This document shows, one piece after another, positions 1 through 64,000 of a stretch of 64,000 bases of DNA. Position 1 is the stretch's first letter; each line of letters opens with the position of its first letter. This DNA comes from Halorarum halophilum. Its GTDB lineage: Archaea; Halobacteriota; Halobacteria; Halobacteriales; Haloferacaceae. The notes beneath the pieces were generated by a model. It ran no database searches, was not told the origin of the DNA, and saw only the letters and a list, made by a program, of their open reading frames with translations. The DNA lies in assembly GCF_013401515.1 (NCBI RefSeq), contig NZ_CP058529.1, positions 1,178,001-1,242,000 of the forward strand. The letters run 5' to 3'. The translations under genes were made by a program, and so were the position numbers.

Positions 1-594
1 CTCGTCGGGGTGGACCAGTTCCCGGACGTCCCTCCCGAGCAAGGCATCCGGCTGATCCGCACCGAACAGGCCGCTGCTCGTCGCGCTCGCCGTGATGATG
101 GTCCCATCGGGTTCGACCACGATGGCGGCCGGAGCGAACTCCTTCCAGAAGACGAGTTCGCGTTCGACCGCGTCGAGGCGATCCTGCATCCGTGCTCTGG
201 ACACCAGCGTGCCGATCCGGTTCGCCAGCAGGGCGAACTGGTCGATCCCGCCGCTCTTCTGCTGGTAGTCGCTGACGCCGGCGGAGATCGCGAGGCTGGC
301 GACCTCCTCGCTCCCCCTCGCCGTCAGGAGGACGAACGGAACGTCCGGAAACTCCGACCTGACGGTTACCAGGAACTCGAGTCCGTCCATTTGGGGCATC
401 TCGTAGTCGCTCAGAACGCAGTCGATCTCGTTCCCGTCGGCGTACAATCGGGCGAGTCCATCGGCAGCGGTCGTCTCCGAGAGAACGGTAAGTCGGTCGT
501 GTTCCCGCTCGAGCATCGTCGCGGCGAGTTCGAGGAAGGAGCGGTCGTCATCGACGTGGAGGACGGTGAGCTGGGACGCCGACTTGTCTTCCAT
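1..594 (-). CDS. Response-regulator receiver + PAS protein (5' part only, runs off left edge)
   Basis: 198 codons are visible, reading leftward from an ATG at 594-592 with no stop before the window edge. Residues 1-125 form a CheY-like receiver: acidic pocket in HVDDD (about 14-17), phospho-acceptor Asp63 in LSDYEMPQMDG, a conserved Thr in LLTARG and a Lys in QQKSG. A short coiled linker (about 130-150) leads into the start of a PAS domain (APAAIVVEPDG, then FGADQPDALLGRDV). This order is typical of haloarchaeal receiver-PAS histidine kinases or of receiver-PAS proteins with a bacterio-opsin-activator-type output; the deciding C-terminal part is outside the window. The long plus-strand reading frame over this region is a shadow. 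Confidence 0.85.
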   Translation of the reverse strand, partial: MEDKSASQLTVLHVDDDRSFLELAATMLEREHDRLTVLSETTAADGLARLYADGNEIDCVLSDYEMPQMDGLEFLVTVRSEFPDVPFVLLTARGSEEVASLAISAGVSDYQQKSGGIDQFALLANRIGTLVSRARMQDRLDAVERELVFWKEFAPAAIVVEPDGTIITASATSSGLFGADQPDALLGRDVRELVHPDE

Positions 595-918
595 GGAGTT
601 CTGTACCGAGATTAGACATGTAGTAGTTTCTATGTATACTTTACATGTTTTCGTGATTGGATGTATGTAAACGCCAGTCCTCGGTACCAACCAGGATCCA
701 ATCACTACCAGGAAGCGGAGGAGTGAACACAGCGTGGCCAGCCATTCCCGTTTACCGATCATTCCCTCGTTCCATCCAGAGTACAATTCGAGGCAGCGAA
801 GGGAAACCGAATACGGGAGAATGGGGAACGCGGATAGCCAGAATCCACACCGGTCACTGGGGCACGGCGAACTGAGCCAGGGGGAGCTCCCCCGTAACCC
901 CCGGAATGAGACCGGTTG
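595..918. other. Intergenic, upstream of receiver/PAS gene
   Basis: 324 bp without a convincing gene. The first ~55 bp are AT-rich (around 613-650, including tatgtatacttta), which suits the promoter of the leftward receiver/PAS gene. Two short plus-strand frames show no haloarchaeal composition or family resemblance and are not called. Confidence 0.5.
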
Positions 919-1827
919 CTATCGCTGTTCCCTCGGACTGTCGAATAGGGTCGAGTCCGCCTCGATCGACGCGAAGACCCGCTCGGCCCACTCGCGGGCG
1001 AGGGGCGAGTCCGTATCGACGAACGCCTGCATCAGTCCCGACTCGTCGTCGTATCCACCGATCCCGACGCGTTCGTCGAAGATAGCGAGTCCGTAGGGCA
1101 GCTTCTCGCGGGTCCGAAGGGTAAACTGCCCGCGGCCGATCGCCTCGTTTGCCTGGGCCGGGTACCTGTCCAGTAGTTTTTCGACGATATTGGGTGGGTA
1201 GATGACCTCGCTCTCGGTGGCGTCGAATATCCGTTGGTAGAACTCACCGATGCTCAACGGTGCCATATGTGTCGTACTGAACCCCCTGAACGTCTCCGAC
1301 TCGTCGACGAGTGAGATGAATCGCTCGACCGGTCGGTAGGGATCCTCAGGTCCCGCGACGGTGACGGTCGCGTCGACCATCGGTTCGATGGCGAGCTCCG
1401 CGTGGTGCGGACAGATCACGTCAAGCAGCGGCCCCATCCGATAGACGGCGCTCACGTTCGCCTCGAACCGAAGCACCTCGTCGGTGACCGCCTCGCCGTG
1501 TCCCGTCAACTTGAACCGGCTATCGACTTTCTCGACGAACCCCTGTTCGTCGAGCCACTTCGTCAGGCGGTGGCTCGTCGCCCGCGAGACGTCGAGGCGC
1601 TCCTCGATTTCCCGGCGGTCCAGCGGTTCCTGACGGAGTGCTTCGAGAATCGGGCCGTGGCGCACGATGTCGCCGAGCCGGTCCGCGTCGATGCGGGAAC
1701 CGGCCGCGTCCATGCGCTCACCGAGGTATTTCTGGTTCCGCGCGTTCTGCAGGACGGCCTCGAGGATCGGCGATCCGGGCGGTTTGAACACGTGGTCGTC
1801 CGTTCGGTCGTCTTCGGGGGCGTCCAT
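919..1827 (-). CDS. HTH transcriptional regulator, DUF1724/FaeA-like family (paralog 1)
   Basis: About 302 aa. An N-terminal winged helix (roughly residues 45-100, with ILEALRQEPLDRREIEERLD and VSRATSHRLTKWLDEQGF as the recognition-helix region) is followed by a ~170-aa C-terminal domain typical of a large haloarchaeal regulator family (DUF1724-like), with VERFISLVDESETFRGF and LPYGLAIFDERVGIGGYD. The start at the ATG at 1827 matches the start of the close paralog at 14565; a longer frame to 1914 has an uncharacteristic N-terminus. It is divergent from the methyltransferase gene on the other side, which it may control. A second close copy (14565-15476) and a distant one (36001-36825) lie in this window. 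The ligand is unknown. Confidence 0.85.
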   Translation of the reverse strand: MDAPEDDRTDDHVFKPPGSPILEAVLQNARNQKYLGERMDAAGSRIDADRLGDIVRHGPILEALRQEPLDRREIEERLDVSRATSHRLTKWLDEQGFVEKVDSRFKLTGHGEAVTDEVLRFEANVSAVYRMGPLLDVICPHHAELAIEPMVDATVTVAGPEDPYRPVERFISLVDESETFRGFSTTHMAPLSIGEFYQRIFDATESEVIYPPNIVEKLLDRYPAQANEAIGRGQFTLRTREKLPYGLAIFDERVGIGGYDDESGLMQAFVDTDSPLAREWAERVFASIEADSTLFDSPREQR

Positions 1828-1971
1828 GTCAATCACTATCGTGAGATTTGGTGGCGCAGGTAGTAATTCTATCTCGCACGATGTCGAGTTCGGTTCACGC
1901 CCCGAAACGCCCACTCACGCGCTGAAACGGCGTTCAGCTGGTGGAACGTCGTCTCTGCAGGTGAGGCCAAT

Positions 1972-3078
1972 ATGGCTGCCACCCACAGTTCGGGTATGGC
2001 ACCACCGACTATCGCCGGCGAACCGATCGATGAGGAGCGATTGGACGAACTCGTCGGAATGGCCGTCAACGAGCTCGGGGCGGCGTATTACGCCCCACTG
2101 ATCGTCATCGGCGACAGGCTCGGCCTCTACGAAGCGCTGTCAGACGGCGGACCGCTCACGCCCGTCGAGCTGGCCGAGCGGACGGATACCGTGGAGCGGT
2201 ACGTCGGCGAGTGGCTCGCCGCGGGAGCGGCCGGCGGGTACGTCACGTACGATTCCGGGACTGGTCGCTACAGCCTCACTCCCGAACAAACCGCGCTGCT
2301 GGCCGACGAAGACAGCCCCGTGTTCCTCGCCGGCGGGTTCCAGGGTTTGATGGGCTATCAGAAACGGCTCTCGGAGATCGAAGCCGACTTCCGTATCGGC
2401 GAGGGTGTGGGCTGGCACGAGCAGGACGAGGACGTCTGCCACGGCACGGAGCGCTTCTTCCAACCAAGTTACGAGACGAATCTCGTCGACGAGTGGATCC
2501 CCGCGCTCGACGGAATGGACGCGAAGCTCACGACGGGTGCGCGCGTGGCCGATGTGGGCTGTGGTCACGGCGCGTCGACGATCATCATGGCCGAGGCCTA
2601 TCCCGGTTCGGAGTTCGTCGCCATCGATTACCACGAGCACTCGATCGAGGTGGCTCGCGAGCGAGCCGAAGAAGCCGGTGTTGCGGACCGCATCAGCTTC
2701 GAGGTGGCGACCGCGAAGAAGTACGACGGGACCGACTACGACCTCGTGACGATGTTCGACGCGTATCACGACATGGGTGATCCGGTCGGCGTTGCGTCGC
2801 ACGTCCTGGAGACGCTCGCCGACGACGGGGCGTGGATGCTGGTCGAGCCGTTCGCCAACGATCGGGTCGAGGACAACCTGAATCCGGTCGGCAGGGCGTT
2901 CTACTGCGCCTCGACGATGGCCTGCGTTCCGAACTCGCTCGGCCAGGGCGGCGATCCTGCCCTGGGAGCACAGGCTGGCGAAGCACGTCTCAGTGAAGTG
3001 ATCACCGAGGGAGGGTTCGCGAGCGTCCGCCGGGCGACCGAGACGCCGTTCAACCTCGTACTCGAAGCCGGACCGTGA
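1972..3078 (+). CDS. SAM-dependent methyltransferase with N-terminal winged helix
   Basis: 368 aa from the ATG at 1972; the ATG at 1996 (MAPPTIAGEP) is an equally good start. Residues ~40-110 form a winged-helix dimerisation-like domain (LYEALSDGGPLTPVELAERT), as in Rv2258c-type and plant O-methyltransferase-like proteins. A class I Rossmann methyltransferase follows, with motif I VADVGCGHGASTIIMAEAYP, acidic residue FVAIDYHEHSIEVARERA and post-motif DLVTMFDAYHDMGDP. The substrate is unknown. It is divergent from the DUF1724-like regulator (gap ~145 bp), so the pair probably forms a regulator-target unit. The full catalytic core is present and there is no sign of decay. Confidence 0.85.
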   Translation: MAATHSSGMAPPTIAGEPIDEERLDELVGMAVNELGAAYYAPLIVIGDRLGLYEALSDGGPLTPVELAERTDTVERYVGEWLAAGAAGGYVTYDSGTGRYSLTPEQTALLADEDSPVFLAGGFQGLMGYQKRLSEIEADFRIGEGVGWHEQDEDVCHGTERFFQPSYETNLVDEWIPALDGMDAKLTTGARVADVGCGHGASTIIMAEAYPGSEFVAIDYHEHSIEVARERAEEAGVADRISFEVATAKKYDGTDYDLVTMFDAYHDMGDPVGVASHVLETLADDGAWMLVEPFANDRVEDNLNPVGRAFYCASTMACVPNSLGQGGDPALGAQAGEARLSEVITEGGFASVRRATETPFNLVLEAGP

Positions 3079-3337
3079 CGACAGTTCCATCCTGACTGTA
3101 CGCGAATCCCTGTGGCATCACTTCCCAATTCCACCATCGAACGAAAGCAAAAACGCGCCCGTTCGACTGATCGTCCCGGCGTGATCGGGCGATCATCGCG
3201 GCTCAAACGTATCGGCGCTATAAGCATCGGTCGACGATCGGTGATGACTGCCACGTGACGTGGACCGGTTGAGTGGGAGCTGACTTTCACCCGAATGCTC
3301 ACACCACGCTTTACCGGATGGAGCGCGAATATTTGTC

Positions 3338-3610
3338 GTGAGCACCTTAACCACGGATGATGCGCGGGGTCGCGTTCGATACGACTGGTCGGATATGGCA
3401 CCGAGTATTGCTGTCATCGAGGCCATCGCAGCAGTCGAGAACGTGGAGCCGGACGACCTTGCGTTCGGAGGAGGCTTGCCCTTGAGCGAGTACATCGATC
3501 CCGACGCACTCGATTCGCTCGTCACCCACGACGACGTCACGATCTCGTTCACTGTCGCCGAATACCGGATTCGAATCGACGGGAGCCACGTGGGGGTCCA
3601 CAGCGAGTAG
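3338..3610 (+). CDS. HalOD1 output-domain protein
   Basis: 90 aa from a GTG at 3338 (ATG at 3395 is an alternative but would cut the domain edge). The single domain matches the haloarchaeal HalOD1 pattern: PSIAVIEAIAAVENVEPDDL, then LSEYIDPDALDSLV, then a two-strand end TISFTVAEYRIRIDG. HalOD1 domains are found alone or fused to receivers and are thought to be signalling outputs, but their biochemistry is unknown. The gene stands alone. A dispersed non-coding repeat starts 26 bp after its stop. A second, broken HalOD1 frame lies at 11236-11526. Confidence 0.75.
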   Translation: MSTLTTDDARGRVRYDWSDMAPSIAVIEAIAAVENVEPDDLAFGGGLPLSEYIDPDALDSLVTHDDVTISFTVAEYRIRIDGSHVGVHSE

Positions 3611-3636
3611 GCGCTCCGGCATGGGTTCAGTATTAA

Positions 3637-3788
3637 TTCGCAGGTCTACGTAGCAGTTGATTCGGACACAGCCGATCGAACAACTCCGGCCTTGCGCGCG
3701 ACCACTGTGAGTTGGCAGTCGGATCCACGAAGTTGCGTTGTCGAGAAACGCGATTCTCGGAAATGTCCCCGTGGGACTGACTGATGAA
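3637..3788 (-). repeat. Dispersed ~152-bp repeat, copy A
   Basis: Read on the minus strand, this stretch aligns end to end with copies B (34871-35022) and C (35521-35674). Shared blocks are CATCAGTCAG at the start, TTCCGAGAAT, GGAGTTGTTC-ATCGGCT, GAATCAAC-GCTACG and TAGACCTGCGAA at the end. It holds two inverted repeats: CGAGAA/TTCTCG at 3742-3759, and GTTG-TTCG against CGAA-T-CAAC at 3656-3684. It is non-coding and lies between the HalOD1 gene and a DUF5789 gene. Confidence 0.75.
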
Positions 3789-3859
3789 ACGACAAGTACA
3801 TAGGAGATACGTACGAGAGCCAGGGAGATCCAACTGGCGAGACGGGTGATAGGGCGTGA

Positions 3860-4192
3860 TCAGCGATGTATCAGTCCCAGTATCCGGCTGCGAACGTCGT
3901 CGGCCGAGTCGTACGTTTGGTTATCAGTGGGGGCGAGCACTTCCTCGAGGGATTCCTCCCCACCTCGAGTGTCGATCTCGTAGTCGCCGTAGGCCTCGAC
4001 CAGTTCGTCCGTCGTGGTCGGATAGTCGTGGGTTTCGAGCTCGTCATCGAGGTCGCCAAGCCGCCCACCAGGGTCGCCGTGCATCGGCAGGTCTTCGTCG
4101 GCACGATCGCGTATCTCCTCCTTCTTCCGCTCTCGCTGGTGTCCCTCTTCGTCGTCCAGTTGGTCGTCTCGGCCCTGATTGTCATCTACCAT
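3860..4192 (-). CDS. DUF5789-like small acidic protein
   Basis: About 110 aa from the ATG at 4192 (a frame to 4237 exists but adds non-conserved residues). A charged N-terminus (DDEEGHQRERKKEEIRDRAD) leads to a compact domain with HDYPTTTDELVEAYGDYEI and ADDVRSRILGLIHR. That pattern is typical of the haloarchaeal DUF5789/DUF2795-like family (short helical proteins of unknown role). It lies just upstream of the AI-2E transporter gene on the same strand (109 bp gap), so they may be transcribed from adjacent promoters. A second protein of a similar type lies at 61119-61373. Confidence 0.65.
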   Translation of the reverse strand: MVDDNQGRDDQLDDEEGHQRERKKEEIRDRADEDLPMHGDPGGRLGDLDDELETHDYPTTTDELVEAYGDYEIDTRGGEESLEEVLAPTDNQTYDSADDVRSRILGLIHR

Positions 4193-4301
4193 CCCAAGCA
4201 ATTGGAGGTCGACTCGGAAAACGGTGTGGTCGCTCACCGATACGGGTGACGCAACCTCGCCCGATCGACACGAGAGAATCGACGGCGGGGGACGATCCCG
4301 A

Positions 4302-5339
4302 TCAGTCGGTGGTCGAGTTCATCTGCTCCCGTGCAAACTGGTCGAGGGCGACCTTCGTTCCGCCGAGGACGACCGGGCCGACGAACAGGCCGATCGCCCC
4401 GAACAGGACGATTCCTCCGAAGATCCCCACGACGATGGTCGCTACGTTGAGCGCTCCGCTCCGGTTGATGATCGCCGGGCGGAGGTAGAGGTCCGATGCG
4501 CTGACCACCGACCCGTAGACGACAAGGAGGGCCGCTGCGAGGGGGCGACCGATCGCGAGCAGGTAGCCCGAAACCGGAAGCCAGACACCGAACGCCCCAA
4601 CGAGCGGGAGCAGCGTGAGGATGAACGTCGCCACGGTCAAGAACACGACCCCCGGCATGCCAACGAGCGCCAATCCGATGCCGAGCAGTACCGCCTGGAC
4701 CCCCGCGACAGCGACGTTCCCGATGACGGACGCCCACATGAGGGTGTCGAGTTCACCGAGCAGTTCCCGCTGGACACGATCGGAGACGGGGACGACCGAT
4801 CGCAGCCACGTGACGAACTGGTCACCGTCCCGCAACAACGCGAAGAGTACGAAGACCGTCACGGTGAGCCCGATCAGCACGCCAGGGAGACCTCCGATGA
4901 CGGTTACTGCGCCGGTCGCGAGACGCTGCAACCCAGTGGCGATCGGCTCCTGATACGTCGCGTACAACAGCTCGAAGTCGATCACGTAGCCGATGGTTTC
5001 GAACTGTTCCTGAATCGTGTCGGGACTGAGGTTCCCCTCCTGGATGGCGGTCAGGAGCCCGAGTCCCTGCTGAATTGCGACCGCGAGGACGTATGCAACC
5101 GGGATGAAAAGCAAGAATACCGAGAGCGAGATGAGGGTGAGGGCAGCCGTATCCGAGCGCATCCGACGCTCGAGTCTCCGCTGTGCGGGAGCGAGAACGT
5201 ATGCGAGGACGATCGCGAGCAGGACGTACTGAAGCTGTGTGAGAACGAGGAGCGCGGCGAGAACGCTGCTTACCGCCGCCAAGATCGACAATCCGGCATT
5301 GTCCGAAAGTCTACGTCGACGATCACCCTGTTCAGTCAT
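4302..5339 (-). CDS. AI-2E family transporter (membrane permease)
   Basis: 345 aa integral membrane protein with seven to eight predicted helices: a pair near residues 18-50, one near 65-90, then, after a soluble segment (TAIQEGNLSPDTIQEQFETI), further helices from ~145 to 325. The family pattern is clear: GLPGVLIGLTVTVFVLFALLRDG in the middle and GALNVATIVVGIFGGIVLFG near the end. The AI-2E transporter family (TqsA/YdiK/PerM) includes putative autoinducer exporters and Na+/H+ antiporters; haloarchaeal members have no proven substrate. The start ATG at 5339 gives the usual length. Confidence 0.88.
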   Translation of the reverse strand: MTEQGDRRRRLSDNAGLSILAAVSSVLAALLVLTQLQYVLLAIVLAYVLAPAQRRLERRMRSDTAALTLISLSVFLLFIPVAYVLAVAIQQGLGLLTAIQEGNLSPDTIQEQFETIGYVIDFELLYATYQEPIATGLQRLATGAVTVIGGLPGVLIGLTVTVFVLFALLRDGDQFVTWLRSVVPVSDRVQRELLGELDTLMWASVIGNVAVAGVQAVLLGIGLALVGMPGVVFLTVATFILTLLPLVGAFGVWLPVSGYLLAIGRPLAAALLVVYGSVVSASDLYLRPAIINRSGALNVATIVVGIFGGIVLFGAIGLFVGPVVLGGTKVALDQFAREQMNSTTD

Positions 5340-5514
5340 GTCCCCATTACGACATCCGTGCTCTTGGCTTGAATGGACAGAATCGGACCCCTACGAGTGA
5401 CCATCAGTGATGCCGGACCCCGGTAATCGAGACAGGTGCAGTCGCATCAGATCCCCTCACGCGCCGGATTCGTCGTTCACGTGGAGGGTGCATGGGGTGT
5501 ACATCCGGTGAGAC

Positions 5515-5943
5515 CTAGCTCTGCGTTCGACGGACGAACTCGTCGAGTTCCTCTTCGATGAGCGTCGCAACACGCTCGCTGTACGTCCAGAGCGCGGCGT
5601 TGAGTCGCTCTTCGGTCTCATCGTCGAGTTCGTCGACCCCGCGAAGAACGGAGTCCCTCGTAATCTGGGGGTGATACACGCAGACTACGCCGAGCGAGGT
5701 GTCCGAACTCGATGTCCCGGCCGTGTGGATCCCGTACTGATCGGTCCCCCAGACCCCGTCACCCCCCTGTCGCTCCAGTTCGGAATCGAGCGCGTCGAGG
5801 AGCCGCACCTCTTCGGAGGAGACAACTGGATCGTCGCCCTCGAACAGTTCAGCGTACGCCTCCGCCCGGGCAGTTCTCGTCCACTGGTCCAGATGTGCGC
5901 GCGCCTGGACGACGAGGTGTCGCTCGTCCGGAAACTCAGCCAT
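5515..5943 (-). CDS. Conserved hypothetical haloarchaeal protein
   Basis: 142 aa, strongly acidic and soluble, with no signal peptide or membrane segment. Helical stretches at ~10-70 (RAHLDQWTRTARAEAYAELF) and at the C-terminus (TEERLNAALWTYSERVATLIEEELDEF) flank a strand-rich middle (WGTDQYGIHTAG then LGVVCVYHPQITRDSVL). Codon use is haloarchaeal, and the frame is the only long one with protein-like composition here. I do not recognise a family with confidence. It stands alone, between the AI-2E transporter and the MscS-like channel genes on the same strand. Confidence 0.7.
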   Translation of the reverse strand: MAEFPDERHLVVQARAHLDQWTRTARAEAYAELFEGDDPVVSSEEVRLLDALDSELERQGGDGVWGTDQYGIHTAGTSSSDTSLGVVCVYHPQITRDSVLRGVDELDDETEERLNAALWTYSERVATLIEEELDEFVRRTQS

Positions 5944-6134
5944 GCTCCCCAGACGACGGCCAGGTCAATCAAGGTTCGGACGCAGCCTGCGACCGGTCCG
6001 GGGTTCGGGGTGTGACGGCTCGACTACCGAGACGGACCGTTGGGTCACAGTCGGACGCCCCGGAAGAACGCGATCACAAGCATCGTGACGACCGACGAAG
6101 TCACGATCCCTCCCTCGTCGCGGCCGCCGGGGGA

Positions 6135-6911
6135 TCAGTCGTCTACGTCGTCATCCGAGGTGTGCTGCTCGCCGCCGTCAGCGCGGGGTGAGCCCTGTGG
6201 TGCGGGCGATGCCGAGGATGCGCGGCCGGCCCAGTTCGGGAGGTTCTCCTCGACGTAGGTGTGTCCGCCCCACCCGAAGGCGAGTCCGGCGCCGAGGGCG
6301 ATCGCAGCGGCCAGTCCCCATGCTGCCGCGTTAGCGAACACGAACAGGATACTGACGTCGATGCCCATCGTGTCGAGTCCGATCACGACCGCGGTGAAGT
6401 AGAGGAACAGGCGAGTCCCCGTTGCGAACCACGACGTGTACGCCGTCTGGGTGGCAGCTCGGGTCCGCGTGATCGCGTCACCGATGAAGTCGGCGACGAC
6501 GAACCCGAGGACGATCACCAGAAGCCCGGCAACGAACGCCGGGAGATAGGAGACGGCCGTCCCGATCCACTCCGAGAGCAGCGGAATCGCGAGCACGTTC
6601 GCCGCAGCGAGGATCGCGATGGCGTAGACGAACCACTTCGCGAGCCCCCCGAACGCGTTCGCGACGGCAGTTTCCGACCCGCCGAGGAGGCTTCCGAGCG
6701 GCGTCTCCGTGACCATTCGGTCGAGTTCGACGCGATCGGCCACCGCTCGGACCACCTTCGCGACGGCGACACCGACGACCCAGCCGATCAGGAGGATGAC
6801 GAGTGCCCCCAGCAGTCGGGGAGCGAACGCAACTATCCCCGCGATCGTCTCCTCGAGGAACCCCGGCACGGATACCTGGAGTACGTGACCCTGTAGCGTT
6901 GCTGTAAACAT
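6135..6911 (-). CDS. MscS-like / CmpX-type membrane channel protein
   Basis: 258 aa. The start at the ATG at 6911 (MFTATLQGH) is chosen because the longer frame to 7121 adds ~70 residues of non-membrane, non-conserved sequence. Four hydrophobic segments follow the repeated 'TM_helix' pattern seen in CmpX and other mechanosensitive-channel relatives: PRLLGALVILLIGWVVGVAV, WFVYAIAILAAANVLAIPLL, AFVAGLLVIVLGFVVADFIG and a long glycine/alanine-rich pair ending at GLAFGWGGHTYVEENLP. The MscS beta-domain is absent. The C-terminus is a short acidic tail. Probable role: osmotic or membrane-stress response. A long regulatory-looking gap separates it from the divergent acidic repeat protein. Confidence 0.8.
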   Translation of the reverse strand: MFTATLQGHVLQVSVPGFLEETIAGIVAFAPRLLGALVILLIGWVVGVAVAKVVRAVADRVELDRMVTETPLGSLLGGSETAVANAFGGLAKWFVYAIAILAAANVLAIPLLSEWIGTAVSYLPAFVAGLLVIVLGFVVADFIGDAITRTRAATQTAYTSWFATGTRLFLYFTAVVIGLDTMGIDVSILFVFANAAAWGLAAAIALGAGLAFGWGGHTYVEENLPNWAGRASSASPAPQGSPRADGGEQHTSDDDVDD

Positions 6912-7340
6912 CACACAGAGGGATTCGTCGCCGACGGGGTTAGTTAGAAAGTACCGAGAGTTCAGTAACCCAATCTTGTTACTGGACGTCGTATCGCCGA
7001 CTACAGCCGATCGAGGTGAGACGTTTCGCCTTTTCGCATCGAATATAGCAGCGATCCCACGGAGTCGGAACGAGGCCAAGGAGGTACTCCCGGGCAGCGC
7101 CGAGTTTATTTCGCCTGTCATGGTGACTGGCAGTAACTCTCCCGTACCGGCGCAGCGTCTAAACTATCACTTGCTGATCGAACCCCGAAGGAATTGGTAA
7201 TCTATCATCTTCCGGTGGGACCGACCATTGCGATACGTACTGTGACCTTCCGGGTGACAATCAGCGAATTGACCAGTAACGGGATTGCAAATCTTAACTG
7301 ACAGTTATGCCCCCGCCAGACGTTGGAATACGTGGAAAAT
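6912..7340. promoter_or_regulatory. Divergent intergenic region with repeated CAGTAAC sites
   Basis: 429 bp between two divergent genes. The heptamer CAGTAAC occurs at 6963-6969, 7131-7137 and 7274-7280, and its complement GTTACTG at 6978-6984. The first and last of these form a perfect 7-bp inverted repeat with an 8-bp loop. Four sites in ~320 bp is far above chance for a heptamer. The two outer sites lie ~60 bp upstream of each gene's start, which suits operator positions. No gene is seen. Confidence 0.5.
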
Positions 7341-8669
7341 ATGACCGCAGAAGACACCGAGGAACGAAAATTGACGATGGATCGTGAAACGATCAGGGAA
7401 TGGGCCGAGATGTACGACGCGACTCCCGTCCGTACAACCGAAACCGCAGACGCGGACGAAGCCGCGGTCCCTTACCAATTGCGCCCCGAGACCGAGCAAA
7501 CCGAGACGATGGAGTCGCTCCACTGGGACGAGTTCTTCCAGGATGTCGAGGAGTTCGGGCTCGTAATCGTCTTCCACGACGAGAGCGCCGACCGGCTGTT
7601 CGAGGTTGTTGGCCGCGACCAAGTACTGGCCCACGAACCCGTGGAGACCACCGAGCTCGATGAGCGTCTGCTGGCAGGGGAGACGATCACGAGCGAGTTC
7701 ACCGAGACGACCGTCATCGATCGGACGATCGTCGAGCGTGCAACGGTTCAGAGCGGGATCGTCGATACCGAGGAGCTCGATAGCCGTGTCGTCGATGTCA
7801 AACTGCTCTCCAGGGAGATCGTCGGCTCCCACGTGCTCGATCGGGACCTGCTCGACGAAGTTGACCAGTCCCGGTTCGAGGATATGAGCCGGCTCGAAGG
7901 CGGGTTTCGGGAGGAACTCCCCCGGCCGATCGGCGTCGAGGTCGAAGTCGAGGAGGACTGGTCGGTCACTCGCGAGGTGCTCGAGCGCGTGACCATCGAG
8001 AGCAGGATCGTCGACGTGGACGTCACCGAGACCGACGAGGTGGAATCCGAGACCCTCGAGAGTTCGATCGAAATCGATGGCCTCCAGCGTTCACTTCTGG
8101 AAAGCGATCTCATCGAGACGGAGGCCGACGCCGAGGAGGTCGTCGAGAGTGAATCCATCGAAAGCGAGTTCCACAGCGACGACGTCGTCCGAACACAGCT
8201 CATCCAGCGGCGGACCGTGGAGGACGACGTTACCGAGCGAAAAGTGATCCGGGGCGAACTCGACGAGAGCGAGGTCGTTCAGATCGAGATCAACGCGAGC
8301 AACCCCACTGAGACGGCGTTCGTCGATAGCGAAGACCTGGAGACAGAGGCAGCCCCCGTTGGTGTGACGGAGTACGAGACCGAGGCCACCGAGGCTGAGC
8401 AGGCCGAGGCCGAACGGAGCGAGGACGGGCGGACAGGACTCACAGAGGACGACGAAGGGAAGCCAGTCGTGGACGCTGGAGGCGAAGCGGTGGGTATGGT
8501 CGAAGAGGTGAGCGGGAGTACGGCATACATCGACCCCGAACCAGGACTCGTCGACCGAATCAAGACGACGCTGGGCTGGGGTGACGCCGACGAGGGGAAC
8601 TATCCCATCGAGGACGAGAACATCGACCGAGTCACCGACGACGAAGTCCGGTTGTCAGTCGGTAAGTAA
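7341..8669 (+). CDS. Repetitive acidic protein with C-terminal PRC-barrel-like domain
   Basis: About 442 aa from the ATG at 7341 (a TTG at 7323 extends the frame but is less likely). Residues ~55-90 form a small globular start (WDEFFQDVEEFGLVIVFHD). From ~110 to 340 the chain is built of a short reiterated pattern: hydrophobic pairs alternating with acidic or small residues, as in TVIDRTIVERATVQSGIVD, LDSRVVDVKLLSREIVGSHV and VTIESRIVDVDVTE. This is suggestive of a beta-solenoid or long beta-rich fold. A low-complexity Glu/Ala linker follows. The C-terminal ~75 residues (GKPVVDAGGEAVGMVEEV, then DRIKTTLGWGDADE) look like a haloarchaeal PRC-barrel domain. There is no signal peptide. The flanking UspA and MscS-like genes suggest a stress role (inference). 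Confidence 0.75.
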   Translation: MTAEDTEERKLTMDRETIREWAEMYDATPVRTTETADADEAAVPYQLRPETEQTETMESLHWDEFFQDVEEFGLVIVFHDESADRLFEVVGRDQVLAHEPVETTELDERLLAGETITSEFTETTVIDRTIVERATVQSGIVDTEELDSRVVDVKLLSREIVGSHVLDRDLLDEVDQSRFEDMSRLEGGFREELPRPIGVEVEVEEDWSVTREVLERVTIESRIVDVDVTETDEVESETLESSIEIDGLQRSLLESDLIETEADAEEVVESESIESEFHSDDVVRTQLIQRRTVEDDVTERKVIRGELDESEVVQIEINASNPTETAFVDSEDLETEAAPVGVTEYETEATEAEQAEAERSEDGRTGLTEDDEGKPVVDAGGEAVGMVEEVSGSTAYIDPEPGLVDRIKTTLGWGDADEGNYPIEDENIDRVTDDEVRLSVGK

Positions 8670-8838
8670 TCCACTCTCCCTCCTCCTGCGACAGCTACCG
8701 AGCCTCGATGGCTATGTGAAGTGGACCGTTGTCACCCGAGGGCTCGATGACCGAACTGGCGTGTAGCTCGCGTATGCCGGCCGGAAAGCGTCCGAACGAC
8801 TGGTGGACCGAACCGCCATCAGAGAGGATTCCAATCGA

Positions 8839-9249
8839 TCAAACGGGGACTAACATGACGGGGATGGCGTGTGTTTCGAGAACCGTTTCCGTCATACTGG
8901 AGTGCATGAGGTCGTCGAGGAAGTCGTGTTCACGGTCACCCATGACGACGAATTCGTAGTCTCGGTCGGAGTCCAGTATCGCGTCGGTGAGGAGTTTCTC
9001 TTCCGAGACGTTCGTCCGATCCGAGAACCCACCTCTCGTATCGATCTCCACTTCGAAGGTAAGGTCCGGAGCCGTTCGCCGGATCACCGTCTCGATCTCG
9101 TCGCGGATCTGCTGGACGGACTCCTCCTCCGACTCCTGAACGTGGTACACGAACAGGTCGTGGTCGCTCACTGCTGCTTGTTCAACGGCGAACTCCAGGA
9201 CGTTGCTCCGGTGCTCGGAACCCCCGAACGCGACGAAGATCGTTCCCAT
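8839..9249 (-). CDS. UspA family universal stress protein
   Basis: 136 aa, the usual length for a single Usp domain. The N-terminal strand and nucleotide-site region read MGTIFVAFGGSEHRSNVLEF, and the middle is a standard alpha/beta arrangement. The C-terminal ATP-binding region, normally G-2x-G-9x-G(S/T), is altered: FVVMGDREHDFLDDLMHSSMTETVLETHAIPVMLVP keeps the flanking strands but not a clean glycine motif. It may therefore be a non-ATP-binding Usp. It is monocistronic. Usp proteins are cytosolic and respond to starvation or stress. Confidence 0.85.
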   Translation of the reverse strand: MGTIFVAFGGSEHRSNVLEFAVEQAAVSDHDLFVYHVQESEEESVQQIRDEIETVIRRTAPDLTFEVEIDTRGGFSDRTNVSEEKLLTDAILDSDRDYEFVVMGDREHDFLDDLMHSSMTETVLETHAIPVMLVPV

Positions 9250-9691
9250 ACGCCTCCTTGGACGGCGACTCCCTTTAGCGACTTGGCGACCGTGACCGTT
9301 ACGCGCCCGGCATTTAGCTCGGCCGACGTCGTCTGTTCCTGAAAGGAACTCTCGAACGCCGAGAACAACACCGAGCGAAGTACGGTCTCGATCACGCTCT
9401 TGAATTTCGTTTGGTTCAGTAGCAGTCTACTTCGCAGTCGGTCACCGGTCGGTGACGACTGCTACATTTCGGTGGGCCCCTTCCTTGGCGTAGTGTGATG
9501 ACAGGGGTGAAGGACGAGCTCGATCGTCGACGCACGTGTGACCCTCTACAGCTCCCGAGATCTCACAGTATGCATCCGCTCTCACAGGCAGTGGAAGACG
9601 TACTGACGGCGTGGCTGCCGTCCATTCCCGAGGAACGCCTCGTGGTTCGCATACGGATTTCATCCGGCCGCTGTCCCGAGCGAACCCCACC
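9250..9691. other. Intergenic with an inverted repeat
   Basis: 442 bp with no convincing gene. At 9434-9462 lies a near-perfect inverted repeat (arms GCAGTCGGTCACC and GGTGACGACTGC, with one unpaired base), which could be an operator or an RNA hairpin. It is ~230 bp upstream of the DUF7344 winged-helix gene. Short frames on either strand have no family resemblance. Confidence 0.4.
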
Positions 9692-10051
9692 ATGGACCAC
9701 CAGCGATCAATTCCTACTGAGACGGTAGACCAGTTACTGAGCCCCCTCGCAAACTCACGCTGCAGGGATGCGATCACCTGCATGAGAGCAGAGTCGGCGG
9801 AGGTGTTCTCCATCAGTGACCTCGCGAGCGAACTCAGCACGGGGTCCGATGGGGAACCAGACCGGGTCGTGATCCAGTCACACCACTCGATCCTCCCCAG
9901 GCTCGCCGACGCCGATGTCGTGACCCACGACCCGGAATCGAACACGGTCCAGTATCGGGGGGCATTCCGAATTGAAATCCCTGCTGGACTGCCTCCAAAC
10001 CGCGAGCCAACAGATGGATGTGGAGTTCTGACCGATTCTCCTGCCTGGTAG
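9692..10051 (+). CDS. DUF7344-type winged-helix protein
   Basis: 119 aa from the ATG at 9692 (MDHQRSIPTE); the upstream extension to 9611 is not protein-like. The domain has the haloarchaeal DUF7344 pattern: LLSPLANSRCRDAITCM (helix 1), FSISDLASEL (helix 2), VVIQSHHSILPRLADADVVT (recognition helix and wing) and a closing strand NTVQYRGAF. Such proteins are small, probably DNA-binding, and often lie near Bat or HalOD1 genes. A second member lies at 10916-11224 and a partial-looking one at 32920-33234. The target is unknown. Confidence 0.75.
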   Translation: MDHQRSIPTETVDQLLSPLANSRCRDAITCMRAESAEVFSISDLASELSTGSDGEPDRVVIQSHHSILPRLADADVVTHDPESNTVQYRGAFRIEIPAGLPPNREPTDGCGVLTDSPAW

Positions 10052-10168
10052 ATCCCAGCCGACCGGCCAATCCTCCCGGGAATCTACTGGTAGGGATTAG
10101 ACAACGAGACAACAGCGTTCCAGCGCGAGGAGGGAACGTGTTAGGAGCCCTCACACCGTAGGTCAGCT

Positions 10169-10684
10169 ATGGGTCGTGACCTGGACGATGTCGATCGGAG
10201 TATTCTCTATCTGCTGCAGAGAGATGCTCGAAACACGACAGCACAGGACATCGCCGACACCGCTGGCGTCTCGCCGAGCACCGTTCGCAACCGAATCGAC
10301 CAGCTCGAAGCGGACGGGATCATCAAAGGCTACCACCCGGAGATCGACTACGAAGCGGCCAATCTCCCGCTACAGGTGACGTTCGTCATCAGTGCACCAC
10401 CCACCGAACTCCCCGACATCTCGGAGCAAATTCGGGGCATTCAGGGCGTCATCGACGTTCGCGAGATGCTCACCGGCCGTCGGAACGTCCACGTCGACGT
10501 CGTCGGGACGAGCACGGCCGACATCACCAGAATCACCGATGCCATTCACGACATCGGAATCGAAATCGATAGTTCGGAGATGATGCGACGCCGGCACGTG
10601 CAGCCGTTCAACCACTTCTTCCTGCAGGGGTCGGAGTTGGAGGACGCGCACGGCGAAGGGGATGTGGACGACACCGAGTCGTAG
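10169..10684 (+). CDS. Lrp/AsnC family transcriptional regulator
   Basis: 171 aa. An N-terminal HTH (residues ~5-60: LDDVDRSILYLLQRDARN, then AQDIADTAGVSPSTVRNRID) is followed by a RAM/AsnC ligand domain (FVISAPPTELPDISEQIRGI, then VDVVGTSTADITRITDAI). The C-terminus (RRRHVQPFNHFF plus an acidic tail) is longer than in classical Lrp and is typical of haloarchaeal Lrp-like regulators. It stands alone with its own upstream gap. The effector, usually an amino acid in this family, is not predictable here. Confidence 0.9.
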   Translation: MGRDLDDVDRSILYLLQRDARNTTAQDIADTAGVSPSTVRNRIDQLEADGIIKGYHPEIDYEAANLPLQVTFVISAPPTELPDISEQIRGIQGVIDVREMLTGRRNVHVDVVGTSTADITRITDAIHDIGIEIDSSEMMRRRHVQPFNHFFLQGSELEDAHGEGDVDDTES

Positions 10685-10915
10685 GTGACCGCACTCGTGG
10701 CGTGGTGTGTTTTCCACAGATTTCCAGTGATATCTTGAGAGAATACACACCCCTCAGAACAGAAATCGTGATTCTACGCCCTGTAATTGCGGATACTCGA
10801 ACGTGGTTGCCTACGTTCACAACATCGTTATCTACCGGTCAGTGCATCCCTTCGATGAGGAAGTGAGGCCGGTCGAGAAACCGACCGACTCTCGCTTGGG
10901 ACCCCCTCAGCGATC

Positions 10916-11224
10916 ATGAACGACTTCACCTTCGATGCGCTGGCGAACGGGCACCGACGAACGCTCCTGGTCGAGCTGTTCGAATCACGTTCCCACGAGG
11001 ACACCATTCACGTTCCCACGGATAGGGATTCGAGAGCGGACGACCCCGACCGTCAACGGATGGCGCTGTATCACACGCATCTGCCCAAACTCGTGGATTA
11101 TGGCTTCGTCCGATGGAACGAGAATACACACGAGATTTGCCGAGGGTCACGGTTCGAGGAGATCCGACCGCTCCTCGAAGTCGTCGTCGACTGCGCCGAC
11201 GGGGAACTCGTGGAACAGCGGTAA
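10916..11224 (+). CDS. DUF7344-type winged-helix protein
   Basis: 102 aa from the ATG at 10916. It matches the DUF7344 layout: FDALANGHRRTLLVELFES, then RQRMALYHTHLPKLVDYGFV, then a wing strand (WNENTHEICRGSRFEEI). The motif MALYHTHLPKL is the hallmark of these haloarchaeal regulators. It is followed after 11 bp by the start of an open, start-codon-less HalOD1 frame (11236-11526). The two may once have formed a regulatory pair or a single fused gene; a fusion would need loss of the stop at 11222-11224. Confidence 0.75.
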   Translation: MNDFTFDALANGHRRTLLVELFESRSHEDTIHVPTDRDSRADDPDRQRMALYHTHLPKLVDYGFVRWNENTHEICRGSRFEEIRPLLEVVVDCADGELVEQR

Positions 11225-11235
11225 CACTCAGCTAG

Positions 11236-11526
11236 TCCCATAACGAACCGACGTACTTCGATGGAGTCCAGCCAGCCGTTCCCACGGTCCTACCAGTTTC
11301 CACTCCAATAAGGGAACAAGCAAGTGCGATCGTCGTTGAATCCGTCCCCCGGGAGTTGACTGTCGGCCCGACCGATCTTCCCGAGCAGTTGTACTCAGTC
11401 CTCGACCCGGATGCCCTGGACTCGTTGTTCGCGGGGAGAGAGAATACGGCAGACCCAGTGATGTTCTCGCATTGTGGCTACGACGGAACCGTGACCGGAG
11501 GTGGAGATGTGATTCTCGAAAGTTGA
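11236..11526 (+). pseudogene. HalOD1 domain remnant without a start codon
   Basis: An open frame of 96 codons follows an in-frame TAG at 11233. Its second half is clearly HalOD1: ASAIVVESVPRELTVGPTDL, LYSVLDPDALDSLF and MFSHCGYDGTVTGGGDVIL, ending in TGA at 11524-11526. No in-frame ATG or GTG precedes the domain; the first candidate is a TTG inside it. The upstream residues (PIREQ-) still read as the usual lead-in to HalOD1, which argues that the original start was lost. It is probably a decayed gene. Translation by read-through from the DUF7344 gene is possible but not supported. Confidence 0.55.
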
Positions 11527-11641
11527 ATCATCTCCTCTTGCAATAGGGTGTACCGAGACGACGGAGCAGGGCTACCGTTTAGCTTCGTCGCGTATCACGC
11601 AAGTTGTTACTGCTGTACAACATGACGGAGGAAAACCCTGG

Positions 11642-11758
11642 ATGAGTTCGAACGAATCACATCAGCTACTGCCGAACGAACGGTATGAGAAACCACGGGG
11701 CCGGGATGGTCTACCGTTCGGACTTCGGCCGCTCCTGTCGAACTATACCGGTTATTAG
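11642..11758 (+). CDS. Possible 38-aa small protein (tentative)
   Basis: An ATG at 11642 with a GGAGG purine tract about 11 bases upstream opens a 38-codon frame ending in TAG at 11756-11758. The peptide has no recognisable domain and overlaps the 3' end of the convergent TauE gene by 4 bp. It is listed only because the ribosome-binding-like tract and clean start are present in an otherwise empty gap (11527-11754). It could be chance. Confidence 0.2.
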   Translation: MSSNESHQLLPNERYEKPRGRDGLPFGLRPLLSNYTGY

Positions 11759-12744
11759 TGGGTCAGTGACGACCCACGCTCTCGATTCTCTCTGAGCGCA
11801 GCGATCGACGTGCGGACGATCGCACCACTGACCACGACCGCGGTTCCGAAGATGAGGACTGTACTCCCAGTTCCAAGCATCCCAACGCCGTATGCGACAC
11901 TCACCTGCTTACTTGCGGTGTCGACACTCCCCGAGAGCAGCATCACTGCGAAGTATCCCTTGATGTCAGCCTCGTTTACCAGCCGTGTCGCACTCGCACC
12001 GATGCGAGCACCGAGCGCGCTCCCGCCGAGTAACGCGGCGACAACGGGAATATCGACGGCGTTCGACTGGGCGTAGACGAACGTCCCGAACGCACCCGAA
12101 ACCGAGATCTGGAGGATACTGGTCCCAGCAGCGATTGCAGCGGGTATGCCGAACCCGGAGACCATGACGGGGAGCAGAAGGAATCCCCCACCGACGCCGA
12201 GACATCCAGAGAGAACGCCGATCGCCGACCCAACAGCAAGGATAACCCACACTGAGACGGTCGCACCGCCAGGTAGCGACACCATTGGCGGGATCTGGAT
12301 GGCCCGAACCCTGGTAGCGACTCGGCCCGTTCCCGCATCTGTACCGTCAGTACGGGCATCTCGGAGGACGGTGAGGCCGACGGCACCGAGAAGTCCGACG
12401 TACACCACGCCGATGACGACGTCGGCGCTGCCGAGATCCGCAAGCAGGAACACGACCCGGGTGCCGACCTCGATACCGAACGTCAGTCCGAGAATCATCA
12501 CCGTCGCCAGTTTGTAGCTGACCTGGCCGTGATCACGGTGTCTGAGCGCACCAATGACACTGGTGCCGAAGACGAACGCGAGTCCGCTCCCGACGGCCAC
12601 CGGTGCCGGATATCCGATCACCAACAGCGCTGGCGTCACGAGGAACGACCCGCCCATCCCGAAGAACCCGAAGAGAATGCCGATGAGCAGGCCGAATCCG
12701 ACGAAGAGACCGATCATCGAGATACCGAGGCCAAGGAGTTCCAC
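11755..12744 (-). CDS. TauE/SafE family (sulfite exporter-like) permease
   Basis: 329 aa from a GTG at 12744, only 2 bp after the stop of the small membrane-protein gene, so translation is probably coupled. It has the two-half layout of TauE/SafE (Pfam TauE): half one has GILFGFFGMGGSFLVTPALL and half two GVLSGCLGVGGGFLLLPVMV, each with its glycine-rich signature, over eight or so helices. Family members export sulfite, sulfoacetate or related organosulfur anions. The operon partner is a FAD oxidoreductase, so the exported compound may be its product (inference). It is the last gene of a three-gene leftward operon. Confidence 0.9.
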   Translation of the reverse strand: MELLGLGISMIGLFVGFGLLIGILFGFFGMGGSFLVTPALLVIGYPAPVAVGSGLAFVFGTSVIGALRHRDHGQVSYKLATVMILGLTFGIEVGTRVVFLLADLGSADVVIGVVYVGLLGAVGLTVLRDARTDGTDAGTGRVATRVRAIQIPPMVSLPGGATVSVWVILAVGSAIGVLSGCLGVGGGFLLLPVMVSGFGIPAAIAAGTSILQISVSGAFGTFVYAQSNAVDIPVVAALLGGSALGARIGASATRLVNEADIKGYFAVMLLSGSVDTASKQVSVAYGVGMLGTGSTVLIFGTAVVVSGAIVRTSIAALRENRERGSSLTH

Positions 12745-12746
12745 GG

Positions 12747-12989
12747 TCAGGTGCTCACGAGTATCTCACGGGCGGCCGGGCTAGCAACCCGCGCCAGCGC
12801 CCCGTATCCGACGTACAGCACGAGCGCTTCCGCCAGGACGTAACCGACCGTGGCAGCGGCCCGCCCGGACTCATTGAACACGGGGCCGATCAGCAGGACG
12901 CTCAGCGATAATACCAGTACACCCAACAGTACGTTCGAGGCTGTCGATACCCTCCAGACTGCCGCGAATCCGGCGTCCCTATCACTCAT
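12747..12989 (-). CDS. Small two-helix membrane protein in TauE operon
   Basis: 80 aa from the ATG at 12989 (a frame to 13001 exists but lies further inside the upstream gene). Two hydrophobic segments: SNVLLGVLVLSLSVLLIGPVF and AAATVGYVLAEALVLYVGYG. The start overlaps the end of the FAD oxidoreductase gene by 8 bp, and the stop is 2 bp before the TauE start, so all three are tightly coupled. Small haloarchaeal membrane proteins of this size often sit beside sulfite-exporter-like genes. It may be a subunit of the transporter (inference). No catalytic residues are seen. Confidence 0.7.
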   Translation of the reverse strand: MSDRDAGFAAVWRVSTASNVLLGVLVLSLSVLLIGPVFNESGRAAATVGYVLAEALVLYVGYGALARVASPAAREILVST

Positions 12990-14415
12990 GGCATCTTCCA
13001 CCGTCGGCTCGAACGTTTTCGGACGGCGCGATGTTCTGATTGAGGCTGAACAGATTCGTCGGGTCGTACTCGTCCTTTAGCGCGACCAACCGCTCGTACG
13101 TCGGTCCGAACGTGGACCGCATCATGTCGTCGCCCTCTTCGAGGAATCCCGGGAAGTTCAGGTACACCGAGCCGTCCGAGAACTGGCGCATGTCGTCGAG
13201 ACAGTCCCGCACCCACTCGACGTTGGCGTCGTCGTTCTCCGGGCGTTCCCAGTTCGCTTCGACGCCCAGCAGGAAGGGCGCGTGTCGCCCCGCGAACGCG
13301 CTGTCCTCGACGCCAACCTGGGCGATTGCGCCACCCAACTGCCAGACATCCACTGTCGAGAGCGGTGAAGGTGCCACATCGGACCAGTAGACGATTCGAT
13401 CGATGGCGGACTCCGACAGGCCGTCGAGGTACAGTGACTTCCAGTAGTAGCGCATCCCGTCGGGGTAGTCCTCGTCGAAGAGTTGCTGGAACTCGACGTA
13501 CGGCATCGGTTCACTGAAGTCGGCGATCGGCTCGGCGATCCCTCGCAAGGGTGCCAGTGCGCGTTCGCCGTCCGCGACCGGGCCCGCGTAACAGCCCGCG
13601 ATCGCTATCTTGGATTCGAGCACCGCATCTGTTGGGAAGAGGTCCTCGTCGGGCATCACACCGGACAGAGTGAGCAAGCTTACTTCCGGGGGCGCATCCG
13701 CGACGTAGTCGCGGTAGGCTCCCAGAACCTCGACCATCCGGTCACCCGAATAGAACACGAGGCAGATCGCCACGTCCGGGCCGACCGGGTGGAGGTCGAA
13801 CTCGAAGCCGGTGACCACCCCGAAGTTGCCGCCGCCACCACGGAGTCCCCAGAAGAGGTCCGAGTTCTCGTCCCCGCTGGCGGTCATGTACTCGCCGCCC
13901 GCCGTGACCAGATTTACGGATGCGAGGTTGTCACAGGTCAAGCCGTACTCGCAGCGGAGATGACCGATGCCACCACCGAGCGTCAATCCAGCGACCCCCG
14001 TCTCCGAGACGGCCCCTCCAGGCGTTGCCAGCCCGAAGGCCTGGGTTTCGCGGTCCACATCCGCCCACGTGGCACCGGCCTGGACCCGTGCCGTCCGTGC
14101 GTCAGGGTTTATCCACACGCCCCTCATCTCGGAGAGATCGATCACGAGCCCGTCGTCGCAGACGGCGGTTCCGGCGACGTTGTGGCCACCGCCACGTACC
14201 GCGACCAGGAGATCGTTCTCGCGCGCGAAGTCCACCGCGCTGATGACGTCTCCGACGCCTCGACATCGCGCAATCAGGGCCGGACGCTTGTCGATCATCC
14301 CGTTCCACACCGTGCGCGCGTCGTCGTAGTCGGCGTCGTCGGGACGAATCAGGCCGCCGTGGAATTCTGCTTCGAACCGTTCGATCCGTTCGGCGGGGAT
14401 GACGTGTTGTGCCAT
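12982..14415 (-). CDS. FAD-binding oxidoreductase, BBE-like (VAO/PCMH fold)
   Basis: 477 aa from the ATG at 14415 (MAQHVIPAER). The FAD-binding PCMH domain spans ~45-215: RGGGHNVAG has a His at about residue 78, the usual site of 8-alpha-histidyl FAD; LGGGIGHLRCEYGLTCDN and LRGGGGNFGVVTGFEFDLHP follow. The cysteine used for bicovalent flavin in berberine-bridge enzymes is not at its usual place, so attachment is probably by His only. The C-terminal BBE segment is present (YDPTNLFSLNQNI). The family oxidises alcohols, sugars or alkaloid-like amines with O2. It is the first gene of a three-gene operon with a small membrane protein and TauE, divergent from a DUF1724-like regulator. The substrate is unknown. 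Confidence 0.88.
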   Translation of the reverse strand: MAQHVIPAERIERFEAEFHGGLIRPDDADYDDARTVWNGMIDKRPALIARCRGVGDVISAVDFARENDLLVAVRGGGHNVAGTAVCDDGLVIDLSEMRGVWINPDARTARVQAGATWADVDRETQAFGLATPGGAVSETGVAGLTLGGGIGHLRCEYGLTCDNLASVNLVTAGGEYMTASGDENSDLFWGLRGGGGNFGVVTGFEFDLHPVGPDVAICLVFYSGDRMVEVLGAYRDYVADAPPEVSLLTLSGVMPDEDLFPTDAVLESKIAIAGCYAGPVADGERALAPLRGIAEPIADFSEPMPYVEFQQLFDEDYPDGMRYYWKSLYLDGLSESAIDRIVYWSDVAPSPLSTVDVWQLGGAIAQVGVEDSAFAGRHAPFLLGVEANWERPENDDANVEWVRDCLDDMRQFSDGSVYLNFPGFLEEGDDMMRSTFGPTYERLVALKDEYDPTNLFSLNQNIAPSENVRADGGRCHE

Positions 14416-14503
14416 GCAGAAGTGGACGACAGCGCGGGTATTGGCCTCACCCATCGAGTGGAGTTCGGTGTCGAGAGTACCGTTTCAGGCAGTGAGACGA
14501 ATT

Positions 14504-14515
14504 CCAGAGCGCGTA
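14504..14515 (+). repeat. Recurrent motif CCAGAGCGCGTA, copy 1
   Basis: This 12-mer lies in the divergent gap between the FAD oxidoreductase and the regulator gene. The identical 12-mer recurs at 32863-32874, and its last 11 bases recur at 35731-35741, all in non-coding DNA and each followed by a CGGG- or TCGG-type stretch. It may be an operator or a relic of a mobile-element end. Confidence 0.4.
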
Positions 14516-14564
14516 CGGGATAGAGTTACTATCAGTGACAGCCACTGTCTAGCGAGTGGGCCAC

Positions 14565-15476
14565 ATGATCCCTGACCAAGACGACCGATTGGAGGACGAT
14601 GGCCGCCCGCCACCTGGCTCGCCGGTCTTCGAGGCGATCCTGGAAAACGAGCGAAACCGCCGCTATCTCGGCAAGCGCCTGGACGCCGCGGGCGATCGCA
14701 TCGATACAGAACTCCTCGGAGACATCATCAGACTCGAACCCATCCTCGAAGCGCTACTGGAAGAACCGCTCGATCGCCGGGAGATCGAACAGCGACTCGA
14801 CGTCTCGCGGGCGACGAGCCACCGCTACACGCAGTGGCTCGACGAGCACGAATTCGTTGAGAAAGTCGATGGGCGATTCCAACTGACCTGGCGCGGCGAG
14901 GTCGTCGCAGAGGAGGTGCTCCGGTTCGAAGCGAACATACGGACGGCGCACAGACTGACCCCGCTTCTCGACGTGATCTGTGAGGACCACCGGGAGTTCG
15001 TCGTCGAACCGTTCGTCGACGCGACGATCACCGTCGCCGAACCTGACGATCCCTACAGGCCGGTCGAGCGGTTCATCGCACTCGTCGACGAGTCGGAGAC
15101 GTTTCGGGGGTTCAATACGACGCACATGGCTCCGCTGGTCCTCGGCGAGTTCCACCAGCGGGTGTTCGACGATACCGACACCGAGATCATCTATCTTCCA
15201 CATATCGTGGAGAAACTGTTCGAGACGTACCCGGAGCGCGCCCAGGAATCGATCGACCGCGGGCATCTGACACTCCGGACGCGTGATGAACTGCCGTACG
15301 GCCTCGCTCTCTTCGACGAGCGTGTCGGTATCGGCGGCTACGACGAAACCACCGGTCTCATGCAGGTGTTCGTCGATACGGATTCGCCGATCGCGTGTGA
15401 GTGGGCGGAGCGCGTCTACACATCGGTCAGAGCAGATTCGAACCCGCTCGATGAGAAGACGGATCTGACTCGGTGA
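14565..15476 (+). CDS. HTH transcriptional regulator, DUF1724/FaeA-like family (paralog 2)
   Basis: About 303 aa from the ATG at 14565 (a GTG at 14556 is also in frame). It aligns without gaps over most of its length with the protein at 919-1827: both share GSP-(V/I)-(F/L)-EA(I/V)L, an identical RLDVSRATSHR recognition stretch, DDPYRPVERFI and the FDERVGIGGYD loop. It has an N-terminal winged helix and a C-terminal DUF1724-like sensor domain. It is divergent from the FAD oxidoreductase/TauE operon across a 149-bp gap that holds a CAGTG/CACTG inverted repeat near 14534, a plausible operator. Probable local regulator of that operon. Confidence 0.85.
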   Translation: MIPDQDDRLEDDGRPPPGSPVFEAILENERNRRYLGKRLDAAGDRIDTELLGDIIRLEPILEALLEEPLDRREIEQRLDVSRATSHRYTQWLDEHEFVEKVDGRFQLTWRGEVVAEEVLRFEANIRTAHRLTPLLDVICEDHREFVVEPFVDATITVAEPDDPYRPVERFIALVDESETFRGFNTTHMAPLVLGEFHQRVFDDTDTEIIYLPHIVEKLFETYPERAQESIDRGHLTLRTRDELPYGLALFDERVGIGGYDETTGLMQVFVDTDSPIACEWAERVYTSVRADSNPLDEKTDLTR

Positions 15477-15790
15477 TATGCTCTCGGTGTGGGCGGAAGA
15501 ACTCGTCGTGCATCCCGTTACGCCCCACGACTGCGACACCTGCTACTTTTCCAAGTCTGTGTCCTGTTTACAGGTCGAACGTCAAAACTGCACCTCGCAT
15601 CTACGACATCAGCGGAACTTCGGATCAGTAAGCGATTGGTTTTCTCTGTAGTCACCAGTCTGGATGTACGCGAATTCTGGTGATAGCTACTCGTTCGTTC
15701 GACCATCGAACGAAATCAAATCCGGCAGCCAAAGTCGTTTTATAAGCGACTTACCGCCTCATGTCGGATTTTAATCGTTCGGAAAACGAA
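15477..15790. other. Intergenic at accessory/core boundary
   Basis: 314 bp with no convincing gene. AT content is high. At 15732-15752 an inverted repeat (AAGTCG and CGACTT) encloses a TATA-like TTTTATAA. Just before the tRNA, on its 3' side, a T-rich stretch in the tRNA sense (TTCGTTTTCC) may act as a terminator. No second copy of the tRNA 3' end, as expected at an integration site, was found in the window. Confidence 0.4.
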
Positions 15791-15865
15791 TGGGCGCTGC
15801 AGGATTTGAACCCGCGACAGCCTGGTCCGAAGCCAGGTACTCTGTCCAAGCTGAGCTAAGCGCCC
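15791..15865 (-). tRNA. tRNA-Arg (anticodon TCG)
   Basis: A 75-nt cloverleaf on the minus strand including the discriminator base A. The 7-bp acceptor stem pairs GGGCGCT with AGCGCCC. The D arm is GCTC/GAGT. The anticodon arm is CCTGG-CTTCGGA-CCAGG, giving anticodon TCG, which reads CGA. The T arm is GCGGG-TTCAAAT-CCTGC with one G-U pair. No CCA is encoded. It lies where gene-poor accessory DNA on the left meets dense core genes on the right, with its 3' end facing the accessory side. Confidence 0.95.
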
Positions 15866-15900
15866 GTACACCGTCGTACACTCGGGTCGCCTTTAACTCC
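15866..15900 (-). promoter_or_regulatory. Probable promoter of tRNA-Arg
   Basis: On the minus strand, a GAGTTAAAGG box is centred about 28 bp upstream of the tRNA 5' end. That fits a haloarchaeal BRE/TATA element spaced for transcription starting at or near the tRNA. Confidence 0.4.
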
Positions 15901-15971
15901 CGCGTTTCGGCCCGACCGCCGAGACCCGTGTCGCGTCATTTATCACGACACCGGCGGGACACGGTGACGAC

Positions 15972-16814
15972 ATGGGGGACACGCGGGCGCTGGCGGGCGG
16001 CTTGCTCGAACTCACCCGACCCGGCAACGCCGTCGCCGCGGGCGCGCTCACGTTCATCGGCGCGTTCGTCGGCGGCGGCCTCCAGCCGATTCCCGTCACC
16101 CTGGCGGTCGCGGCGACCGTGTTCGCCGTCGCCGCGGGCAACGCGGCGAACGATTACTTCGATCGCGACATCGACCGCGTCAACCGGCCGGATCGACCCA
16201 TTCCGAGCGGCCGGGTCACGCCCCGGACGGCGGCGACGTTCGCCGGCGTGCTGTTCCTCGGCGCTGTCGTCGCCGCGGCCACGCTGCCGATGCTCGCGCT
16301 CGCCATCGCCGTCGTAAACCTGCTCGCGCTCCTCGCCTACACGGAGCTGTTCAAGGGGCTCCCCGGCGTCGGCAACGCGGTCGTCGCGTACCTCACCGGG
16401 AGCACGTTCCTCTTCGGCGCCGCTGCGGTGGGGGCGCTCGGGCCGGACGTCTGGGTGCTGTTCGGGCTGGCGGCCGTCGCGACGTTCGCCCGCGAGCTCG
16501 TGAAGGACGTCGAGGACGTGGCCGGCGACCGCGAGGAGGGGCTCCGGACGTTGCCCATCGTCGCCGGCGAGCGGGCGACGCTCACTCTCGCCGTCGCCGT
16601 CATGGTCATCGGCGCGGCGGCGAGCGCGTTCCCCTACGCCCGGGGGACGTTCGGTGTCGCGTACCTCGCGCTGGTGGTGCCCGCTGACGCGGTGATGGTC
16701 GGGGCGACCGCGTGGGGCTTCAGGGACCCGGGAACCGCCCAGCGGTGGCTCAAACGGGGGACGTTCCTCGCCGCGACCGCGTTCGTCGTCGGACGGCTCG
16801 CCGTCGCCGGCTGA
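15972..16814 (+). CDS. Digeranylgeranylglyceryl phosphate synthase (UbiA family)
   Basis: 280 aa, about eight to nine membrane helices. It transfers the second geranylgeranyl group to geranylgeranylglyceryl phosphate in archaeal ether-lipid synthesis, in the cytoplasmic membrane. The first Asp-rich motif is NDYFDRDIDRVNRPDRPIPS (about residues 57-76), the second is ELVKDVEDVAGDREEG (about 177-192), and the N-terminus is ELTRPGNAVAAG. Length and motifs match archaeal DGGGP synthases rather than MenA or heme O synthase. A TATA-like TTTATC at ~15937 sits ~34 bp before the ATG, in keeping with a short or absent leader. Confidence 0.92.
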   Translation: MGDTRALAGGLLELTRPGNAVAAGALTFIGAFVGGGLQPIPVTLAVAATVFAVAAGNAANDYFDRDIDRVNRPDRPIPSGRVTPRTAATFAGVLFLGAVVAAATLPMLALAIAVVNLLALLAYTELFKGLPGVGNAVVAYLTGSTFLFGAAAVGALGPDVWVLFGLAAVATFARELVKDVEDVAGDREEGLRTLPIVAGERATLTLAVAVMVIGAAASAFPYARGTFGVAYLALVVPADAVMVGATAWGFRDPGTAQRWLKRGTFLAATAFVVGRLAVAG

Positions 16815-16938
16815 GAGGGCAAACAAAAAGAATAATACAGGCTCACAGCATGGACCTAACGACCAATGACTCCCATCGGGAGGTCCCGTTCCGCCAGCAA
16901 GTCGTGGACCGTCCCCGAACCGGGGGAGGGAGTCGACC

Positions 16939-17547
16939 ATGTATGACGTCGAGGCGCTCGGGTCGAGCATAGACCCGGGCTCGAACGTCCTCATCACCGG
17001 CCCGCCGCTGAGCGGGAAGCGCGAGCTCGCGCTCGACATCCTCGCGGAGGGCGTCGAGGACGGCGAGGGCGCCATCATCGTGACCACGAAGGACGGCGCG
17101 GACCGGCTGCTCGACCGGCTCGGCCGCCGCGTCGACTACGAGGGGAAGCCGGTGGCCGTCGTCGACACCGTCACGCGCCAGCAGGGGGTCGGCGACGTTC
17201 GCGACGACGAGTACGTGAAGTACACCTCCTCCCCCGTTGACCTCACGGGCGTCGGGATCAAGCTCTCCGAGTTCCTCGAGAGCTTCTACAAGGACCGCGG
17301 CATCACGCGCAACCGCGTGATGCTCCACTCGCTGTCGACGCTGCTGATGTACTCGGACCTGCAGACGGTGTTCCGCTTCCTCCACGTGTTCACCGGCCGC
17401 ATCCAGAGCGTCGACGGGTTCGGCGTGTACTGCATCGACTCGACGGCCCACGACGACCAGACGATGAACACGCTGAAACAGCTGTTCGACGGCGTCATCG
17501 AGACCGCAGAGGACGGCGAGCACGCGGTCAGGCTCGCCGACGCCTGA
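16939..17547 (+). CDS. RAD55/KaiC-like RecA-superfamily ATPase (HTR-like)
   Basis: 202 aa, a single RecA-like domain. Walker A is GPPLSGKRE near residues 20-28. The strand where Walker B is expected reads NRVMLHSLSTLLMYSD, with His in place of the usual Asp; a later strand, GVYCIDSTAHDD, carries an acidic residue. The pattern FRFLHVFTGRI is typical of haloarchaeal RAD55-family proteins thought to act in signalling rather than recombination. The start ATG at 16939 has a GGAGGGAG tract upstream. An A-rich promoter-like stretch lies at 16818-16842. It is transcribed separately from the UbiA gene before it. Confidence 0.8.
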   Translation: MYDVEALGSSIDPGSNVLITGPPLSGKRELALDILAEGVEDGEGAIIVTTKDGADRLLDRLGRRVDYEGKPVAVVDTVTRQQGVGDVRDDEYVKYTSSPVDLTGVGIKLSEFLESFYKDRGITRNRVMLHSLSTLLMYSDLQTVFRFLHVFTGRIQSVDGFGVYCIDSTAHDDQTMNTLKQLFDGVIETAEDGEHAVRLADA

Positions 17548-17671
17548 GGAGCGATTCGGGGTCCGACGCTTCCTCCGTGCTGCCACCGTACCCGAGCGCC
17601 GCCAGAGTCCAAGACCCGCCGGATCCGAGTGCCGCCGAACCCTTTTCGCCGGGGCGGCCCTACGACCGCCC

Positions 17672-18094
17672 ATGCCCGTGACCGACGACGAGGGGCTCCG
17701 CGACCTGCTCTCGATGGACCCCGTGGCCGTGATCGGCTGTTCGAGCACGCCGGGGAAGGCCGCCCACGACATCCCGCAGTACCTCCAGCGGCACGGCTAC
17801 GACGTAATCCCGGTGAACCCCTACGCCGACGAGATCCTCGGGCGCGAGGCGTACGACTCGCTCGCCGAGGTCGAGGCGGACGTGGAACTCGTGGACGTGT
17901 TCCGCCCGAGCGACGAGGTCGCCGGTATCGTCGACGAGGTGCTCGACCGACAGGAGGATCGCGACGACATCCGCGGCGTATGGCTCCAGCTCGGCATCAC
18001 CGACGACGAGGCGCTCGCTCGCGTCGAGGACGCCGGCCTCCTCGCCACGCAGGACAAGTGCATGAAGGTCGAGTACGCCCGGCTGATGGACTGA
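17672..18094 (+). CDS. CoA-binding domain protein (YccU-like)
   Basis: 140 aa, one Rossmann-type CoA-binding domain: AVIGCSSTPGKAAHDIPQYL at the nucleotide loop, GYDVIPVNPYADEILG, VDVFRPSDEVAGIVDEVL and WLQLGITDDEA, closing with DKCMKVEYARL. It is the usual length for stand-alone members, which resemble the N-terminal domain of succinyl- and acetyl-CoA synthetases but have no ligase part. The function is unknown; a role in CoA or redox sensing is often guessed. It is monocistronic. Confidence 0.9.
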   Translation: MPVTDDEGLRDLLSMDPVAVIGCSSTPGKAAHDIPQYLQRHGYDVIPVNPYADEILGREAYDSLAEVEADVELVDVFRPSDEVAGIVDEVLDRQEDRDDIRGVWLQLGITDDEALARVEDAGLLATQDKCMKVEYARLMD

Positions 18095-18244
18095 CGGCGG
18101 CTCATCGTTCGCGCCCGGAGCGTCGTCGGGGTCGCCCCAACAGCGACGGCCGAGCCCCCGACCCGGACGCGTAGCCGAACATCACGGTGGCCGACTTTCC
18201 CGCGGAGCGGATAGCCGTCGACGCCACCTGGCAGCACGAAATTG

Positions 18245-19468
18245 ATGTGGAAGCGCTACGGACGGGCGAGAGTGACACGCTGGAGGAACCTCACGTCCCC
18301 CGCCTGGGGGAGGCGGACCATCGTCGGCCTCGGGGGGCTGTACGTCGCGCTCGCGTCGGGGTGGGCGATCCAGCACCTCGCCCTGGGACGGCCCGTCTCG
18401 AACGTGCTGCTCGTCTCGCTCTTCATCGGCCTTCCGGGGCTCGGACTCGTCTACGGCGGCTATCGGCTGCCCCGAACGGACATTGACCCGACGTTTTACC
18501 CGACCGTCGCCGGCTGGTGTCTCGCCGGCACCGGGCTGATGTACGTCAGCCTGGTCGTCTACCAGTTCGAGCCGGGTGAGAGCATCAGCGAACCGATCCG
18601 CGGCCTGCTGGTCCTCACGGCGTTCGGGAGCGTCGCCGGGTACGGGGTCGGCGTCTACGACGCGCTCGCGAGGACAAGAGCCGTCGACCTGGAACGGCGG
18701 AACCGGGAACTCGAGCGAACCGAGGCGGAACTCCAGAAGACGGTGGGGCGACTCGAACGGGCGAACGAGCGGTTCGAGGAGTCGAACGAACGCCTGGAAC
18801 AGTTCGCCTACGCCGCCTCCCACGACCTCCGTGAGCCGTTGCGGATGATCACGAACTACCTCACGCTCGTCGAACAGCGGTACGGCGACTCCCTCGACGA
18901 GGACGGCAGGGAGTTCATCGGGTTCGCCGTCGACGGCGCCGACCGGATGCGCGCGATGATCGACGGGCTGCTCGCGTACTCTCGGGTCGGGACGCAGGGC
19001 GAGCCGCTGACCCCGATCGAACTCGACGAGGTGCTCGCCGACGTCAGGAAGGACCTCGAAGTGCGGATCACCGAGAGCGGCGCCACCGTGGAATCGGAGG
19101 CGCTACCCCGCGTCCAGGGGGACAGGAATCAGCTGCGTCAACTGCTCCAGAACCTGTTGAGCAACGCCATCGAGTACAGCGGCGACGGATCGCCCCGCGT
19201 TCGAATCTCCGCCGATCGAACCGGGGCGACGTGGACGGTGTCCGTCCGTGACGAGGGGATCGGCATCGATCCTGCGGACACCGACCGCATCTTCGAGATC
19301 TTCCAGCGACTCCACACCCAGGAGGAGCACGCCGGCACCGGGATCGGCCTCGCGCTCTGCAAGCGCATCGTCGAGCGTCACGGCGGCACGATCCGGGTAG
19401 ACTCCGACCCTAGCGAGGGAACGACGTTCTCGTTCACGCTGCAGGCGGCCGGCGACCGCCCGACGTAG
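18245..19468 (+). CDS. Membrane sensor histidine kinase
   Basis: 407 aa from the ATG at 18245. Four hydrophobic segments lie between residues ~25 and 140, followed by a coiled coil (~148-186: ERRNRELERTEAELQKTVGR). In the HisKA domain the phospho-acceptor is His193 in AASHDLREPLRMI. The HATPase domain has an N box with Asn307 (LLQNLLSNAIEYS), G1 VRDEGIGID and G2 GTGIGLALCKRIVERHGG. There is no PAS or HAMP domain. No receiver gene is adjacent, which is usual for haloarchaeal kinases. The signal is probably sensed by the membrane domain. Confidence 0.92.
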   Translation: MWKRYGRARVTRWRNLTSPAWGRRTIVGLGGLYVALASGWAIQHLALGRPVSNVLLVSLFIGLPGLGLVYGGYRLPRTDIDPTFYPTVAGWCLAGTGLMYVSLVVYQFEPGESISEPIRGLLVLTAFGSVAGYGVGVYDALARTRAVDLERRNRELERTEAELQKTVGRLERANERFEESNERLEQFAYAASHDLREPLRMITNYLTLVEQRYGDSLDEDGREFIGFAVDGADRMRAMIDGLLAYSRVGTQGEPLTPIELDEVLADVRKDLEVRITESGATVESEALPRVQGDRNQLRQLLQNLLSNAIEYSGDGSPRVRISADRTGATWTVSVRDEGIGIDPADTDRIFEIFQRLHTQEEHAGTGIGLALCKRIVERHGGTIRVDSDPSEGTTFSFTLQAAGDRPT

Positions 19469-19565
19469 CTCCTCCGGCAGGCGTCCCAAATCGTCCATCA
19501 CACGTGCCGGACCCTCGGCCACACTTTCCGGACCCTCCGTCACACGGACTGCCCGGACTCGACTG

Positions 19566-20546
19566 TCACCCGGTCCACTCCTCGAACGAGCGGTACACGC
19601 CCTTCGAGAGGTAGCGCTCGCTCGAATCCGCGAACACCGTCACCACGGAGTCGTGCGGGACGTCGACCTCGCCGCGCTCGATCTCCCGCGCCACCTGCCG
19701 CGCCGCCAGCGAGTTCGCGGCGGAGCTCGACGCGATCAGGTGGCCCTCCTCGCTCGCCAGTCGTGCCATCTCCTCATGGACGTCCTCGTCGGGGATGGTC
19801 TTCAGGTCGTCCACCTGGCTGGGGTCGAACAGCTCGTTGGTGGAGACGTCGTGGGTGCCGATCCCCTCCGTCTTGTACTCGCCCTCCTCCGCGTCCTCGC
19901 CGAACAGTTCGCCGTAGGTCGACCCCTCGGGCTGGACCGCGACGACGTGGGTGTCCGGGTTCCGTTCGAGGGCGTACCGTGCGAGGCCCATTAGCGTTCC
20001 CCCGGTACCGCAGCCGGCGACGACCGCGCCGACCTCGCCGTCGAGCGCCTCGAACACCTCCGGCGCGGTCGTCTCGTAGTGCGCCTCGGTGTTCAGCGGG
20101 TTCTCGAACTGCTGGGGCACCACCGCGCCGTCCAGTTCGTCCGCGAGCGCGTGCGCGCGGTCGATGGCGCCACCCATGCCGTCCTCGCTGGGCGTGTTGA
20201 TGACCTCGGCGCCGAGCGCGCGCATCAGCTGCTGCTTCTCGACGCTGAACCGCTCGGGGACGACGAAGACGGCGTCCACGTCAAGCTGGCCGGCCGCGAC
20301 CGCGAACCCGATACCCGTGTTCCCGGCCGTCGGCTCGATGACGGTGCCACCGGGTTCGAGGGTGCCGTCGGCCAGCATCGCCTCGAGCATGTACCTCCCG
20401 ATGCGGTCCTTCACCGAGGCGCCGGGGTTGAACGACTCCAGTTTCGCGTATACGGGAACCGAATCGGGCGAGGCGTGTACTCGGACGAGCGGCGTCTCCC
20501 CCACGGCCTCCAGCACGGAGTCGAGGGGCTCCCGGTGGGTGGTCAT
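19566..20546 (-). CDS. cysK: Cysteine synthase / PLP-dependent beta-substituting enzyme
   Basis: 326 aa. It makes L-cysteine from O-acetyl- or O-phosphoserine with sulfide (class II PLP fold, cytosolic). PLP Lys46 lies in NPGASVKDRIG, the substrate loop is EPTAGNTGIG, the phosphate-binding glycines are AGCGTGGTLMG, and the PLP-N1-contacting region is IASSSAANSLAA. The length fits the family. Cystathionine beta-synthase-like specificity cannot be excluded from sequence. It is monocistronic and convergent with the histidine kinase gene. Confidence 0.88.
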   Translation of the reverse strand: MTTHREPLDSVLEAVGETPLVRVHASPDSVPVYAKLESFNPGASVKDRIGRYMLEAMLADGTLEPGGTVIEPTAGNTGIGFAVAAGQLDVDAVFVVPERFSVEKQQLMRALGAEVINTPSEDGMGGAIDRAHALADELDGAVVPQQFENPLNTEAHYETTAPEVFEALDGEVGAVVAGCGTGGTLMGLARYALERNPDTHVVAVQPEGSTYGELFGEDAEEGEYKTEGIGTHDVSTNELFDPSQVDDLKTIPDEDVHEEMARLASEEGHLIASSSAANSLAARQVAREIERGEVDVPHDSVVTVFADSSERYLSKGVYRSFEEWTG

Positions 20547-20727
20547 ACGCTGGCAAACATTGCCCCGGGTTACGTATCTTGCTATCCGGCGGCCGGGTCG
20601 GATAGAATCGGTCGGAGTGAACCGGTCGGAAACCGGACGACTCCGGGTCGACTCGAACGCTGAAGGGGTAGCCCGTTCCGGGTCGCGGACGCGGTAGCGA
20701 GGCGAAGGAGGGCGTGCGCCGTATCGG

Positions 20728-21045
20728 TCAGGGCGTCTCCGCGCCGGCCGGTTCGTCGGCGTCGGCGGAGTCCACGGCGTCCGGTTCGACGTCCACGTCC
20801 TCGACCTCGTCGTCCACCTCGGCGACGACCGACTCCGGGTCGATCCCCTGCTCCTCTGCGAGCGCAGCGACGAGCGCGCGCTGCTCTGCGAGTTCCCCCT
20901 CGAGCCGCTCGACGCGCTCCTCGGTGTTGGTCACCGTCTCCCGCATCTCTTCGACCTGCTGGCGTACCTCGTTCACCTTCGCGTAGAGCTGTTCGGCCGT
21001 GTCGGCCACGGTCTGGATCTTCTTCGCCGTGCTTCCGAATCCCAT
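20728..21045 (-). CDS. DUF5798 family coiled-coil protein
   Basis: 105 aa. After a short conserved start (MGFGSTAKKIQTVADTAEQL) the middle is a heptad-patterned coiled coil (about 20-70: VNEVRQQVEEMRETVTNTEE). The C-terminal third is Asp/Glu/Val/Ala-rich and probably disordered. Haloarchaea carry this family widely, with no known function. It is monocistronic and divergent from the PRC-barrel gene. Confidence 0.8.
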   Translation of the reverse strand: MGFGSTAKKIQTVADTAEQLYAKVNEVRQQVEEMRETVTNTEERVERLEGELAEQRALVAALAEEQGIDPESVVAEVDDEVEDVDVEPDAVDSADADEPAGAETP

Positions 21046-21140
21046 ACCCGGGGGATACGTCCCGGTCCCCCTGTGTCTTGCGGTGGCTCGGACGCCGTGA
21101 GGAAGCCATTAAGTGGGGCCCCATCGTTCGGCTGGTTGTC

Positions 21141-21527
21141 ATGACAGTTGGTCCCGTGGCCCCCGTAACGGCCCTCGCAGACAAGGAGGTGTACGCCGCC
21201 GACGGCCGCTACGTCGGCCGCGTCGTCGACATCGTGGTCGAACTGGAGACGAGCGAGCGGCCGGCGCTCGCGCTCCAGGACGTGAACGAACCCATCGTCG
21301 GCACCTTCCCCGAGGACGCGGCCGGACTCCGCGTCCCCTATCGCGACGTCCGCGCCGTGGGCGACGTCGTCGTCCTCTCGAAACCCGTCGACTGGGCCGG
21401 GGGTGGGGGGGCGACCGTGGACTCGCCAACGTCGATCGAATCGCCGTCGGACGGTATCCCCGACGAAGCGGGCCCCTATCCGGACGAGCAAGATGGAAAG
21501 GACCGCGACGGCGACCTCGTGCCGTAA
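21141..21527 (+). CDS. PRC-barrel domain protein
   Basis: 128 aa from the ATG at 21141 (MTVGPVAPVT); an upstream in-frame start at 21078 is less likely. The PRC-barrel spans ~10-82: ADKEVYAADGRYVGRVVDIV, then LRVPYRDVRAVGDVVVL. The C-terminal tail is acidic and low-complexity. PRC-barrels occur in RNA-processing (RimM) and photosynthetic or division proteins; haloarchaeal stand-alone ones are uncharacterised. It is 64 bp upstream of surE on the same strand, so co-transcription is possible. Confidence 0.82.
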   Translation: MTVGPVAPVTALADKEVYAADGRYVGRVVDIVVELETSERPALALQDVNEPIVGTFPEDAAGLRVPYRDVRAVGDVVVLSKPVDWAGGGGATVDSPTSIESPSDGIPDEAGPYPDEQDGKDRDGDLVP

Positions 21528-21591
21528 CCAGGCGTCCCGGAACCGGCCGAAACCCGACGTGCTTTTCCCCGCCGTCCACCACGCCCTGCCA

Positions 21592-22413
21592 ATGAGTCGC
21601 AGCGGCGAGCCCCGGTTTCTCCTGACGAACGACGACGGCATCGAGAGCCCCGGGTTCCGCGCGCTGTACGACGCCCTCTCGTCGATCGGCGAGGTGATCG
21701 CCGTGGCGCCAGCGGACGACCGCAGTTCGGTCGGCCGGTCGCTGTCCGGCCACGTCACCGTCGAGGACCACGAACTCGGCTACGCCATCGACGGCACCCC
21801 GGCGGACTGCACCGTCGTCGGCCTCGAGTCGCTCTGTCCGGACGTCGACATGGTGCTGGCCGGGTGTAACAAGGGCGCCAACCTCGGTGCGTACGTCCTC
21901 GGCCGCTCGGGCACAGTGTCGGCGGCCGTCGAGGCGGCGTTCTTCGACGTGCCGGCCATCGCGGTCTCGCAGTACGTCCCCGCCGGGTCGGGGGAGGCGT
22001 ACAGGGAGTTCGAGGTGACCGAGGACGACTACCGCGAGGTCACCCGCGCCGCCCGCTACCTCGCCGAACACGCCGAGGAGGCCGGCGTGTTCGACACGGC
22101 CGAGTACCTGAACGTGAACGCGCCGTGGCCCGATGGGTCGCCGGCGCCGATGGAGGTCACCCGCCCCTCGACGCTGTACGAGATGACGGCCGAGCGCGAC
22201 GGGGACGCCATCGTCCTCCGGGACGGCATCTGGGAACGGATGAAGGAGGGCTCCGTTCCGGACCCCGTCGGGACGGACCGGCGAGCGGTAGTTGAGGGCC
22301 GCGTCTCCGTCTCGCCGCTGACGGCGCCGCACACGACGAGACACCACGACGCGCTCGACGCGCTCGCGGAGTCGTACGCGGACGAGGAGGGCATCGACGG
22401 GAACGCCGGCTGA
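21592..22413 (+). CDS. surE: 5'/3'-nucleotidase SurE
   Basis: 273 aa from the ATG at 21592. A metal-dependent survival-protein phosphatase that dephosphorylates nucleoside monophosphates. The metal-binding N-terminus is FLLTNDDGIESPG, and the other signature loops are APADDRSSVGRSLS, GTPADCTVVGLE and LAGCNKGANLGAYVLGRSGT. The end is canonical (HTTRHHDALDAL). The long in-frame extension upstream overlaps the PRC-barrel gene and is a shadow. Confidence 0.93.
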   Translation: MSRSGEPRFLLTNDDGIESPGFRALYDALSSIGEVIAVAPADDRSSVGRSLSGHVTVEDHELGYAIDGTPADCTVVGLESLCPDVDMVLAGCNKGANLGAYVLGRSGTVSAAVEAAFFDVPAIAVSQYVPAGSGEAYREFEVTEDDYREVTRAARYLAEHAEEAGVFDTAEYLNVNAPWPDGSPAPMEVTRPSTLYEMTAERDGDAIVLRDGIWERMKEGSVPDPVGTDRRAVVEGRVSVSPLTAPHTTRHHDALDALAESYADEEGIDGNAG

Positions 22414-22507
22414 CGGGGGCGGCACTGACGGGGAACGCTGCCGTCCCCGCGAGGATTCCGCCAATTTGGACACGCTTATGCGGTGCCAGTCGGAAGCCTC
22501 GCGCACG

Positions 22508-22630
22508 ATGAATCCGCTCCTGCTCGCCCAGACGGAGGCGCCGAGCTTGCCCGTCACGGAGACGGCGACGGTCGTGCTCGTCGCCAGCCTGCTCATCACC
22601 GTCGCCTGGCTGCTCCACCTGTACAGCTGA
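22508..22630 (+). CDS. Small single-helix membrane protein (40 aa)
   Basis: A 40-aa frame from the ATG at 22508 to a TGA. It has an N-terminal MNPLLLAQTEAPSLPVTE, then one hydrophobic helix (TATVVLVASLLITVAWLLHL). Similar 35-45-aa single-helix proteins, with a PVTET lead-in before the helix, are familiar from haloarchaeal genomes. It is convergent with the CinA-like gene. The function is unknown; it could be a small regulator or subunit of a membrane complex. Confidence 0.6.
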   Translation: MNPLLLAQTEAPSLPVTETATVVLVASLLITVAWLLHLYS

Positions 22631-22687
22631 TCTGCTCCCGACGAACAGATCGTCCGCGATCGCTCGGCCGGGTTCGGCCGACCGATC

Positions 22688-23377
22688 CTACTCTGCGGGT
22701 TCCACGCGCTCGCGAAGCCACGCGGCCGCCCGTTCGGCCTCGCCCTCGTCGCCTGCCGTCAGCTTCACCCGGACGTGCTCGCCGGGGTACGAGCCGACCG
22801 ACACCTCGAACTCCTCGCGGACCGCCGCCAGCCGGTCGATCAGCGTCGACTCGGGTTCGGCCGCCTCGACCGTCGCCGTGTAGGTCACCCGACCCGAGAA
22901 CTCGGACGCGACGCCCTCGAACATCGCCTCCATCTCGGCCGGGACGCCGGGGAACACGTACACCGACTCCAGGACGCACCCCGGGGCGACGCCCACCTCG
23001 TTGTTGAGCGGTCGCGCCCCCTCGGGCAACTTCGTCGTCCCGTCGGTCAGGTCGCCGGCCGCGTAGCCGCCGTGTTCAAGCAGCCAGTCGAGCGCCTCCT
23101 CGTTCCGCGTCAGCCGGCGGCCGAACGCGGCGGCGACACCCTCCATCGTGACGTCGTCGTGGGTGGGCCCGATGCCGCCGGTGACGATGACCGCGTCGTA
23201 CTCCGCCCGGAACTCGTTGACCACGCGCGCGATGTCGGCGACCCGGTCGGGCACCGTCGTGATGCGCTCGACCGCGACGCCGCGCTCGTCGAGGCGACCC
23301 GCGAGCCACGTCGCGTTCGAGTCGGCGGTGTCGCCCGTGAGCAGTTCGTCCCCCACGGTGACGATGGCTGCCTTCAT
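22688..23377 (-). CDS. CinA-like MoaB-domain protein (NMN deamidase-related)
   Basis: 229 aa from the ATG at 23377 (MKAAIVTVGDELLTGD). The molybdopterin-binding (MoaB/MogA) fold spans 1-165, with DELLTGDTADSNATWLA and the signature VTGGIGPTHDDVTMEGVAAAF. The C-terminal ~60 residues match the short end of archaeal CinA-type proteins, not the deamidase domain of bacterial CinA. It is probably a pyrophosphatase of the pyridine-nucleotide salvage type (COG1058). It is the last of a leftward run starting at TFE; the 124-bp gap before it suggests a separate promoter. Confidence 0.85.
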   Translation of the reverse strand: MKAAIVTVGDELLTGDTADSNATWLAGRLDERGVAVERITTVPDRVADIARVVNEFRAEYDAVIVTGGIGPTHDDVTMEGVAAAFGRRLTRNEEALDWLLEHGGYAAGDLTDGTTKLPEGARPLNNEVGVAPGCVLESVYVFPGVPAEMEAMFEGVASEFSGRVTYTATVEAAEPESTLIDRLAAVREEFEVSVGSYPGEHVRVKLTAGDEGEAERAAAWLRERVEPAE

Positions 23378-23501
23378 GAACCGGGAGACGAGGGTCGCGG
23401 CCATAAGTTCGCGGGCGAGGGTCGGGACATCGCGAGACGAGAAACACCCCTCCGCCGCCGGTCGTCGTCCCGACCATCGATCGCCGACGTGCCGAGGGTC
23501 G

Positions 23502-24287
23502 TTACCCCATGCCCGGCGGCGGATCGCGTCCGGAGTCGTCGTCGACGTCCACGTCGAGGCCCATCTCCTCGCGGGTCTCGCGCAGTTCGCGGATCTGCCG
23601 CCGGAAGTACGCCAGCCCGACGATGGCGACGACGCCGAACACGGCCACCAGCCCCCCGAACAGGCCGAGGTCGCGCTGGAGGTAGAACTGCACGAGGACG
23701 GCGTCGGAGGTGACGTTCTCCCAGGATATGTGCACGCGGTCGTTGTCGTCGATGCTCGTCGTCGTCGGGCCCGGCGAGATGCGACCGAAGATCGGTGCGG
23801 ACGCGCGGCGCCCCGGTGGGAGGACGACCTCGTAGGAGCCGTCGACGTACGTCGGGAGCGAGAAGCGCTTCGGCGTGCTGCTCGCCGTGACCGCGAGCTT
23901 TCCACCATCGACCGGGGTCCGGATCGTCACCTCGTCGCGGGTCTCCTGGACGCTCCCGCGTTCGGCCAGCGTCGTGCCGTTGATGACCGTCCCGTTCGGG
24001 TAGCGGTACCTGACCGCGCGGACGTCGAGCGGGTTCTGGCCGCCGAGGCCGTCGTTCCGGTACAGCTCGATCTCGGTGTCGTTCATCCGGTAGACGGCCT
24101 GGAACGACGAGTCCTTCGTGACGGTCACGTGGACGTCGACGCTCTCGTTCCACGCGTAGCTGTCGCCGGCCGGCTGTTCGTCCAGCCGGTCGGCCGGAAC
24201 GGAGTCGTCGCCGAAGAAGCCGAGACAGCCGGAGAGGAGGAGCATCCCGACGAGAGCGAGGAGCGCGAGGACCCGGCGGCGGCTCAT
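23502..24287 (-). CDS. DUF5803 family membrane lipoprotein
   Basis: 261 aa from the ATG at 24287. The N-terminal lipoprotein signal is VLALLALVGMLLLSGC with a lipobox LSGC (Cys at about residue 21). The extracellular beta-rich part has RYPNGTVINGTTLAERG and NRTF-like glycosylation-type Asn-x-Thr sites. One C-terminal transmembrane helix (FGGLVAVFGVVAIVGLAYF) is followed by a short basic then acidic cytosolic tail. Its start overlaps the DUF2110 stop by 4 bp (ATGA). The function is unknown. Confidence 0.82.
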   Translation of the reverse strand: MSRRRVLALLALVGMLLLSGCLGFFGDDSVPADRLDEQPAGDSYAWNESVDVHVTVTKDSSFQAVYRMNDTEIELYRNDGLGGQNPLDVRAVRYRYPNGTVINGTTLAERGSVQETRDEVTIRTPVDGGKLAVTASSTPKRFSLPTYVDGSYEVVLPPGRRASAPIFGRISPGPTTTSIDDNDRVHISWENVTSDAVLVQFYLQRDLGLFGGLVAVFGVVAIVGLAYFRRQIRELRETREEMGLDVDVDDDSGRDPPPGMG

Positions 24288-24955
24288 GGGATGACGGCTT
24301 TCAACTCCGCGGGGAGATACCCGCCGATGGACGCGAGCAGCCCCGGCGGGTCGGTCCCCTCGGTGCAGACGATGCTCTGTTCGAGGAGGCCCAGCCGCTC
24401 GACCGTGACGATGTCCTGGGCGTGCCCCGCGCGGTTCACCGTCGCGCGCACCTCGCCGCGGGTCGCGCTGTTCACGTTGACGCGGCCGTTCCCCCGGGTC
24501 CAGTCGTACAGTCGGTCCTGCTCGGCCTCGGCCAGTTCGTTCGCGCCGTCCTCGTGGTAGACGAACCGGAGGGTGAGGTGCTGGACCAGCCCGAAGCGGT
24601 CGCGGATCTGCGAGGGCGACCCGGTTCCAAGCCCCAGCCCCTCCCGGGGGACGCGGAACTCTCGACCGGCGTCGAGCGTGAAGCCGTCGTCGTCCCACCC
24701 CTCGAGGGTGCCGTAGTACGTCCCGCCGTCCTCGAAGTGGTCGGTGATCTCCCCCCACTGCTCCCGGAGGACGTTCCGGGCGACCGTCGCGTCGGGGCCC
24801 TCGACGGTCACGGAGACGAAGTCGTCGCGGCGGACCCCGACCTCGTACTCGACGTCGAGCTCCCCCAGGTCGTTGGCGACGAGCGATCTCATCCCGTCCA
24901 GCGCCCGATCGCGGGCCTCGCCGGACACGTAGCACTTCGTCGCGATGACGACCAT
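24284..24955 (-). CDS. DUF2110 family protein
   Basis: 223 aa from the ATG at 24955 (MVVIATKCYV). It has two alpha/beta modules: an N-terminal half with GDLDVEYEVGVR-type strands, and a C-terminal half with FTLDAGREFRVPREGLGLGTG and RGNGRVNVNSATRGEV. Euryarchaea carry DUF2110 next to tfe, as here: its start overlaps the TFE stop by one base (TAATG) and its stop overlaps DUF5803 by four. Translational coupling with a basal transcription factor hints at a transcription- or RNA-related role, but no activity is known. Confidence 0.85.
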   Translation of the reverse strand: MVVIATKCYVSGEARDRALDGMRSLVANDLGELDVEYEVGVRRDDFVSVTVEGPDATVARNVLREQWGEITDHFEDGGTYYGTLEGWDDDGFTLDAGREFRVPREGLGLGTGSPSQIRDRFGLVQHLTLRFVYHEDGANELAEAEQDRLYDWTRGNGRVNVNSATRGEVRATVNRAGHAQDIVTVERLGLLEQSIVCTEGTDPPGLLASIGGYLPAELKAVIP

Positions 24956-25494
24956 TACGCGCCGGCCTCGGTGTCGTCGTGGTCGACGTTCAGTTCGTCG
25001 CGGAGCTGGTCGATGCGCCACTCCATCGCCTCGACGAGCCGGCTGTTCTCCATCGACTCGAGGGGCGACCCGCACTCGGGGCACTCGAAGCCGAACTCCA
25101 TCGCCTCCTCGAACTCGAAGCGGATGGAGTCCACCTCACAGAGGTAGAACTGGTGGTCGTCCTCGTAGGACTGCCGCTGCTCGAGCCCCTCGAGCAGCCG
25201 GTACATCTCCTCCTCGAGGTTCTCCGGGACGTTGTCGTACTCGAACGTCCAGAGGTAGGTCAGCCACCCGGAGTCCTCGTCGCGGACCCGCCGGTAGGAG
25301 GCGAGGTCGTTCTCGTACAGGATGAACAGCGCCCGGCGCACGTCGTTCAGCTCCAGTCCCAGCTCCTCCGCGAGTTCCTCGTCGGTTACCTCCCCGTCCG
25401 GCGGCGCCGCCGCGACGGGCATGCCCGTGGGGCCGACGAGTTCGTGGAGGTACTTCTGGATGACCGGGTCCTCCAGGAGTTCCTCAAAAGCCAT
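24955..25494 (-). CDS. tfe: Transcription factor E (TFE-alpha)
   Basis: 179 aa. It stabilises the open promoter complex with TBP, TFB and RNA polymerase. The N-terminal winged helix spans ~5-85 (YLHELVGPTGMPV, then DEELAEELGLELNDVRRALF). A linker helix ends near 115, and the C-terminal zinc ribbon covers 118-150. In the ribbon, the second knuckle CPEC is intact, but the first reads LCEVDS where family members have a C-x2-C pair, so one of four Cys ligands is replaced by Asp. The start is at the ATG at 25494. It is the first gene of an operon with DUF2110 and DUF5803. Confidence 0.93.
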   Translation of the reverse strand: MAFEELLEDPVIQKYLHELVGPTGMPVAAAPPDGEVTDEELAEELGLELNDVRRALFILYENDLASYRRVRDEDSGWLTYLWTFEYDNVPENLEEEMYRLLEGLEQRQSYEDDHQFYLCEVDSIRFEFEEAMEFGFECPECGSPLESMENSRLVEAMEWRIDQLRDELNVDHDDTEAGA

Positions 25495-25559
25495 TGTCGA
25501 ATGACGGACGTGGGCTCGGTTAAAAGCTCCGAATACCTGGTCCGCGCCGCCCTACAGTT

Positions 25560-26222
25560 ATGCCCCGAGCGACCCACTCGATGGGTATGCCCGTCGGGCC
25601 GCCGACGGTGCCGGTCGACCGGCTCGCGAGCGAGGGCTGGACGGAACTGGAGCGGGCGGAGTGGACGCCGTTCGACGCCCGCCTCGTCGCCGTCGACGCT
25701 AACAGCGTGGCGTACGAGGACGGGGCGCTCCGACACCGAATCTACGACGACACCGGTCTCGACCGGCCGTGGCGGATCTTCGTCGCCGCCCGACTGGCGC
25801 ACCGCCCGTCGGTTCCCCGCTCCCGAGCCCTGACGGCGTTCGTCGCCGGCAGGGTGCTCGACGGGTTCGGCGACACCCTGGCCGAACGCGGATTCGCCGA
25901 CGTCCGTCGCACGGATCGTGCCGAAGGAGGAGGGGACCTCGACGAGCGTCTCAGGGAGGACGGACGATCCACTGGGGACGAGCGCTCGCGGTTCGCTGAG
26001 TACGCGGCGGCCTGTTCGGTCGGGTCGGTGTCGCTCCGGACGCGTGGACTGGCGGGGGTCCGGCCGGTCGACGAGGGGTACGTGCTCGCCGGCGGCGCCT
26101 ACCCCGAAACCGTCCGCGACGCACCCGACCCGGAGACGGCCCACGCGCTAGAGCGCCACCTCGAACCCGATCGGTTCGAGGTCGACCTGCAGGAACTCAT
26201 TCGGGAGACGCACCGCGAGTGA
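25560..26222 (+). CDS. Conserved hypothetical haloarchaeal protein
   Basis: 220 aa from the ATG at 25560; ATGs at 25581 and 25587 are alternatives. It is a soluble, acidic protein. The N-terminal part has WTELERAEWTPFDARLVAVD and a strand pair (SVAYEDGALRHRIYDDTG); the middle has ALTAFVAGRVLDGFGDTLAE; the C-terminal third is helical. There is no signal peptide and no known motif. It is divergent from tfe (65-bp gap), and its 3' end overlaps the convergent TbsP-like gene by 26 bp. The function is unknown. Confidence 0.7.
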   Translation: MPRATHSMGMPVGPPTVPVDRLASEGWTELERAEWTPFDARLVAVDANSVAYEDGALRHRIYDDTGLDRPWRIFVAARLAHRPSVPRSRALTAFVAGRVLDGFGDTLAERGFADVRRTDRAEGGGDLDERLREDGRSTGDERSRFAEYAAACSVGSVSLRTRGLAGVRPVDEGYVLAGGAYPETVRDAPDPETAHALERHLEPDRFEVDLQELIRETHRE

Positions 26223-27009
26223 TCCGTTCGCGGGCTGCCGGAACGAGATCCTCGGGCGGCACCGACGCGAACTCGTCGTCCGCCAGTTCGAGCTGCTGGC
26301 GCGGGCGGCCGACGCCGTTCGGGACGCGCCGCGTCTCCACGATTCCGGCCTCCGTCAGCCGCTCCTTCGCGCGGGCGACCTCCGTGCGGCTGGAGAAGCC
26401 GATGTCGCGGGCCCACTCGCCGAGCTCGATGGAGAACAGTTCGTGGCGGGCACCCACGAGGGTGCAGAGGCCGACCGAGTCGACGGCTTCGTCGGCCCAC
26501 AGGGCGCCCGCGCCCTCGATTGCCCCGGAGAGTGTGTCCGCCGCGTCGGGCCATCGGTCGCCGAAGGTGTCGAGCAGGACCCGTCTGCTGGGGACGTCCA
26601 CCGCGTACGTCCCCGCGTCGTCCCACCTCTCCTCGAACGGTTCACGAAACGCGTCGGTCGCCTCGTCGTCCGTGGTGGAGAGGGAGCTGATGTGGTCGTC
26701 CGTGCGGACGTGCACCCACACCGCCCCGTGGCCGAGCGTCAGGCTCTCGGTCAGTTCGTCCGTGGTCCGGACCGCGAGCCGGCCGTCGTCGATCGCCTGC
26801 GCGGCCGCAGTGGCCGCACGGAACTCGCCGAACAGCGACGACGCCTCGTCGGGGGTGAGGAGGAGTCTGGCCTCCCCGTCCCCGGTCCGTAGCGAGCAGG
26901 CGACGGCGCGGGCGAGCCGGACCGGCGGGGAGACGAACAGTGGATTGCGCGTCTCAGCGAGCAGCGTCTCGGCGACGGAGGGCGTCGCGTCGAGCGGGCG
27001 CGAGGGCAT
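26197..27009 (-). CDS. TbsP-like (DUF5821) transcriptional regulator
   Basis: 270 aa. The N-terminal alpha/beta domain (about 1-140) resembles the TbsP sensor part (TLLAETRNPLFVSP, then LTPDEASSLFGEF). The C-terminal winged helix, about 185-250, is characteristic: ELFSIELGEWARDIGFSS, VARAKERLTEAGIVET and RRVPNGVGRPRQQLEL. TbsP is a haloarchaeal regulator of central sugar metabolism genes that works with TrmB; whether this paralog shares that role is not known. It is monocistronic. Confidence 0.7.
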   Translation of the reverse strand: MPSRPLDATPSVAETLLAETRNPLFVSPPVRLARAVACSLRTGDGEARLLLTPDEASSLFGEFRAATAAAQAIDDGRLAVRTTDELTESLTLGHGAVWVHVRTDDHISSLSTTDDEATDAFREPFEERWDDAGTYAVDVPSRRVLLDTFGDRWPDAADTLSGAIEGAGALWADEAVDSVGLCTLVGARHELFSIELGEWARDIGFSSRTEVARAKERLTEAGIVETRRVPNGVGRPRQQLELADDEFASVPPEDLVPAARERITRGASPE

Positions 27010-27045
27010 GGAACCGTATCGGCGAGCTCGGGACTTTAATTTTCA

Positions 27046-27789
27046 CTATCCTCGCCTCCCGAAAGTGAGATAGCCCGTGTGTCCGACGCCGGCCGTGCTC
27101 GGGCGCGTCCCCCGGTCGTCGACGTGGAGCTCCCGCTGGATGGTCTCGAGCGTCTCCACGCCGAGCAGCCCTGCCCCCCTCGCCGCCTCCTCCGCCCGTC
27201 GCGCGTCCTCGACGAACGGGGCGTACACCGCACAGTACCCGCCGTTCGTGAGCAGGTCCGGCGCGCGTTCGACGACTGCGGCGGCGTCGGCGGTATCGAG
27301 CGTGAGCAGATCGAACTCGCCCCCGGCTAGGTCCTCGAGGTCCTCGAGCACGTCGCCCGTCCGGACGTCGACGCGGTCCGCGACGCCGGCGAGCGCCATG
27401 TTGCCGCGGGCTACCTCGGCGAACTCCGCGTCCCGCTCGTAGGTGGTCACCTCCGCGCCGAGGCGGCCGAGATACCCCGAGAGCACGCCGGTCCCAGTCC
27501 CTGCGTCGAGTACCCTGTCGCCCGACTGCGCGCCGGTGTGGCCGATTACGAGGCCGATATCGCGCGGCATCATCGGCGCCCCCGTGCGCTCGAAGTGGTT
27601 GAACAGGTCCGGCCCGCGGAGGCGCCGCACCGCGAACGTCTCGCCGAGGTGCGTCTCGATGGTCTCGCCGGGTCGAGGAGCCTCGGGGACGGTCAGGACG
27701 CCCAGGTCGGTCTGGAGCTCCTCGCCCGGCGCGCGGAGGTACTCCCTGTCGGAGTCCGCGTGGACGAGGAGGACGGCGGCGTCGCTCAC
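27046..27789 (-). CDS. trmI: tRNA (adenine-N1)-methyltransferase TrmI
   Basis: 247 aa. A SAM-dependent enzyme that methylates A57/A58 in the T arm of tRNA. Motif I is [20 protein letters not shown], the acidic residue lies in [18 protein letters not shown], and the motif IV region is [19 protein letters not shown]. The small N-terminal beta domain has the family's [11 protein letters not shown] lead-in. The start is a GTG at 27789, overlapping the NAC stop (GTGA). This arrangement, NAC then TrmI, is usual in haloarchaea and suggests coupled expression. Confidence 0.9.
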
Positions 27790-28181
27790 TCGAGTCGCGA
27801 GATGGCAGCAGCGAGGTCGCCGTCCTCCGCTTCGAGCGCCTCGCGGGCGGCGTCGGAGCTGACGCCGGCGCGCTGTGCGACGATCTCCACGTCGTCCGCG
27901 GGGATCTCCGGGGCCGCGCCCTCGCCGGACGCGTCGTCTTCACCCTCGATCGCCGGGCCGTCGTCGCTCCCGCCTCGCTCGCTGGAGTCGGGGTCGCCGA
28001 CGACCTGGTACGTCTGCTGGCCCTGGGCGTCCATGCGCGTGACCTGCGCGTCGGTGAACACGAGCTCCTCGTCGGCCGTTCGGATGATGACCTCCTCTGC
28101 GTCGAGCTCGGTCACGTCGATGCCCATCTGTTTCATCATCTGTTCCATCTTCCGCGGATTCATGCCGCCGCCTCCGAACAT
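27786..28181 (-). CDS. nac: Nascent polypeptide-associated complex protein (archaeal NAC)
   Basis: 131 aa from the ATG at 28181 ([14 protein letters not shown]). It binds nascent chains at the ribosome exit as a homodimer. The N-terminal NAC domain spans ~10-70 ([19 protein letters not shown] and the [16 protein letters not shown] strand). An acidic linker leads to a C-terminal UBA domain ([20 protein letters not shown], ending AAISRLE). It is first in a two-gene operon with trmI. Confidence 0.93.
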
Positions 28182-28327
28182 GCCCGATTCGTCGGCGGCG
28201 TGGAGCAAAAGCGTGGCGACGTGCGTCTGCGACGCGACGGGATCCCCCCGCAGCCCCAGGAGTGACGGAGGCGGCACGAACGCTACCATCCCATCGTTTG
28301 AAGCCCTGCGGCGACCAGCCATCGTCC

Positions 28328-29125
28328 ATGCAACTGGCCGAACGGACGTGGCCCGAACTCGGGGACTACGTCGCGGAGGAGTCGGTGGCGATGGTACCCT
28401 TCGGGTCGACCGAGCAGCACGGCCCCCACCTGCCGCTGGCGACCGACGCGCTCATCGCCGAGGCGCTGGCGCGCGAGGCGGCGGACCGGACCGGGTTCGT
28501 CTGCACCCCGCCGGTGCGGATCACTGTCTCCGGGCACCACCGGCAGTTCCACGGGACGATGTGGGTCGAACCCGACGTCTTCCGCGACTACGTGGAGAGC
28601 CTCACGCGCAACCTCACGTACCACGGCGTCGACCGCGTCGTGTTCGTGAACGCCCACGGCGGCAACGTTCCCCACCTCCGCGAGGTCGGCGGGCGCCTCA
28701 GGCGGGACCGGACGGCCTACGCGATCGAGTGGATGTGGGACGAGTCAATCCCCCGGCTCGTTCGCGAAGTGTTCGCGCACAACGGCCCCCACGGCGGCCC
28801 GAAGGAGACGGCGATGATCCAGCACATCGCGCCGGAGCTGGTCCGCGAGGGGGAACTCGAGTCGGCCCGGGACGGCGGGGTGCTCGAACTCACGGCGGAG
28901 GAGACCCGGCAGTTCGGCGCGCGGACGTACTACGACTGCGCTGACAACTCGGCGAACGGCGTCTTCGGCGACCAGACGGACGCGACGGCGGAGGTCGGCG
29001 CGGAGCTGTTCGAGGCGGCGAGCGACCAGCTGGTGCGCCTGCTGGAGTGGCTCGACGACCGAGAGTTCGACGAGCTCATTCCGGAACCGCACGTCGACCC
29101 CCAGCCGGGAAGCCGGCGCTCGTGA
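28328..29125 (+). CDS. Creatininase family amidohydrolase (possible ArfB)
   Basis: 265 aa from the ATG at 28328 ([10 protein letters not shown]). The metal site is seen in [17 protein letters not shown] (Glu/His ligands) and the family loop in [29 protein letters not shown] follows. Archaeal creatininase-family members include ArfB, the formamide hydrolase of the F420/riboflavin pathway, which haloarchaea need; creatininase itself is also in this family. The sequence alone does not settle which. It is monocistronic and divergent from NAC. Confidence 0.85.
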
Positions 29126-29353
29126 CGGTCTGTGCGTGCTGACAGGCGGCGTCGCTTCTCCCCGCCCTCGCACGCGGCCGGCGTCTCGTCGTGCTCGGGG
29201 CGATTCCGTCCGGCGTGACGCCGCGCAATCGCGAGCGCCAGACGGGACTTCTCAGCGCACGCGAGGGATGGTCCCGGTTCGGTATTTGAACCTACGGACG
29301 GGTAGTGATGGCCGCGAACGATCGTGCGTCGCCGGACGCGGCGAGTCGAGCGG

Positions 29354-30013
29354 TCAGTCGACCTTCGTCGTGACCGCGAGTCCCGAGCCGACCGGCAGCA
29401 CGACCGTCTCGAACCCGTCCGCGTTGCAGACGGTGTCGAGGTACTCCGCGATTCCACGGGACTCCTCGTCGTCCGCATCGATCGCGCCGTCCTCCCCCTC
29501 GAGGTGTGCGAGTACAGCGTCGAAGTCGATGGGCCCGTACATGACGTTGTCCGCGATCACCACGCCCCCCTCCGCGAGTTTCGGCGCGACCGCCTCGAAG
29601 GCGTCCGCGTAGCGCTCCTTCTCGTGGTCGATCAGCACGGCGTCGAACGGGCCGTCGTAACGGTCGATGGCGTCCATCGCGTCGCAGTGCTCGAACGAAC
29701 AGCGGTCGGCGAGGCCGGCTTCCGACAGGAACTCCTCCCCCCGTTCGAGTTCGTCCGCGTCGAACTCGGTCAGGACGACGCGGTCGGCGCCGCCGCGGAG
29801 GAACCACGAGGCCGAGTAGCCGAACCCCGAACCGAACTCGAACACCGCCTCCGCGTCGGTCATGCGGGCGACCATGCACAGGACGGCACCCGCGTCCGGG
29901 CCGATGTTCGGGAAGTGGTGCTCGCTGGCGAACTCGTCCATGCGCTCCTGCACGTCGGTGTGTTCGGGGCCGGTGGCGCGAACGAACCTCGTAACGTCGT
30001 CGGAGAGGACCAT
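29354..30013 (-). CDS. Class I O-methyltransferase
   Basis: 219 aa from the ATG at 30013 (MVLSDDVTRF). A cation-dependent O-methyltransferase (CCoAOMT-like) pattern: FEFGSGFGYSASWFLRGG as the SAM loop, VVLTEFDADELERGEEFL, and the metal-binding stretch FDAVLIDHEKERYADAFEA followed by VVIADNVMYG. The acceptor substrate is unknown. It is divergent from a GNAT gene (83-bp gap). Confidence 0.85.
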   Translation of the reverse strand: MVLSDDVTRFVRATGPEHTDVQERMDEFASEHHFPNIGPDAGAVLCMVARMTDAEAVFEFGSGFGYSASWFLRGGADRVVLTEFDADELERGEEFLSEAGLADRCSFEHCDAMDAIDRYDGPFDAVLIDHEKERYADAFEAVAPKLAEGGVVIADNVMYGPIDFDAVLAHLEGEDGAIDADDEESRGIAEYLDTVCNADGFETVVLPVGSGLAVTTKVD

Positions 30014-30096
30014 GCGTCGATGGACCACCCCGGAGACTGTGAGCCTTCGGGTCACGCCGCCGATACGTATTCGTGGGACGAGCGGAAGCCGGGACC

Positions 30097-30516
30097 ATGG
30101 ACGCCACGCGAATCGAGGAGGTCACGACCGACGAGGGCTGGGATTGTGCGGTCCCAATCCTGCGAGAACTGTGGAGCGACGTCGACGAGCCGTTCGTCCG
30201 GTCCTGGCGGGAGGAGGACGACTACCGCCTGTTCGGTCGCTACGAAGGTGGGGAACTCGTCGGCGTCGTCGGCGTCTCGACCCAGCGCGTGCTCCACCAC
30301 GCCCGCCACGCGTGGATCCACGACATCGTCGTCACGGGGTCGCGCCGGGGCGAGGGCCACGGCGCGGCGCTGTTGTCGTTCGTCGAGTCGTGGGCGCGCG
30401 AACGGGACTGCGAGTACGTCGCGCTCGCGAACAGGCTGGGGAACGAGGGGGCGCTCGACTTCTACGAGGCCGAGGGGCTGGAGCCGTGGGGCTACGTCGT
30501 CGAGACGGAGCTGTGA
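30097..30516 (+). CDS. GNAT family N-acetyltransferase
   Basis: 139 aa from the ATG at 30097 (MDATRIEEVT). It has the standard GNAT core: beta4 HAWIHDIVVTGSRRGEGHGAA containing the acetyl-CoA pyrophosphate loop (RRGEGHG), a long following helix, and CEYVALANRLGNEGALDFYE as motif B with the usual Tyr near the end. The substrate is not predictable. Its 3' end is 4 bp from the convergent CopD-like gene. Confidence 0.88.
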   Translation: MDATRIEEVTTDEGWDCAVPILRELWSDVDEPFVRSWREEDDYRLFGRYEGGELVGVVGVSTQRVLHHARHAWIHDIVVTGSRRGEGHGAALLSFVESWARERDCEYVALANRLGNEGALDFYEAEGLEPWGYVVETEL

Positions 30517-30520
30517 GGCG

Positions 30521-30976
30521 TCACACCGCCGGCCCGGCGAGGTAGCCGCCGATGACCAGCAGGACGAGGCCGGCCACGCTGGCCGCCTTCAGGAACGCGT
30601 CCGCGTCGCGGGCGGCGGTCCGGACCTTGCCCACGTCGAGCGCCGACCGCATCCGCCGCCCGCCGACCTCGACGAGCGCGGTCATCACGAACCAGAGCGT
30701 CAGCATGGTGAGGACGAGGTGCCCCCGGCCGGTTCCGAACAGCCCCTCGCTCCCGTAGACGGTCGCGGCCATATGACCGCCGGTGGCGACGAAGACGACC
30801 GCGGCGAGTCGCGTGAGCGTCGTCAGGCCGGACTCGATCGACCGGAGCGCGTCGGGGCCGAGGTCGCCACCCTTCGCCAGCGGGACGACCTTCCACGTCG
30901 CGAGCAGGACGGCGCCGACCCAGACGCCGGCGAACAGCGTGTGCAGGATGTAGGCCGCGGTGAGTGCCGTGGGCAT
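30521..30976 (-). CDS. CopD-like four-helix membrane protein
   Basis: 151 aa from the ATG at 30976 (MPTALTAAYI). Four membrane helices: AAYILHTLFAGVWVGAVLLA, a second with RLAAVVFVATGGHMA, LVLTMLTLWFVMTALVEVGG and VAGLVLLVIGGYLAG. The helix-1 His (ILHTL) and the helix-2 His are the kind used to bind heme or copper in CopD/DUF2269-type proteins. It is probably an electron- or copper-related membrane protein; no partner gene is adjacent. Confidence 0.72.
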   Translation of the reverse strand: MPTALTAAYILHTLFAGVWVGAVLLATWKVVPLAKGGDLGPDALRSIESGLTTLTRLAAVVFVATGGHMAATVYGSEGLFGTGRGHLVLTMLTLWFVMTALVEVGGRRMRSALDVGKVRTAARDADAFLKAASVAGLVLLVIGGYLAGPAV

Positions 30977-31095
30977 GTCGGGATGCTGACCCGGGGACTG
31001 CATAAATCCCGGTCGAACGACGCGACCGCGCGGCACGCCGTGGAGCCGCGGCCCGACGTTGAGGGTTTAAGGGGTGACGGAGCCACCTCACGCGT

Positions 31096-32778
<1,683 letters not shown>

Positions 32779-32862
32779 GTGCTGGGTTCGTCGTCAGCGG
32801 AGAGGAGCATCCGACCTCGTTGAAACCCTCGCTGAGGATAGATTTCGGGAGACGTGCTGCAT

Positions 32863-32874
32863 CCAGAGCGCGTA
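32863..32874 (+). repeat. Recurrent motif CCAGAGCGCGTA, copy 2
   Basis: Identical 12-mer to 14504-14515, with near-identical flanks (AT before, then TCGGG). It lies 85 bp past the mutase stop, at the left rim of the island, in non-coding DNA. Confidence 0.4.
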
Positions 32875-32919
32875 TCGGGCACGAGGGCGGACTGGTGTAC
32901 CGGATGGTGAATGTATCGC

Positions 32920-33234
32920 TCAGTAATGGAGACTGAGGTTCCGACCGCAGTTAGCCTCTTCCCAGGCCTCGATAAAGTTCGGTCCTTCGCTCACGACGTT
33001 GCTGTCCCTGTCCCATCTGACCACATCATCTTCCTCTAATTCTAACAGGGATTTGTGGTTCAATCTGAGGCGGAGTCTCGCCACGGATTCGTTGGTAGAG
33101 AATGGGTCCTCACGTCGGTCGTATTTGCGCTGTTTGCTATCGACCATTGGCTGTATACGGGGGCGAACACCGATGTACTCCTTGATTTTTACAGAGTGTG
33201 GACGTTTGAGTAACCGGGTAACAATGGAGTCCAT
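32920..33234 (-). CDS. Probable DUF7344-like winged-helix protein, diverged
   Basis: 104 aa from the ATG at 33234 (MDSIVTRLLK). The C-terminal half still reads as a haloarchaeal DUF7344 recognition helix and wing: ESVARLRLRLNHKSLLELEE, then VVRWDRDSNVVSEGPNFIEA. The N-terminal half lacks the usual first two helices, so the gene may be truncated or recombined. Codon use is less GC-biased than in the flanking core. It is next to another small winged-helix gene on the same strand, at the left end of the island. Confidence 0.5.
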   Translation of the reverse strand: MDSIVTRLLKRPHSVKIKEYIGVRPRIQPMVDSKQRKYDRREDPFSTNESVARLRLRLNHKSLLELEEDDVVRWDRDSNVVSEGPNFIEAWEEANCGRNLSLHY

Positions 33235-33363
33235 GCTCACTAAGCAAGTTCTTCCGAGCGGCTGATTCTCTGTGGACGGTTGGCGAATGGTACGGGCTCC
33301 GCCACTGTTCGAAACGAGGACACGTGAGCCACGTACTGCCCCCACCGCTGGAGCGGAAGCTCC

Positions 33364-33810
33364 TCACACGCGGAGCGTATCATCGCCGTCGTCGGTCGCG
33401 GAGAGCTGATTCTGTGGCGCGTATTCGGGGAGGCAGACCACCTTCTCACGGCCGACCGGCACGCGCACGACCTGGCCATCGTCTTCCATCTCCTGGAGGA
33501 GCCGACTGATCGTCGAACTCGACAAATTCGCGTAGGTGGCGAACTCCTTCTGTGGAAGCGTACCCCCATTGGCCTCCACTAGTTGGCAGAACAATTCGTC
33601 GTGAGAAACGCCGAGTTTCAGGACGAAGTCCTTTCGACTGCACAGTTCACTTGGGTCGTAATCGAAGAGTCCAGTTCCTGGCTCAGCATCGGAGTTCTCA
33701 GTCGGCGTTTCCTCGCTCTCCTCCCTGTCTACGAAGCGCACTATTGACGTAGCCTCGAATGAAGGGGCCTCTGCGAGCAGTTTCCGCAGCTTCTCCAGTT
33801 CGAATACCAA
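33364..33810 (-). CDS. DUF7343-like winged-helix regulator
   Basis: 148 aa. The N-terminal ~65 residues are charged and variable. The C-terminal ~75 form a winged helix: VSHDELFCQLVEANGGTLPQ, EFATYANLSSSTISRLLQEM and a wing VVRVPVGREKVVCLP. This fits MarR/IclR-type haloarchaeal DUF7343 domains. The target is unknown. Upstream is a very AT-rich stretch likely to hold its promoter. It is an island gene. Confidence 0.72.
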   Translation of the reverse strand: MVFELEKLRKLLAEAPSFEATSIVRFVDREESEETPTENSDAEPGTGLFDYDPSELCSRKDFVLKLGVSHDELFCQLVEANGGTLPQKEFATYANLSSSTISRLLQEMEDDGQVVRVPVGREKVVCLPEYAPQNQLSATDDGDDTLRV

Positions 33811-34019
33811 CGTATGTTCCCATGCTCAGACACCTCCAATGAAGTCATGCCCTAATCATTTAGTTTCATGATATAAAATTGTCCAATAAATACGACCCTT
33901 CCCCTGATTGATAGACTTGAGATGGGTTCGGAATCGAATCATAGAAATGGTTGTTATTCTAAGTCTTTGACATCGTTCTAGGCAACAGGGGAGGTTCCAT
34001 GTACGGCCAGCAGGTTAGC
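33811..34019. promoter_or_regulatory. AT-rich intergenic, promoter of the DUF7343-like gene
   Basis: 209 bp, the most AT-rich part of the window (for example the stretch around 33855-33890 with tataaaattgtcc). It lies just upstream of the leftward winged-helix gene and contrasts sharply with the flanking core DNA. No gene is seen. Confidence 0.45.
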
Positions 34020-34244
34020 TGTGATGAGACGCCTGAAGCCGCCCTCATCCCATTACGATGGGAGTACCGTCCGTGAATCGACCACCCGATCGATAACCCG
34101 GAGAGCCGCATCACTGTCGAGTTCCACGACGTCGGAGAGGGCACGGAGGTCGTGTTCACGCACGAGAACCTCGATCCCGGGATGGTCGAGGATACTTCAC
34201 AGGGCTGGAGCTCGATGCTTGGACGGCTGGAAACTGTGGCCTGA
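34020..34244 (+). pseudogene. AHSA1/SRPBCC domain fragment with an internal stop
   Basis: In one frame the DNA reads LRWEYRP, a TGA at 34074-34076, then DHPIDNPESRITVEFHDVGE, TEVVFTHENLDPGMVEDTS and GWSSMLGRLETVA before the TGA at 34242-34244. This is the C-terminal half of an activator-of-Hsp90-like (AHSA1) SRPBCC domain, as found in haloarchaea, interrupted by a stop and lacking its N-terminal half. It is a decayed gene. Confidence 0.6.
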
Positions 34245-34263
34245 AGGCTACTTCCCTAATTCC

Positions 34264-34716
34264 ATGAAGTACACGATGGAAACAGGGATCGACGCGCCCA
34301 TCGAGGAGGTTGCTGCACTCGTCGGCGAAACCACCAACAGGATCGGATGGATGGAGGGAATCGTGAGTCAAGAGCACGTGAGCGGTTCGCCCGGAATGCC
34401 GGGTGCGAAGGACCAGCTCGTGTTCGAGATGAACGGCAATACCATCGAGTTGACGGCGACGGTGACCGAGCGAGACCTGTCTGACGAGTTCCGACAGACG
34501 ATGGAAGCGCCACAGGTGCTGATGGCGATCTCGACACGATTGACTCCCGTGACTGCCGAGCGGACGAAGTACGTCTGGGACTAAGAGTACGAGTTCACGG
34601 GCACGCTGAAGAGGATCGTTGGAGTGGCGATGCGGAGCGAGTTCGAGAACCAGACGGAAACGCACGCGGAGAACTTCTAGGGGTTTGCGGAGGAAGAAAT
34701 TTCGGAAAGCGAGTAG
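34264..34716 (+). pseudogene. SRPBCC (polyketide-cyclase-like) gene broken by two stops
   Basis: From an ATG at 34264 the frame reads as an SRPBCC lipid-binding-fold protein (METGIDAPIEEVAALVGETT, then AKDQLVFEMNGNTIELTATV, then STRLTPVTAERTKYVWD). It is cut by a TAA at 34582. The same frame continues in family style (EYEFTGTLKRIVGVAM, FENQTETHAENF) to a TAG at 34678, then to a TAG at 34714. Two point stops in an otherwise intact frame make recent inactivation likely. The 107-aa product up to the first stop would lack the last strand and helix. Confidence 0.7.
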
Positions 34717-34870
34717 TCGGCGGTACACCACGTAGCTGATTCGATTGTTTCCCTCCGTGTAGAACGCGCTCCCTATGCTGAATCCACCCTCGGTATTCAG
34801 TAAGCAATGTTTGGCAGATCCCGGAGGGATCGGTAGGCGCTCCGATAACTGCTTACCTGTAATTATCTTC

Positions 34871-35022
34871 ACATCAGTCAGCTGTATAGGGGTCACTTCC
34901 GAGAATTACCTATTCTCGGCAACTCTTCGTCGAGGATCGACTGTCACTTACAGCGCTCACACTCAAGGAAGGAGTTGTTCAATCGGCTAAGTCTGAATCA
35001 ACCGCTACGTAGACCTGCAAAC
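34871..35022 (+). repeat. Dispersed ~152-bp repeat, copy B
   Basis: It aligns with copies A and C over the full length. It holds a perfect 8-bp inverted repeat, CCGAGAAT/ATTCTCGG with a 5-nt loop (34899-34919), and a second hairpin GTTG-TTCA against TGAA-T-CAAC (34974-35002). It ends 11 bp before the 3' end of the leftward membrane-protein gene. Confidence 0.78.
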
Positions 35023-35033
35023 CGACTACCCTG

Positions 35034-35468
35034 TTATGTGCTGGGGGTGGATACTGAGACGTTTCGTCCTCGAAGCCAGTACTCCCCACCGGCGAGAAGT
35101 CCATACGCGACCAGATAGAACGGCGCCAAGAAGAGTACTAATGCAAACGCAGGCACGTCACCCCCTTCACTCCCGAGAACGGGGATGTGAACCAAGACGT
35201 GCCAGAACAGCAGAATGAACGCCATGAGTATGGATGGGCCTCGAATCTGGAAACGTACCCAGAGCAGAACGGGGACGCCAATCGTTCCGAATGCGAAGAG
35301 TGCAGCCAACCCAAACGAGGCCCAGTATGAACCCGTGATTTGGATGTTGGGTGATTGAGCACTATACCCGAAGATAATACTGGCGTAGCTGAGGCTGGCG
35401 AGACCACCACTCAGGATAGCTCGTTTCCAGTCTCCCCGCGATGACAACCACTCATGGAGGGACAGCAT
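35034..35468 (-). CDS. Hypothetical membrane protein flanked by direct repeats
   Basis: 144 aa from the ATG at 35468 (MLSLHEWLSS); the frame to 35576 runs into repeat copy C and is not used. It has about four membrane helices: GLASLSYASIIFGYSA, WASFGLAALFAFGTIGVPVL, SILMAFILLFWHVLVHIPVL and FALVLFLAPFYLVAYGLLAG. It ends with a short polar tail. No family was recognised. It is bracketed by repeat copies B and C in the same orientation, so the gene-plus-repeat unit may be a cassette. Confidence 0.65.
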   Translation of the reverse strand: MLSLHEWLSSRGDWKRAILSGGLASLSYASIIFGYSAQSPNIQITGSYWASFGLAALFAFGTIGVPVLLWVRFQIRGPSILMAFILLFWHVLVHIPVLGSEGGDVPAFALVLFLAPFYLVAYGLLAGGEYWLRGRNVSVSTPST

Positions 35469-35520
35469 GTACGATGCATCATCTGTGTGGGTGATAAGTC
35501 TGCACGCTGTACGGAGCGGT

Positions 35521-35674
35521 ACATCAGTCAGCCGTACAGGGGGTCGCTTCCGAGAATAACTTATAGCTGGCAACACTCCTTCGCGAGTCCGACTGGTATC
35601 TAACAGCGGTCACACTCAATAGCGGAACTGTTCAATTGGCTCTGTTTGAATCAACTGTTTCGTAGAACTGCGAA
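35521..35674 (+). repeat. Dispersed ~152-bp repeat, copy C
   Basis: It starts with ACATCAGTCAG, as copy B does, and ends at TAGAACTGCGAAC. The second hairpin is kept (TTCAA at 35631-35635 with TTGAA at 35646-35650), but the first hairpin is degraded, so this is the most worn copy. It begins 52 bp upstream of the start of the membrane-protein gene. Confidence 0.75.
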
Positions 35675-36000
35675 CTGATCCGTCGAATTTCGATCAGGTA
35701 TTGGTGATGCTCGTCGGGTCACGCTGAATACAGAGCGCGTAGTCGGCAGATGCCACTGCTCAGGGACAGATCGCAGGTAGCCGCTCGTGGACCCAGCTGC
35801 GATTCTACCCGAAGACAACACTTCCTCTATGAGGAGAAGGCGACCGTTGCTGGGACAGAGGGATGCTGACGAGCGAGTGATGTCGCGTTTCCTTGACTGT
35901 ACTGCGTTTATCGGAATTTAGCAGACACCTCGGCGAATCTACTACCGAGCGTCGCGTGAGAGGACATAATTGTTTTCACGATCCTTAGCGTACCCCTGTT
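35675..36000. other. Intergenic with recurrent motif copy 3
   Basis: 326 bp without a gene. CAGAGCGCGTA at 35731-35741, preceded by CTGAATA, repeats the motif at 14504 and 32863. The last 70 bp before the regulator gene are AT-richer and probably hold its promoter. Confidence 0.4.
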
Positions 36001-36825
36001 ATGAGATTTGTTAACATGGAACACCGTAATATGGGATCGGCGATCGTCGACATAGCGTATCTCGCGCGGTCCGAACATCGCGTCCCGACGCTCGTCGCAC
36101 TGACGGAACGACCCCGTAGCCGCTCCGAACTCTGCGAGTTGGCCGGGGTTTCGTCTTCCACGATGCGCCGGACGCTGGACGAATTCGACGACCGGCTCTG
36201 GATCCGCAAAGACGGGTATCAGTACGTGGCGACACGACTGGGAGAGGCTATCGCATCCGGGATGGGGGATTTGATCGAACGAGTCGAAACCGAGCGAAAG
36301 TTGCGTCATGTCTGGCACTGGCTCCCCGACGCGATCAGCGAGTTTCCGTTCGAGACGTGGTCGGAACTGACCGTAACCGTCGCCGAACCCGATGCTCCGT
36401 ATCGTCCGGTGGGTCGATTCGAGTCGCTTCTCCGGGAGACGGCCACCTTACGGTTTCTCCGCCCTGAAGTCGCGCTGATGGATCCGTGTTTCGACGTGCT
36501 CCACCAACTGATCGAGGAGGGTCTAGACACGACGTTGATCGACCGACCGGAGTGCCACACGTACTTTCTTTCGACGTACCCGAATCGCAGCTCGGAGATG
36601 ATGCAACGGGATAACTTCACGATTCTAGAGCACGACGACCTCTCTCCGTACGGAATTGGTCTGCTCGACGAACGCGTCACGATCAGTTGTTACGATCAGG
36701 ACAGTGGAACGGTACGTGCATTGGTCGATACCGACGCGCCGGCGGTCCGCGAGTGGGCGAAGTCCGTCTACGAAACTTACAGGTCTGGTGCACGCCCCGT
36801 TGAACCGCAAAAGAACATCGGGTAA
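36001..36825 (+). CDS. HTH transcriptional regulator, DUF1724/FaeA-like family (distant paralog)
   Basis: 274 aa from the ATG at 36001; ATGs at 36016 and 36031 are alternatives. The winged helix spans ~30-90 (TLVALTERPRSRSELCELAG, then SSSTMRRTLDEFDDRLWI). The C-terminal sensor domain shares DAPYRPVGRFESLL and PYGIGLLDERVTISCYD with the proteins at 919 and 14565 but is otherwise diverged. It lies upstream of the OsmC/methyltransferase pair on the same strand and is a candidate regulator of it. Confidence 0.8.
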   Translation: MRFVNMEHRNMGSAIVDIAYLARSEHRVPTLVALTERPRSRSELCELAGVSSSTMRRTLDEFDDRLWIRKDGYQYVATRLGEAIASGMGDLIERVETERKLRHVWHWLPDAISEFPFETWSELTVTVAEPDAPYRPVGRFESLLRETATLRFLRPEVALMDPCFDVLHQLIEEGLDTTLIDRPECHTYFLSTYPNRSSEMMQRDNFTILEHDDLSPYGIGLLDERVTISCYDQDSGTVRALVDTDAPAVREWAKSVYETYRSGARPVEPQKNIG

Positions 36826-37073
36826 GGTTCCCTGCGACCTGATTTGGCCTGGTACATTCCACTCACGTTTCGCCCGATCTCGAGACGTAGTGACTCACGT
36901 GACGTGGTCGGACTCGACGAGCGCCGGATTGCAGTTGGTGGTTCTTTTGCAGTGGATGCGTGAACGGCAGGAGCTGCCGAACCTCCACGAAATAGCTACA
37001 ATACACTCATCTTCGTAACTGCTTTTGCCGGTTGGAGACACAAACGTAGCTCCAACTGGGGAGAGACACAACA

Positions 37074-37679
37074 ATGACTGACGAACGACAACTGTCGCAC
37101 GGTATCGACCTCGAAACACTCGAAGGGTTCGCCGCACACGCTGCGGAGAATCCCGAAGCCGTCCACTTTGGCCTCGGGGCATCCGCGACCTACGAGGGGA
37201 CGGCCGCGCACAGCCTGGCGAAAGTCGATAGCTACGAGCTCGGAGGCGAGACGATCACTCGTGAAACACGCGAGTACACGATTCCCTACGGCGCCTGGAA
37301 GGAAGTACTGGACGCCGGCGGGTGGGTCGGCGGGACCGACCGGCTCGAACCGATAGAAGCGGCGTTGTCGGCGCTGGCCGCTTGTATCAACGTCGGCATC
37401 ACCATCAACGCCGCCGCGAACGGCGTGGATATCGACCACCTCCAGACGCGCGTCCGGACTGATTTCGATCCAGCGGTTCTCTTCAGTCTCGAGGAACTCC
37501 GAGAGGCCGACTCGGTCTTCGAGAACCTCTCCGCCGAGGTCGAGATCGACGGCGAGGATCTCGATCGGGACCTGATCGACGAGTGGGCGCGGCGGGCACC
37601 CGTCTACACGTTCGTCTCCCTCGCTCAGGACGTCGATATGACCATCAACGCGCCCGCCGAGGTGGCGGGCGACGACTGA
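37074..37679 (+). CDS. OsmC family protein
   Basis: 201 aa. OsmC-like fold: an N-terminal strand region (VHFGLGASATYEGTAAHSLA), the central helix with a conserved Cys in LSALAACINVGITINAA, and a C-terminal strand pair ending at SLAQDVDMTINAP. OsmC/Ohr proteins reduce organic hydroperoxides through a Cys pair; only one obvious redox Cys is seen here, so peroxidase activity is uncertain. It is 13 bp upstream of the ArsM-like methyltransferase gene, so the two form an operon. Confidence 0.85.
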   Translation: MTDERQLSHGIDLETLEGFAAHAAENPEAVHFGLGASATYEGTAAHSLAKVDSYELGGETITRETREYTIPYGAWKEVLDAGGWVGGTDRLEPIEAALSALAACINVGITINAAANGVDIDHLQTRVRTDFDPAVLFSLEELREADSVFENLSAEVEIDGEDLDRDLIDEWARRAPVYTFVSLAQDVDMTINAPAEVAGDD

Positions 37680-37692
37680 CTGGTGACCACCG

Positions 37693-38463
37693 ATGAGTGA
37701 ATCACTCGACACGGACAAACTCGAACGTGAGGTCAAGTCGATGTACCGGGACGTCGCTGAGTCCGCTGACGCGGAGTTCCACTTCGAGACGGGCCGCGAC
37801 CTCGCCGACCGCCTCGGCTACGACCCCGACGATCTCGAGTACGTTCCCGACCCGGCGATCGACTCGTTTGCGGGTGTCGGCTACTACTTCGACATGGTCG
37901 AGCTCGAGCCAGGCGAGGCAGTGCTCGACCTCGGTAGCGGGTCGGGAATGGACGCCTTCGTCGCTGGGGTGCATGTCACAGAGACCGGCACAGTGACAGG
38001 TATCGATATGACCGACGAGCAGGTCGAGAAGGCTCGCACCCTAGCAGCGGCCAACGGCTTCCACAACGTCGAGTTCCGCCGAGGGTACATCGAGAACCTT
38101 CCGTTCGAGGACGGATCGTTCGACGCGGTGATCTCGAACGGCGTTATCAACCTCTCGGCGGAGAAGGATCGTGTCTTCGAAGAGGTAAGCCGCGTGCTCA
38201 AGCCCGACGGTCGGTTAGCACTCTCGGACATCATCAGCGAGCAGCGACTGTCTGAGAGCATTAAAACCAACGCAGACCTCTGGGCGGCCTGTATCGGCGG
38301 CGCCGAACAGGTCGACGACTACACGGCGATGATCGAAACACCTGGCTTCAAACTCATCGAAGTCCGGGACAACTCGCAGTACGAGTTCACCTCACAACAG
38401 GCGCAGGGCGCGTGCCAGAAGTACGGCGTGAAAAGCATCTCGCTCGTCGCTCGAAAGCGCTAA
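37693..38463 (+). CDS. ArsM-like SAM methyltransferase (atypical)
   Basis: 256 aa. The class I methyltransferase core is AVLDLGSGSGMDAFVAGVHV (motif I), VTGIDMTDEQVEKARTLAAA, and FDAVISNGVINLSAEKDRVF. It looks like an arsenite methyltransferase: Cys200 in WAACIGGA and Cys241 in GACQKYG match the two As(III)-binding cysteines. The third conserved Cys, normally in a GCGNP stretch before motif I, is absent (here AGVGYYFDM). The substrate may be arsenite or another soft (thio/seleno) acceptor. It is the second gene after osmC. Confidence 0.75.
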   Translation: MSESLDTDKLEREVKSMYRDVAESADAEFHFETGRDLADRLGYDPDDLEYVPDPAIDSFAGVGYYFDMVELEPGEAVLDLGSGSGMDAFVAGVHVTETGTVTGIDMTDEQVEKARTLAAANGFHNVEFRRGYIENLPFEDGSFDAVISNGVINLSAEKDRVFEEVSRVLKPDGRLALSDIISEQRLSESIKTNADLWAACIGGAEQVDDYTAMIETPGFKLIEVRDNSQYEFTSQQAQGACQKYGVKSISLVARKR

Positions 38464-38871
38464 TCTCTATTTTAATCCAATAGATCCACTTCGTATGTAA
38501 TGCCGCCACCATGTCGCATAGATTCTCTACATTCGGCAACCCATTCTGGCCAGGGTGAGTAGTATTCACCAGTTCTCGTTCGGCTCAGCGAGGGGTTCGA
38601 CAAAGCTGAGTCTCCTGCGTCTGTAGCAATCCGGCTGACCGACCCCGGAGGTGCCCCTCGTTGACGTGACGCCGGTTCGGACGAAAGGAGACTGACCGCG
38701 ACTGCTAATCCAATGAAACGCCACGGACCTCCCTTACCTCGGAGGACGCTCCTCGCTCATCCCTCGCGCACCTTGGCCGCACACGAGGCGCGGCCGCCGC
38801 GGGCCACCGCACAACCCGCAGCCGAATCGCATCCCACCCCAGTTTAGACCCCTCCGCGCCACGGTACGACC
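38464..38871. other. Intergenic, right rim of the island
   Basis: 408 bp without a gene. The left ~230 bp are AT-rich like the island. From ~38,700 the base composition returns to the GC-rich core type (for example gaggcgcggccgccgcggg). This is the likely right boundary of inserted or rearranged DNA. I found no matching direct repeat at the left rim by eye. Confidence 0.45.
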
Positions 38872-39255
38872 ATGCACCTCGACCACGTCGGCATCGCAAC
38901 CGACGACGCCGCGGCCCTCGCAGAACTGTTCACCGACCTCCTCGGCGCGAGCGTCGCCCACGAGGAGGAGTTCGACGGGATGGGCGTCGTCTTCCTCGAA
39001 CTGGGCGACTCGTACCTCGAACTGCTCGAACCGCTAGACGATGGGACCATCGCGCGGTACGTCGAGGAGAACGGACCGGGTATCCACCACCTCGCGTTCG
39101 CGGCCGAGGACGTCGAGTCCGCGCTGGGTCGGGCGCGCGCGCTCGACATCGAACTCGTCGACGACGAGCCCCGCCCGGGCGCCTGGGGTCACGACGTCGC
39201 GTTCCTCCACCCGGCGTCGACCGGCGGCGTGCTCGTCGAGTTCGTCGAGCACTGA
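38872..39255 (+). CDS. mce: Methylmalonyl-CoA epimerase
   Basis: 127 aa vicinal-oxygen-chelate fold enzyme that interconverts (S)- and (R)-methylmalonyl-CoA for the mutase. The two beta-alpha-beta-beta-beta modules and metal ligands are seen: His4 in LDHVGIATDD, a Glu in FLELGDSYLELLEP, the His pair in GPGIHHLAFAAEDV, and Glu in VLVEFVEH. The length is right. It is normally beside the mutase gene; here an island lies between. Confidence 0.93.
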   Translation: MHLDHVGIATDDAAALAELFTDLLGASVAHEEEFDGMGVVFLELGDSYLELLEPLDDGTIARYVEENGPGIHHLAFAAEDVESALGRARALDIELVDDEPRPGAWGHDVAFLHPASTGGVLVEFVEH

Positions 39256-39333
39256 GCGGCCGGCCCCGGTTCGCGTCGCCCGGCACCGTCGCCAGGCGCA
39301 AGAGTAGTAAGGCCCCGGTCCACGTCCCTCGGT

Positions 39334-40845
39334 ATGCGCGACTGGCTCGCCCACCGGGTCGACGCCTCGCCGGACGCCGAGGCGCTAGTCTCGGCGGCGA
39401 GCGGCCGGACGTGGAGCTACGAGGACATCGACGACGCCGCGGACTCGATGGCCGAGCGCCTGGCCGGCCTCGGCCTCGCCCCGGGCGACCACCTCGCCGT
39501 CGTGACGGAGCCCCGCACGGAGTACGTCACGCTCGTTCACGCGGCGATGCGGCTCGGCGTTCGGCTCGTTCCGCTGGGCCACGAACTCACCCCCGCGGAG
39601 CTCCGTCCGCGGCTGGACACCGCCGCCCCGACGCTCCTCCTCTGCGGGAGCGAGACCGAGGGGGCTGCCGTCGAGGCGAGCTCGACAGGGTCGGCGGACG
39701 GCGATCCGACGGTCCCGGTCGTCTCGTTCGACGACCCCGACACCGACGCGGTCGCACACCTCCGTCGGGCCGACGCCGAGGCGTTCGACCCGGCGACCTG
39801 GGACCGTGGCGATCCCCTCCTGATGCTGTTCACCTCCGGGTCGACCGGCAGCCCGAAGCTCGTGGTGCTCACGATGGGCAACGTCCTGTCCTCCGCCGTC
39901 GCGTCCGCGTTCCGACTCGGCGTCGACCCGGACGACCGCTACATGGCCGCGCTGTCGTTCCACCACACCGGCGGTATCATGCCGCTGTACCGCGCGACGC
40001 TGTACGGCACGAGCGTCGTCCTCCGGACGGGGTTCGACGCCGGCGGCGTCGCCGACGACGTCCGCGAGTACGACGCGACCGGCATCTCGCTCGTGCCGAC
40101 GATGCTCCGCCGGATGCTCGACGCGCGCGGGACGCTCTCGGACTCGCTCCGGGTCGTACTGCTCGGCGGCGCGCCCGCATCCGAGGAACTCCTCGAACGC
40201 TGTCGTAACTACTCGGTCCCCGTCCACCCGACGTACGGCATGACCGAGACCGCCTCCGGCATCGCCGCCGCCCGCCCGACCGAGGCGTTCGACCGAGTCG
40301 GCACCGTCGGTCGGCCCCTGTTCTGGACCGACCTCCGCGTGGTCGACGCGGACGGCGAGGGGGTTCCCCCGGGCGATGTCGGCGAGTTCGTCGTCTCCGG
40401 ACCGACGGTCTCGCCCGGCTACTACCGGAACCGGGAGGCGAACGAGACGTCGTTCGTCGACGGCGAGTTACGGACCGGCGACGTGGGATATCGCGACGAG
40501 GAGGGGTTCTGCTACGTGCTGAACCGGGTCGACGACCGGATCATCACCGGCGGGGAGAACGTCGATCCCGGCGAGGTGGTCGCAGCCCTGCGCGAACACG
40601 CCGACGTCGACGACGCCGCGGTCCTCGGCCTCCCGGACGAGGAGTGGGGCGAACGGGTCGCCGCGCTCGTCGTCCGCTCCGACCCGGACCTGGACGCCGA
40701 GGCGGTGACCGAGTTCTGCCGCGACCGCCTCGCCGACTTCAAGCGCCCCCGGACGGTCGCGTTCGCGGAGGAGCTCCCGCGGACCGACTCCGGGACGGTC
40801 GAGCGGCCGGCGGTCCGCGAACGACTCGGCGAGGCCGACGAGTAA
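39334..40845 (+). CDS. menE: Acyl-CoA ligase, MenE-like (o-succinylbenzoate-CoA ligase)
   Basis: 503 aa adenylate-forming enzyme. The AMP-binding P-loop is TSGSTGSPK (167-175), the A5 motif PTYGMTETASG, A7 LRTGDVGYRDEEGF and A8 VDDRIITGGENVDPGE. The A10 Lys region at the end is altered: TDSGTVERPAV has no Lys at the place of the catalytic one usually seen in -TxxGK-. Best family fit is MenE of menaquinone synthesis, but no other men genes are near and an acyl-CoA dehydrogenase follows, so another carboxylic acid could be the substrate. Confidence 0.72.
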   Translation: MRDWLAHRVDASPDAEALVSAASGRTWSYEDIDDAADSMAERLAGLGLAPGDHLAVVTEPRTEYVTLVHAAMRLGVRLVPLGHELTPAELRPRLDTAAPTLLLCGSETEGAAVEASSTGSADGDPTVPVVSFDDPDTDAVAHLRRADAEAFDPATWDRGDPLLMLFTSGSTGSPKLVVLTMGNVLSSAVASAFRLGVDPDDRYMAALSFHHTGGIMPLYRATLYGTSVVLRTGFDAGGVADDVREYDATGISLVPTMLRRMLDARGTLSDSLRVVLLGGAPASEELLERCRNYSVPVHPTYGMTETASGIAAARPTEAFDRVGTVGRPLFWTDLRVVDADGEGVPPGDVGEFVVSGPTVSPGYYRNREANETSFVDGELRTGDVGYRDEEGFCYVLNRVDDRIITGGENVDPGEVVAALREHADVDDAAVLGLPDEEWGERVAALVVRSDPDLDAEAVTEFCRDRLADFKRPRTVAFAEELPRTDSGTVERPAVRERLGEADE

Positions 40846-41012
40846 CCCGAACCCGCGGACGGTGCAGGGACATGCATCCGCGCCGCGGACCTGCCGGCCT
40901 TCGAACCCCCGGCTCACCACCGGTCCGTTACCAGCCCGGGGAACCGATAAACGACGGACCCGCGGCCCACAGTTCCACGACCGTTAATGGCGCCGGTTCC
41001 GTACGTCGGGGC

Positions 41013-42173
41013 ATGGACACCGACCTCGACCTGCTGGAGGAGTCAGTCGTCCCCGAGCACGCCCGCGAGGTGAAGCGCGAGGCGCGGGAGTTCGCCGCCG
41101 AGGAGATCGCTCCAGTCGCCGAGGAGCACTTCCGCGAGGGGAGCTACCCGTGGGAGGTGCTCGAAGCCGGGCAGGACGCCGGCCTCGTCGGCCAGGACAT
41201 CCCCGAGGAGTACGGCGGACGGGGCTTCTCGCTCGCCGAGATGCTGGCCGTCGCCGAGGAGTTCTACCGCGCCGACGCCGGCATCGGGCTCACGCTGATG
41301 CTCGCGTCGTTCGGCAACGAACTCGTCTACAAGTACGGCATAGAGGAGCAGTGCGAGGAGTACGTCCGGCCCGTCGCCGAGGGCGAGCAGATCTCCGGGC
41401 TCGCGGTCTCGGAGCCGCAAACCGGCTCCGACCTCGCGGGGATGACCACCGCGGCCGAGAAGGTCGACGGCGGCTACGAGCTCACGGGCGAGAAGTACTG
41501 GGTCGGTAACGCCGTCGAGGGCGACTGGCTCACCGTCTACGCGAAGACAGGAGATCGCGAGGACCGCTACGGCAACTACTCGCTGTTCATCGTCGAGACC
41601 GACCGCGACGGCTACGAAGCCGAGCACATCCCCGAGAAGATGGGGATGCGCGCGTCCAAGCAGGGCCACATCGTCCTCGAGGACTGCTTCGTGCCGGAGG
41701 GGAACCTCGTCGGCGCGGAGGGCGGCGGCTTCTACGCGCTGGCGGACTTCTTCAACCACGGCCGGGTCGTCGTCGGCGGCCACGGCCTCGGGCTCGCGGC
41801 GGCGGCCATCGAGGAGGCCTGGTCGTTCGTCCACGACCGCGAGGCGTTCGCCCGGAAGCTCTCGGAGTTCCAGTCGGTCCAGCACGACCTCGCGAACATG
41901 CGCACGGAGTTCGAGGCCGCGCGGTCGCTGACGTACCGCGCCGCCGAGAAGGTCGAGACCGGGGAGAACGCCGGCCTGTGGGCCGCGATGGCGAAACTGA
42001 AGTCGACCGAGACGGCCGTCGACTGCGCCGAGCGCGGCATGCAACTCCACGGCGGGCGCTCGGTTCTCGCCGACCGACGCATCGCCCGGGTGTACCGGGA
42101 CGTCCGGATCCCGGTCATCTACGAGGGCGCGAACGAGGTCCAGCGCAACCTCGTGTACCGCCAGTCGAACTGA
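41013..42173 (+). CDS. Acyl-CoA dehydrogenase
   Basis: 386 aa from the ATG at 41013 (MDTDLDLLEESVV). A FAD flavoprotein that makes trans-2-enoyl-CoA. Signatures: GLAVSEPQTGSDLAGMTTAA (family signature 1), YWVGNAVEGDWLTVYAKTGD, FAEFQS-like FARKLSEFQSVQHDLANM, and QLHGGRSVLADRRIARVYRD. The C-terminal YEGANEVQRNL carries the catalytic Glu region. The upstream in-frame extension overlaps menE and is not real. It is part of the fatty-acid gene neighbourhood with mce and menE-like genes. Confidence 0.92.
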   Translation: MDTDLDLLEESVVPEHAREVKREAREFAAEEIAPVAEEHFREGSYPWEVLEAGQDAGLVGQDIPEEYGGRGFSLAEMLAVAEEFYRADAGIGLTLMLASFGNELVYKYGIEEQCEEYVRPVAEGEQISGLAVSEPQTGSDLAGMTTAAEKVDGGYELTGEKYWVGNAVEGDWLTVYAKTGDREDRYGNYSLFIVETDRDGYEAEHIPEKMGMRASKQGHIVLEDCFVPEGNLVGAEGGGFYALADFFNHGRVVVGGHGLGLAAAAIEEAWSFVHDREAFARKLSEFQSVQHDLANMRTEFEAARSLTYRAAEKVETGENAGLWAAMAKLKSTETAVDCAERGMQLHGGRSVLADRRIARVYRDVRIPVIYEGANEVQRNLVYRQSN

Positions 42174-42348
42174 CCGGACGGGCCCGTGGGTCCGCGTGCG
42201 GCGTTCGACGCGTATCTTCACCGGTGCATTCGACGTGTACCTGTTCCTGGACGCCCGCATCGGGGCGGTCGTCGGCCCGCTTTCCCCTCAATCCTCGATT
42301 TCTCTGGCACGACGTGGTTCGAGACGAGCTACTGCGGCCGCGTGCGCC

Positions 42349-43689
42349 TCAATCAGCCACAGCAGCGTCGCCGAGGGCGCCGTTCTCCTCGGCCGACACG
42401 GACCGCTCGAACCCGAGGAGCGCGACGACCATGAGCAGGCAGACGGCGACGAGGATCCCCCACCAGACCCCCGAGTAGCCGTAGTCGAAGAAGACGCCGC
42501 CCAGGAACGCGCCGAGGCCCATGCCGAGCCTTTTGGCGATCTCGAGCACCGAGAGCTGCGTCCCCCGCTCGCCGGCCGTCCCGAGCGACGACATCAGCGA
42601 CGAGGCGAGCGGCGAGTGGAGGATCTCCCCGAGCGTCCGGCACACGAGGTGCCCGCCGACAAGCGCGACGCCGACGAGCACCGGCGCCGCGCCGACATCG
42701 GCCCCCCAGGCGACGACCATCGAGAGCCCCCACAGCGCGGCGGAGACGGCGAGCCCCCGGGTCCGCCGCCAGCCGGAGACGGCGTCGACGAGCGGGATCT
42801 GCAGCAGGACGATGGTGAGCGGATTCAGGACGAACAGCGTGCCGAGCTGTGCGGCGGTCAGTCCCAGCCCCTCCTTCGCGACCACGGGGACCGTGGTCTG
42901 CATCTGGGCGTACATCGCCGCGAAGCCGACGTTGATGGCCGCGAGCGCGAGCACCCGGGGGCGGGTCGCGGCGGCCCACCACCGCGAGAGCGACGAGTCG
43001 GACGCCGCGCCAGCGTCGGCTTCGCCGTCGCCGTCCTCCCCCGTTCCACTCCCGCCGTGGACTGCCGGGACGAACAGCAGGAGGATGGCCGCGACGACGG
43101 CCGAGGTCGCGCCGTCGAGGAGGAACACGGCCACGTTCGCGACGGAGTAGACGATCCCCCCGACGACGACGCCGGCGCCGAAGCCGACGTTGTTCGCGAA
43201 CTTCAGGAGCGCGTAGCCGCGGTCGCGCTCGGCGTCGCCCGTCAGGTCCGCGGTCATCGCCGACGCCGCGGGCGTGTATAGCCCGACGACCGCCCCGGAG
43301 ACGACGCAGACGCCGACGAACGCGACGCCGAGCCGCGAGACGCCGGTCGTCGCCGCGAGCTTCGGCGGGACCGTCACGGCGAGTTCCGGGACGAACGCGA
43401 ACGCGGCGAGTGCGACGGCCGTCAGCGCCATCGAGGCGACCATCACGGGCTTTCGACCGACGGCGTCGGCGATGTAGCCGCCGACGCCGGTACCGACCGC
43501 CGTCGTGACGCTCCGCGCCCCCAGACCGAGGCCGACGACCGAGAGCCCGATGCCGACCTCGAGGTGGAAGTGGACGGTCGCGAACGGGTAGACCAGCCCG
43601 GAGCCGAAGACGTTGACCAGCTGGCCGAGGGCGACGACGTAGACCGCGCGGTCGAAGCCACGGACCGCGTCGAGCGACGGACGCTTCAC
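42349..43689 (-). CDS. MFS transporter
   Basis: 446 aa, twelve predicted helices in two halves, with a long acidic loop (GGSGTGEDGDGEADAGAASD) between helices 6 and 7. The MFS A motif lies between helices 2 and 3: GGYIADAVGRKPVMVASMAL. There is no specificity-giving motif; drug or small-molecule efflux is most likely. It is monocistronic, convergent with the acyl-CoA dehydrogenase gene. Confidence 0.9.
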   Translation of the reverse strand: MKRPSLDAVRGFDRAVYVVALGQLVNVFGSGLVYPFATVHFHLEVGIGLSVVGLGLGARSVTTAVGTGVGGYIADAVGRKPVMVASMALTAVALAAFAFVPELAVTVPPKLAATTGVSRLGVAFVGVCVVSGAVVGLYTPAASAMTADLTGDAERDRGYALLKFANNVGFGAGVVVGGIVYSVANVAVFLLDGATSAVVAAILLLFVPAVHGGSGTGEDGDGEADAGAASDSSLSRWWAAATRPRVLALAAINVGFAAMYAQMQTTVPVVAKEGLGLTAAQLGTLFVLNPLTIVLLQIPLVDAVSGWRRTRGLAVSAALWGLSMVVAWGADVGAAPVLVGVALVGGHLVCRTLGEILHSPLASSLMSSLGTAGERGTQLSVLEIAKRLGMGLGAFLGGVFFDYGYSGVWWGILVAVCLLMVVALLGFERSVSAEENGALGDAAVAD

Positions 43690-44015
43690 GCCCCGCGGTT
43701 CGCGGACCGATCACGTGAACGCCCCGCTTCCGGCACGCCGCGCGGTCGTCCCCCGACGTGTGATTCCCGCTTCGAGTCGCCAGTCCCTCGCGCACCGCCC
43801 TGCTCGAACATCCAACGGATGGACCCCTCTGGTTGCGTATTTGACCGGTTTTCTGCCGAACTGCCAACCAGTATTGTTCGGGTTCGGAGAAGACGACGAA
43901 CGCGTGGAGACGCCTCGAGACGGTCCAGAACGTCGTCTCGACGGGTTGGAGCGACACGGCTTCCCAAACTACTATATCCTTCCACGGATAGGAGCGAACA
44001 ACAGGAGGTGCAGGT
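43690..44015. promoter_or_regulatory. Intergenic with promoter and RBS of the RHH gene
   Basis: 326 bp. A TATA-like actatatcc lies at ~43,972. A strong Shine-Dalgarno GGAGGTG at 44004-44010 is 5 bases before the ATG at 44016. Such a marked RBS is uncommon in haloarchaea, where leaderless genes prevail, so this gene has a leader. No other gene is seen. Confidence 0.5.
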
Positions 44016-44432
44016 ATGGCCAAGGACACCGTTCGGTACCCCGACGCCGTCGTGGACGAGATCGACAGGCTCGTCGAAGACGGCGTGTTCGAGAGCAAGT
44101 CGGAGTTCTACCGGTTCTCCGCCGAGTACGTTCTGGCGCTCGTCGACGACGACTGGGAGCCCGAGACGTTCAACTACGGCGAGCTGAAGGACGAACTCGA
44201 CCTCAAAGACGAACCGGTCCTCCTCGGCGCGGACGGCGGCCGCGACTTCCTCAACGCGGTCATCACCGTCCGGCAGCACGGCCTGCGCAACGACTTCCAG
44301 GCGGCCGAGCGGTTCATCGACGAGAACTACGACGCGGCGGACCGCCCCGGGATGATCCTCGAGGAACTCCTCAGGACGTACCGGGGGAGCGGCGACGGCT
44401 CCTCCCCGACCGGGACCTCCGGCGGCCCCTGA
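44016..44432 (+). CDS. Ribbon-helix-helix (CopG-type) DNA-binding protein
   Basis: 138 aa. The N-terminal RHH is KDTVRYPDAVVDEIDRLVED (strand plus helix 1) then FESKSEFYRFSAEYVLALVD (helix 2). A C-terminal ~75-aa domain has LLGADGGRDFLNAVITVRQH and a helical end, and the tail is Gly/Ser/Thr/Pro-rich. The RHH dimer would bind DNA through the first strand. The target is unknown; the gene is divergent from the MFS transporter gene, which is a natural candidate. Confidence 0.78.
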   Translation: MAKDTVRYPDAVVDEIDRLVEDGVFESKSEFYRFSAEYVLALVDDDWEPETFNYGELKDELDLKDEPVLLGADGGRDFLNAVITVRQHGLRNDFQAAERFIDENYDAADRPGMILEELLRTYRGSGDGSSPTGTSGGP

Positions 44433-44508
44433 CCACCGGACGCCGCCGATCTGCAACTCCGTTTTTACCCGCCCACCTTCGACGCCGTCCGTTCGCACCT
44501 GGTCGAGT

Positions 44509-45686
44509 TCATCCGCGTAGCGCCTCGACCGGACGCTCCCGGGCCGCCTTCCACGCCGGGTAGAGTCCGCCGAGCATGCTGGCGATGATGCCGAAGACGA
44601 CCCCCGCCGCGATGTACTGGAGGCCCTGGACAGTGAACGCGAGCGGGTCCTGCAGGAGCGCGTCGTTGATGAGCGCCGTGATGGCGAGCGCGAGCGGGGC
44701 GCCGATGAGCGAGCCGACGACGCCGAGCAGCGTCGCCTCCGCGAGGAGGATCCGGAGGATGTCCCCCTTCTCGTAGCCGACCGCGCGGAGCACGCCGATC
44801 TCCTCGCGGCGCTCGATGGCCGACATGAGCATCACGTTCGCGATGCTCACGCCGGCGACGAGCAGCGAGATGCCCCCGATGCCGACGAGGAAGAGGTTGA
44901 TCTGCGCGAACGCCTGGTCGATCTGCTCGGCGACCTGGCCGCGCTCGAACACCTGGATGTTCTCGCGGCGGCCGTTGAACGCCCGGCGGATGTCCTGGGC
45001 GGTCGCGTTCGCCTGCCGGGTGTCCTCCGTGCGGACGACCACCTGGACGTACGTGTCCTCCTCGAACTGCTCGGGGGGGAGCACGATCGCGTCGTTCGGC
45101 CGCGCGACCGCGGCCTGCCCCTCGTCCTGCAGGACGGCGGCGACGCGGTACGTCTGCTGGACGCTGACCTGCTCGCCGTCGCGGACGACCGTGCGTTCGA
45201 GGACGAGCTTGTTGCCCGGCTCCAGCCCGTACTCGTCCGCGAACGACTCGCCGACGAGCGCGTTCTTGCGCCAGTTCCCCGGGACGGACCCCTCGACGAC
45301 CGTGTACAGCTCGTGGGGCTGCTCGACGCCGTACACCGTGACGCCTCCCGTCGTCTCACCGCGCTCGACCACCTGCGCGTTCTCCTGTTTCAGCGGGATG
45401 ATCCCGGCGGTCCCGGTGACGCGGTCGATGGTGTCCACGTCCGCCTGTGTCATCGTCTGCGGGTCCTTGTCCGGCCCCGGGAACACCTGGAGGTCCGAGC
45501 CGATGGTGCCGATCGTGTCCAGTTGCGCCTCCTTGAACGACACCCCCCCGGCGCCGATGGCGCCGATGGCGACGACGCCGATGACGATAGCGGCGATGGC
45601 CAGCGCCGAGCGTGTCCGCGCGCGGGTGAGGTTGCGACGGGCCATGAGGAACGTCGGGAACGTCCCCCACAGGCGCTCGCGGAGCT

Positions 45687-45690
<4 letters not shown>
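44509..45690 (-). CDS. ABC transporter permease, MacB/FtsX type
   Basis: 393 aa. One N-terminal helix (SALAIAAIVIGVVAIGAIGA), a ~230-residue extracellular MacB-type domain (GVTVYGVEQPHELYTVVEGS, VNRKNALVGESF-like), then three helices of the FtsX domain (FLVGIGGISLLVAGVSIANV, ILRILLAEATLLGVVGSLIG and VVFGIIASMLGGLYPAWKAA). It overlaps the ATPase stop by ATGA. It forms an operon with the ATPase and the COG1361 protein; lipoprotein or peptide export or envelope work is probable. Confidence 0.9.
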
Positions 45691-46481
<791 letters not shown>

Positions 46482-46482
46482 G

Positions 46483-47658
46483 TTACCGCCGCCAGAGGAA
46501 GACGCCGACCGCCGCGAGCACGAGCGCCGCCCCGACCAGCATCGGGAGGCTCGGCCCGCCGCCGCCGGACGACTGGGGTTCGGGCGTGGCCTGCCCGGCG
46601 TCGCCGACGGGCACGTCCGCCACGTACGAGCGCTCGACGCCGTCGACGACGTACTCAACGGTGATCGGGACCGACTCGGTGCCGTCGGCCACCTCCGCGT
46701 TCAGCGTGAACGAGACGAAGTCGCTGCCCTCGACGGTGCCGACGAAGTAGTCGGGCTGGGGCTGGGCGGCCGAGACCCCGTCGCCCTCGGCGACGCTCAC
46801 GATAACGCTCTCGACGGCGTTCGAGCCCACGTTCGCCGCGCTACCCGAGAGGGTGAGGACACCGTCCTCGCGCTCGGCGTTGACGCCGCTGAGGCGGATG
46901 CGTCCGGGGTTCTGCGGCTCGGTGAAGTCGCCGCTGAAGCTCCGCGACACCCGGCGGCGCTCGCCGTCCTGGGTGTAGCGCAAGGTGACCTCGACGGGGT
47001 ACCGGCCGGTCTCGGCGGCCGTCGCCGGGAACGTGAACGTCGCGTCCTCGTCGGGGCCGAGGACGGACCGAACGCGGGCGCTCGTGGAGAATGTCAGTTC
47101 GTCGGCGGGGGAGGAGACGGTGAGATCGAGCTGGCGGACCGACTCGTTCAGCCCGTTCGAGACGGTGACGTTGACCGGGCGCTTCGCGCCGGCGACCGCC
47201 TCCTCGACGTTGAGTTCGAGCTGCGGGTGCGGCTCGCGCACCGTCACGCCGATCGGCTGGACGATCCGCCGCCGGTCGCCGTCCGTCTCGAGGACGTTGA
47301 CGTGGACGTAGATCGTGTGTCGGCCCGTCTCGTTCACCATCGGGCGGACGGTGAACTCGCGGGCGTCGCCGGGCCGGATGCGCTCGGAGACGTCCAGCTC
47401 CTCGATCTCGTCGGAGGACCGGTTCCTGCCCTCCCGGATCACGACGTCGGTGACGATGTAGTCGTTGCTACTGTCCTCCGCGTTCGTCACCGTGACGTTC
47501 ACTGGGAACTCGGTCTCTGGAACCACGTCGTCGGTCCCGACGCTCGCGGTCACCGCGAGAAATCCGTCGGCCGCGACCGGGGCCGTCAGGCCGGCGAGGA
47601 CGACCAGCGCCGCCAGGAGGGCGCGAGGGACCGGACCAGAGGGTAAACTGGGGGACAT
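46483..47658 (-). CDS. COG1361 / S-layer-like secreted protein with C-terminal anchor
   Basis: 391 aa. Signal peptide ALLAALVVLAGLTAPVAA (about 13-30). Three or so CARDB/NEW3-like beta-sandwich repeats follow (VPETEFPVNVTVTNAEDSS, AKRPVNVTVSNGLNESVRQL, GTAESVP-like region). One C-terminal helix, LPMLVGAALVLAAVGVFLWR, anchors it, after a Ser/Gly-rich spacer. COG1361 proteins accompany MacB-type ABC genes in archaea and probably act as an extracellular adapter. It is first in a three-gene operon. Confidence 0.87.
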   Translation of the reverse strand: MSPSLPSGPVPRALLAALVVLAGLTAPVAADGFLAVTASVGTDDVVPETEFPVNVTVTNAEDSSNDYIVTDVVIREGRNRSSDEIEELDVSERIRPGDAREFTVRPMVNETGRHTIYVHVNVLETDGDRRRIVQPIGVTVREPHPQLELNVEEAVAGAKRPVNVTVSNGLNESVRQLDLTVSSPADELTFSTSARVRSVLGPDEDATFTFPATAAETGRYPVEVTLRYTQDGERRRVSRSFSGDFTEPQNPGRIRLSGVNAEREDGVLTLSGSAANVGSNAVESVIVSVAEGDGVSAAQPQPDYFVGTVEGSDFVSFTLNAEVADGTESVPITVEYVVDGVERSYVADVPVGDAGQATPEPQSSGGGGPSLPMLVGAALVLAAVGVFLWRR

Positions 47659-47789
47659 TTTCGCCTAACTCCTTCCACTACGACATGAAATACCTGCCGG
47701 GATTGATTGAACGTTCAGGTAGAGCCCTGCCCGGGCCGTGCAGGCAGGAACGAGATCCCTGGGAACGGGACGCGGTGGCACAGTGGGGA

Positions 47790-48044
47790 TTACTCGCGAC
47801 GTCGGCGTCCCACCGCGTCGTCCTCCGGGAACTCGTCCCGGAGCGACTCCATCGTTCGCCGGCCGCCGACCCAGAGCAGGGGGAACGCGACGACCATCAG
47901 GGCGAGGAGCGCGAACGAGTAGCCGACGGTGCCGACGAACGGCAGCCCCGGAGCCACGGACGGGAGCGCCGTGAGCGCGAGCAGTACGAACAGGGTCGCC
48001 ACGGCGACGACGATGTAGACGAGCCCCCTCGTCCGGTCGTGCAT
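47790..48044 (-). CDS. Small two-helix membrane protein
   Basis: 84 aa. Two helices: GLVYIVVAVATLFVLLALTA and YSFALLALMVVAFPLLWVGG, then a basic/acidic tail (RRTMESLRDEFPEDD). No family motif; haloarchaea have many similar small proteins. It is monocistronic and divergent from the CoADR-like gene (125-bp gap). The function is unknown. Confidence 0.7.
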   Translation of the reverse strand: MHDRTRGLVYIVVAVATLFVLLALTALPSVAPGLPFVGTVGYSFALLALMVVAFPLLWVGGRRTMESLRDEFPEDDAVGRRRRE

Positions 48045-48169
48045 GGCGGTAGCTTCGGGTCGGTCGGCAAAAACCCCGCGGCGACGACTGGTGTCGCCCC
48101 GTCCGCGGCGAATCGGCGGACGTGGACGGGAGGCGAGACGTTATCCGGGGGCCGTTCGTTGTCATCCGC

Positions 48170-49591
48170 ATGTCCGATCCGTTCGTCGTCGTCGGAGGGG
48201 ACGCGGCCGGGCTCAGCGCGGCCAGCAAGTGCGCCCGCGAGTCCGAGCGGGACGTCGTCGTGTTCGAGCGCGGCCGCTGGGTCTCCTACGCCCACTGCGG
48301 CACGCCGTACTACGTGAAGGGCGAGGTCGACGACCTCGTCGACCTCACGTCGCTCTCCCCCGCTGAGATCGAGGAGCGCGGGATCGACCTCCGCCGGGAC
48401 CACGAGGTGATCGGGATCGACACGGAGGGGAGGACCGTGACGGTCCGCGGCGGGGGTGCGGAGTTCGAGCAGCCCTACGGTGACCTCCTCGTGGCGACCG
48501 GCGCGACCGCGGCGGTCCCGTTCCCCGGGGTTGAACTCGCGGGGGCGTTCACGCTCCACCACATGGACTCCGCGGCGGCGATCCGCGCGTTCCTGGAGGA
48601 GCCCGGGAGCGTCGACCCGGCCACGGTCGGCGACGGCTTCACCGACGAGGCGCTGGTGCGGCGGTATGCCGAGCGCGACCCGCCCGAACGTGCCGTCATC
48701 GTCGGCGGCGGCTACGTGGGCGTCGAACTTGCTGAGGCGTTCTCCGCCTGGGATCTCAACGTCCACGTCTTCCAGCGCGGCGAGCGGCTGCTCAAGCCGT
48801 TCGGCGAGGCGGTCGGCGACGCCGTCGCGACGGAACTCCGCGAGCGGGGCGTCACGCTCCACCTCGACACGCCGGTCGAGCGGCTCCGCGGCGACGGGGA
48901 ACTGGAGGCGGTCGTCTGCGGCGACGAGGAGCTGGAGACGACACTCGCCGTCGTCGGGGTCGGGGTCGAACCGGCGTCGGACCTCGCGGCCGAGGCGGGG
49001 ATCGACCTCGGCGCGTCGGGCGCCGTCGCGGTCGACGAGTACGGCGAGACGTCCGCCGACAACGTCTACGCGGCCGGCGACTGCGCCGAGGACACCAACG
49101 CCGTAACGGGCGAATCGGCCTGGGTCCCGCTCGGCCTGACGGCGAACCGAGCGGGTCGGGCCATCGGCGCGACCGTCGCGGGCGACCCGACGCCGGTCGG
49201 GAACGTCGCCGGCACGGCGGTCGTGAAGGCGTTCGAGCAGGAGTGCGGGCGCGTCGGTATCATCGACCACGACCACGCCCGCGAGGCCGGGTTCGAACCG
49301 GTGAGCGAGACGATCACCGCCGGCTCGCGGTCGGGGTACTACCCCGGCAACGCCGACACGACCGTGACGCTGTGTGCCGACCGAGAGTCCGGCCGGCTAC
49401 TCGGCGGCGCCATCGTCGGCACCGACCGCGCGGCGGTGCGCATCGACACGGTCGCGACGGCACTGGAGGCGGGGATGACCGTGGCCGAGGTGGAACGGCT
49501 CGACCTCGCGTACGCGCCGCCGTTCTCCCCCGTCTGGGACCCGGTGCTCGTCGCCGCAAAGGTGCTGAACGGGACGCTCGAGGACGGGTGA
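48170..49591 (+). CDS. FAD/NAD(P) disulfide reductase (CoA-disulfide reductase / NADH oxidase-like)
   Basis: 473 aa from the ATG at 48170 (MSDPFVVVGGDAAGLSAASK). The single redox Cys43 is in YAHCGTPYYVKG, the CoADR/Nox signature. The NAD loop is ERAVIVGGGYVGVELAEAFS, the FAD-closing motif is NVYAAGDCAED. The C-terminal dimerisation domain spans ~350-465. CoADRs reduce CoA disulfide; others of this class are NADH oxidases or polysulfide reductases. The redox Cys is intact, so catalysis is likely. It is monocistronic. Confidence 0.9.
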   Translation: MSDPFVVVGGDAAGLSAASKCARESERDVVVFERGRWVSYAHCGTPYYVKGEVDDLVDLTSLSPAEIEERGIDLRRDHEVIGIDTEGRTVTVRGGGAEFEQPYGDLLVATGATAAVPFPGVELAGAFTLHHMDSAAAIRAFLEEPGSVDPATVGDGFTDEALVRRYAERDPPERAVIVGGGYVGVELAEAFSAWDLNVHVFQRGERLLKPFGEAVGDAVATELRERGVTLHLDTPVERLRGDGELEAVVCGDEELETTLAVVGVGVEPASDLAAEAGIDLGASGAVAVDEYGETSADNVYAAGDCAEDTNAVTGESAWVPLGLTANRAGRAIGATVAGDPTPVGNVAGTAVVKAFEQECGRVGIIDHDHAREAGFEPVSETITAGSRSGYYPGNADTTVTLCADRESGRLLGGAIVGTDRAAVRIDTVATALEAGMTVAEVERLDLAYAPPFSPVWDPVLVAAKVLNGTLEDG

Positions 49592-49665
49592 CCCGCAGGG
49601 GCTTCGGAGCCGAAAATCGGCCCGAGCAAGCCCCTTAGGTGCCTCCAGCACGTAGCACGCGTACT

Positions 49666-49959
49666 ATGCGAAAGAACGAACTCATCCACCTCCACGCGCT
49701 CCTGGACTGCGTCCGGACGAACCTCGACGAGCGCGGGGAGCGGGAGGGGTCGACGGACCGAATGAGGGAGTACGAGGCGCTCGGCGTCAGGCCGATGACG
49801 GTCAGGGCGACCCGCCGGGAACACGAGGAGGCGACCCTGGCGCTCGCGCGGGCGCTCGGGGGATCGCTCGACGACCCGGGCGGGACCGAGGGACACCCGG
49901 AGGAGGACGAGGCGGACCGGTCGGAGGGTCCCGGCGAACCCGAACGCCAGCCGGCCTGA
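49666..49959 (+). CDS. UPF0058 family protein
   Basis: 97 aa from the ATG at 49666 (MRKNELIHLHALLDCVRTNL). The first 65 residues are the UPF0058 domain: a helix with two His and a Cys (IHLHALLDC), then YEALGVRPMTVRATRREHEE. The His/Cys set may bind a metal. The tail is Gly/Pro/Glu-rich and low-complexity. A common archaeal family of unknown role. It is 47 bp upstream of the MutS-like gene. Confidence 0.85.
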   Translation: MRKNELIHLHALLDCVRTNLDERGEREGSTDRMREYEALGVRPMTVRATRREHEEATLALARALGGSLDDPGGTEGHPEEDEADRSEGPGEPERQPA

Positions 49960-50006
49960 GCTGACGGACCGGTAGCGACAAAGGCCCGCCTGTCCACCGG
50001 GCGGGT

Positions 50007-51842
50007 ATGCGACTGGAGGACTACTGGGGCGTCGGACCGAAGACGGCCGAGACGCTCCGGGGGACGCTCGGCGAGGAACGCGCGATCTCCGCCATCGAAT
50101 CGGCGGACGTCGCCGCGCTGGCCGACGCGGGGGTGTCGCGCGGACGGGCGACCTGGGTGCTCCGCCGGGCGAACGGCGAGGCCGGGATGGACCTGTTCGG
50201 CACCGCGGACGCCCGCAACGTCTACGACCGCCTGCTGACGCTCGCCGCCGAGTTCGCCGTCACCGAGCACGCCGCCGACCGGGTCCGCGTGCTCACACCG
50301 CTCACCGACCCCGCGGACCGACGGGACCGCCTCGACGACGTGCTCGAGGCCCGCGACGCCTGGATCGGTCTCGACGACGAGGAGCGCGAGGCGGTGCTCG
50401 ACGCGTTCCGCGAGTTCGACGAGGCCGGCGGCACGGACACGGCGGCCGTCCGGACGGCGCTGGCGCTCAGGGCGGCCGGGTTGCGCGGCGGGACCTTCGC
50501 CGCCCTGGAGGACATCGACGAGGACGCGCTGCGCGAGGCCGGCGAGGCCCTCGCGGCGTTCTCCGGGACGTTCGACCAGTCGGGGGAGGACGGCGGGTCC
50601 GGGGAGATCGCCGAGGGCGCCGACGAGCGACTCGACCGCCTGCGCGAACAACGTGACGCGGCCCGTGAGCTAGAGGACTCCGCGTTCGACGTCATCGAGA
50701 CGATCAGGGAGCGGGGCGTCCGCGACGCCGACGCGTTCCGCTCGACCGTCGTGGAGTACGTCGCGAGCGAGACCGACCTGACCCGCGGCCGTGTCGAGTC
50801 GGCGGCGCCGGACGGCGCCGTCGACTCGGCCGACTTCGTGAGCGCGACGCTCCGCGGGCTCGCGTCCGACCTCGACGCCGACGTGGCAGAGCACGAGGCC
50901 GAGGTCCGGGCGGAGCTCGAGGCGGCGGTCGAGGAGGCCGGCGGCGACGTCGACGCCGCCGTGACGGCCGTGAGCGACATCGCGTTCCTCCTCTCGCTCG
51001 CGCGGTTCGCGGTGGAGTACGACCTGACCCGGCCGGTACTCGACGGCGACGGGACTGACGGCGACAGCGAGAACGGGGACGCGGGTGACGGCGGTGAGGG
51101 CGGCGTGGGAGGTCGGGTCGATGGCGTGGCGGTCGACGGCGCGCGGAACCTGTTCCTCGCGGGCGACGTCCAGCCGGTGACGTACGCGGTCGGCGACCAC
51201 GGCCTCGACATCGACGCCCCGTCTGGCGACCGCGTGACGGTGCTCACCGGGGCGAATTCCGGCGGGAAGACGACGCTGCTGGAGACGCTGTGTCAGGTGA
51301 CCGTGCTCGCCTCGATGGGGCTGCCGGTCCCGGCCGAGGCCGCGGAGGTCGGGAGCTTCGACACGGTCGTCTTCCACCGGCGGCACGCCTCGTTCAACGC
51401 AGGCGTGCTGGAGGCGACGCTGAAGTCGATCGTCCCGCCGCTGTCGGGCGAGGGTCGGACGCTGATGCTCGTCGACGAGTTCGAGGCCATCACAGAACCG
51501 GGCAGGGCCGCGGACCTGCTGAACGGCCTCGTGGAGCTGACTGTGGACCGCGGCGCGCTCGGCGCGTACGTCACCCACCTCGCCGACGACCTGAGCCCCC
51601 TTCCGGACGTGGCCCGCGTGGACGGCATCTTCGCGGAGGGGCTGACGAACGACCTGAAGCTCCGGGTCGACTACCAGCCCCGGTTCGGCACCGTCGGGAA
51701 GTCGACGCCGGAGTTCATCGTCTCCCGGCTCGTCGCCAACTCGTCGGACCGCTCGGAGAAGGCCGGCTTCCAGAAGCTCGCGTCCGCCGTCGGCGAGGAA
51801 GCCGTCCAGCGGACGCTCTCCGACGCCGACTGGTCCGGGTGA
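50007..51842 (+). CDS. MutS-like ATPase with N-terminal helix-hairpin-helix
   Basis: 611 aa. The N-terminal HhH is YWGVGPKTAETLRGTLGEER (6-25). A long helical central part (~190-340) recalls the MutS lever/clamp. A low-complexity Asp/Gly linker (about 349-372) follows. The C-terminal ATPase has Walker A TGANSGGKTTLLE (about 413-425) and Walker B TLMLVDEFEAIT. The mismatch-recognition domain I is absent. Archaeal proteins of this type are annotated as MutS-related or DNA mismatch-repair-like; the role is probably DNA recombination or end handling rather than classical mismatch repair. Confidence 0.85.
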   Translation: MRLEDYWGVGPKTAETLRGTLGEERAISAIESADVAALADAGVSRGRATWVLRRANGEAGMDLFGTADARNVYDRLLTLAAEFAVTEHAADRVRVLTPLTDPADRRDRLDDVLEARDAWIGLDDEEREAVLDAFREFDEAGGTDTAAVRTALALRAAGLRGGTFAALEDIDEDALREAGEALAAFSGTFDQSGEDGGSGEIAEGADERLDRLREQRDAARELEDSAFDVIETIRERGVRDADAFRSTVVEYVASETDLTRGRVESAAPDGAVDSADFVSATLRGLASDLDADVAEHEAEVRAELEAAVEEAGGDVDAAVTAVSDIAFLLSLARFAVEYDLTRPVLDGDGTDGDSENGDAGDGGEGGVGGRVDGVAVDGARNLFLAGDVQPVTYAVGDHGLDIDAPSGDRVTVLTGANSGGKTTLLETLCQVTVLASMGLPVPAEAAEVGSFDTVVFHRRHASFNAGVLEATLKSIVPPLSGEGRTLMLVDEFEAITEPGRAADLLNGLVELTVDRGALGAYVTHLADDLSPLPDVARVDGIFAEGLTNDLKLRVDYQPRFGTVGKSTPEFIVSRLVANSSDRSEKAGFQKLASAVGEEAVQRTLSDADWSG

Positions 51843-51918
51843 ACACCCTCCGCAACCTGCCCGTTGGTGTCCGGGTCCCGTACCTCGGTCCTGGGCGCTC
51901 GGCCCGACGCGGATCGGA

Positions 51919-52284
51919 TCAGGGACTCTTCCCGTCCCCGAAATCGTAGACGTCGGCCGACACGCGCTTGAATCCCGCGTTGAAACTGTAGATCGAGTAG
52001 AGGAGCAGCGCGAGTCCGATCGTGATCAGCGTTCCCTCCATGATCTGTAGTTCGAGGAGTTCGCGACCGCTGACGGAGTAGTCCCCCTTGATCCAGATCT
52101 GGTACACGGGGGCGAGGACGCCGCCGATCGTGATCAGCAGGAAGCCGAGCGTCGAGTTGCGGAACGCGGGCCTCCCGCCGCTCGACCGGTACGCCAGGTA
52201 GCTCAGCCCCGTGATACCGATGCCGACGCTGAACTGGAGGACGTTCGCCACGAGGAACACGCCGAGTCGGGCCAGTTCGCTCAT
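51919..52284 (-). CDS. DUF7521-like membrane protein
   Basis: 121 aa. Three helices: LGVFLVANVLQFSVGIGITG, STLGFLLITIGGVLAPVYQI and IMEGTLITIGLALLLYSIYS, with short loops. The layout matches the haloarchaeal DUF7521 proteins, which lie beside winged-helix regulators, as here. Its start overlaps the regulator's stop by 4 bp. Probably a membrane partner of that regulator, for instance a sensor (inference). Confidence 0.7.
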   Translation of the reverse strand: MSELARLGVFLVANVLQFSVGIGITGLSYLAYRSSGGRPAFRNSTLGFLLITIGGVLAPVYQIWIKGDYSVSGRELLELQIMEGTLITIGLALLLYSIYSFNAGFKRVSADVYDFGDGKSP

Positions 52285-52706
52285 GTGGTCGATACGTCGT
52301 CGCGCACGCTGGGGCGGTCGCCCCGCTCGGGGGAGTCGACGCCGGCGTCCGGCCTTCCCCCCTCGAACTCGGACCAGAACGCCTCGAAGCGATCCGTGAG
52401 GTCCCGTCTCAGGTCGACGTCGACGGTGAACCGTCCGTCCTCGATCTCGAACTCGACCCGGTGCAGGCTCGTCTCGAACGTGCGATAATGGTTCCCGCGC
52501 TCGTCGATCCGTCGGCGTTCCTTCACGAGGTCGTGCTCGCCCAGTTCGTCCAGCCGACGGTACACGGTCGGCGGCGTGACGTCCAGTTCGTCGACGAGTA
52601 CCGTCGCCGAGACCGGCGAGTCGTTCGCCAGAAGCAGGATCCGCCTACTGAGCGAGTCACCGAACACGTCGAACAGGTTCCTCGGATTCCACACCTTGTC
52701 TCCCAT
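52281..52706 (-). CDS. ArsR-type winged-helix regulator
   Basis: 141 aa from the ATG at 52706 (MGDKVWNPRN); a GTG at 52745 would add 13 residues. The winged helix spans ~10-75: LFDVFGDSLSRRILLLANDS, VSATVLVDELDVTPPTVYRR and LDELGEHDLVKERR. A strand-rich middle (TFETSLHRVEFEIEDGRFTV) precedes an acidic tail. It forms an operon with the DUF7521-like protein (ATGA overlap). The target is unknown. Confidence 0.8.
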   Translation of the reverse strand: MGDKVWNPRNLFDVFGDSLSRRILLLANDSPVSATVLVDELDVTPPTVYRRLDELGEHDLVKERRRIDERGNHYRTFETSLHRVEFEIEDGRFTVDVDLRRDLTDRFEAFWSEFEGGRPDAGVDSPERGDRPSVRDDVSTT

Positions 52707-53001
52707 CTCCGCCGAGATTACCGACGAACCGGCATTGTTACTCACCGGTTTCCCGCACTCGAATCGCCCGACGATGCCGGAACAGGCCGAATCGGTATCT
52801 CGCTTCGAAGCCGGCTTCCGACGCGGTTTCGCGTTTACGCTCTCCTTTACTGGGAACTGCTTTCAATACGCGTTGAGCGGTATTACGATCACGTCGTCGG
52901 GGGTTCCCAATCGAGACCTCCCGACGGACAATCAGCAATGAGTCCGACACTACCGGAACTGAACCGGCGCTTCGGGGACAGTGCGAGGGGTGGCAAGTAG
53001 G
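52707..53001. other. Intergenic with unassigned open frames
   Basis: 295 bp between divergent genes. A plus-strand frame ending in TAG at 52998-53000 reads protein-like in parts (RFRVYALLYWELLSIRVERY, then ATG at 52938 and SPTLPELNRRFGDSARGGK) but has no good start for its longer part. The last 20 codons from 52938 would end one base before the phosphodiesterase ATG and could be a leader peptide or a relic. Not called as a gene. Confidence 0.3.
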
Positions 53002-54579
53002 ATGACACGAACGCAGAACGCCGTCGTGATCGGGCTCGACGGTGTGCCCTGGAACCTCGTCGAGCGCTGGAGCGAAGCTGGCGAACTGCCGACGTTCGCC
53101 CGACTGATCGAGGAGGGGGCGGCCGGCGGGCTCGAGAGTACCACCCCCGCCTCGACTCCCCTCGCGTGGCCCTCGATCGCCACGGGGACCTGGCCCGACA
53201 AGCACGGGCTCTACTGGTTCCGCGGGCTGGAGGGCGACTACACCCACCGGATGAACACGAGCCACGACCTGACGCAGCCGACGCTGTGGGAGATGCTCGA
53301 CTCGGCCGTCGTCGGGAACGTGCCGATGACGTACCCGGCGAAGGAGATCGACGGGCGGCTCGTCACCGGGATGATGACCGCGTCGCGGGACGAGGGGTTC
53401 ACCCACCCGTCGGCGCTCGCCACGGAGATCGAGGAGCGGATCCCGGAGTACGAGGTGGGGCTCGACTGGTCCGAGTACGGCGACGACCCGGCGGAGTTCG
53501 TCGACGAACTGGACGGCATGGTCGACGCCCGCGTCGACCTGATGGAACTGCCCATGGAAGAGGGGGACCCTCGCCTGTTCTTCTTCGTCTACACCGCGCC
53601 CGACCGACTCCAGCACCTGGTCTGGGACGAGGACGTGCTGCTCGACCACTACCGCCGCCTGGACGACGCCCTCGCCACCGCTCTCGACTACGCCGATCGG
53701 CGGTCGGCGAACCTCTTCGTCGTCTCCGATCACGGCTTCGGTGAGGTGTCCACCATCGTCGCCGTGAACCGGATCCTCGAGCGGAAGGGGTATCTCACCC
53801 GACGGGAGAACACCGGGACGCGCGGACTGCTGGAGCGAGTCGGGCTCACGAAGAGGAGCGTTCGGTCCTGGATCGATCGCATGGGGATCGACGAGGATCA
53901 GCTCATCGAGTCGGTCCCGCAAGCGTTCGTCGACATGGCGAGCCTCCAGATCCCGGGCGAGCGCGCCCTCTACGACGTGAACTACGAGGAGACGACGGCG
54001 TTCGTCCACGGCGAGGGGTGTCTCTACGTCAACGACACCGAACGGTTCGAGAGCGGCACGGTCGAACCGGAGTCGGTCCCGCGGGTGAAACGGGAACTCC
54101 GGGAGCTGCTCTCGAGCGTCGAGGACCCGGACACGGGGACGGCGGTGCTCGAGGTGCACGACGGCGACGACCTGTTCCCCGGGGACGACGGTTCGCCCGA
54201 CCTGATCGTCGAGGCCGACGACGGGTACGAGGTGCAGACGCCCCTCACCGACGAGGAGTTCTACTCGACGGGGGCGAAAGCGGCCAGCCACCGGAGCGAG
54301 GGGATCCTCCTCGCCCGGGGGCCGGACGTTGAACCGGGAAGCGTGCCGGACGGGGCGACCGTCGTCGACGTTGCCCCGACGATCCTCCACCTCTGTGGAG
54401 AGCCGATCCCCGCGGCCACCGACGGTCGGGTGCTCTCCGAGATCGTCGCCTCCGACTCCCCCGCGGCCGACGCACAGATCGAGACACGACGGTACAGCGG
54501 TGCGGAGGCCGGCATCGACCCAGACAGCGACGTCGAGTCCGTGGAGCGGCGCCTCCAGGGACTCGGCTACATCGAGTGA
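53002..54579 (+). CDS. Alkaline-phosphatase-superfamily phosphodiesterase
   Basis: 525 aa from the ATG at 53002 (MTRTQNAVVIGLDGVP). Type I phosphodiesterase/nucleotide pyrophosphatase fold: metal Asp in VVIGLDGVPW, nucleophile Thr in TPASTPLAWPSIATGTWPD, later metal ligands in FVVSDHGFGEVST and in AASHRSEGILLARG. The C-terminal extension (IETRRYSGAEAGI) is typical of haloarchaeal family members. No signal peptide, so cytosolic. Substrates in the family are nucleotide sugars and similar diesters; several haloarchaeal genes of this sort lie near glycosylation loci. Confidence 0.88.
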   Translation: MTRTQNAVVIGLDGVPWNLVERWSEAGELPTFARLIEEGAAGGLESTTPASTPLAWPSIATGTWPDKHGLYWFRGLEGDYTHRMNTSHDLTQPTLWEMLDSAVVGNVPMTYPAKEIDGRLVTGMMTASRDEGFTHPSALATEIEERIPEYEVGLDWSEYGDDPAEFVDELDGMVDARVDLMELPMEEGDPRLFFFVYTAPDRLQHLVWDEDVLLDHYRRLDDALATALDYADRRSANLFVVSDHGFGEVSTIVAVNRILERKGYLTRRENTGTRGLLERVGLTKRSVRSWIDRMGIDEDQLIESVPQAFVDMASLQIPGERALYDVNYEETTAFVHGEGCLYVNDTERFESGTVEPESVPRVKRELRELLSSVEDPDTGTAVLEVHDGDDLFPGDDGSPDLIVEADDGYEVQTPLTDEEFYSTGAKAASHRSEGILLARGPDVEPGSVPDGATVVDVAPTILHLCGEPIPAATDGRVLSEIVASDSPAADAQIETRRYSGAEAGIDPDSDVESVERRLQGLGYIE

Positions 54580-54757
54580 CCGGGCTCGAACGCGGTCCGC
54601 CGGACGCCCCGGACGCGTGGAGTATCACGGACGGCGAGGCGACGACCGGTGCCATCCCGGGCGCCGCGAGAACGAGCAGCGAGGGTCCACCTCGTCCGGC
54701 AGGCAGGATCGGGTAGCGGAACCGACCGAAACGTGACCGGCGCGAGGACCGCGGTCC

Positions 54758-55609
54758 TCAGCCGAACGCGCCCAGGCTCGACTGCAACTCGCGCTCCGAC
54801 CCGCCATCCTCGAGTTCGTACCCGACCAGGTCGCGCATGTCGACCGCGTAGGTGCTCCCGGCGTTCTCCAGCACGAGCACGCGCCCCTTCGTCCCGACCA
54901 CGGTCCCGGTCGCGAGCGTCTCGGCCACTGGCCGCTCCGCGACCTCGAAGCCGTAGTCGAAGGTGAACGTCTCGACCGGGTCGAACTCGGCGAGGATCGC
55001 CTCCCACGCGGCCTCGTCGACGCCATCCGCGAGGCCGTCGACCTTCGTCGGAACCCGGACCCGGTCGGTGAACTCCTCGGCCAGTCCGGCCTCGATCTCA
55101 CGGGCGATGCGGCCGTCCTCCACGGTCCTGAGATGGGCGGCCCGGTCGGCGCCCTGCTCGCGCAGGCGGGTCTCCAGGCGCCACTCCTTCGTCACGCCGA
55201 CCTTGAACACGTCCGGCGCGAACGCCGCGAGGTACACCGCGTGGTCGTCGAAACAGTCCATCTCGTCCTTCAGGCAGGTTCCCGTACAGCGGGCGCACAC
55301 CCACGTCGAACGGTGGTCGCGACAGTACGGCGCCGTCTCACGATCGCAGGCGACGTGCCCGCCCTCGTGGACCGTCCCGGCACAGTGGCGCTCGCCGAGC
55401 GACCACGAGAGGTCGGTCCCGGGGTCGAGCGCCACGCGGTCGACAGACCGCCCAGCGCGAGCGACGTCGCCCGACGACGAGACGTCTTCGAGGTCGCCGG
55501 GAGGTCCGCCGGGGTCGCGGTCGCTCACGAACAGCGCGCCCGCCGGCGTCTCGTACCCCACGACCTGCACGACCCCCGGTAGTCGGCGGGCGGCAATATG
55601 CGTGTTCAT
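54758..55609 (-). CDS. DUF2797 family zinc-binding protein
   Basis: 283 aa from the ATG at 55609 (MNTHIAARRLPG). Middle: two zinc-knuckle-like sets, RHCAGTVHEGGHVACDRETA and PYCRDHRSTWVCARCTGTCL. A GIY-YIG-like region follows: YLAAFAPDVFKVGVTKEWRL, then RLREQGADRAAHLRTVEDGR. DUF2797 proteins occur in bacteria and archaea; this fold suggests a nuclease but activity is unproven. It is divergent from the subtilase gene. Confidence 0.85.
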   Translation of the reverse strand: MNTHIAARRLPGVVQVVGYETPAGALFVSDRDPGGPPGDLEDVSSSGDVARAGRSVDRVALDPGTDLSWSLGERHCAGTVHEGGHVACDRETAPYCRDHRSTWVCARCTGTCLKDEMDCFDDHAVYLAAFAPDVFKVGVTKEWRLETRLREQGADRAAHLRTVEDGRIAREIEAGLAEEFTDRVRVPTKVDGLADGVDEAAWEAILAEFDPVETFTFDYGFEVAERPVAETLATGTVVGTKGRVLVLENAGSTYAVDMRDLVGYELEDGGSERELQSSLGAFG

Positions 55610-55690
55610 CCGCCGTTCCCGGTCGTGACTGTACCCCGTTCCATCGTACATCGATTCGGTCAGTGACTACCGAATCAAAGTTCGCCTTGG

Positions 55691-55714
55691 TTAATTAAAT
55701 TAAACTGTATAAAG
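55691..55714 (+). promoter_or_regulatory. Probable promoter of the subtilase gene
   Basis: A strongly AT-rich stretch (ttaattaaattaaa, then tataaag at 55708-55714) stands out in the GC-rich core. The TATA-like box is ~35 bp before the ATG at 55749, giving a transcript with a very short leader. Confidence 0.55.
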
Positions 55715-55748
55715 ATTAAAATCAATCTGGTTGCCAGTAACTTGCGCC

Positions 55749-56891
55749 ATGGTGTTCAACCACACGGGCACGACGCGGCGTGACGTACTCAGAGCAACCG
55801 GGGGAGCGGTCGCCGGATTGGGCCTGGCCGGGGTCGCATCGGCCGAACCAGCCACGGTCGAGGTCAACGTCGGCTACAGCGCCGAGAGCGGACGGCGCGC
55901 CGCGAAGGCCGAGGCGAGCGCGGTCGTCCGCGAGTTCGCCTTCGACGCGCTGACGCTCCGGGTGAACGAGAACGCGATCCAGGGGCTCGCGAACCGGCCG
56001 GACGTCCGCTACGTCGAGCACAACGGGACGATGCACGCGCTCGCCCAGCAGCTCACCTGGGGCGTCGACCGCGTCGATGCCGACGTCGCCACCGCGAACG
56101 GCTCGACCGGCGCCGGCGCCGACGTCGCCATCCTCGACACCGGGATCGACTCGGACCACCCCGACCTGATCGACAACCTCGGTTCGGGCCGGGCGTTCGC
56201 CAGCGCCCGCGGCCCGTACGCGGAGAGCTGGGACGACGACAACGACCACGGCACCCACTGTGCCGGCATCGCCGACGCCGACGATAACGGGGAGGGCGTC
56301 CGCGGCGTCTCGACGGAGGCGACGCTCCACGCGGTGAAGGTGCTCGACAAGCGCGGTTCGGGCTCGTTCTCCGACATCGCGGCCGGCGTCGAGTACGTCG
56401 CCGACCAGGGCTGGGACGTCGGGTCGATGAGCCTCGGCGGCTCCTCCGGCTCGCAGACGCTGAAGGACGCCTGCGCCTACGCCGTCGACAACGGCGTGTT
56501 CCTCGTCGCCGCGGCGGGCAACAGCGGTCCGTGTTCGGACTGCGTCGGCTACCCGGCGGCCTACGAGGAGTGTCTCGCGGTCTCCTCGTCGGCGTCGGAC
56601 GACTCGCTCTCCGGGTTCTCCTCGACCGGCCCCGAGGTGGAGCTCGTCGCGCCCGGGACGGACGTTTACTCGACGGTCCCCGGCGGCTACGACACCTTCT
56701 CCGGCACGTCGATGGCGACGCCGCACGTCGCCGGCGCGGCGGGCCAGCTCATGGCGGACGGCTACACGAACGCCGAGGCGCGGAGTCGACTCACGAGCAC
56801 CGCGGAGGACATCGGGCTCTCCTCGAACGAACAGGGTGCCGGACTCCTCGACGTCGCCGCGGCGCTCGGCTACGATTCGAGCGACGACTGA
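55749..56891 (+). CDS. Secreted subtilisin-like serine protease (halolysin type)
   Basis: 380 aa from the ATG at 55749. Tat signal with twin Arg at 10-11 (TTRRDVLRATGG) and cleavage near SAEPA (31-35), so it is exported folded. Propeptide I9-like region ~36-98. The catalytic triad is Asp130 (ILDTGID), His167 (NDHGTHCAGI) and Ser321 (GTSMATPHVAG), with oxyanion Asn258 (AAAGNSG). A Cys set (C262, C265, C275) may form a disulfide. The chain stops soon after the catalytic domain, lacking the C-terminal extension of classical halolysins. A BsuPI-type inhibitor gene is 365 bp downstream. Confidence 0.93.
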   Translation: MVFNHTGTTRRDVLRATGGAVAGLGLAGVASAEPATVEVNVGYSAESGRRAAKAEASAVVREFAFDALTLRVNENAIQGLANRPDVRYVEHNGTMHALAQQLTWGVDRVDADVATANGSTGAGADVAILDTGIDSDHPDLIDNLGSGRAFASARGPYAESWDDDNDHGTHCAGIADADDNGEGVRGVSTEATLHAVKVLDKRGSGSFSDIAAGVEYVADQGWDVGSMSLGGSSGSQTLKDACAYAVDNGVFLVAAAGNSGPCSDCVGYPAAYEECLAVSSSASDDSLSGFSSTGPEVELVAPGTDVYSTVPGGYDTFSGTSMATPHVAGAAGQLMADGYTNAEARSRLTSTAEDIGLSSNEQGAGLLDVAAALGYDSSDD

Positions 56892-56930
56892 GGTCACCTC
56901 CCCGCACGCGATACTCGCCCTCTTCGTCGA

Positions 56931-57107
56931 TCAGTTCCCGTCCCTGACCCCGAGGTCCGCCGACCCGCAGTCGGGACAGCGCATCCGGATCATCCGGTTG
57001 CCGGACCGCTCGAACGACGTGTCACAGTCCCTGCACAGGTATCCGACGGCGTCCGGATCGGTCGCGTCGTCCGTGAGCGTGTCGGCGATCGTGCTTACCA
57101 GACCCAT
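56931..57107 (-). CDS. 58-aa zinc-ribbon protein
   Basis: 58 aa from the ATG at 57107. Two CxxC pairs: GYLCRDCDTSFERSG and MRCPDCGSADLG, making one FmdB-like zinc ribbon; the N-terminus is a short helix (MGLVSTIADTLTDDATD). Codon use is fully haloarchaeal. It is convergent with the protease gene (39-bp gap). The function is unknown; small zinc ribbons often act in regulation or protein contacts. Confidence 0.7.
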   Translation of the reverse strand: MGLVSTIADTLTDDATDPDAVGYLCRDCDTSFERSGNRMIRMRCPDCGSADLGVRDGN

Positions 57108-57255
57108 GGGGCGCGACTATACAGCCTGCCCCTTGTGAAAGTTACCCTACCTGGCCGTGATCGCACTCTAGTTGGTCGGAACACCAACACTACTCGGTCG
57201 ACACGACCCCGCCGACGAGGCAGGGCTTTAGTTCGGGCCGGGCGTGGGGGACGGC

Positions 57256-57660
57256 ATGCTTGAGGCGACGCTGACCGTGGCGCCGACGCCCGAGGGGTTC
57301 GATCTCACGCTCGCCGTGGAGAACGTCGGGAGCGACCGCGTCACGCTCGCGTTCCGCGACGGACAGCGGGCGGAGTTCGTCGCCGATCGAACCGGGTCGG
57401 AGAATGGAGGAACCGGGGCGGGAACCGAGGGGAACGGACGGGGGGCCGGTGACGAGGAGGCTGTCTGGCACTGGAGCGAGGGCCGGATGTTCACGATGGC
57501 GCTCGGCGCCGAGGAACTCGGGCCAGGCGAGTCCGTGACGGAGACGGCGACGTGGTCCGACCCGGCGCCGGGCGAGTACGCGGTCCGGGCGTGGCTCACA
57601 ACCGAGGACGACGGAGTCAGGAGGGAGTCGGAGGCCGAGACAGTCGTCGTCGTCGGTTAG
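57256..57660 (+). CDS. BsuPI-type intracellular proteinase inhibitor domain protein
   Basis: 134 aa from the ATG at 57256 (MLEATLTVAPTPEG); a GTG at 57244 is possible. Beta-sandwich pattern of BsuPI-PI: FDLTLAVENVGSDRVTLAF, FRDGQRAEFVADRTG, WHWSEGRMFTMALGAEEL and TWSDPAPGEYAVRAWLTTED. A Gly/Glu-rich insert interrupts the middle. There is no signal peptide, so it is probably cytosolic. It lies near the subtilase gene, which may suggest protection from unexported protease (inference). Confidence 0.72.
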   Translation: MLEATLTVAPTPEGFDLTLAVENVGSDRVTLAFRDGQRAEFVADRTGSENGGTGAGTEGNGRGAGDEEAVWHWSEGRMFTMALGAEELGPGESVTETATWSDPAPGEYAVRAWLTTEDDGVRRESEAETVVVVG

Positions 57661-57682
57661 AGTTGGCGTCGACGCCCGAGCG

Positions 57683-58612
57683 TCATACCAGTTCGTCAAT
57701 GAGATCACGTGTTGCGCGTCGCACCGCGTCGTCGCTGGAGTTCGGCGGCTCCCAGCTAAGCGCGGAGAGCTTCTCGACGGAGAGGCGCATTTTCGGCACG
57801 TCGCCGGTCCACCCGCGGTCGCCGCCCGTGAACTCGTAGTCGGGGTCGAGGTCGAGTTCGTCGGCGACGATGTCGGCGATGCGGATCACGGAGGTCGTCG
57901 TCCGCGAGCCCAGGTTGTACGTGTTCAGGTCGCGGTCGCCGTGCTCGACGACGTGGGTGATGGCGTCCACGCAGTCCTCGACGTGGAGGTAGGACTTCTC
58001 CTGCCGGCCGTCGCCGAGGATCTCGAGCGTGTCGGGGTCGGCCTGGAGCTTCTGGATGAAGTCCGGGATCACGTTGCCCCGCTGGTACGGGCCGACGATG
58101 TTAGCGAACCGGAAGACCCAGGACTGGACGCCGTAGCTCTTCGCGTACGTCGAGATGAGCGCCTCGTCGGCGAGCTTCGAGGAGCCGTAGATGCTGATGG
58201 GTTCGAGGGGGGCGTAGTCCTCCGGGGTGGGACGCGGCGCCTCGCCGTACACGGTCGAGGACGAGGTGAAGGCGAACCTGTCGACGCCGACCTCCGCCAT
58301 CCGTTCGAGGACGTTGTACGTCATCTCGGTGTTCTCCTCGAACAGCGTCCGATCGTCCTCGAAGTTCGTGTCAGTGTACGCGGCGAGGTGGAAGACGACG
58401 TCCAGGTCGCCCGTCACGGCGTCGGCGACATCGTCGGGGTCGGTCACGTCCGCCTCGACGAACTCGACGCCGTCGGGCACGCGGTCGCGGTCGCCCTTGG
58501 AGAGGTCGTCCGCGACGCGCACGTCGTTGTCGGCCGCCAGTTCGGCCGCGAGGTGCGAGCCGATGAGGCCCGCGCCGCCCGTGACGAGGACAGACTTCCC
58601 GGAGAGGTTCAT
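57683..58612 (-). CDS. NAD-dependent epimerase/dehydratase (nucleotide-sugar, GalE-like)
   Basis: 309 aa extended SDR. NAD loop VTGGAGLIGSHLAAELA, catalytic Ser/Tyr/Lys in FTSSSTVYGE and SIYGSSKLADEA, downstream FANIVGPYQRGNVIPDFI binding the nucleotide sugar. Substrate (UDP-glucose/galactose or other NDP-sugar) not fixed. It would feed surface glycan synthesis. It is convergent with the BsuPI-type gene. Confidence 0.88.
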   Translation of the reverse strand: MNLSGKSVLVTGGAGLIGSHLAAELAADNDVRVADDLSKGDRDRVPDGVEFVEADVTDPDDVADAVTGDLDVVFHLAAYTDTNFEDDRTLFEENTEMTYNVLERMAEVGVDRFAFTSSSTVYGEAPRPTPEDYAPLEPISIYGSSKLADEALISTYAKSYGVQSWVFRFANIVGPYQRGNVIPDFIQKLQADPDTLEILGDGRQEKSYLHVEDCVDAITHVVEHGDRDLNTYNLGSRTTTSVIRIADIVADELDLDPDYEFTGGDRGWTGDVPKMRLSVEKLSALSWEPPNSSDDAVRRATRDLIDELV

Positions 58613-58694
58613 GTCCTCGAGAGCGGCCGAGACCGGAAAGTGTCTTCCGGTCGCCGGTCGCGTCCGCGGCGGTTCGTCCCCCGTCGGGCGACGG

Positions 58695-59597
58695 TCACCA
58701 TCGGACGCCCGTCAGGTCCTCGCTGAGGTCCCAGAGCGTCGAGCCGCGGTCGCCGTCCCGGGCGACGTCGGCCGGGTCGACGCGTGCGCAGTCGACGTAG
58801 TAGCCGCCGGCGGCGTCCGCGGCTTCCGGCGCCGCCGCGAGGTACACCGACGTGGCGGCGGCCTCCGCAGCGTCGTCGACGACGTCGGGCGTCAGCCGGG
58901 ACGGGAGGCGGTCCAGCCCCCCGACCGCGACCCGGACAGGGACCGACGCCTCGCGCCACAGCCCGCTCCCGGGGACGAACCCGGGGTGACACGACGCGAC
59001 CGCGGCGCCGTCGAGCCGGTCCGCCAGTTCCCGGGCGAAGAGGACGTTCGCGAGCTTCGAGCGGGCGTAGGCGCCCAGCCCGTCGTACTCGTCGACCGAG
59101 CGCACGTCAAACGTCCCGTCAGCGCGACCGTGGACCGCTGAGGCGACGACCACCACGCGAGCGTCCGGCGCGAGGACCTCGCGCAGGTCGAACGAGAGTC
59201 GGAACGGGCCGAGGTGGTTCACGACGAACGTCCGCTCGGCCCGCTCGGCGCCTGCGTCGACCAGCGCACCCTCGTCGAAGTGCGCCCCGGCGTTGTGGAC
59301 GAGCAGGTCCAGCGAGTCGACGTCCTCCCGCACCGCAGTCGCGAGCGCGTCGACGGCGTCCGGATCGGCGAAGTCGGCGGGGAGGAACGTCGCGTCGACG
59401 CCGGCGTCGCGGGCCTCGCGCACCACCGCGCTGCCGGCCGCACGGTCGCGTCCGTGGACGAGCACGTCGGCGCCGAGGCGGGCGAGCGCGAGGGCGGTCT
59501 CGGCGCCGACGCCGGAGGTCGCGCCGGTGACGAGCGCGGTCCTGCCTGCCAGATCGACGTCGGCGACGCCCGCGAGGTCCTCCGGACGGGAAGGCAT
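58695..59597 (-). CDS. Short-chain dehydrogenase/reductase
   Basis: 300 aa classical-type SDR. Cofactor loop TALVTGATSGVGAETALALA followed by VLVHGRDRAAG (Arg suggesting NADP). Active-site: NNAG-equivalent LLVHNAGAHF, Ser in VVVASAVHG, Tyr-x3-Lys in GAYARSKLANVLF. The substrate-binding C-terminal part is longer than minimal, like WWOX/retinol-dehydrogenase relatives. Substrate unknown. It is on the same strand as the NDP-sugar epimerase downstream (82-bp gap). Confidence 0.87.
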   Translation of the reverse strand: MPSRPEDLAGVADVDLAGRTALVTGATSGVGAETALALARLGADVLVHGRDRAAGSAVVREARDAGVDATFLPADFADPDAVDALATAVREDVDSLDLLVHNAGAHFDEGALVDAGAERAERTFVVNHLGPFRLSFDLREVLAPDARVVVVASAVHGRADGTFDVRSVDEYDGLGAYARSKLANVLFARELADRLDGAAVASCHPGFVPGSGLWREASVPVRVAVGGLDRLPSRLTPDVVDDAAEAAATSVYLAAAPEAADAAGGYYVDCARVDPADVARDGDRGSTLWDLSEDLTGVRW

Positions 59598-59723
59598 AGT
59601 TCGCGTACGACGTCATGAACCAAAGCGCCACCGGCCGTATCCGCCCCCTAACCGTGGGCGAAGGGGGCGAACTCGCGCCCGCGAAGCGAAACGCCCTCAC
59701 CGACGGGGCCCGCCTCGACACCC

Positions 59724-60296
59724 ATGCAGGAGTCACACGAGACGGTCGTCCTCCGCTACGGCCACCGACCGGGCCGGGACGATCGGATGACGACGCACGT
59801 CGGCCTCACGGCGCGGGCGCTCGGCGCCGACCGCGTCGTCCTCCCGGACAACGCGGGCCAGTCCGCCGAGACGATCCGGGACATCACCGACCGCTTCGGC
59901 GGCCCGTTCGAGGTGGAACTCCGGGACGACCAGCGGGCGTTCACCCGCGGCTGGGAGGGGACGGTCGTCCACCTCACGATGTACGGCGAGCGCGTCCAGG
60001 ACGTCGAAGGGGACGTCCAGGGAGCCCACGCCGACGCGCCGCTGCTCGTCGTGGTCGGCGGCGAGAAGGTGCCGTTCGAGTTCTACGAGCACGCGGACTT
60101 CAACGTCGGCGTGACGAACCAGCCCCACTCGGAGGTCGCGGGCCTCGCGGTGTTCCTGGACCGGTTGTTCGACGGCCGGGAACTGGAGCGGGAGTGGGCG
60201 GACGCCGACCGACGCATCGAGCCGATGGAGACGGGGAAACGGGTCGTTGAACCGGACGACGAGGGCGAACCCGGTGGGGAGGACGGAGAAGCGTAG
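59724..60296 (+). CDS. trm56: tRNA (cytidine(56)-2'-O)-methyltransferase, aTrm56
   Basis: 190 aa SPOUT enzyme that methylates C56 of the T loop, specific to archaea. N-terminus VVLRYGHRPGRDDRMTTHVG, the SAM knot in LLVVVGGEKVPFEFYEHADF and VGVTNQPHSEVAGLAVFLDR are family hallmarks. Acidic C-terminal tail. The stop is 1 bp before the GTG of the next gene, so the two are coupled. Confidence 0.93.
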   Translation: MQESHETVVLRYGHRPGRDDRMTTHVGLTARALGADRVVLPDNAGQSAETIRDITDRFGGPFEVELRDDQRAFTRGWEGTVVHLTMYGERVQDVEGDVQGAHADAPLLVVVGGEKVPFEFYEHADFNVGVTNQPHSEVAGLAVFLDRLFDGRELEREWADADRRIEPMETGKRVVEPDDEGEPGGEDGEA

Positions 60297-60297
60297 C

Positions 60298-60546
60298 GTG
60301 GTCTCCTCGCGCACCGTCACCGCCCTCGTCGGCCTCGCGATCTCGGTCGCCGTCAGCGTCGTCGCCTGGATCTACTTCGACACGCTGCTCGTCTTCCTGC
60401 TCGTCCCATTCGTCCCGTTCCTGTTCCGCGGTCGGGCTGACGCCGACCAGGCACGTGCAGGGGTCTGCCCGGAATGTGGGTTCCGAACGCGCGATCCGGA
60501 GGTTCGGTACTGTCCGCGCGACGGGACCGAACTGCGACAGGGGTAA
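60298..60546 (+). CDS. Small membrane protein with C-terminal zinc ribbon
   Basis: 82 aa from a GTG at 60298, directly after the trm56 stop. Two helices (TALVGLAISVAVSVVAWIYF and LLVFLLVPFVPFLF), then a cytosolic zinc ribbon: VCPECGFRTRDPEVRYCPRD with three Cys and one acidic position in place of a fourth. Translated together with trm56. Role unknown. Confidence 0.7.
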   Translation: MVSSRTVTALVGLAISVAVSVVAWIYFDTLLVFLLVPFVPFLFRGRADADQARAGVCPECGFRTRDPEVRYCPRDGTELRQG

Positions 60547-60680
60547 CGCCCTGGTAGAAGCACGTTGTGTTCGTGAGTGCAGCGAACGACGGTGCGAGGA
60601 CGTCGACCCGTCGCCGTCGCTAGCCATAATCCCTGTCGATCGAAGGAGAACCGAGAATAGCCGTCCCTAGGGACGAACGA

Positions 60681-61007
60681 TCAGTGGTCGTCCTCGCGCC
60701 ACTTGTGCCCGCACTCTGTACAGGTGAAAAAGCGCGTCTCGGACTCGTCGGCCGAGCGGATCTGCTTCATCTCGTAGCGCACCGACCGCACCTCGTCACA
60801 GTCGGGGCACTTCTGTTCGACCGTCGGGCCGATCTCGGCGGCGTCGACGTCGGACATGTCGACGATCTCCCCCTCCTGCTGGCCCTGGGTCGTCGTCATC
60901 GCCGCTTCCTTCGCCGAGTCACGGAGCTTCTCGAACCCGCAAGCGCCGCACACCCACCGGTCCCCCTCCGTCTTCATCATCGAACCGCACTCGTCGCAGA
61001 ACTCCAT
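60681..61007 (-). CDS. tfs: Transcription factor S (TFS; RPB9/TFIIS-like)
   Basis: 108 aa. N-terminal zinc ribbon CDECGSMM...WVCGACG, C-terminal ribbon CPDCDEVRSVRYEM...FFTCTECGHKW with the acidic loop RSADESETR that reaches the polymerase active site and stimulates RNA cleavage. Both Asp/Glu are present, so it should be an active cleavage factor rather than an inhibitory TFS4-like variant. Start at the ATG at 61007. It is monocistronic. Confidence 0.95.
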   Translation of the reverse strand: MEFCDECGSMMKTEGDRWVCGACGFEKLRDSAKEAAMTTTQGQQEGEIVDMSDVDAAEIGPTVEQKCPDCDEVRSVRYEMKQIRSADESETRFFTCTECGHKWREDDH

Positions 61008-61118
61008 ACTCCCGTGGTCCGCCGTGGTCGCACTTAAGCGCCGGGGATTGCGTCCTCGGCGTCGTCTGCAAGCCCTTCCGTCTACTCGACGCGTCGCCCC
61101 CGACGGCTTCGAACCGCC

Positions 61119-61373
61119 TCAGCCGTCGCCCTCGGACTGGCCGGGTTCGCCCACGGCCTCGACCGGGAGGACGTTGTACAGGTCGGAGACGAGTTCGTCG
61201 AGGTCGGCGAACGACTCGCTCCGGCAGTCGAGGATCCGGTCGCCGAGGTTCTCCTCGCCGTCCGCGTACGTCAGCGTCGTGTCCGCGAAGTGTTCGGCCG
61301 CGTCCTCGCGGCTGATGGGGAACTGGAGCTCGTCGAGGCGTGACTCGACGCGGGATAGTCTGACTCGGTCCAT
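61119..61373 (-). CDS. DUF5789-like small protein
   Basis: 84 aa. VRLSRVESRLDELQFPISRE, AEHFADTTLTYADGEENLGD and VSDLYNVLPVEAVGEPGQSE match the haloarchaeal DUF5789 pattern (short helical, ending in a conserved acidic tail). Unknown function. Upstream of it lies the DHFR-like gene on the same strand (69-bp gap). Confidence 0.75.
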   Translation of the reverse strand: MDRVRLSRVESRLDELQFPISREDAAEHFADTTLTYADGEENLGDRILDCRSESFADLDELVSDLYNVLPVEAVGEPGQSEGDG

Positions 61374-61442
61374 GTGAAACGGGTACGCGCTACAGTGACC
61401 TAATCGTGGCGCCGGTGGGACGGTCGTCGATCGGCCGATCGA

Positions 61443-62015
61443 TCAGCTCTCACTGGCCTGTTGCACCTCGTAGGTTAGAATCGCGAAAACGTCGTCGTAC
61501 TGTTTCACGTTGACCAGTTTCAGTGGCGGGTCGGTGATCCTCCGCGGCAACAGTGGCGCGCCCGACGCAAGCGTGACGGGAGCGACGCTGAGAACGATCT
61601 CGTCGAGAAGCCCGCGATCGTGGAACTGTCCGACGAGGTCTCCACCACCGACGAGCCAGACGTTCTCGCCGTCCGCGGCCTCCACCATCTCCGCGTGGAC
61701 GGGCGCGACGTCCCCCTGCACGAAGCGAACGTCCGCACCGTCGACCGCCGGTAGCTCCCGACTGCTGAACACCCAAGTCGGGACCTCGTACGGCCACTTT
61801 TCCGGGTCCTCCAACAGGTTCTCGTGCTCGATGACCCACTCGTAGGTCGTCGAGCCCATGGCCATGGCCCCGACCTGGTCAATGAACTGCGAGTAGTCGT
61901 CCTCCACGCCCTCGATCTCCTCGATCTCCCCGAACTGGAAGAGCCAGTCGAGGGAACCGTCCTCGTCGGCGAGATACCCGTCGATGCTCGTCGCTGTGTA
62001 GTATTGGGTCTTCAT
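61443..62015 (-). CDS. Dihydrofolate-reductase-family (RibD C-terminal-like) protein
   Basis: 190 aa from the ATG at 62015 (MKTQYYTATSIDGYLADEDG). DHFR/RibD_C fold: QVGAMAMGSTTYEWV for the NADPH region, WVFSSRELPAV, NVWLVGGGDLVGQFHDRGLL and LDEIVLSVAPVTLASGAPLL. These proteins are distinct from folate DHFR; usually called 'dihydrofolate reductase family protein' with unknown substrate. Monocistronic. Confidence 0.88.
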   Translation of the reverse strand: MKTQYYTATSIDGYLADEDGSLDWLFQFGEIEEIEGVEDDYSQFIDQVGAMAMGSTTYEWVIEHENLLEDPEKWPYEVPTWVFSSRELPAVDGADVRFVQGDVAPVHAEMVEAADGENVWLVGGGDLVGQFHDRGLLDEIVLSVAPVTLASGAPLLPRRITDPPLKLVNVKQYDDVFAILTYEVQQASES

Positions 62016-62231
62016 CCGTTCTACCACCGTTCAGGAGGCGTTCCGGGGGCATAAACGCCCCACAACATCAGCCTGCCACGCGCTGTCTTCTATCCGTACT
62101 CCGGAGTGGAGTGCGAACACCGTTTTTGATCGGCGTTTCGGAGTCCACCGAACTCCGACTGCATCGTCGGATCGTCTGGGAATCCGACGGGCGGGCGACG
62201 CGAGCGAGGAGGACCCCGCTAGAAGCGGTCG
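62016..62231. other. Intergenic
   Basis: 216 bp with no gene. A short T-tract (gtttttga) near 62130 and an ACTCCGGAGT palindrome at 62098-62107 are the only features. Confidence 0.35.
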
Positions 62232-63008
62232 CTACTCGAACTCCGGGTCGCGCTTGTCGACGAACGCCTCCATCCCCTCGCGCTGGTCGTGCGTCCCGAA
62301 CAGGCCGGCCCACACGCGGCGCTCGTAGGTGAGTCCGGCGCCCTGCGGCTCCTCGTGGACGGCGTTGATGGCCTCCTTCGCCGCCCGGAGGGCGAACTTC
62401 GGCTTGGCCGCGAGGTCGCTCGCGAGGTCCGCGACGCGCTCGTCGAGCTGGTCGTGGGCGACGACCTCGCCGACGAGGCCGTACTCGCGTGCGTCGGTCG
62501 CGTCGACGCGCTCGCCGAAGAAGATGAGCCGGCGGGCGGTCTCGTCGCCGACGAGTCGGGGGAGCCGCTGGCTGCCGCCCCAGCCGGGGATGATGCCGAG
62601 GTCGATCTCGGTCTGGCCGATGACCGCGCGCTCGGAGGCGACGCGGAGGTCGCAGGCGATGGCGAGTTCGCAGCCGCCGCCGAACGCGTAGCCGTTGATC
62701 GCCGCGACGGTCGGCGCGGGGAACGTCTCCAGTTTCGACGCGACGCCGTGGCCGAGTTCGGCGTACGCCTGCGCCTCGGGCGTCGAGAGGTCCTTCATGT
62801 AGCTGATGTCTGCCCCGGCGACGAACGCGTCCTCCCCGGCTCCCGTGAGTACGAGCGCCCGCGCATCGGCCGCCTTCGCCTCGTCGATTGCCTCGTCGAG
62901 CGCCTCCAGCGTCTCGACGTTCAGGGAGTTGAGCTTGTCCGGGCGGTCGACGGTGAGCGTCGCCACCCCGTCCTCGACGTCGAGCGTGACCGTGTCCGAG
63001 TCTGGCAT
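62232..63008 (-). CDS. Enoyl-CoA hydratase/isomerase (crotonase family)
   Basis: 258 aa. Crotonase fold: oxyanion-hole strands FVAGADISYMKDLS and INGYAFGGGCELAIACDLRV, and the catalytic-Glu region QTEIDLGIIPGWGGSQRLPR. C-terminal helices end in EAFVDKRDPEF, the classic tail. Hydrates trans-2-enoyl-CoA in beta-oxidation; related enzymes act on other acyl-CoAs. Monocistronic. Could work with the acyl-CoA dehydrogenase at 41013. Confidence 0.93.
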   Translation of the reverse strand: MPDSDTVTLDVEDGVATLTVDRPDKLNSLNVETLEALDEAIDEAKAADARALVLTGAGEDAFVAGADISYMKDLSTPEAQAYAELGHGVASKLETFPAPTVAAINGYAFGGGCELAIACDLRVASERAVIGQTEIDLGIIPGWGGSQRLPRLVGDETARRLIFFGERVDATDAREYGLVGEVVAHDQLDERVADLASDLAAKPKFALRAAKEAINAVHEEPQGAGLTYERRVWAGLFGTHDQREGMEAFVDKRDPEFE

Positions 63009-63124
63009 GCGCCAGGAATCGGCGCGGCGGGCCGTAACTGTTCCCCCGGACGCCGGCGGGTGCAGGAGGGTTCGACCTCACCGAATCGAGAGGTCCAAAT
63101 ACTCCCGGAGGAAACGCCCGGCCG

Positions 63125-63628
63125 ATGAGCCTCACCGACGAGGAGCTGGAGCGGTTGGCCGACGTCGTGCGCCTCCAGCCGACGAAGAACTCGGAGCTGG
63201 GCGAACGGTGGGGGATGGAGAGCGGCAGCGACGTCCACGGCTACCTCGAGAACCACCTCTCCGACTACTACTACCGCGACGACAACAGCCTCATCCGCGC
63301 GACGAGCGAGGCCGCCGAGCTGACCGGCGTCGAGCCGGGCGTCGAGGACGACGGCGAGGAGGGTGGCATCCCCGACCGCATCCGCGTTCCCGAGCTACAC
63401 AGCCAGGTGTTCGCCGTGCTCGCCGGCCCCGACGAGCGCTCCGAGTCGGTGGTGTCCGTCCTCCAGAAGCTTCGCGAGCGGTTCGACGTCGACCCGGAGG
63501 TGGGCGATGTCCGGCGCGCGCTCCAGAGCCTCCGCCGGAAGAACGTCGTCGAGGTCGAGTACCGCACCGTCCCCACGTTCCGGCTCGCCGTCGAGCGCGA
63601 CGCCGTGGACGTGGGCGTCAGCGAGTAG
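63125..63628 (+). CDS. DUF5797 family protein
   Basis: 167 aa. N-terminal winged-helix-like part (LADVVRLQPTKNSELGERWG, then LENHLSDYYYRDDNSLIRAT), a Glu/Asp/Gly linker, and a second winged-helix-like part (SQVFAVLAGPDERSESVVSV, then VRRALQSLRRKNVVEVEYR). A haloarchaea-specific family of unknown role, probably nucleic-acid binding. Its 3' end overlaps the convergent DUF5787 gene by 11 bp. Confidence 0.85.
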   Translation: MSLTDEELERLADVVRLQPTKNSELGERWGMESGSDVHGYLENHLSDYYYRDDNSLIRATSEAAELTGVEPGVEDDGEEGGIPDRIRVPELHSQVFAVLAGPDERSESVVSVLQKLRERFDVDPEVGDVRRALQSLRRKNVVEVEYRTVPTFRLAVERDAVDVGVSE

Positions 63629-64000
63629 CCGTCCCCGTTCCGGGCTCCGTTCCCGTCTCCGCCTTCTCCCGTTCCCGCTCCCGACGCCGGCCCAACAGCG
63701 CGCGGATCCCCTTCCCCGGCCCACCCTCGATGGGCCAGCCGTTCGTCCGCCACCCGGGCGGCTCCGGCGAGAACTCCGGACAGCCGCCCGAACACTCCGC
63801 GGCCGTCGGAACGCGCTCCTTCGCGCCGCAGTACGGCACCAGCGCCCGCCCCTCGCGCCGGAGTTCGAAGTGCCGACAGTCGGGCCGCATCGTCTCGCGG
63901 AACGAGCGCCACCCCTTGCCGTAGCCGCGCTCGGCGAGTTCCAGCCGCTTGTCCGGGTCGCCGTCGGCGTCGAGCCGCGTCGGGTGCCAGAGCACCTCGG
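63618..64000 (-). CDS. DUF5787-like protein (3' part, runs off right edge)
   Basis: 127 codons of the C-terminal part are visible; the frame stays open to the right edge, so the GTG at 63995 is not taken as the start. LAERGYGKGWRSFRETMRPD, then LVPYCGAKERVPTAAECSGG and CPEF: a four-Cys set and the AERGYGKGWR box of haloarchaeal DUF5787 proteins. The tail is Arg/Glu-rich then Gly/Thr/Pro-rich. Unknown role. Confidence 0.75.
   Translation of the reverse strand, partial: EVLWHPTRLDADGDPDKRLELAERGYGKGWRSFRETMRPDCRHFELRREGRALVPYCGAKERVPTAAECSGGCPEFSPEPPGWRTNGWPIEGGPGKGIRALLGRRREREREKAETGTEPGTGTATR

Follow-up and report, generated by a model that had tools for sequence, protein, structure and literature searches.

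A conserved haloarchaeal protein family with an acidic five-residue repeat and a divergent C-terminal PRC-barrel

Introduction

Several described protein systems share single features with the haloarchaeal protein analysed here. Bacterial proteins with a DUF2382 domain (YsnF/AvaK proteins) are often fused to a PRC-barrel and are associated with stress; they have the same layout of an acidic, β-rich repetitive part and a PRC-barrel, but our protein gives no profile match to them. Pentapeptide-repeat proteins (PF00805), such as HetL, have a five-residue unit in common with it. In their A(D/N)LXX pattern the inward-facing residues are two apart, whereas the repeat described below has adjacent hydrophobic residues, acids at positions 3 and 5, and predicted long strands in place of a short-faced helix. 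Long antiparallel strands like the predicted ones are also found in the G5-E module of SasG, a rod with little hydrophobic core, in BPI/LBP and in perforin-type sheets; this structural similarity is weak and generic (Z 4.8-5.8), there is no sequence relation, and those proteins are extracellular.

The archaeal PRC-barrel proteins MTH1859, A. fulgidus PRC1/PRC2 and CdpB1/CdpB2 are soluble and have the same fold as the C-terminus of our protein. Their solved entries comprise about 75-170 residues, whereas here the barrel is an appendage of a 442-residue protein with a putative rod and an additional N-terminal domain. CdpB1 and CdpB2 stabilise the haloarchaeal divisome via protein contacts (PMC12186497). 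Bacterial PRC-barrel proteins also respond to stress: induction is strong under heat shock in Mesorhizobium loti (PMC3989490) and under UV-B in Anabaena (PMC4338792). Given these archaeal and bacterial roles, both a scaffold and a stress function are possible for a protein of this kind.

Results

The gene lies in a stretch of 64,000 nucleotides from Halorarum halophilum (the window). Domain borders, repeat register, conservation, selection and gene neighbours were all determined computationally. The features discussed are the following, with positions in the window and the evidence for each:

7341-8669, plus strand: whole gene, 442 residues (homologues; dN/dS)
7362-7634, plus strand: N-terminal domain, residues 8-98, mixed α/β (pLDDT; standalone copies and other fusions)
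7677-8330, plus strand: pentad-repeat β domain, residues 113-330 (periodicity; two models; selection)
7836-7931, plus strand: variable segment, residues ~166-197, joining the first long strand to the second (alignments; strand borders in the model)
8331-8429, plus strand: acidic low-complexity linker, residues 331-363, predicted disordered
8430-8666, plus strand: C-terminal PRC-barrel, residues 364-442 (fold match; weak Pfam match)
6135-7121, minus strand: divergently transcribed MscS-like membrane protein (MS_channel_1st_1, Pfam E 9.8e-15)
8839-9249, minus strand: convergent universal stress protein (Usp, Pfam E 2.2e-10)

The reading frame extends from an ATG at 7341, equivalent to the Met used by homologues, to a TAA at 8667-8669. 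The encoded protein has 29% Asp and Glu, a pI of 4.05 and no cysteine, and hydropathy analysis revealed no transmembrane segment. A first-pass annotation of this DNA had correctly placed the gene between the Usp gene and the MscS-like gene and had recognised an acidic, repetitive protein ending in a PRC-barrel, but it missed the separate N-terminal domain and the wide haloarchaeal family. It had also placed multiple operator-like sites upstream. Within the 219 bp that precede the ATG, we see a single inverted repeat with 6-bp arms (TAACTgACAGTTA, 7295-7307), which is not above chance (1 observed vs 0.6 ± 1.0 in simple shuffles, p 0.36).

A single-sequence search of the species genome collection returned no relatives, and a query built from an alignment was then needed. 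This query identified full-length homologues at 41 loci, all of them haloarchaeal and including Natrarchaeobius, Natrinema, Natronorubrum, Haloterrigena, Halorussus, Halosimplex and Natrialba. The closest homologue, at locus L036 of Natrarchaeobius, is 64% identical by tblastn and 66% in the alignment; a paralogue in the same genome is 44% identical, and homologues in related genomes are 35-44% identical. Matches over the repeat are present in 80 of 292 sampled Halobacteria genomes, with many more matching in the PRC part only. When the repeat profile was used alone on a phylum-wide sample, 13 of 295 genomes matched, all from the same order. A member on a Halomarina plasmid (L142:11914-12993) consists of repeat and PRC-barrel without the N-terminal domain, and the PRC-barrel alone is found in many genomes. 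No relatives were seen in viral contigs, so a viral origin is not backed. The gene-wide dN/dS relative to L036 is ~0.12; in the repeat blocks it ranges from 0.03 to 0.35 over the pairs tested, values similar to those of the PRC part, and it is often higher in the linker. Such purifying selection on the repeats indicates a constrained protein rather than disordered filler. Family members are named 'hypothetical protein' in annotated records, and together they constitute a conserved, unnamed haloarchaeal protein family.

The N-terminal domain is predicted to be compact, with pLDDT values mostly between 80 and 93. Pfam and NCBIfam searches with this domain gave no convincing match, and its profile matched PDB sequences at chance level only. 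Matches to OXA β-lactamases (39-43 residues, E 0.017-0.38) were taken as chance. The domain is a mobile module that occurs standalone or in other fusions in haloarchaea and Alphaproteobacteria. One standalone haloarchaeal copy is a 109-residue frame (L138; N-domain profile match 4e-17) with 45-56% identity to small hypothetical proteins of Alphaproteobacteria (rhizobia, Tistrella), and at another locus (L139) the domain is fused to a Lamin Tail Domain. The ~90-residue 'hypothetical protein' of rhizobia, Tistrella and haloarchaea is homologous to our N-terminal domain and, unlike the 442-residue protein, stands alone without repeats or PRC-barrel. We also noted the domain within longer fusions at L137, L139 and L140. 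The bacterial plasmid loci are L141, L146 and L147; in two of three inspected plasmids, those of Tistrella and Aminobacter, the gene for the bacterial protein adjoins the NHEJ genes Ku and LigD.

The repeat unit at the family level is [VIL][VIL]-[DE]-[STR]-[DE] and spans residues ~113-330; the string TVIDRTIVERATVQSGIVD, quoted in the first-pass description as an example of alternating hydrophobic and acidic units, corresponds to residues 124-142. In the first block (residues 113-170), the distribution of Val, Ile, Leu, Phe and Met peaks at a period of 5.0 with a power of 16.2, a value reached in none of 400 permutations. A phase table of the same block shows two adjacent phases that are 75% and 91% hydrophobic, the remaining three being 0-8%. 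All 42 homologues have a first-block period between 4.8 and 5.2 (permutation p<0.01). The pattern runs on to residue ~330 with less regularity, and over the entire repeat the periodicity of the window protein alone is blurred by insertions. There is no tandem repeat at the DNA level in the gene, which suggests that the pentad units are old.

The earlier view that the protein is β-rich and fits no named repeat family holds after searches of Pfam, NCBIfam and PDB sequences. None of the 42 members matches the Pentapeptide repeat model (PF00805) at E values up to 10; the H. halophilum genome itself has no PF00805 match, and nine of 14 control genomes were positive. An A(D/N)LXX-type pattern was rejected on account of the adjacent spacing of the hydrophobic residues. 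Membership in DUF2382 (PF09557) was likewise rejected, as the same E limit of 10 again gave no match in any of the 42 members; none of 15 related genomes matched this model, and the controls Bacillus subtilis and Deinobacterium were positive. The family profile gave chance-level matches only against PDB sequences. Judged by sequence, then, the repeat appears to be a module without a named family in the Pfam and NCBIfam copies searched, carried on a multi-domain PRC-barrel protein.

The full-length AlphaFold model (pLDDT 70.8, pTM 0.38) predicts strands at residues 116-126, 128-165, 197-229, 273-308 (with a short break) and 311-328. The repeat region of the Natrinema gari homologue (L051) was modelled by itself as well (pTM 0.51). 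In both models four long strands, each of ~20-40 residues, are interspersed with helical insertions and follow the same order, the strand cores having pLDDT values of ~80-94; the two models were built on one alignment and are not independent. Residues ~166-197, which connect the first two long strands, carry large insertions in relatives, as expected for the tip of a hairpin. A coevolution test of strand pairing placed its top antidiagonal near the last predicted hairpin, a signal indistinguishable from noise with 26 effective sequences. Foldseek returned no match at E below 0.001 for either model, and the structural neighbours listed by Foldseek and VIA-align are generic (MACPF, gasdermin, BPI, affimer and NTF2-like sheets). 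A period of five in long strands would place hydrophobic residues on both faces, at odds with the two-residue alternation of a flat β-strand. From these models, the pentad domain is probably a stiff acidic β-rod.

The linker that follows the repeat contains 39% Asp and Glu and varies widely in length among relatives; in the full-length model, residues 325-361 have pLDDT values below 50. The C-terminal PRC-barrel is supported by its predicted fold and weakly by sequence. Searched alone, the domain scores 17.1 bits against Pfam PRC (PF05239), under the cut-off of 21.2, and the best match in the family has an E value of 0.0025; the PRC profile matched PDB sequences at chance level only. The model of residues 364-442 has a core pLDDT of ~89 and superimposes on MTH1859 (1pm3) with a Z of 6.9 for 57 residues at 2.0 Å. 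PRC-barrels fill the leading VIA-align rows (1pm3, Z 6.9; 8onw, Z 6.7; RimM 2f1l, Z 6.5), and PRC1/PRC2 and CdpB1/B2 are matched as well, the whole range of Z 5.5-6.9 being middling for 79 residues. Going by the predicted fold and the weak sequence match, we assign residues 364-442 as a divergent PRC-barrel. The same divergent barrel recurs (30-52% identity) in five more small proteins or frames on contigs C1 and C2 of the H. halophilum genome (L003-L007); the two tested are under the Pfam PRC cut-off.

Relatives of the MscS-like frame align only from residue ~55-90, which suggests that the frame is over-extended at its 5' end and probably starts near 6911; the divergent intergenic region would then be ~430 bp. 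The encoded protein matches the TM-helix model only and no full MscS channel model. Among 56 sampled genomes with both genes, the family gene adjoins an MscS-like gene in five, with gaps of 187-599 bp and in both orientations (three divergent, two convergent); the naive chance of this is ~2e-10 if genomes are treated as unrelated. The two genes are 14-22 kb apart in a further 12 genomes. An MscS-like gene also adjoins the family gene in Halosimplex salinum and H. carlsbadense (possibly the same genomes as our samples G154/G294), the repeat-PRC member on the Halomarina plasmid and, in genome G013, a PRC-only gene. For 24 of the 80 genomes in which the family occurs, the matches listed at E 1e-30 included none to an MscS-like protein. 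No such gene adjoins the paralogue at 777 kb, which lies, as judged by eye, between FAD-oxidoreductase-like and permease-like frames.

Other neighbours differ between clades. At the other loci examined, the family gene has no Usp homologue as a neighbour. At 25 Natrialbaceae-type loci (L038 to L076), the convergent neighbour encodes a 725-residue peroxidase-family protein (PF00141; probably a catalase-peroxidase), and in Halorussus a YlbF-like gene lies upstream. At L038 to L076, the PF00141 gene is followed by genes for an ATP-grasp/RimK-like and then a polysaccharide flippase-like protein. An AI-2E-family transporter is encoded just upstream of the family gene in L036 (4829-5571) and is 52% identical to the transporter encoded at window positions 4302-5339, indicating that the neighbourhood is partly common to the two loci.

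Discussion

The first-pass annotation had likened the periodicity to a solenoid. Such a fold could be a quadrilateral helix in which each pentad makes up one face, as in pentapeptide-repeat proteins. The exact five-residue period fits such a fold, and one family member weakly matches the pentapeptide protein HetL (NCBIfam E 0.021, far from confident). Against it, an acidic or polar residue stands two positions ahead of the core hydrophobic residue in our pentads, PF00805 is matched by none of the 42 members, and the models (pTM 0.38-0.51) show unbroken strands of 20-38 residues without short turns. The long strands in both models disfavour a solenoid, none was seen among the listed structural matches, and the solved structures that come closest are long twisted sheets of a generic kind. 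We therefore consider a β-solenoid unlikely and prefer the rod described above, while noting that this long-strand fold, like the PRC fold, is a prediction.

How might such a protein work? We tentatively favour, at somewhat less than an even chance, an elongated two-headed adaptor or scaffold, probably cytoplasmic, in which the repeat is the spacer. The N-terminal domain and the PRC-barrel would be two binding heads, and a few very long strands would form a narrow, acidic, rod-like sheet that holds them apart; the flexible acidic linker before the PRC-barrel may add to the spacing. The rod would thus set the distance between the partner of each head, one of which may be membrane-bound, for example the adjacent MscS-like protein. 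By analogy with archaeal PRC-barrel proteins, which act via protein contacts, such a spacer would be the likely mechanism. The modularity of the family also counts for an adaptor, given that the N-terminal domain occurs alone or in other fusions, repeat and PRC-barrel occur together, and the PRC-barrel occurs alone. The strict pentad period, the purifying selection on the repeats, the agreement of the two models on strand order, the PRC fold and the lack of a transmembrane segment count for it as well. Against it stand the low pTM values, the poor fit of a five-residue period to a flat β-strand, and the fact that a regular repeat can serve as something other than a spacer. A more specific proposal is that the protein is a soluble accessory which docks on the MscS-like channel through the PRC-barrel or the N-terminal domain, perhaps in an osmotic response. 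It draws on the adjacency of the two genes in either orientation in several genera, including Halosimplex and, for the member without the N-terminal domain, Halomarina, and on the PRC-only gene beside an MscS-like gene in G013. This putative link is our best functional lead. Yet adjacency is limited to five of 56 genomes, the paralogue and 24 of the 80 family genomes fit it poorly for the reasons given above, and the neighbour resembles MscS in its TM helices only, so that we regard an accessory role as improbable. Less probable still is a general stress-protection protein, acidic, hydrated and abundant like bacterial PRC-barrel stress proteins. The induction of PRC-barrel proteins in M. loti (PMC3989490) and Anabaena (PMC4338792) speaks for this, as do the Usp neighbour in the window and the peroxidase-family neighbour in the Natrialbaceae-type loci; but the Usp adjacency is not conserved, and the strong constraint on single repeat positions points to a defined structure over a generic hydrophilin. 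Of the 'stress or scaffold protein' first proposed, the scaffold half agrees with the domain layout, and the stress half stays a guess, as neighbours differ between clades.

Returning to the adaptor that we prefer, we infer its binding role, the function of the rod and any link to the membrane or to stress. A bolder version, which we consider rather unlikely as a whole, sees in the pentad domain a β architecture not described before: a sheet that is narrow, very long and highly acidic, with hydrophobic patches every five residues on both faces. It would act as a salt-stabilised ruler in the haloarchaeal cytoplasm, set between two adaptor domains of which one is linked to the MscS-like protein.

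If the MscS-like link is true, the family would supply archaeal membrane proteins of a poorly understood class with a soluble partner. The N-terminal domain is a second unnamed module, common to Alphaproteobacteria and at times located beside Ku/LigD. A strict five-residue repeat that is under selection in many haloarchaeal genera, is no recognised pentapeptide repeat and lacks an entry in the Pfam and NCBIfam copies searched would count as a novel building block of proteins and could serve to test how β structures gain their stability in molar salt.

Follow-up and report, generated by a model that had tools for sequence, protein, structure and literature searches.

In Halorarum halophilum, the genes for the methylmalonyl-CoA mutase large subunit (mcmA1) and methylmalonyl-CoA epimerase (mce) are separated by an island that is probably a decayed 5.8-kb cargo element resembling a mobile insertion cassette (MIC), i.e. 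passenger genes without a transposase, bounded by terminal repeats that belong to a haloarchaeal insertion sequence (IS) of the IS5 family. The island is a modest case, and the interesting part is the family of cargo cassettes. There is a reasonable case that haloarchaea share a widespread system, in which an IS5-type transposase moves itself with one or a few variable cargo genes as well as many transposase-less cassettes that have the same ends, and which builds such islands. Positions are those of the 64,000-nucleotide stretch of DNA that was analyzed (the window), in which the locus is arranged as follows.

31096-32778, + strand: mcmA1, methylmalonyl-CoA mutase large subunit, left neighbor (TIGR00641, 768 bits; PF01642)
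32805-32812, no strand: left copy of a putative target duplication, GAGCATCC, 6/8 bases equal to the right copy
32813-32891, + strand: right end of IS5 type, oriented toward mcmA1, with GACCTCGTTGAAACCCT as its terminal repeat (E 2.3e-15 for the profile match at 32812-32891)
32920-33345, - strand: remnant of a DUF7344 helix-turn-helix (HTH) gene (weak PF24035 match, C-terminal half only; fragmentary plasmid relatives)
33364-33810, - strand: DUF7343 winged-helix (HTH) regulator (PF24034, E 2.6e-13; paralogs on contig C3 and the chromosome)
34108-34716, + strand: decayed SRPBCC-type sequence, a fragment and then a pseudogene from 34264 (weak PF10604 match)
34776-35025, + strand: dispersed repeat R1, copy a (15 matches in its own genome, 6 in G040, 0 in G016)
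35034-35468, - strand: gene for a 144-aa membrane protein (plasmid relatives are annotated genes of the same 435-bp length)
35504-35758, + strand: copy b of R1, whose last part, 35716-35758, is another fragment of the IS right end (profile E 3.8e-5)
36001-36825, + strand: FilR1/HVO_A0261-type transcription regulator (PF25213 and PF08350)
37074-37679, + strand: OsmC-family protein (PF02566)
37693-38463, + strand: ArsM-like SAM methyltransferase (PF13847; PRK11873)
38591-38607, - strand: IS5-type left-end terminal repeat AGCTTTGTCGAACCCCT, facing mce (3 mismatches)
38608-38615, no strand: right copy of the putative target duplication, GAGTCTCC, 6/8 against the left copy
38872-39255, + strand: mce, methylmalonyl-CoA epimerase, right neighbor (TIGR03081, 142 bits, above the cut-off of 115)

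The identities that a sequence-only reading of the window had given to the flanking genes, mcmA1 ending at 32778 and mce starting at 38872, agree with the TIGR00641 and TIGR03081 matches. The same reading held that the two genes are commonly adjacent in haloarchaea. When their spacing was compared across the 132 genomes of the family in which both could be placed, this was true of close relatives and too general otherwise, since only 66 gaps are <1 kb (28 of them <200 bp). Nine gaps span 3-8 kb, and in 17 genomes the genes are distant, in opposite orientation or on different contigs. The gap, 6,093 bp in Halorarum halophilum, is 136 bp in the congener Halobaculum salinum (G040) and 38-85 bp in eight of nine genomes of the nearest genus. 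This synteny comparison had been proposed with the proviso that relatives all carrying the same intervening genes would point to an old arrangement; the island genes are not found at this site in relatives, and in the closest of them mcmA1 and mce are adjacent. In G016, of the same genus, mce lies 58 kb from mcmA1 on its upstream side, and the DNA ahead of it matches window 54757-63161 in inverted order (L026 and L027), so this junction is a rearrangement breakpoint too, an event separate from the island.

As assessed by alignment, homology to G040 ends with mcmA1 (32768) and restarts at 38871, and the flanks are collinear up to the spacer with an identity (∼82%) that is ordinary for the core. 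The alignment finds no remaining homology between the G040 and Halorarum halophilum spacers, i.e. the empty site is not alignable. The GC content of 32813-38607 is 0.568 compared with 0.697 and 0.700 in the flanks, and none of 607 flank windows of island size falls below 0.680, which bears out the 6.1 kb of lower-GC DNA and the sharp compositional change at both rims noted earlier. Within the island, GC is 0.547 in the left part and 0.596 in the cassette part. As far as can be judged from three genomes of the genus (three species, with one strain of Halorarum halophilum), the insertion is specific to the Halorarum halophilum lineage. Elsewhere in the window, a second stretch of reduced GC (0.61, positions 1-15790) has tRNA-Arg(tcg), at 15791-15865, near its end and is possibly a tRNA-linked integrated element.

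The rims of the island bear IS ends. The left-rim motif (32813-32829, + strand) sits in an 80-bp match to an IS right end, obtained with a profile built without the window and without the G016 IS. The same profile recovers the real IS right end of G016 (E 4.5e-13), where a broken transposase gene is followed by the same IS end. An intact IS in G040 has a left end that agrees with the right-rim motif at 20 of 23 positions. Both terminal repeats are degenerate, with 2 and 3 mismatches in 17 bases, and both face outward. Matches with ≤3 mismatches occur in the 64-kb window at the two rims only, compared with an average of 0.25 in shuffled sequences, and such a site was present in 38 of 20,000 shuffles of the right spacer. 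A search for direct repeats at the rims, as the sequence-only reading had suggested, yielded the octamers GAGCATCC and GAGTCTCC, which match at 6/8 positions. The IS makes an 8-bp target duplication, and the chance of a match of at least 6/8 is 0.004-0.010.

The left-rim repeat recurs in intergenic DNA of many haloarchaea. Its start, GGCYYTGTTGAAAYCCT, is the terminal repeat of an IS5-family element, and the element with rim-type ends encodes a DDE_Tnp_1 transposase annotated as IS5. An IS6-family origin of the rim motif was rejected because PF13610 matches are only weak and decayed. The motif is absent from the G040 stretch containing the spacer and from 15 other loci with wide mcm-mce gaps, and was accordingly discarded as a general feature of such gaps (0/15 loci). 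The inserted unit is best placed at 32813-38607 (5,795 bp), the remaining 34 and 264 bp of the gap being spacer, the latter with a genus-wide repeat. Just upstream of mce, at 38744-38812, lies the 60-bp core of a longer intergenic repeat of the GGCCGC-NCACGAGGNGC-GGCC type; each of the three genus genomes has tens of copies of this core, but in G040 and G016 none sits just upstream of mce.

The decayed genes, repeats, regulators and OsmC and methyltransferase genes previously reported in the island are all present. The SRPBCC pseudogene has in-frame stops at 34582 and 34678 upon reading of the sequence, and a Pfam search assigns the 144-aa membrane protein to no family. The methyltransferase reaches 232 bits against PRK11873, below the curated cut-off of 263, and was therefore not accepted as ArsM proper, being related only. 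The repeat R1 (∼250 bp; copies at 34776-35025, 35504-35742 and 3630-3803) often consists of two halves with unrelated genes between them, and possibly represents a more ancient remnant of this kind of IS. It was rejected as the promoter of one membrane-gene family because its copies flank unrelated genes. An Rfam match to a structured RNA is absent within the island, a phage origin was set aside on a single weak unrelated match, and the tail 3' of the methyltransferase, with no plasmid match, was dropped as a coding remnant.

Several types of mobile element do not fit the island. No transposase match was found in it, and an autonomous IS5 element with cargo was rejected because a transposase gene is lacking between the ends. 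A composite transposon does not apply since the rims bear IS ends only, not two complete IS copies. Pfam and tRNA searches found neither integrase nor tRNA in the island, as the sequence-only reading had stated, and the nearest tRNA in the window is that at 15791-15865; an integrase/tRNA genomic island, for which neither integrase nor tRNA attachment site was found, was likewise rejected. On the other hand, the island displays two features of a MIC, namely outward inverted terminal repeats of a known IS at its two ends and passenger genes without a transposase. As for a target duplication of the length made by the IS, its octamers agree at 6/8 positions, compared with 8/8 in many other members.

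The regulator-OsmC-methyltransferase cassette occurs in many haloarchaea, often on plasmids. In phylogenetic trees, the regulator and OsmC protein are sisters of a plasmid copy in Natrinema salinisoli (support 0.966 and 0.912), which belongs to another family than Halorarum halophilum. For the methyltransferase, the sister is a deleted remnant from G040 (0.997), and the full copy of G040 falls in another clade. We read this tree pattern as horizontal transfer. The G040 remnant (L024:6363-7152) is an in-frame-looking regulator-methyltransferase fusion, with ∼1.8 kb deleted between the two parts, beside a truncated IS5 transposase. It lies at an unrelated locus, and beyond its methyltransferase part a tail homologous to that of the island extends as far as the same terminal repeat, with an alignment score of 13.5 compared with 4.0 for the best of 1,000 shuffles. 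Because this tail reaches the same terminal repeat, the right-hand end of the island belongs with the cassette.

Elements with these ends and no transposase are found elsewhere. A census of the terminal repeat in the three genus genomes gave 18, 15 and 25 matches, compared with 1, 1 and 1 for a reversed control. Inverted pairs with a perfect 8-bp duplication number three, and another two pairs match at 7/8. None of these five elements contains a transposase, and they include one of 1,310 bp in Halorarum halophilum and one of 5,125 bp in G040. Cargo consists of HTH_10 regulators, an aldo/keto reductase and an MgtE-like gene, and the 5,125-bp element carries, among others, genes of the DUF7344, BAT/HTH_10 and tyrosine-recombinase types. 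Besides the island, two elements have DUF7344 in their cargo. In 40 genomes of the order, a census of the exact repeat gave matches in 19 (control, 0) and 21 regions with inverted pairs, of which 11 have perfect duplications and one 7/8. Seven of these 12 duplication-flanked elements have no transposase and hold one or few short ORFs. Over all surveys, duplications of 7/8 or 8/8 flank 12 elements with a transposase and 12 without. Considering that even 6/8 or better arises by chance with a probability of about 0.004-0.010, 7/8 and 8/8 duplications in such number are not accidental. The smallest transposase-less cassettes (L207, L216, L217, L218, L220 and L223) measure 341-605 bp, with perfect 8-bp duplications and longest ORFs of 51-88 aa, several of them membrane-protein-like.

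Transposase-bearing members complete this picture. An intact transposase gene with these ends is present on contig C3 of Halorarum halophilum, and relatives were found in 144 plasmid records. Twelve plasmid copies that were sampled resemble one another in left end and transposase, and the six compared base by base diverge a short way past the transposase stop codon. For nine copies the far end could be located, and in seven of these a perfect 8-bp direct repeat surrounds the whole stretch. The order is left end, transposase, cargo and right end, over 1,266-3,325 bp, and among the cargo are a TrkA-type gene together with a formate/nitrite transporter, a TauE/SafE exporter, HTH genes and a pyridoxal-phosphate-dependent, threonine-synthase-like gene. 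In the duplication-flanked copies, the cargo has moved with the IS. Similar transposases with unrelated cargo inside perfect 8-bp duplications show that such elements exist in haloarchaeal plasmids and chromosomes. In Halorarum halophilum, a 19-kb region (L166, C1:1464000-1483000) is dense in IS right-end fragments, including back-to-back inverted pairs of inner halves, and is probably another graveyard of these elements.

The reading of the island as a single decayed element rests on its outward complementary ends (32813 and 38607), cargo, lack of a transposase and 6/8 octamers. Against a single insertion stand the imperfect duplication, degenerate ends, missing transposase and absence of an alignable empty site. 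The main rival, owing to the further right-end fragment in the interior and the R1 repeats, is accretion, by which independent insertions of IS5-type elements, cassettes and R1-bearing DNA, together with deletions, built the island, and the rim ends come from different elements. The fragment at 35716-35758 and the two R1 copies suggest that more than one event may have occurred, and accretion would also suit the different GC of the left and cassette parts and the different relatives of the island genes. However, rim octamers alike at 6/8 positions are unexpected for the ends of different insertions, and cassette and right-hand end are associated in G040 too; we therefore regard accretion as possible but doubtful. 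Homologous recombination with a plasmid or foreign chromosome, via flanking genes or dispersed repeats, could draw on the plasmid-borne relatives of the cargo and on the repeats present, but is very unlikely considering that the flanks keep their collinearity and ∼82% identity with G040 right up to the spacer with no replaced flanking genes seen, that the left-rim repeat is accounted for as an IS end, and that the rim motif is missing from the G040 spacer stretch. An old arrangement, in which ancestral intervening genes were lost in relatives, could appeal to the other wide gaps in the family but has next to nothing in its favor once the adjacency of mcmA1 and mce in G040 and eight of nine nearest-genus genomes, the lack of an island counterpart in the gaps of close relatives, the 0/15 result for the rim motif and the low GC are taken into account. 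The sequence-only reading had proposed entry either by homologous replacement or by a now-lost mobile element. The IS5-type rim repeats and partly decayed 8-bp duplication favor the latter, and the former is not needed, given that both sides keep their collinearity with G040 and that IS ends make up the rim sequences.

How a single decayed element would have arisen can be outlined from what is directly seen, i.e. the interrupted synteny, IS ends on either rim, perfect duplications in similar elements elsewhere and plasmid relatives of the cargo. An IS right end beside mcmA1 and an IS left end beside mce would bound the island, and an IS5-type transposase, acting in trans as we infer or encoded by an internal copy later lost, would have moved the element. 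Insertion into the short mcmA1-mce spacer would have duplicated about 8 bp. The cargo is plasmid-type accessory DNA that comprises the FilR1-type regulator-OsmC-methyltransferase cassette as well as a membrane gene and other regulators, and the ends, the duplication and several genes would have decayed later. With degenerate rim repeats and an imperfect duplication, arrival as one 5.8-kb unit is probable, not proven.

A search of openly accessible papers for the repeat sequence found nothing, and an earlier description of these particular elements is possible. Elements of this kind offer a simple, testable mechanism by which haloarchaea could exchange single regulators, transporters, small membrane proteins and operons, and gives a concrete pattern by which islands without an integrase can be recognized.

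IS elements with passenger genes are termed transporter IS (tIS). The twelve transposase-bearing copies, with variable genes inside terminal repeats and target duplications, are like tIS, whereas the island itself lacks a transposase. Haloarchaeal MITEs, known from Haloquadratum (PMC3119063), likewise have target duplications and the terminal repeats of a known IS but no transposase; their length is at most about 520 bp and nearly all of them lack coding sequence, whereas kilobases of coding cargo are present here. In TIME-COMP, as outlined in PMC13367494, genes are similarly mobilized between transposase-less ends; those structures are bacterial, derive from Tn3-family miniature elements and comprise two complete ones, unlike the one left and one right IS5-type end seen here. 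Passenger-gene transposons were stated to be undetected in archaea (PMC6563490), and one passenger gene on a transposon was later noted for Halorubrum (PMC10544981). The system closest in design is MIC231/IS231 of Bacillus cereus, as cited in PMC2266710, in which transposase-less mobile insertion cassettes carry cargo between IS terminal repeats and related IS copies have both transposase and cargo. It differs in belonging to the IS4 family, whereas the elements described here are IS5-type, archaeal and flanked by 8-bp duplications, with a putative mobilization in trans, and in cargo site. In the transposase-bearing copies described here the cargo follows the transposase and precedes the right end, whereas the extra DNA reported in PMC2266710 lies between left end and transposase gene. 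If our reading is correct, the haloarchaeal cassettes would correspond, in archaea and in another IS family, to the MIC and passenger-gene elements of bacteria.
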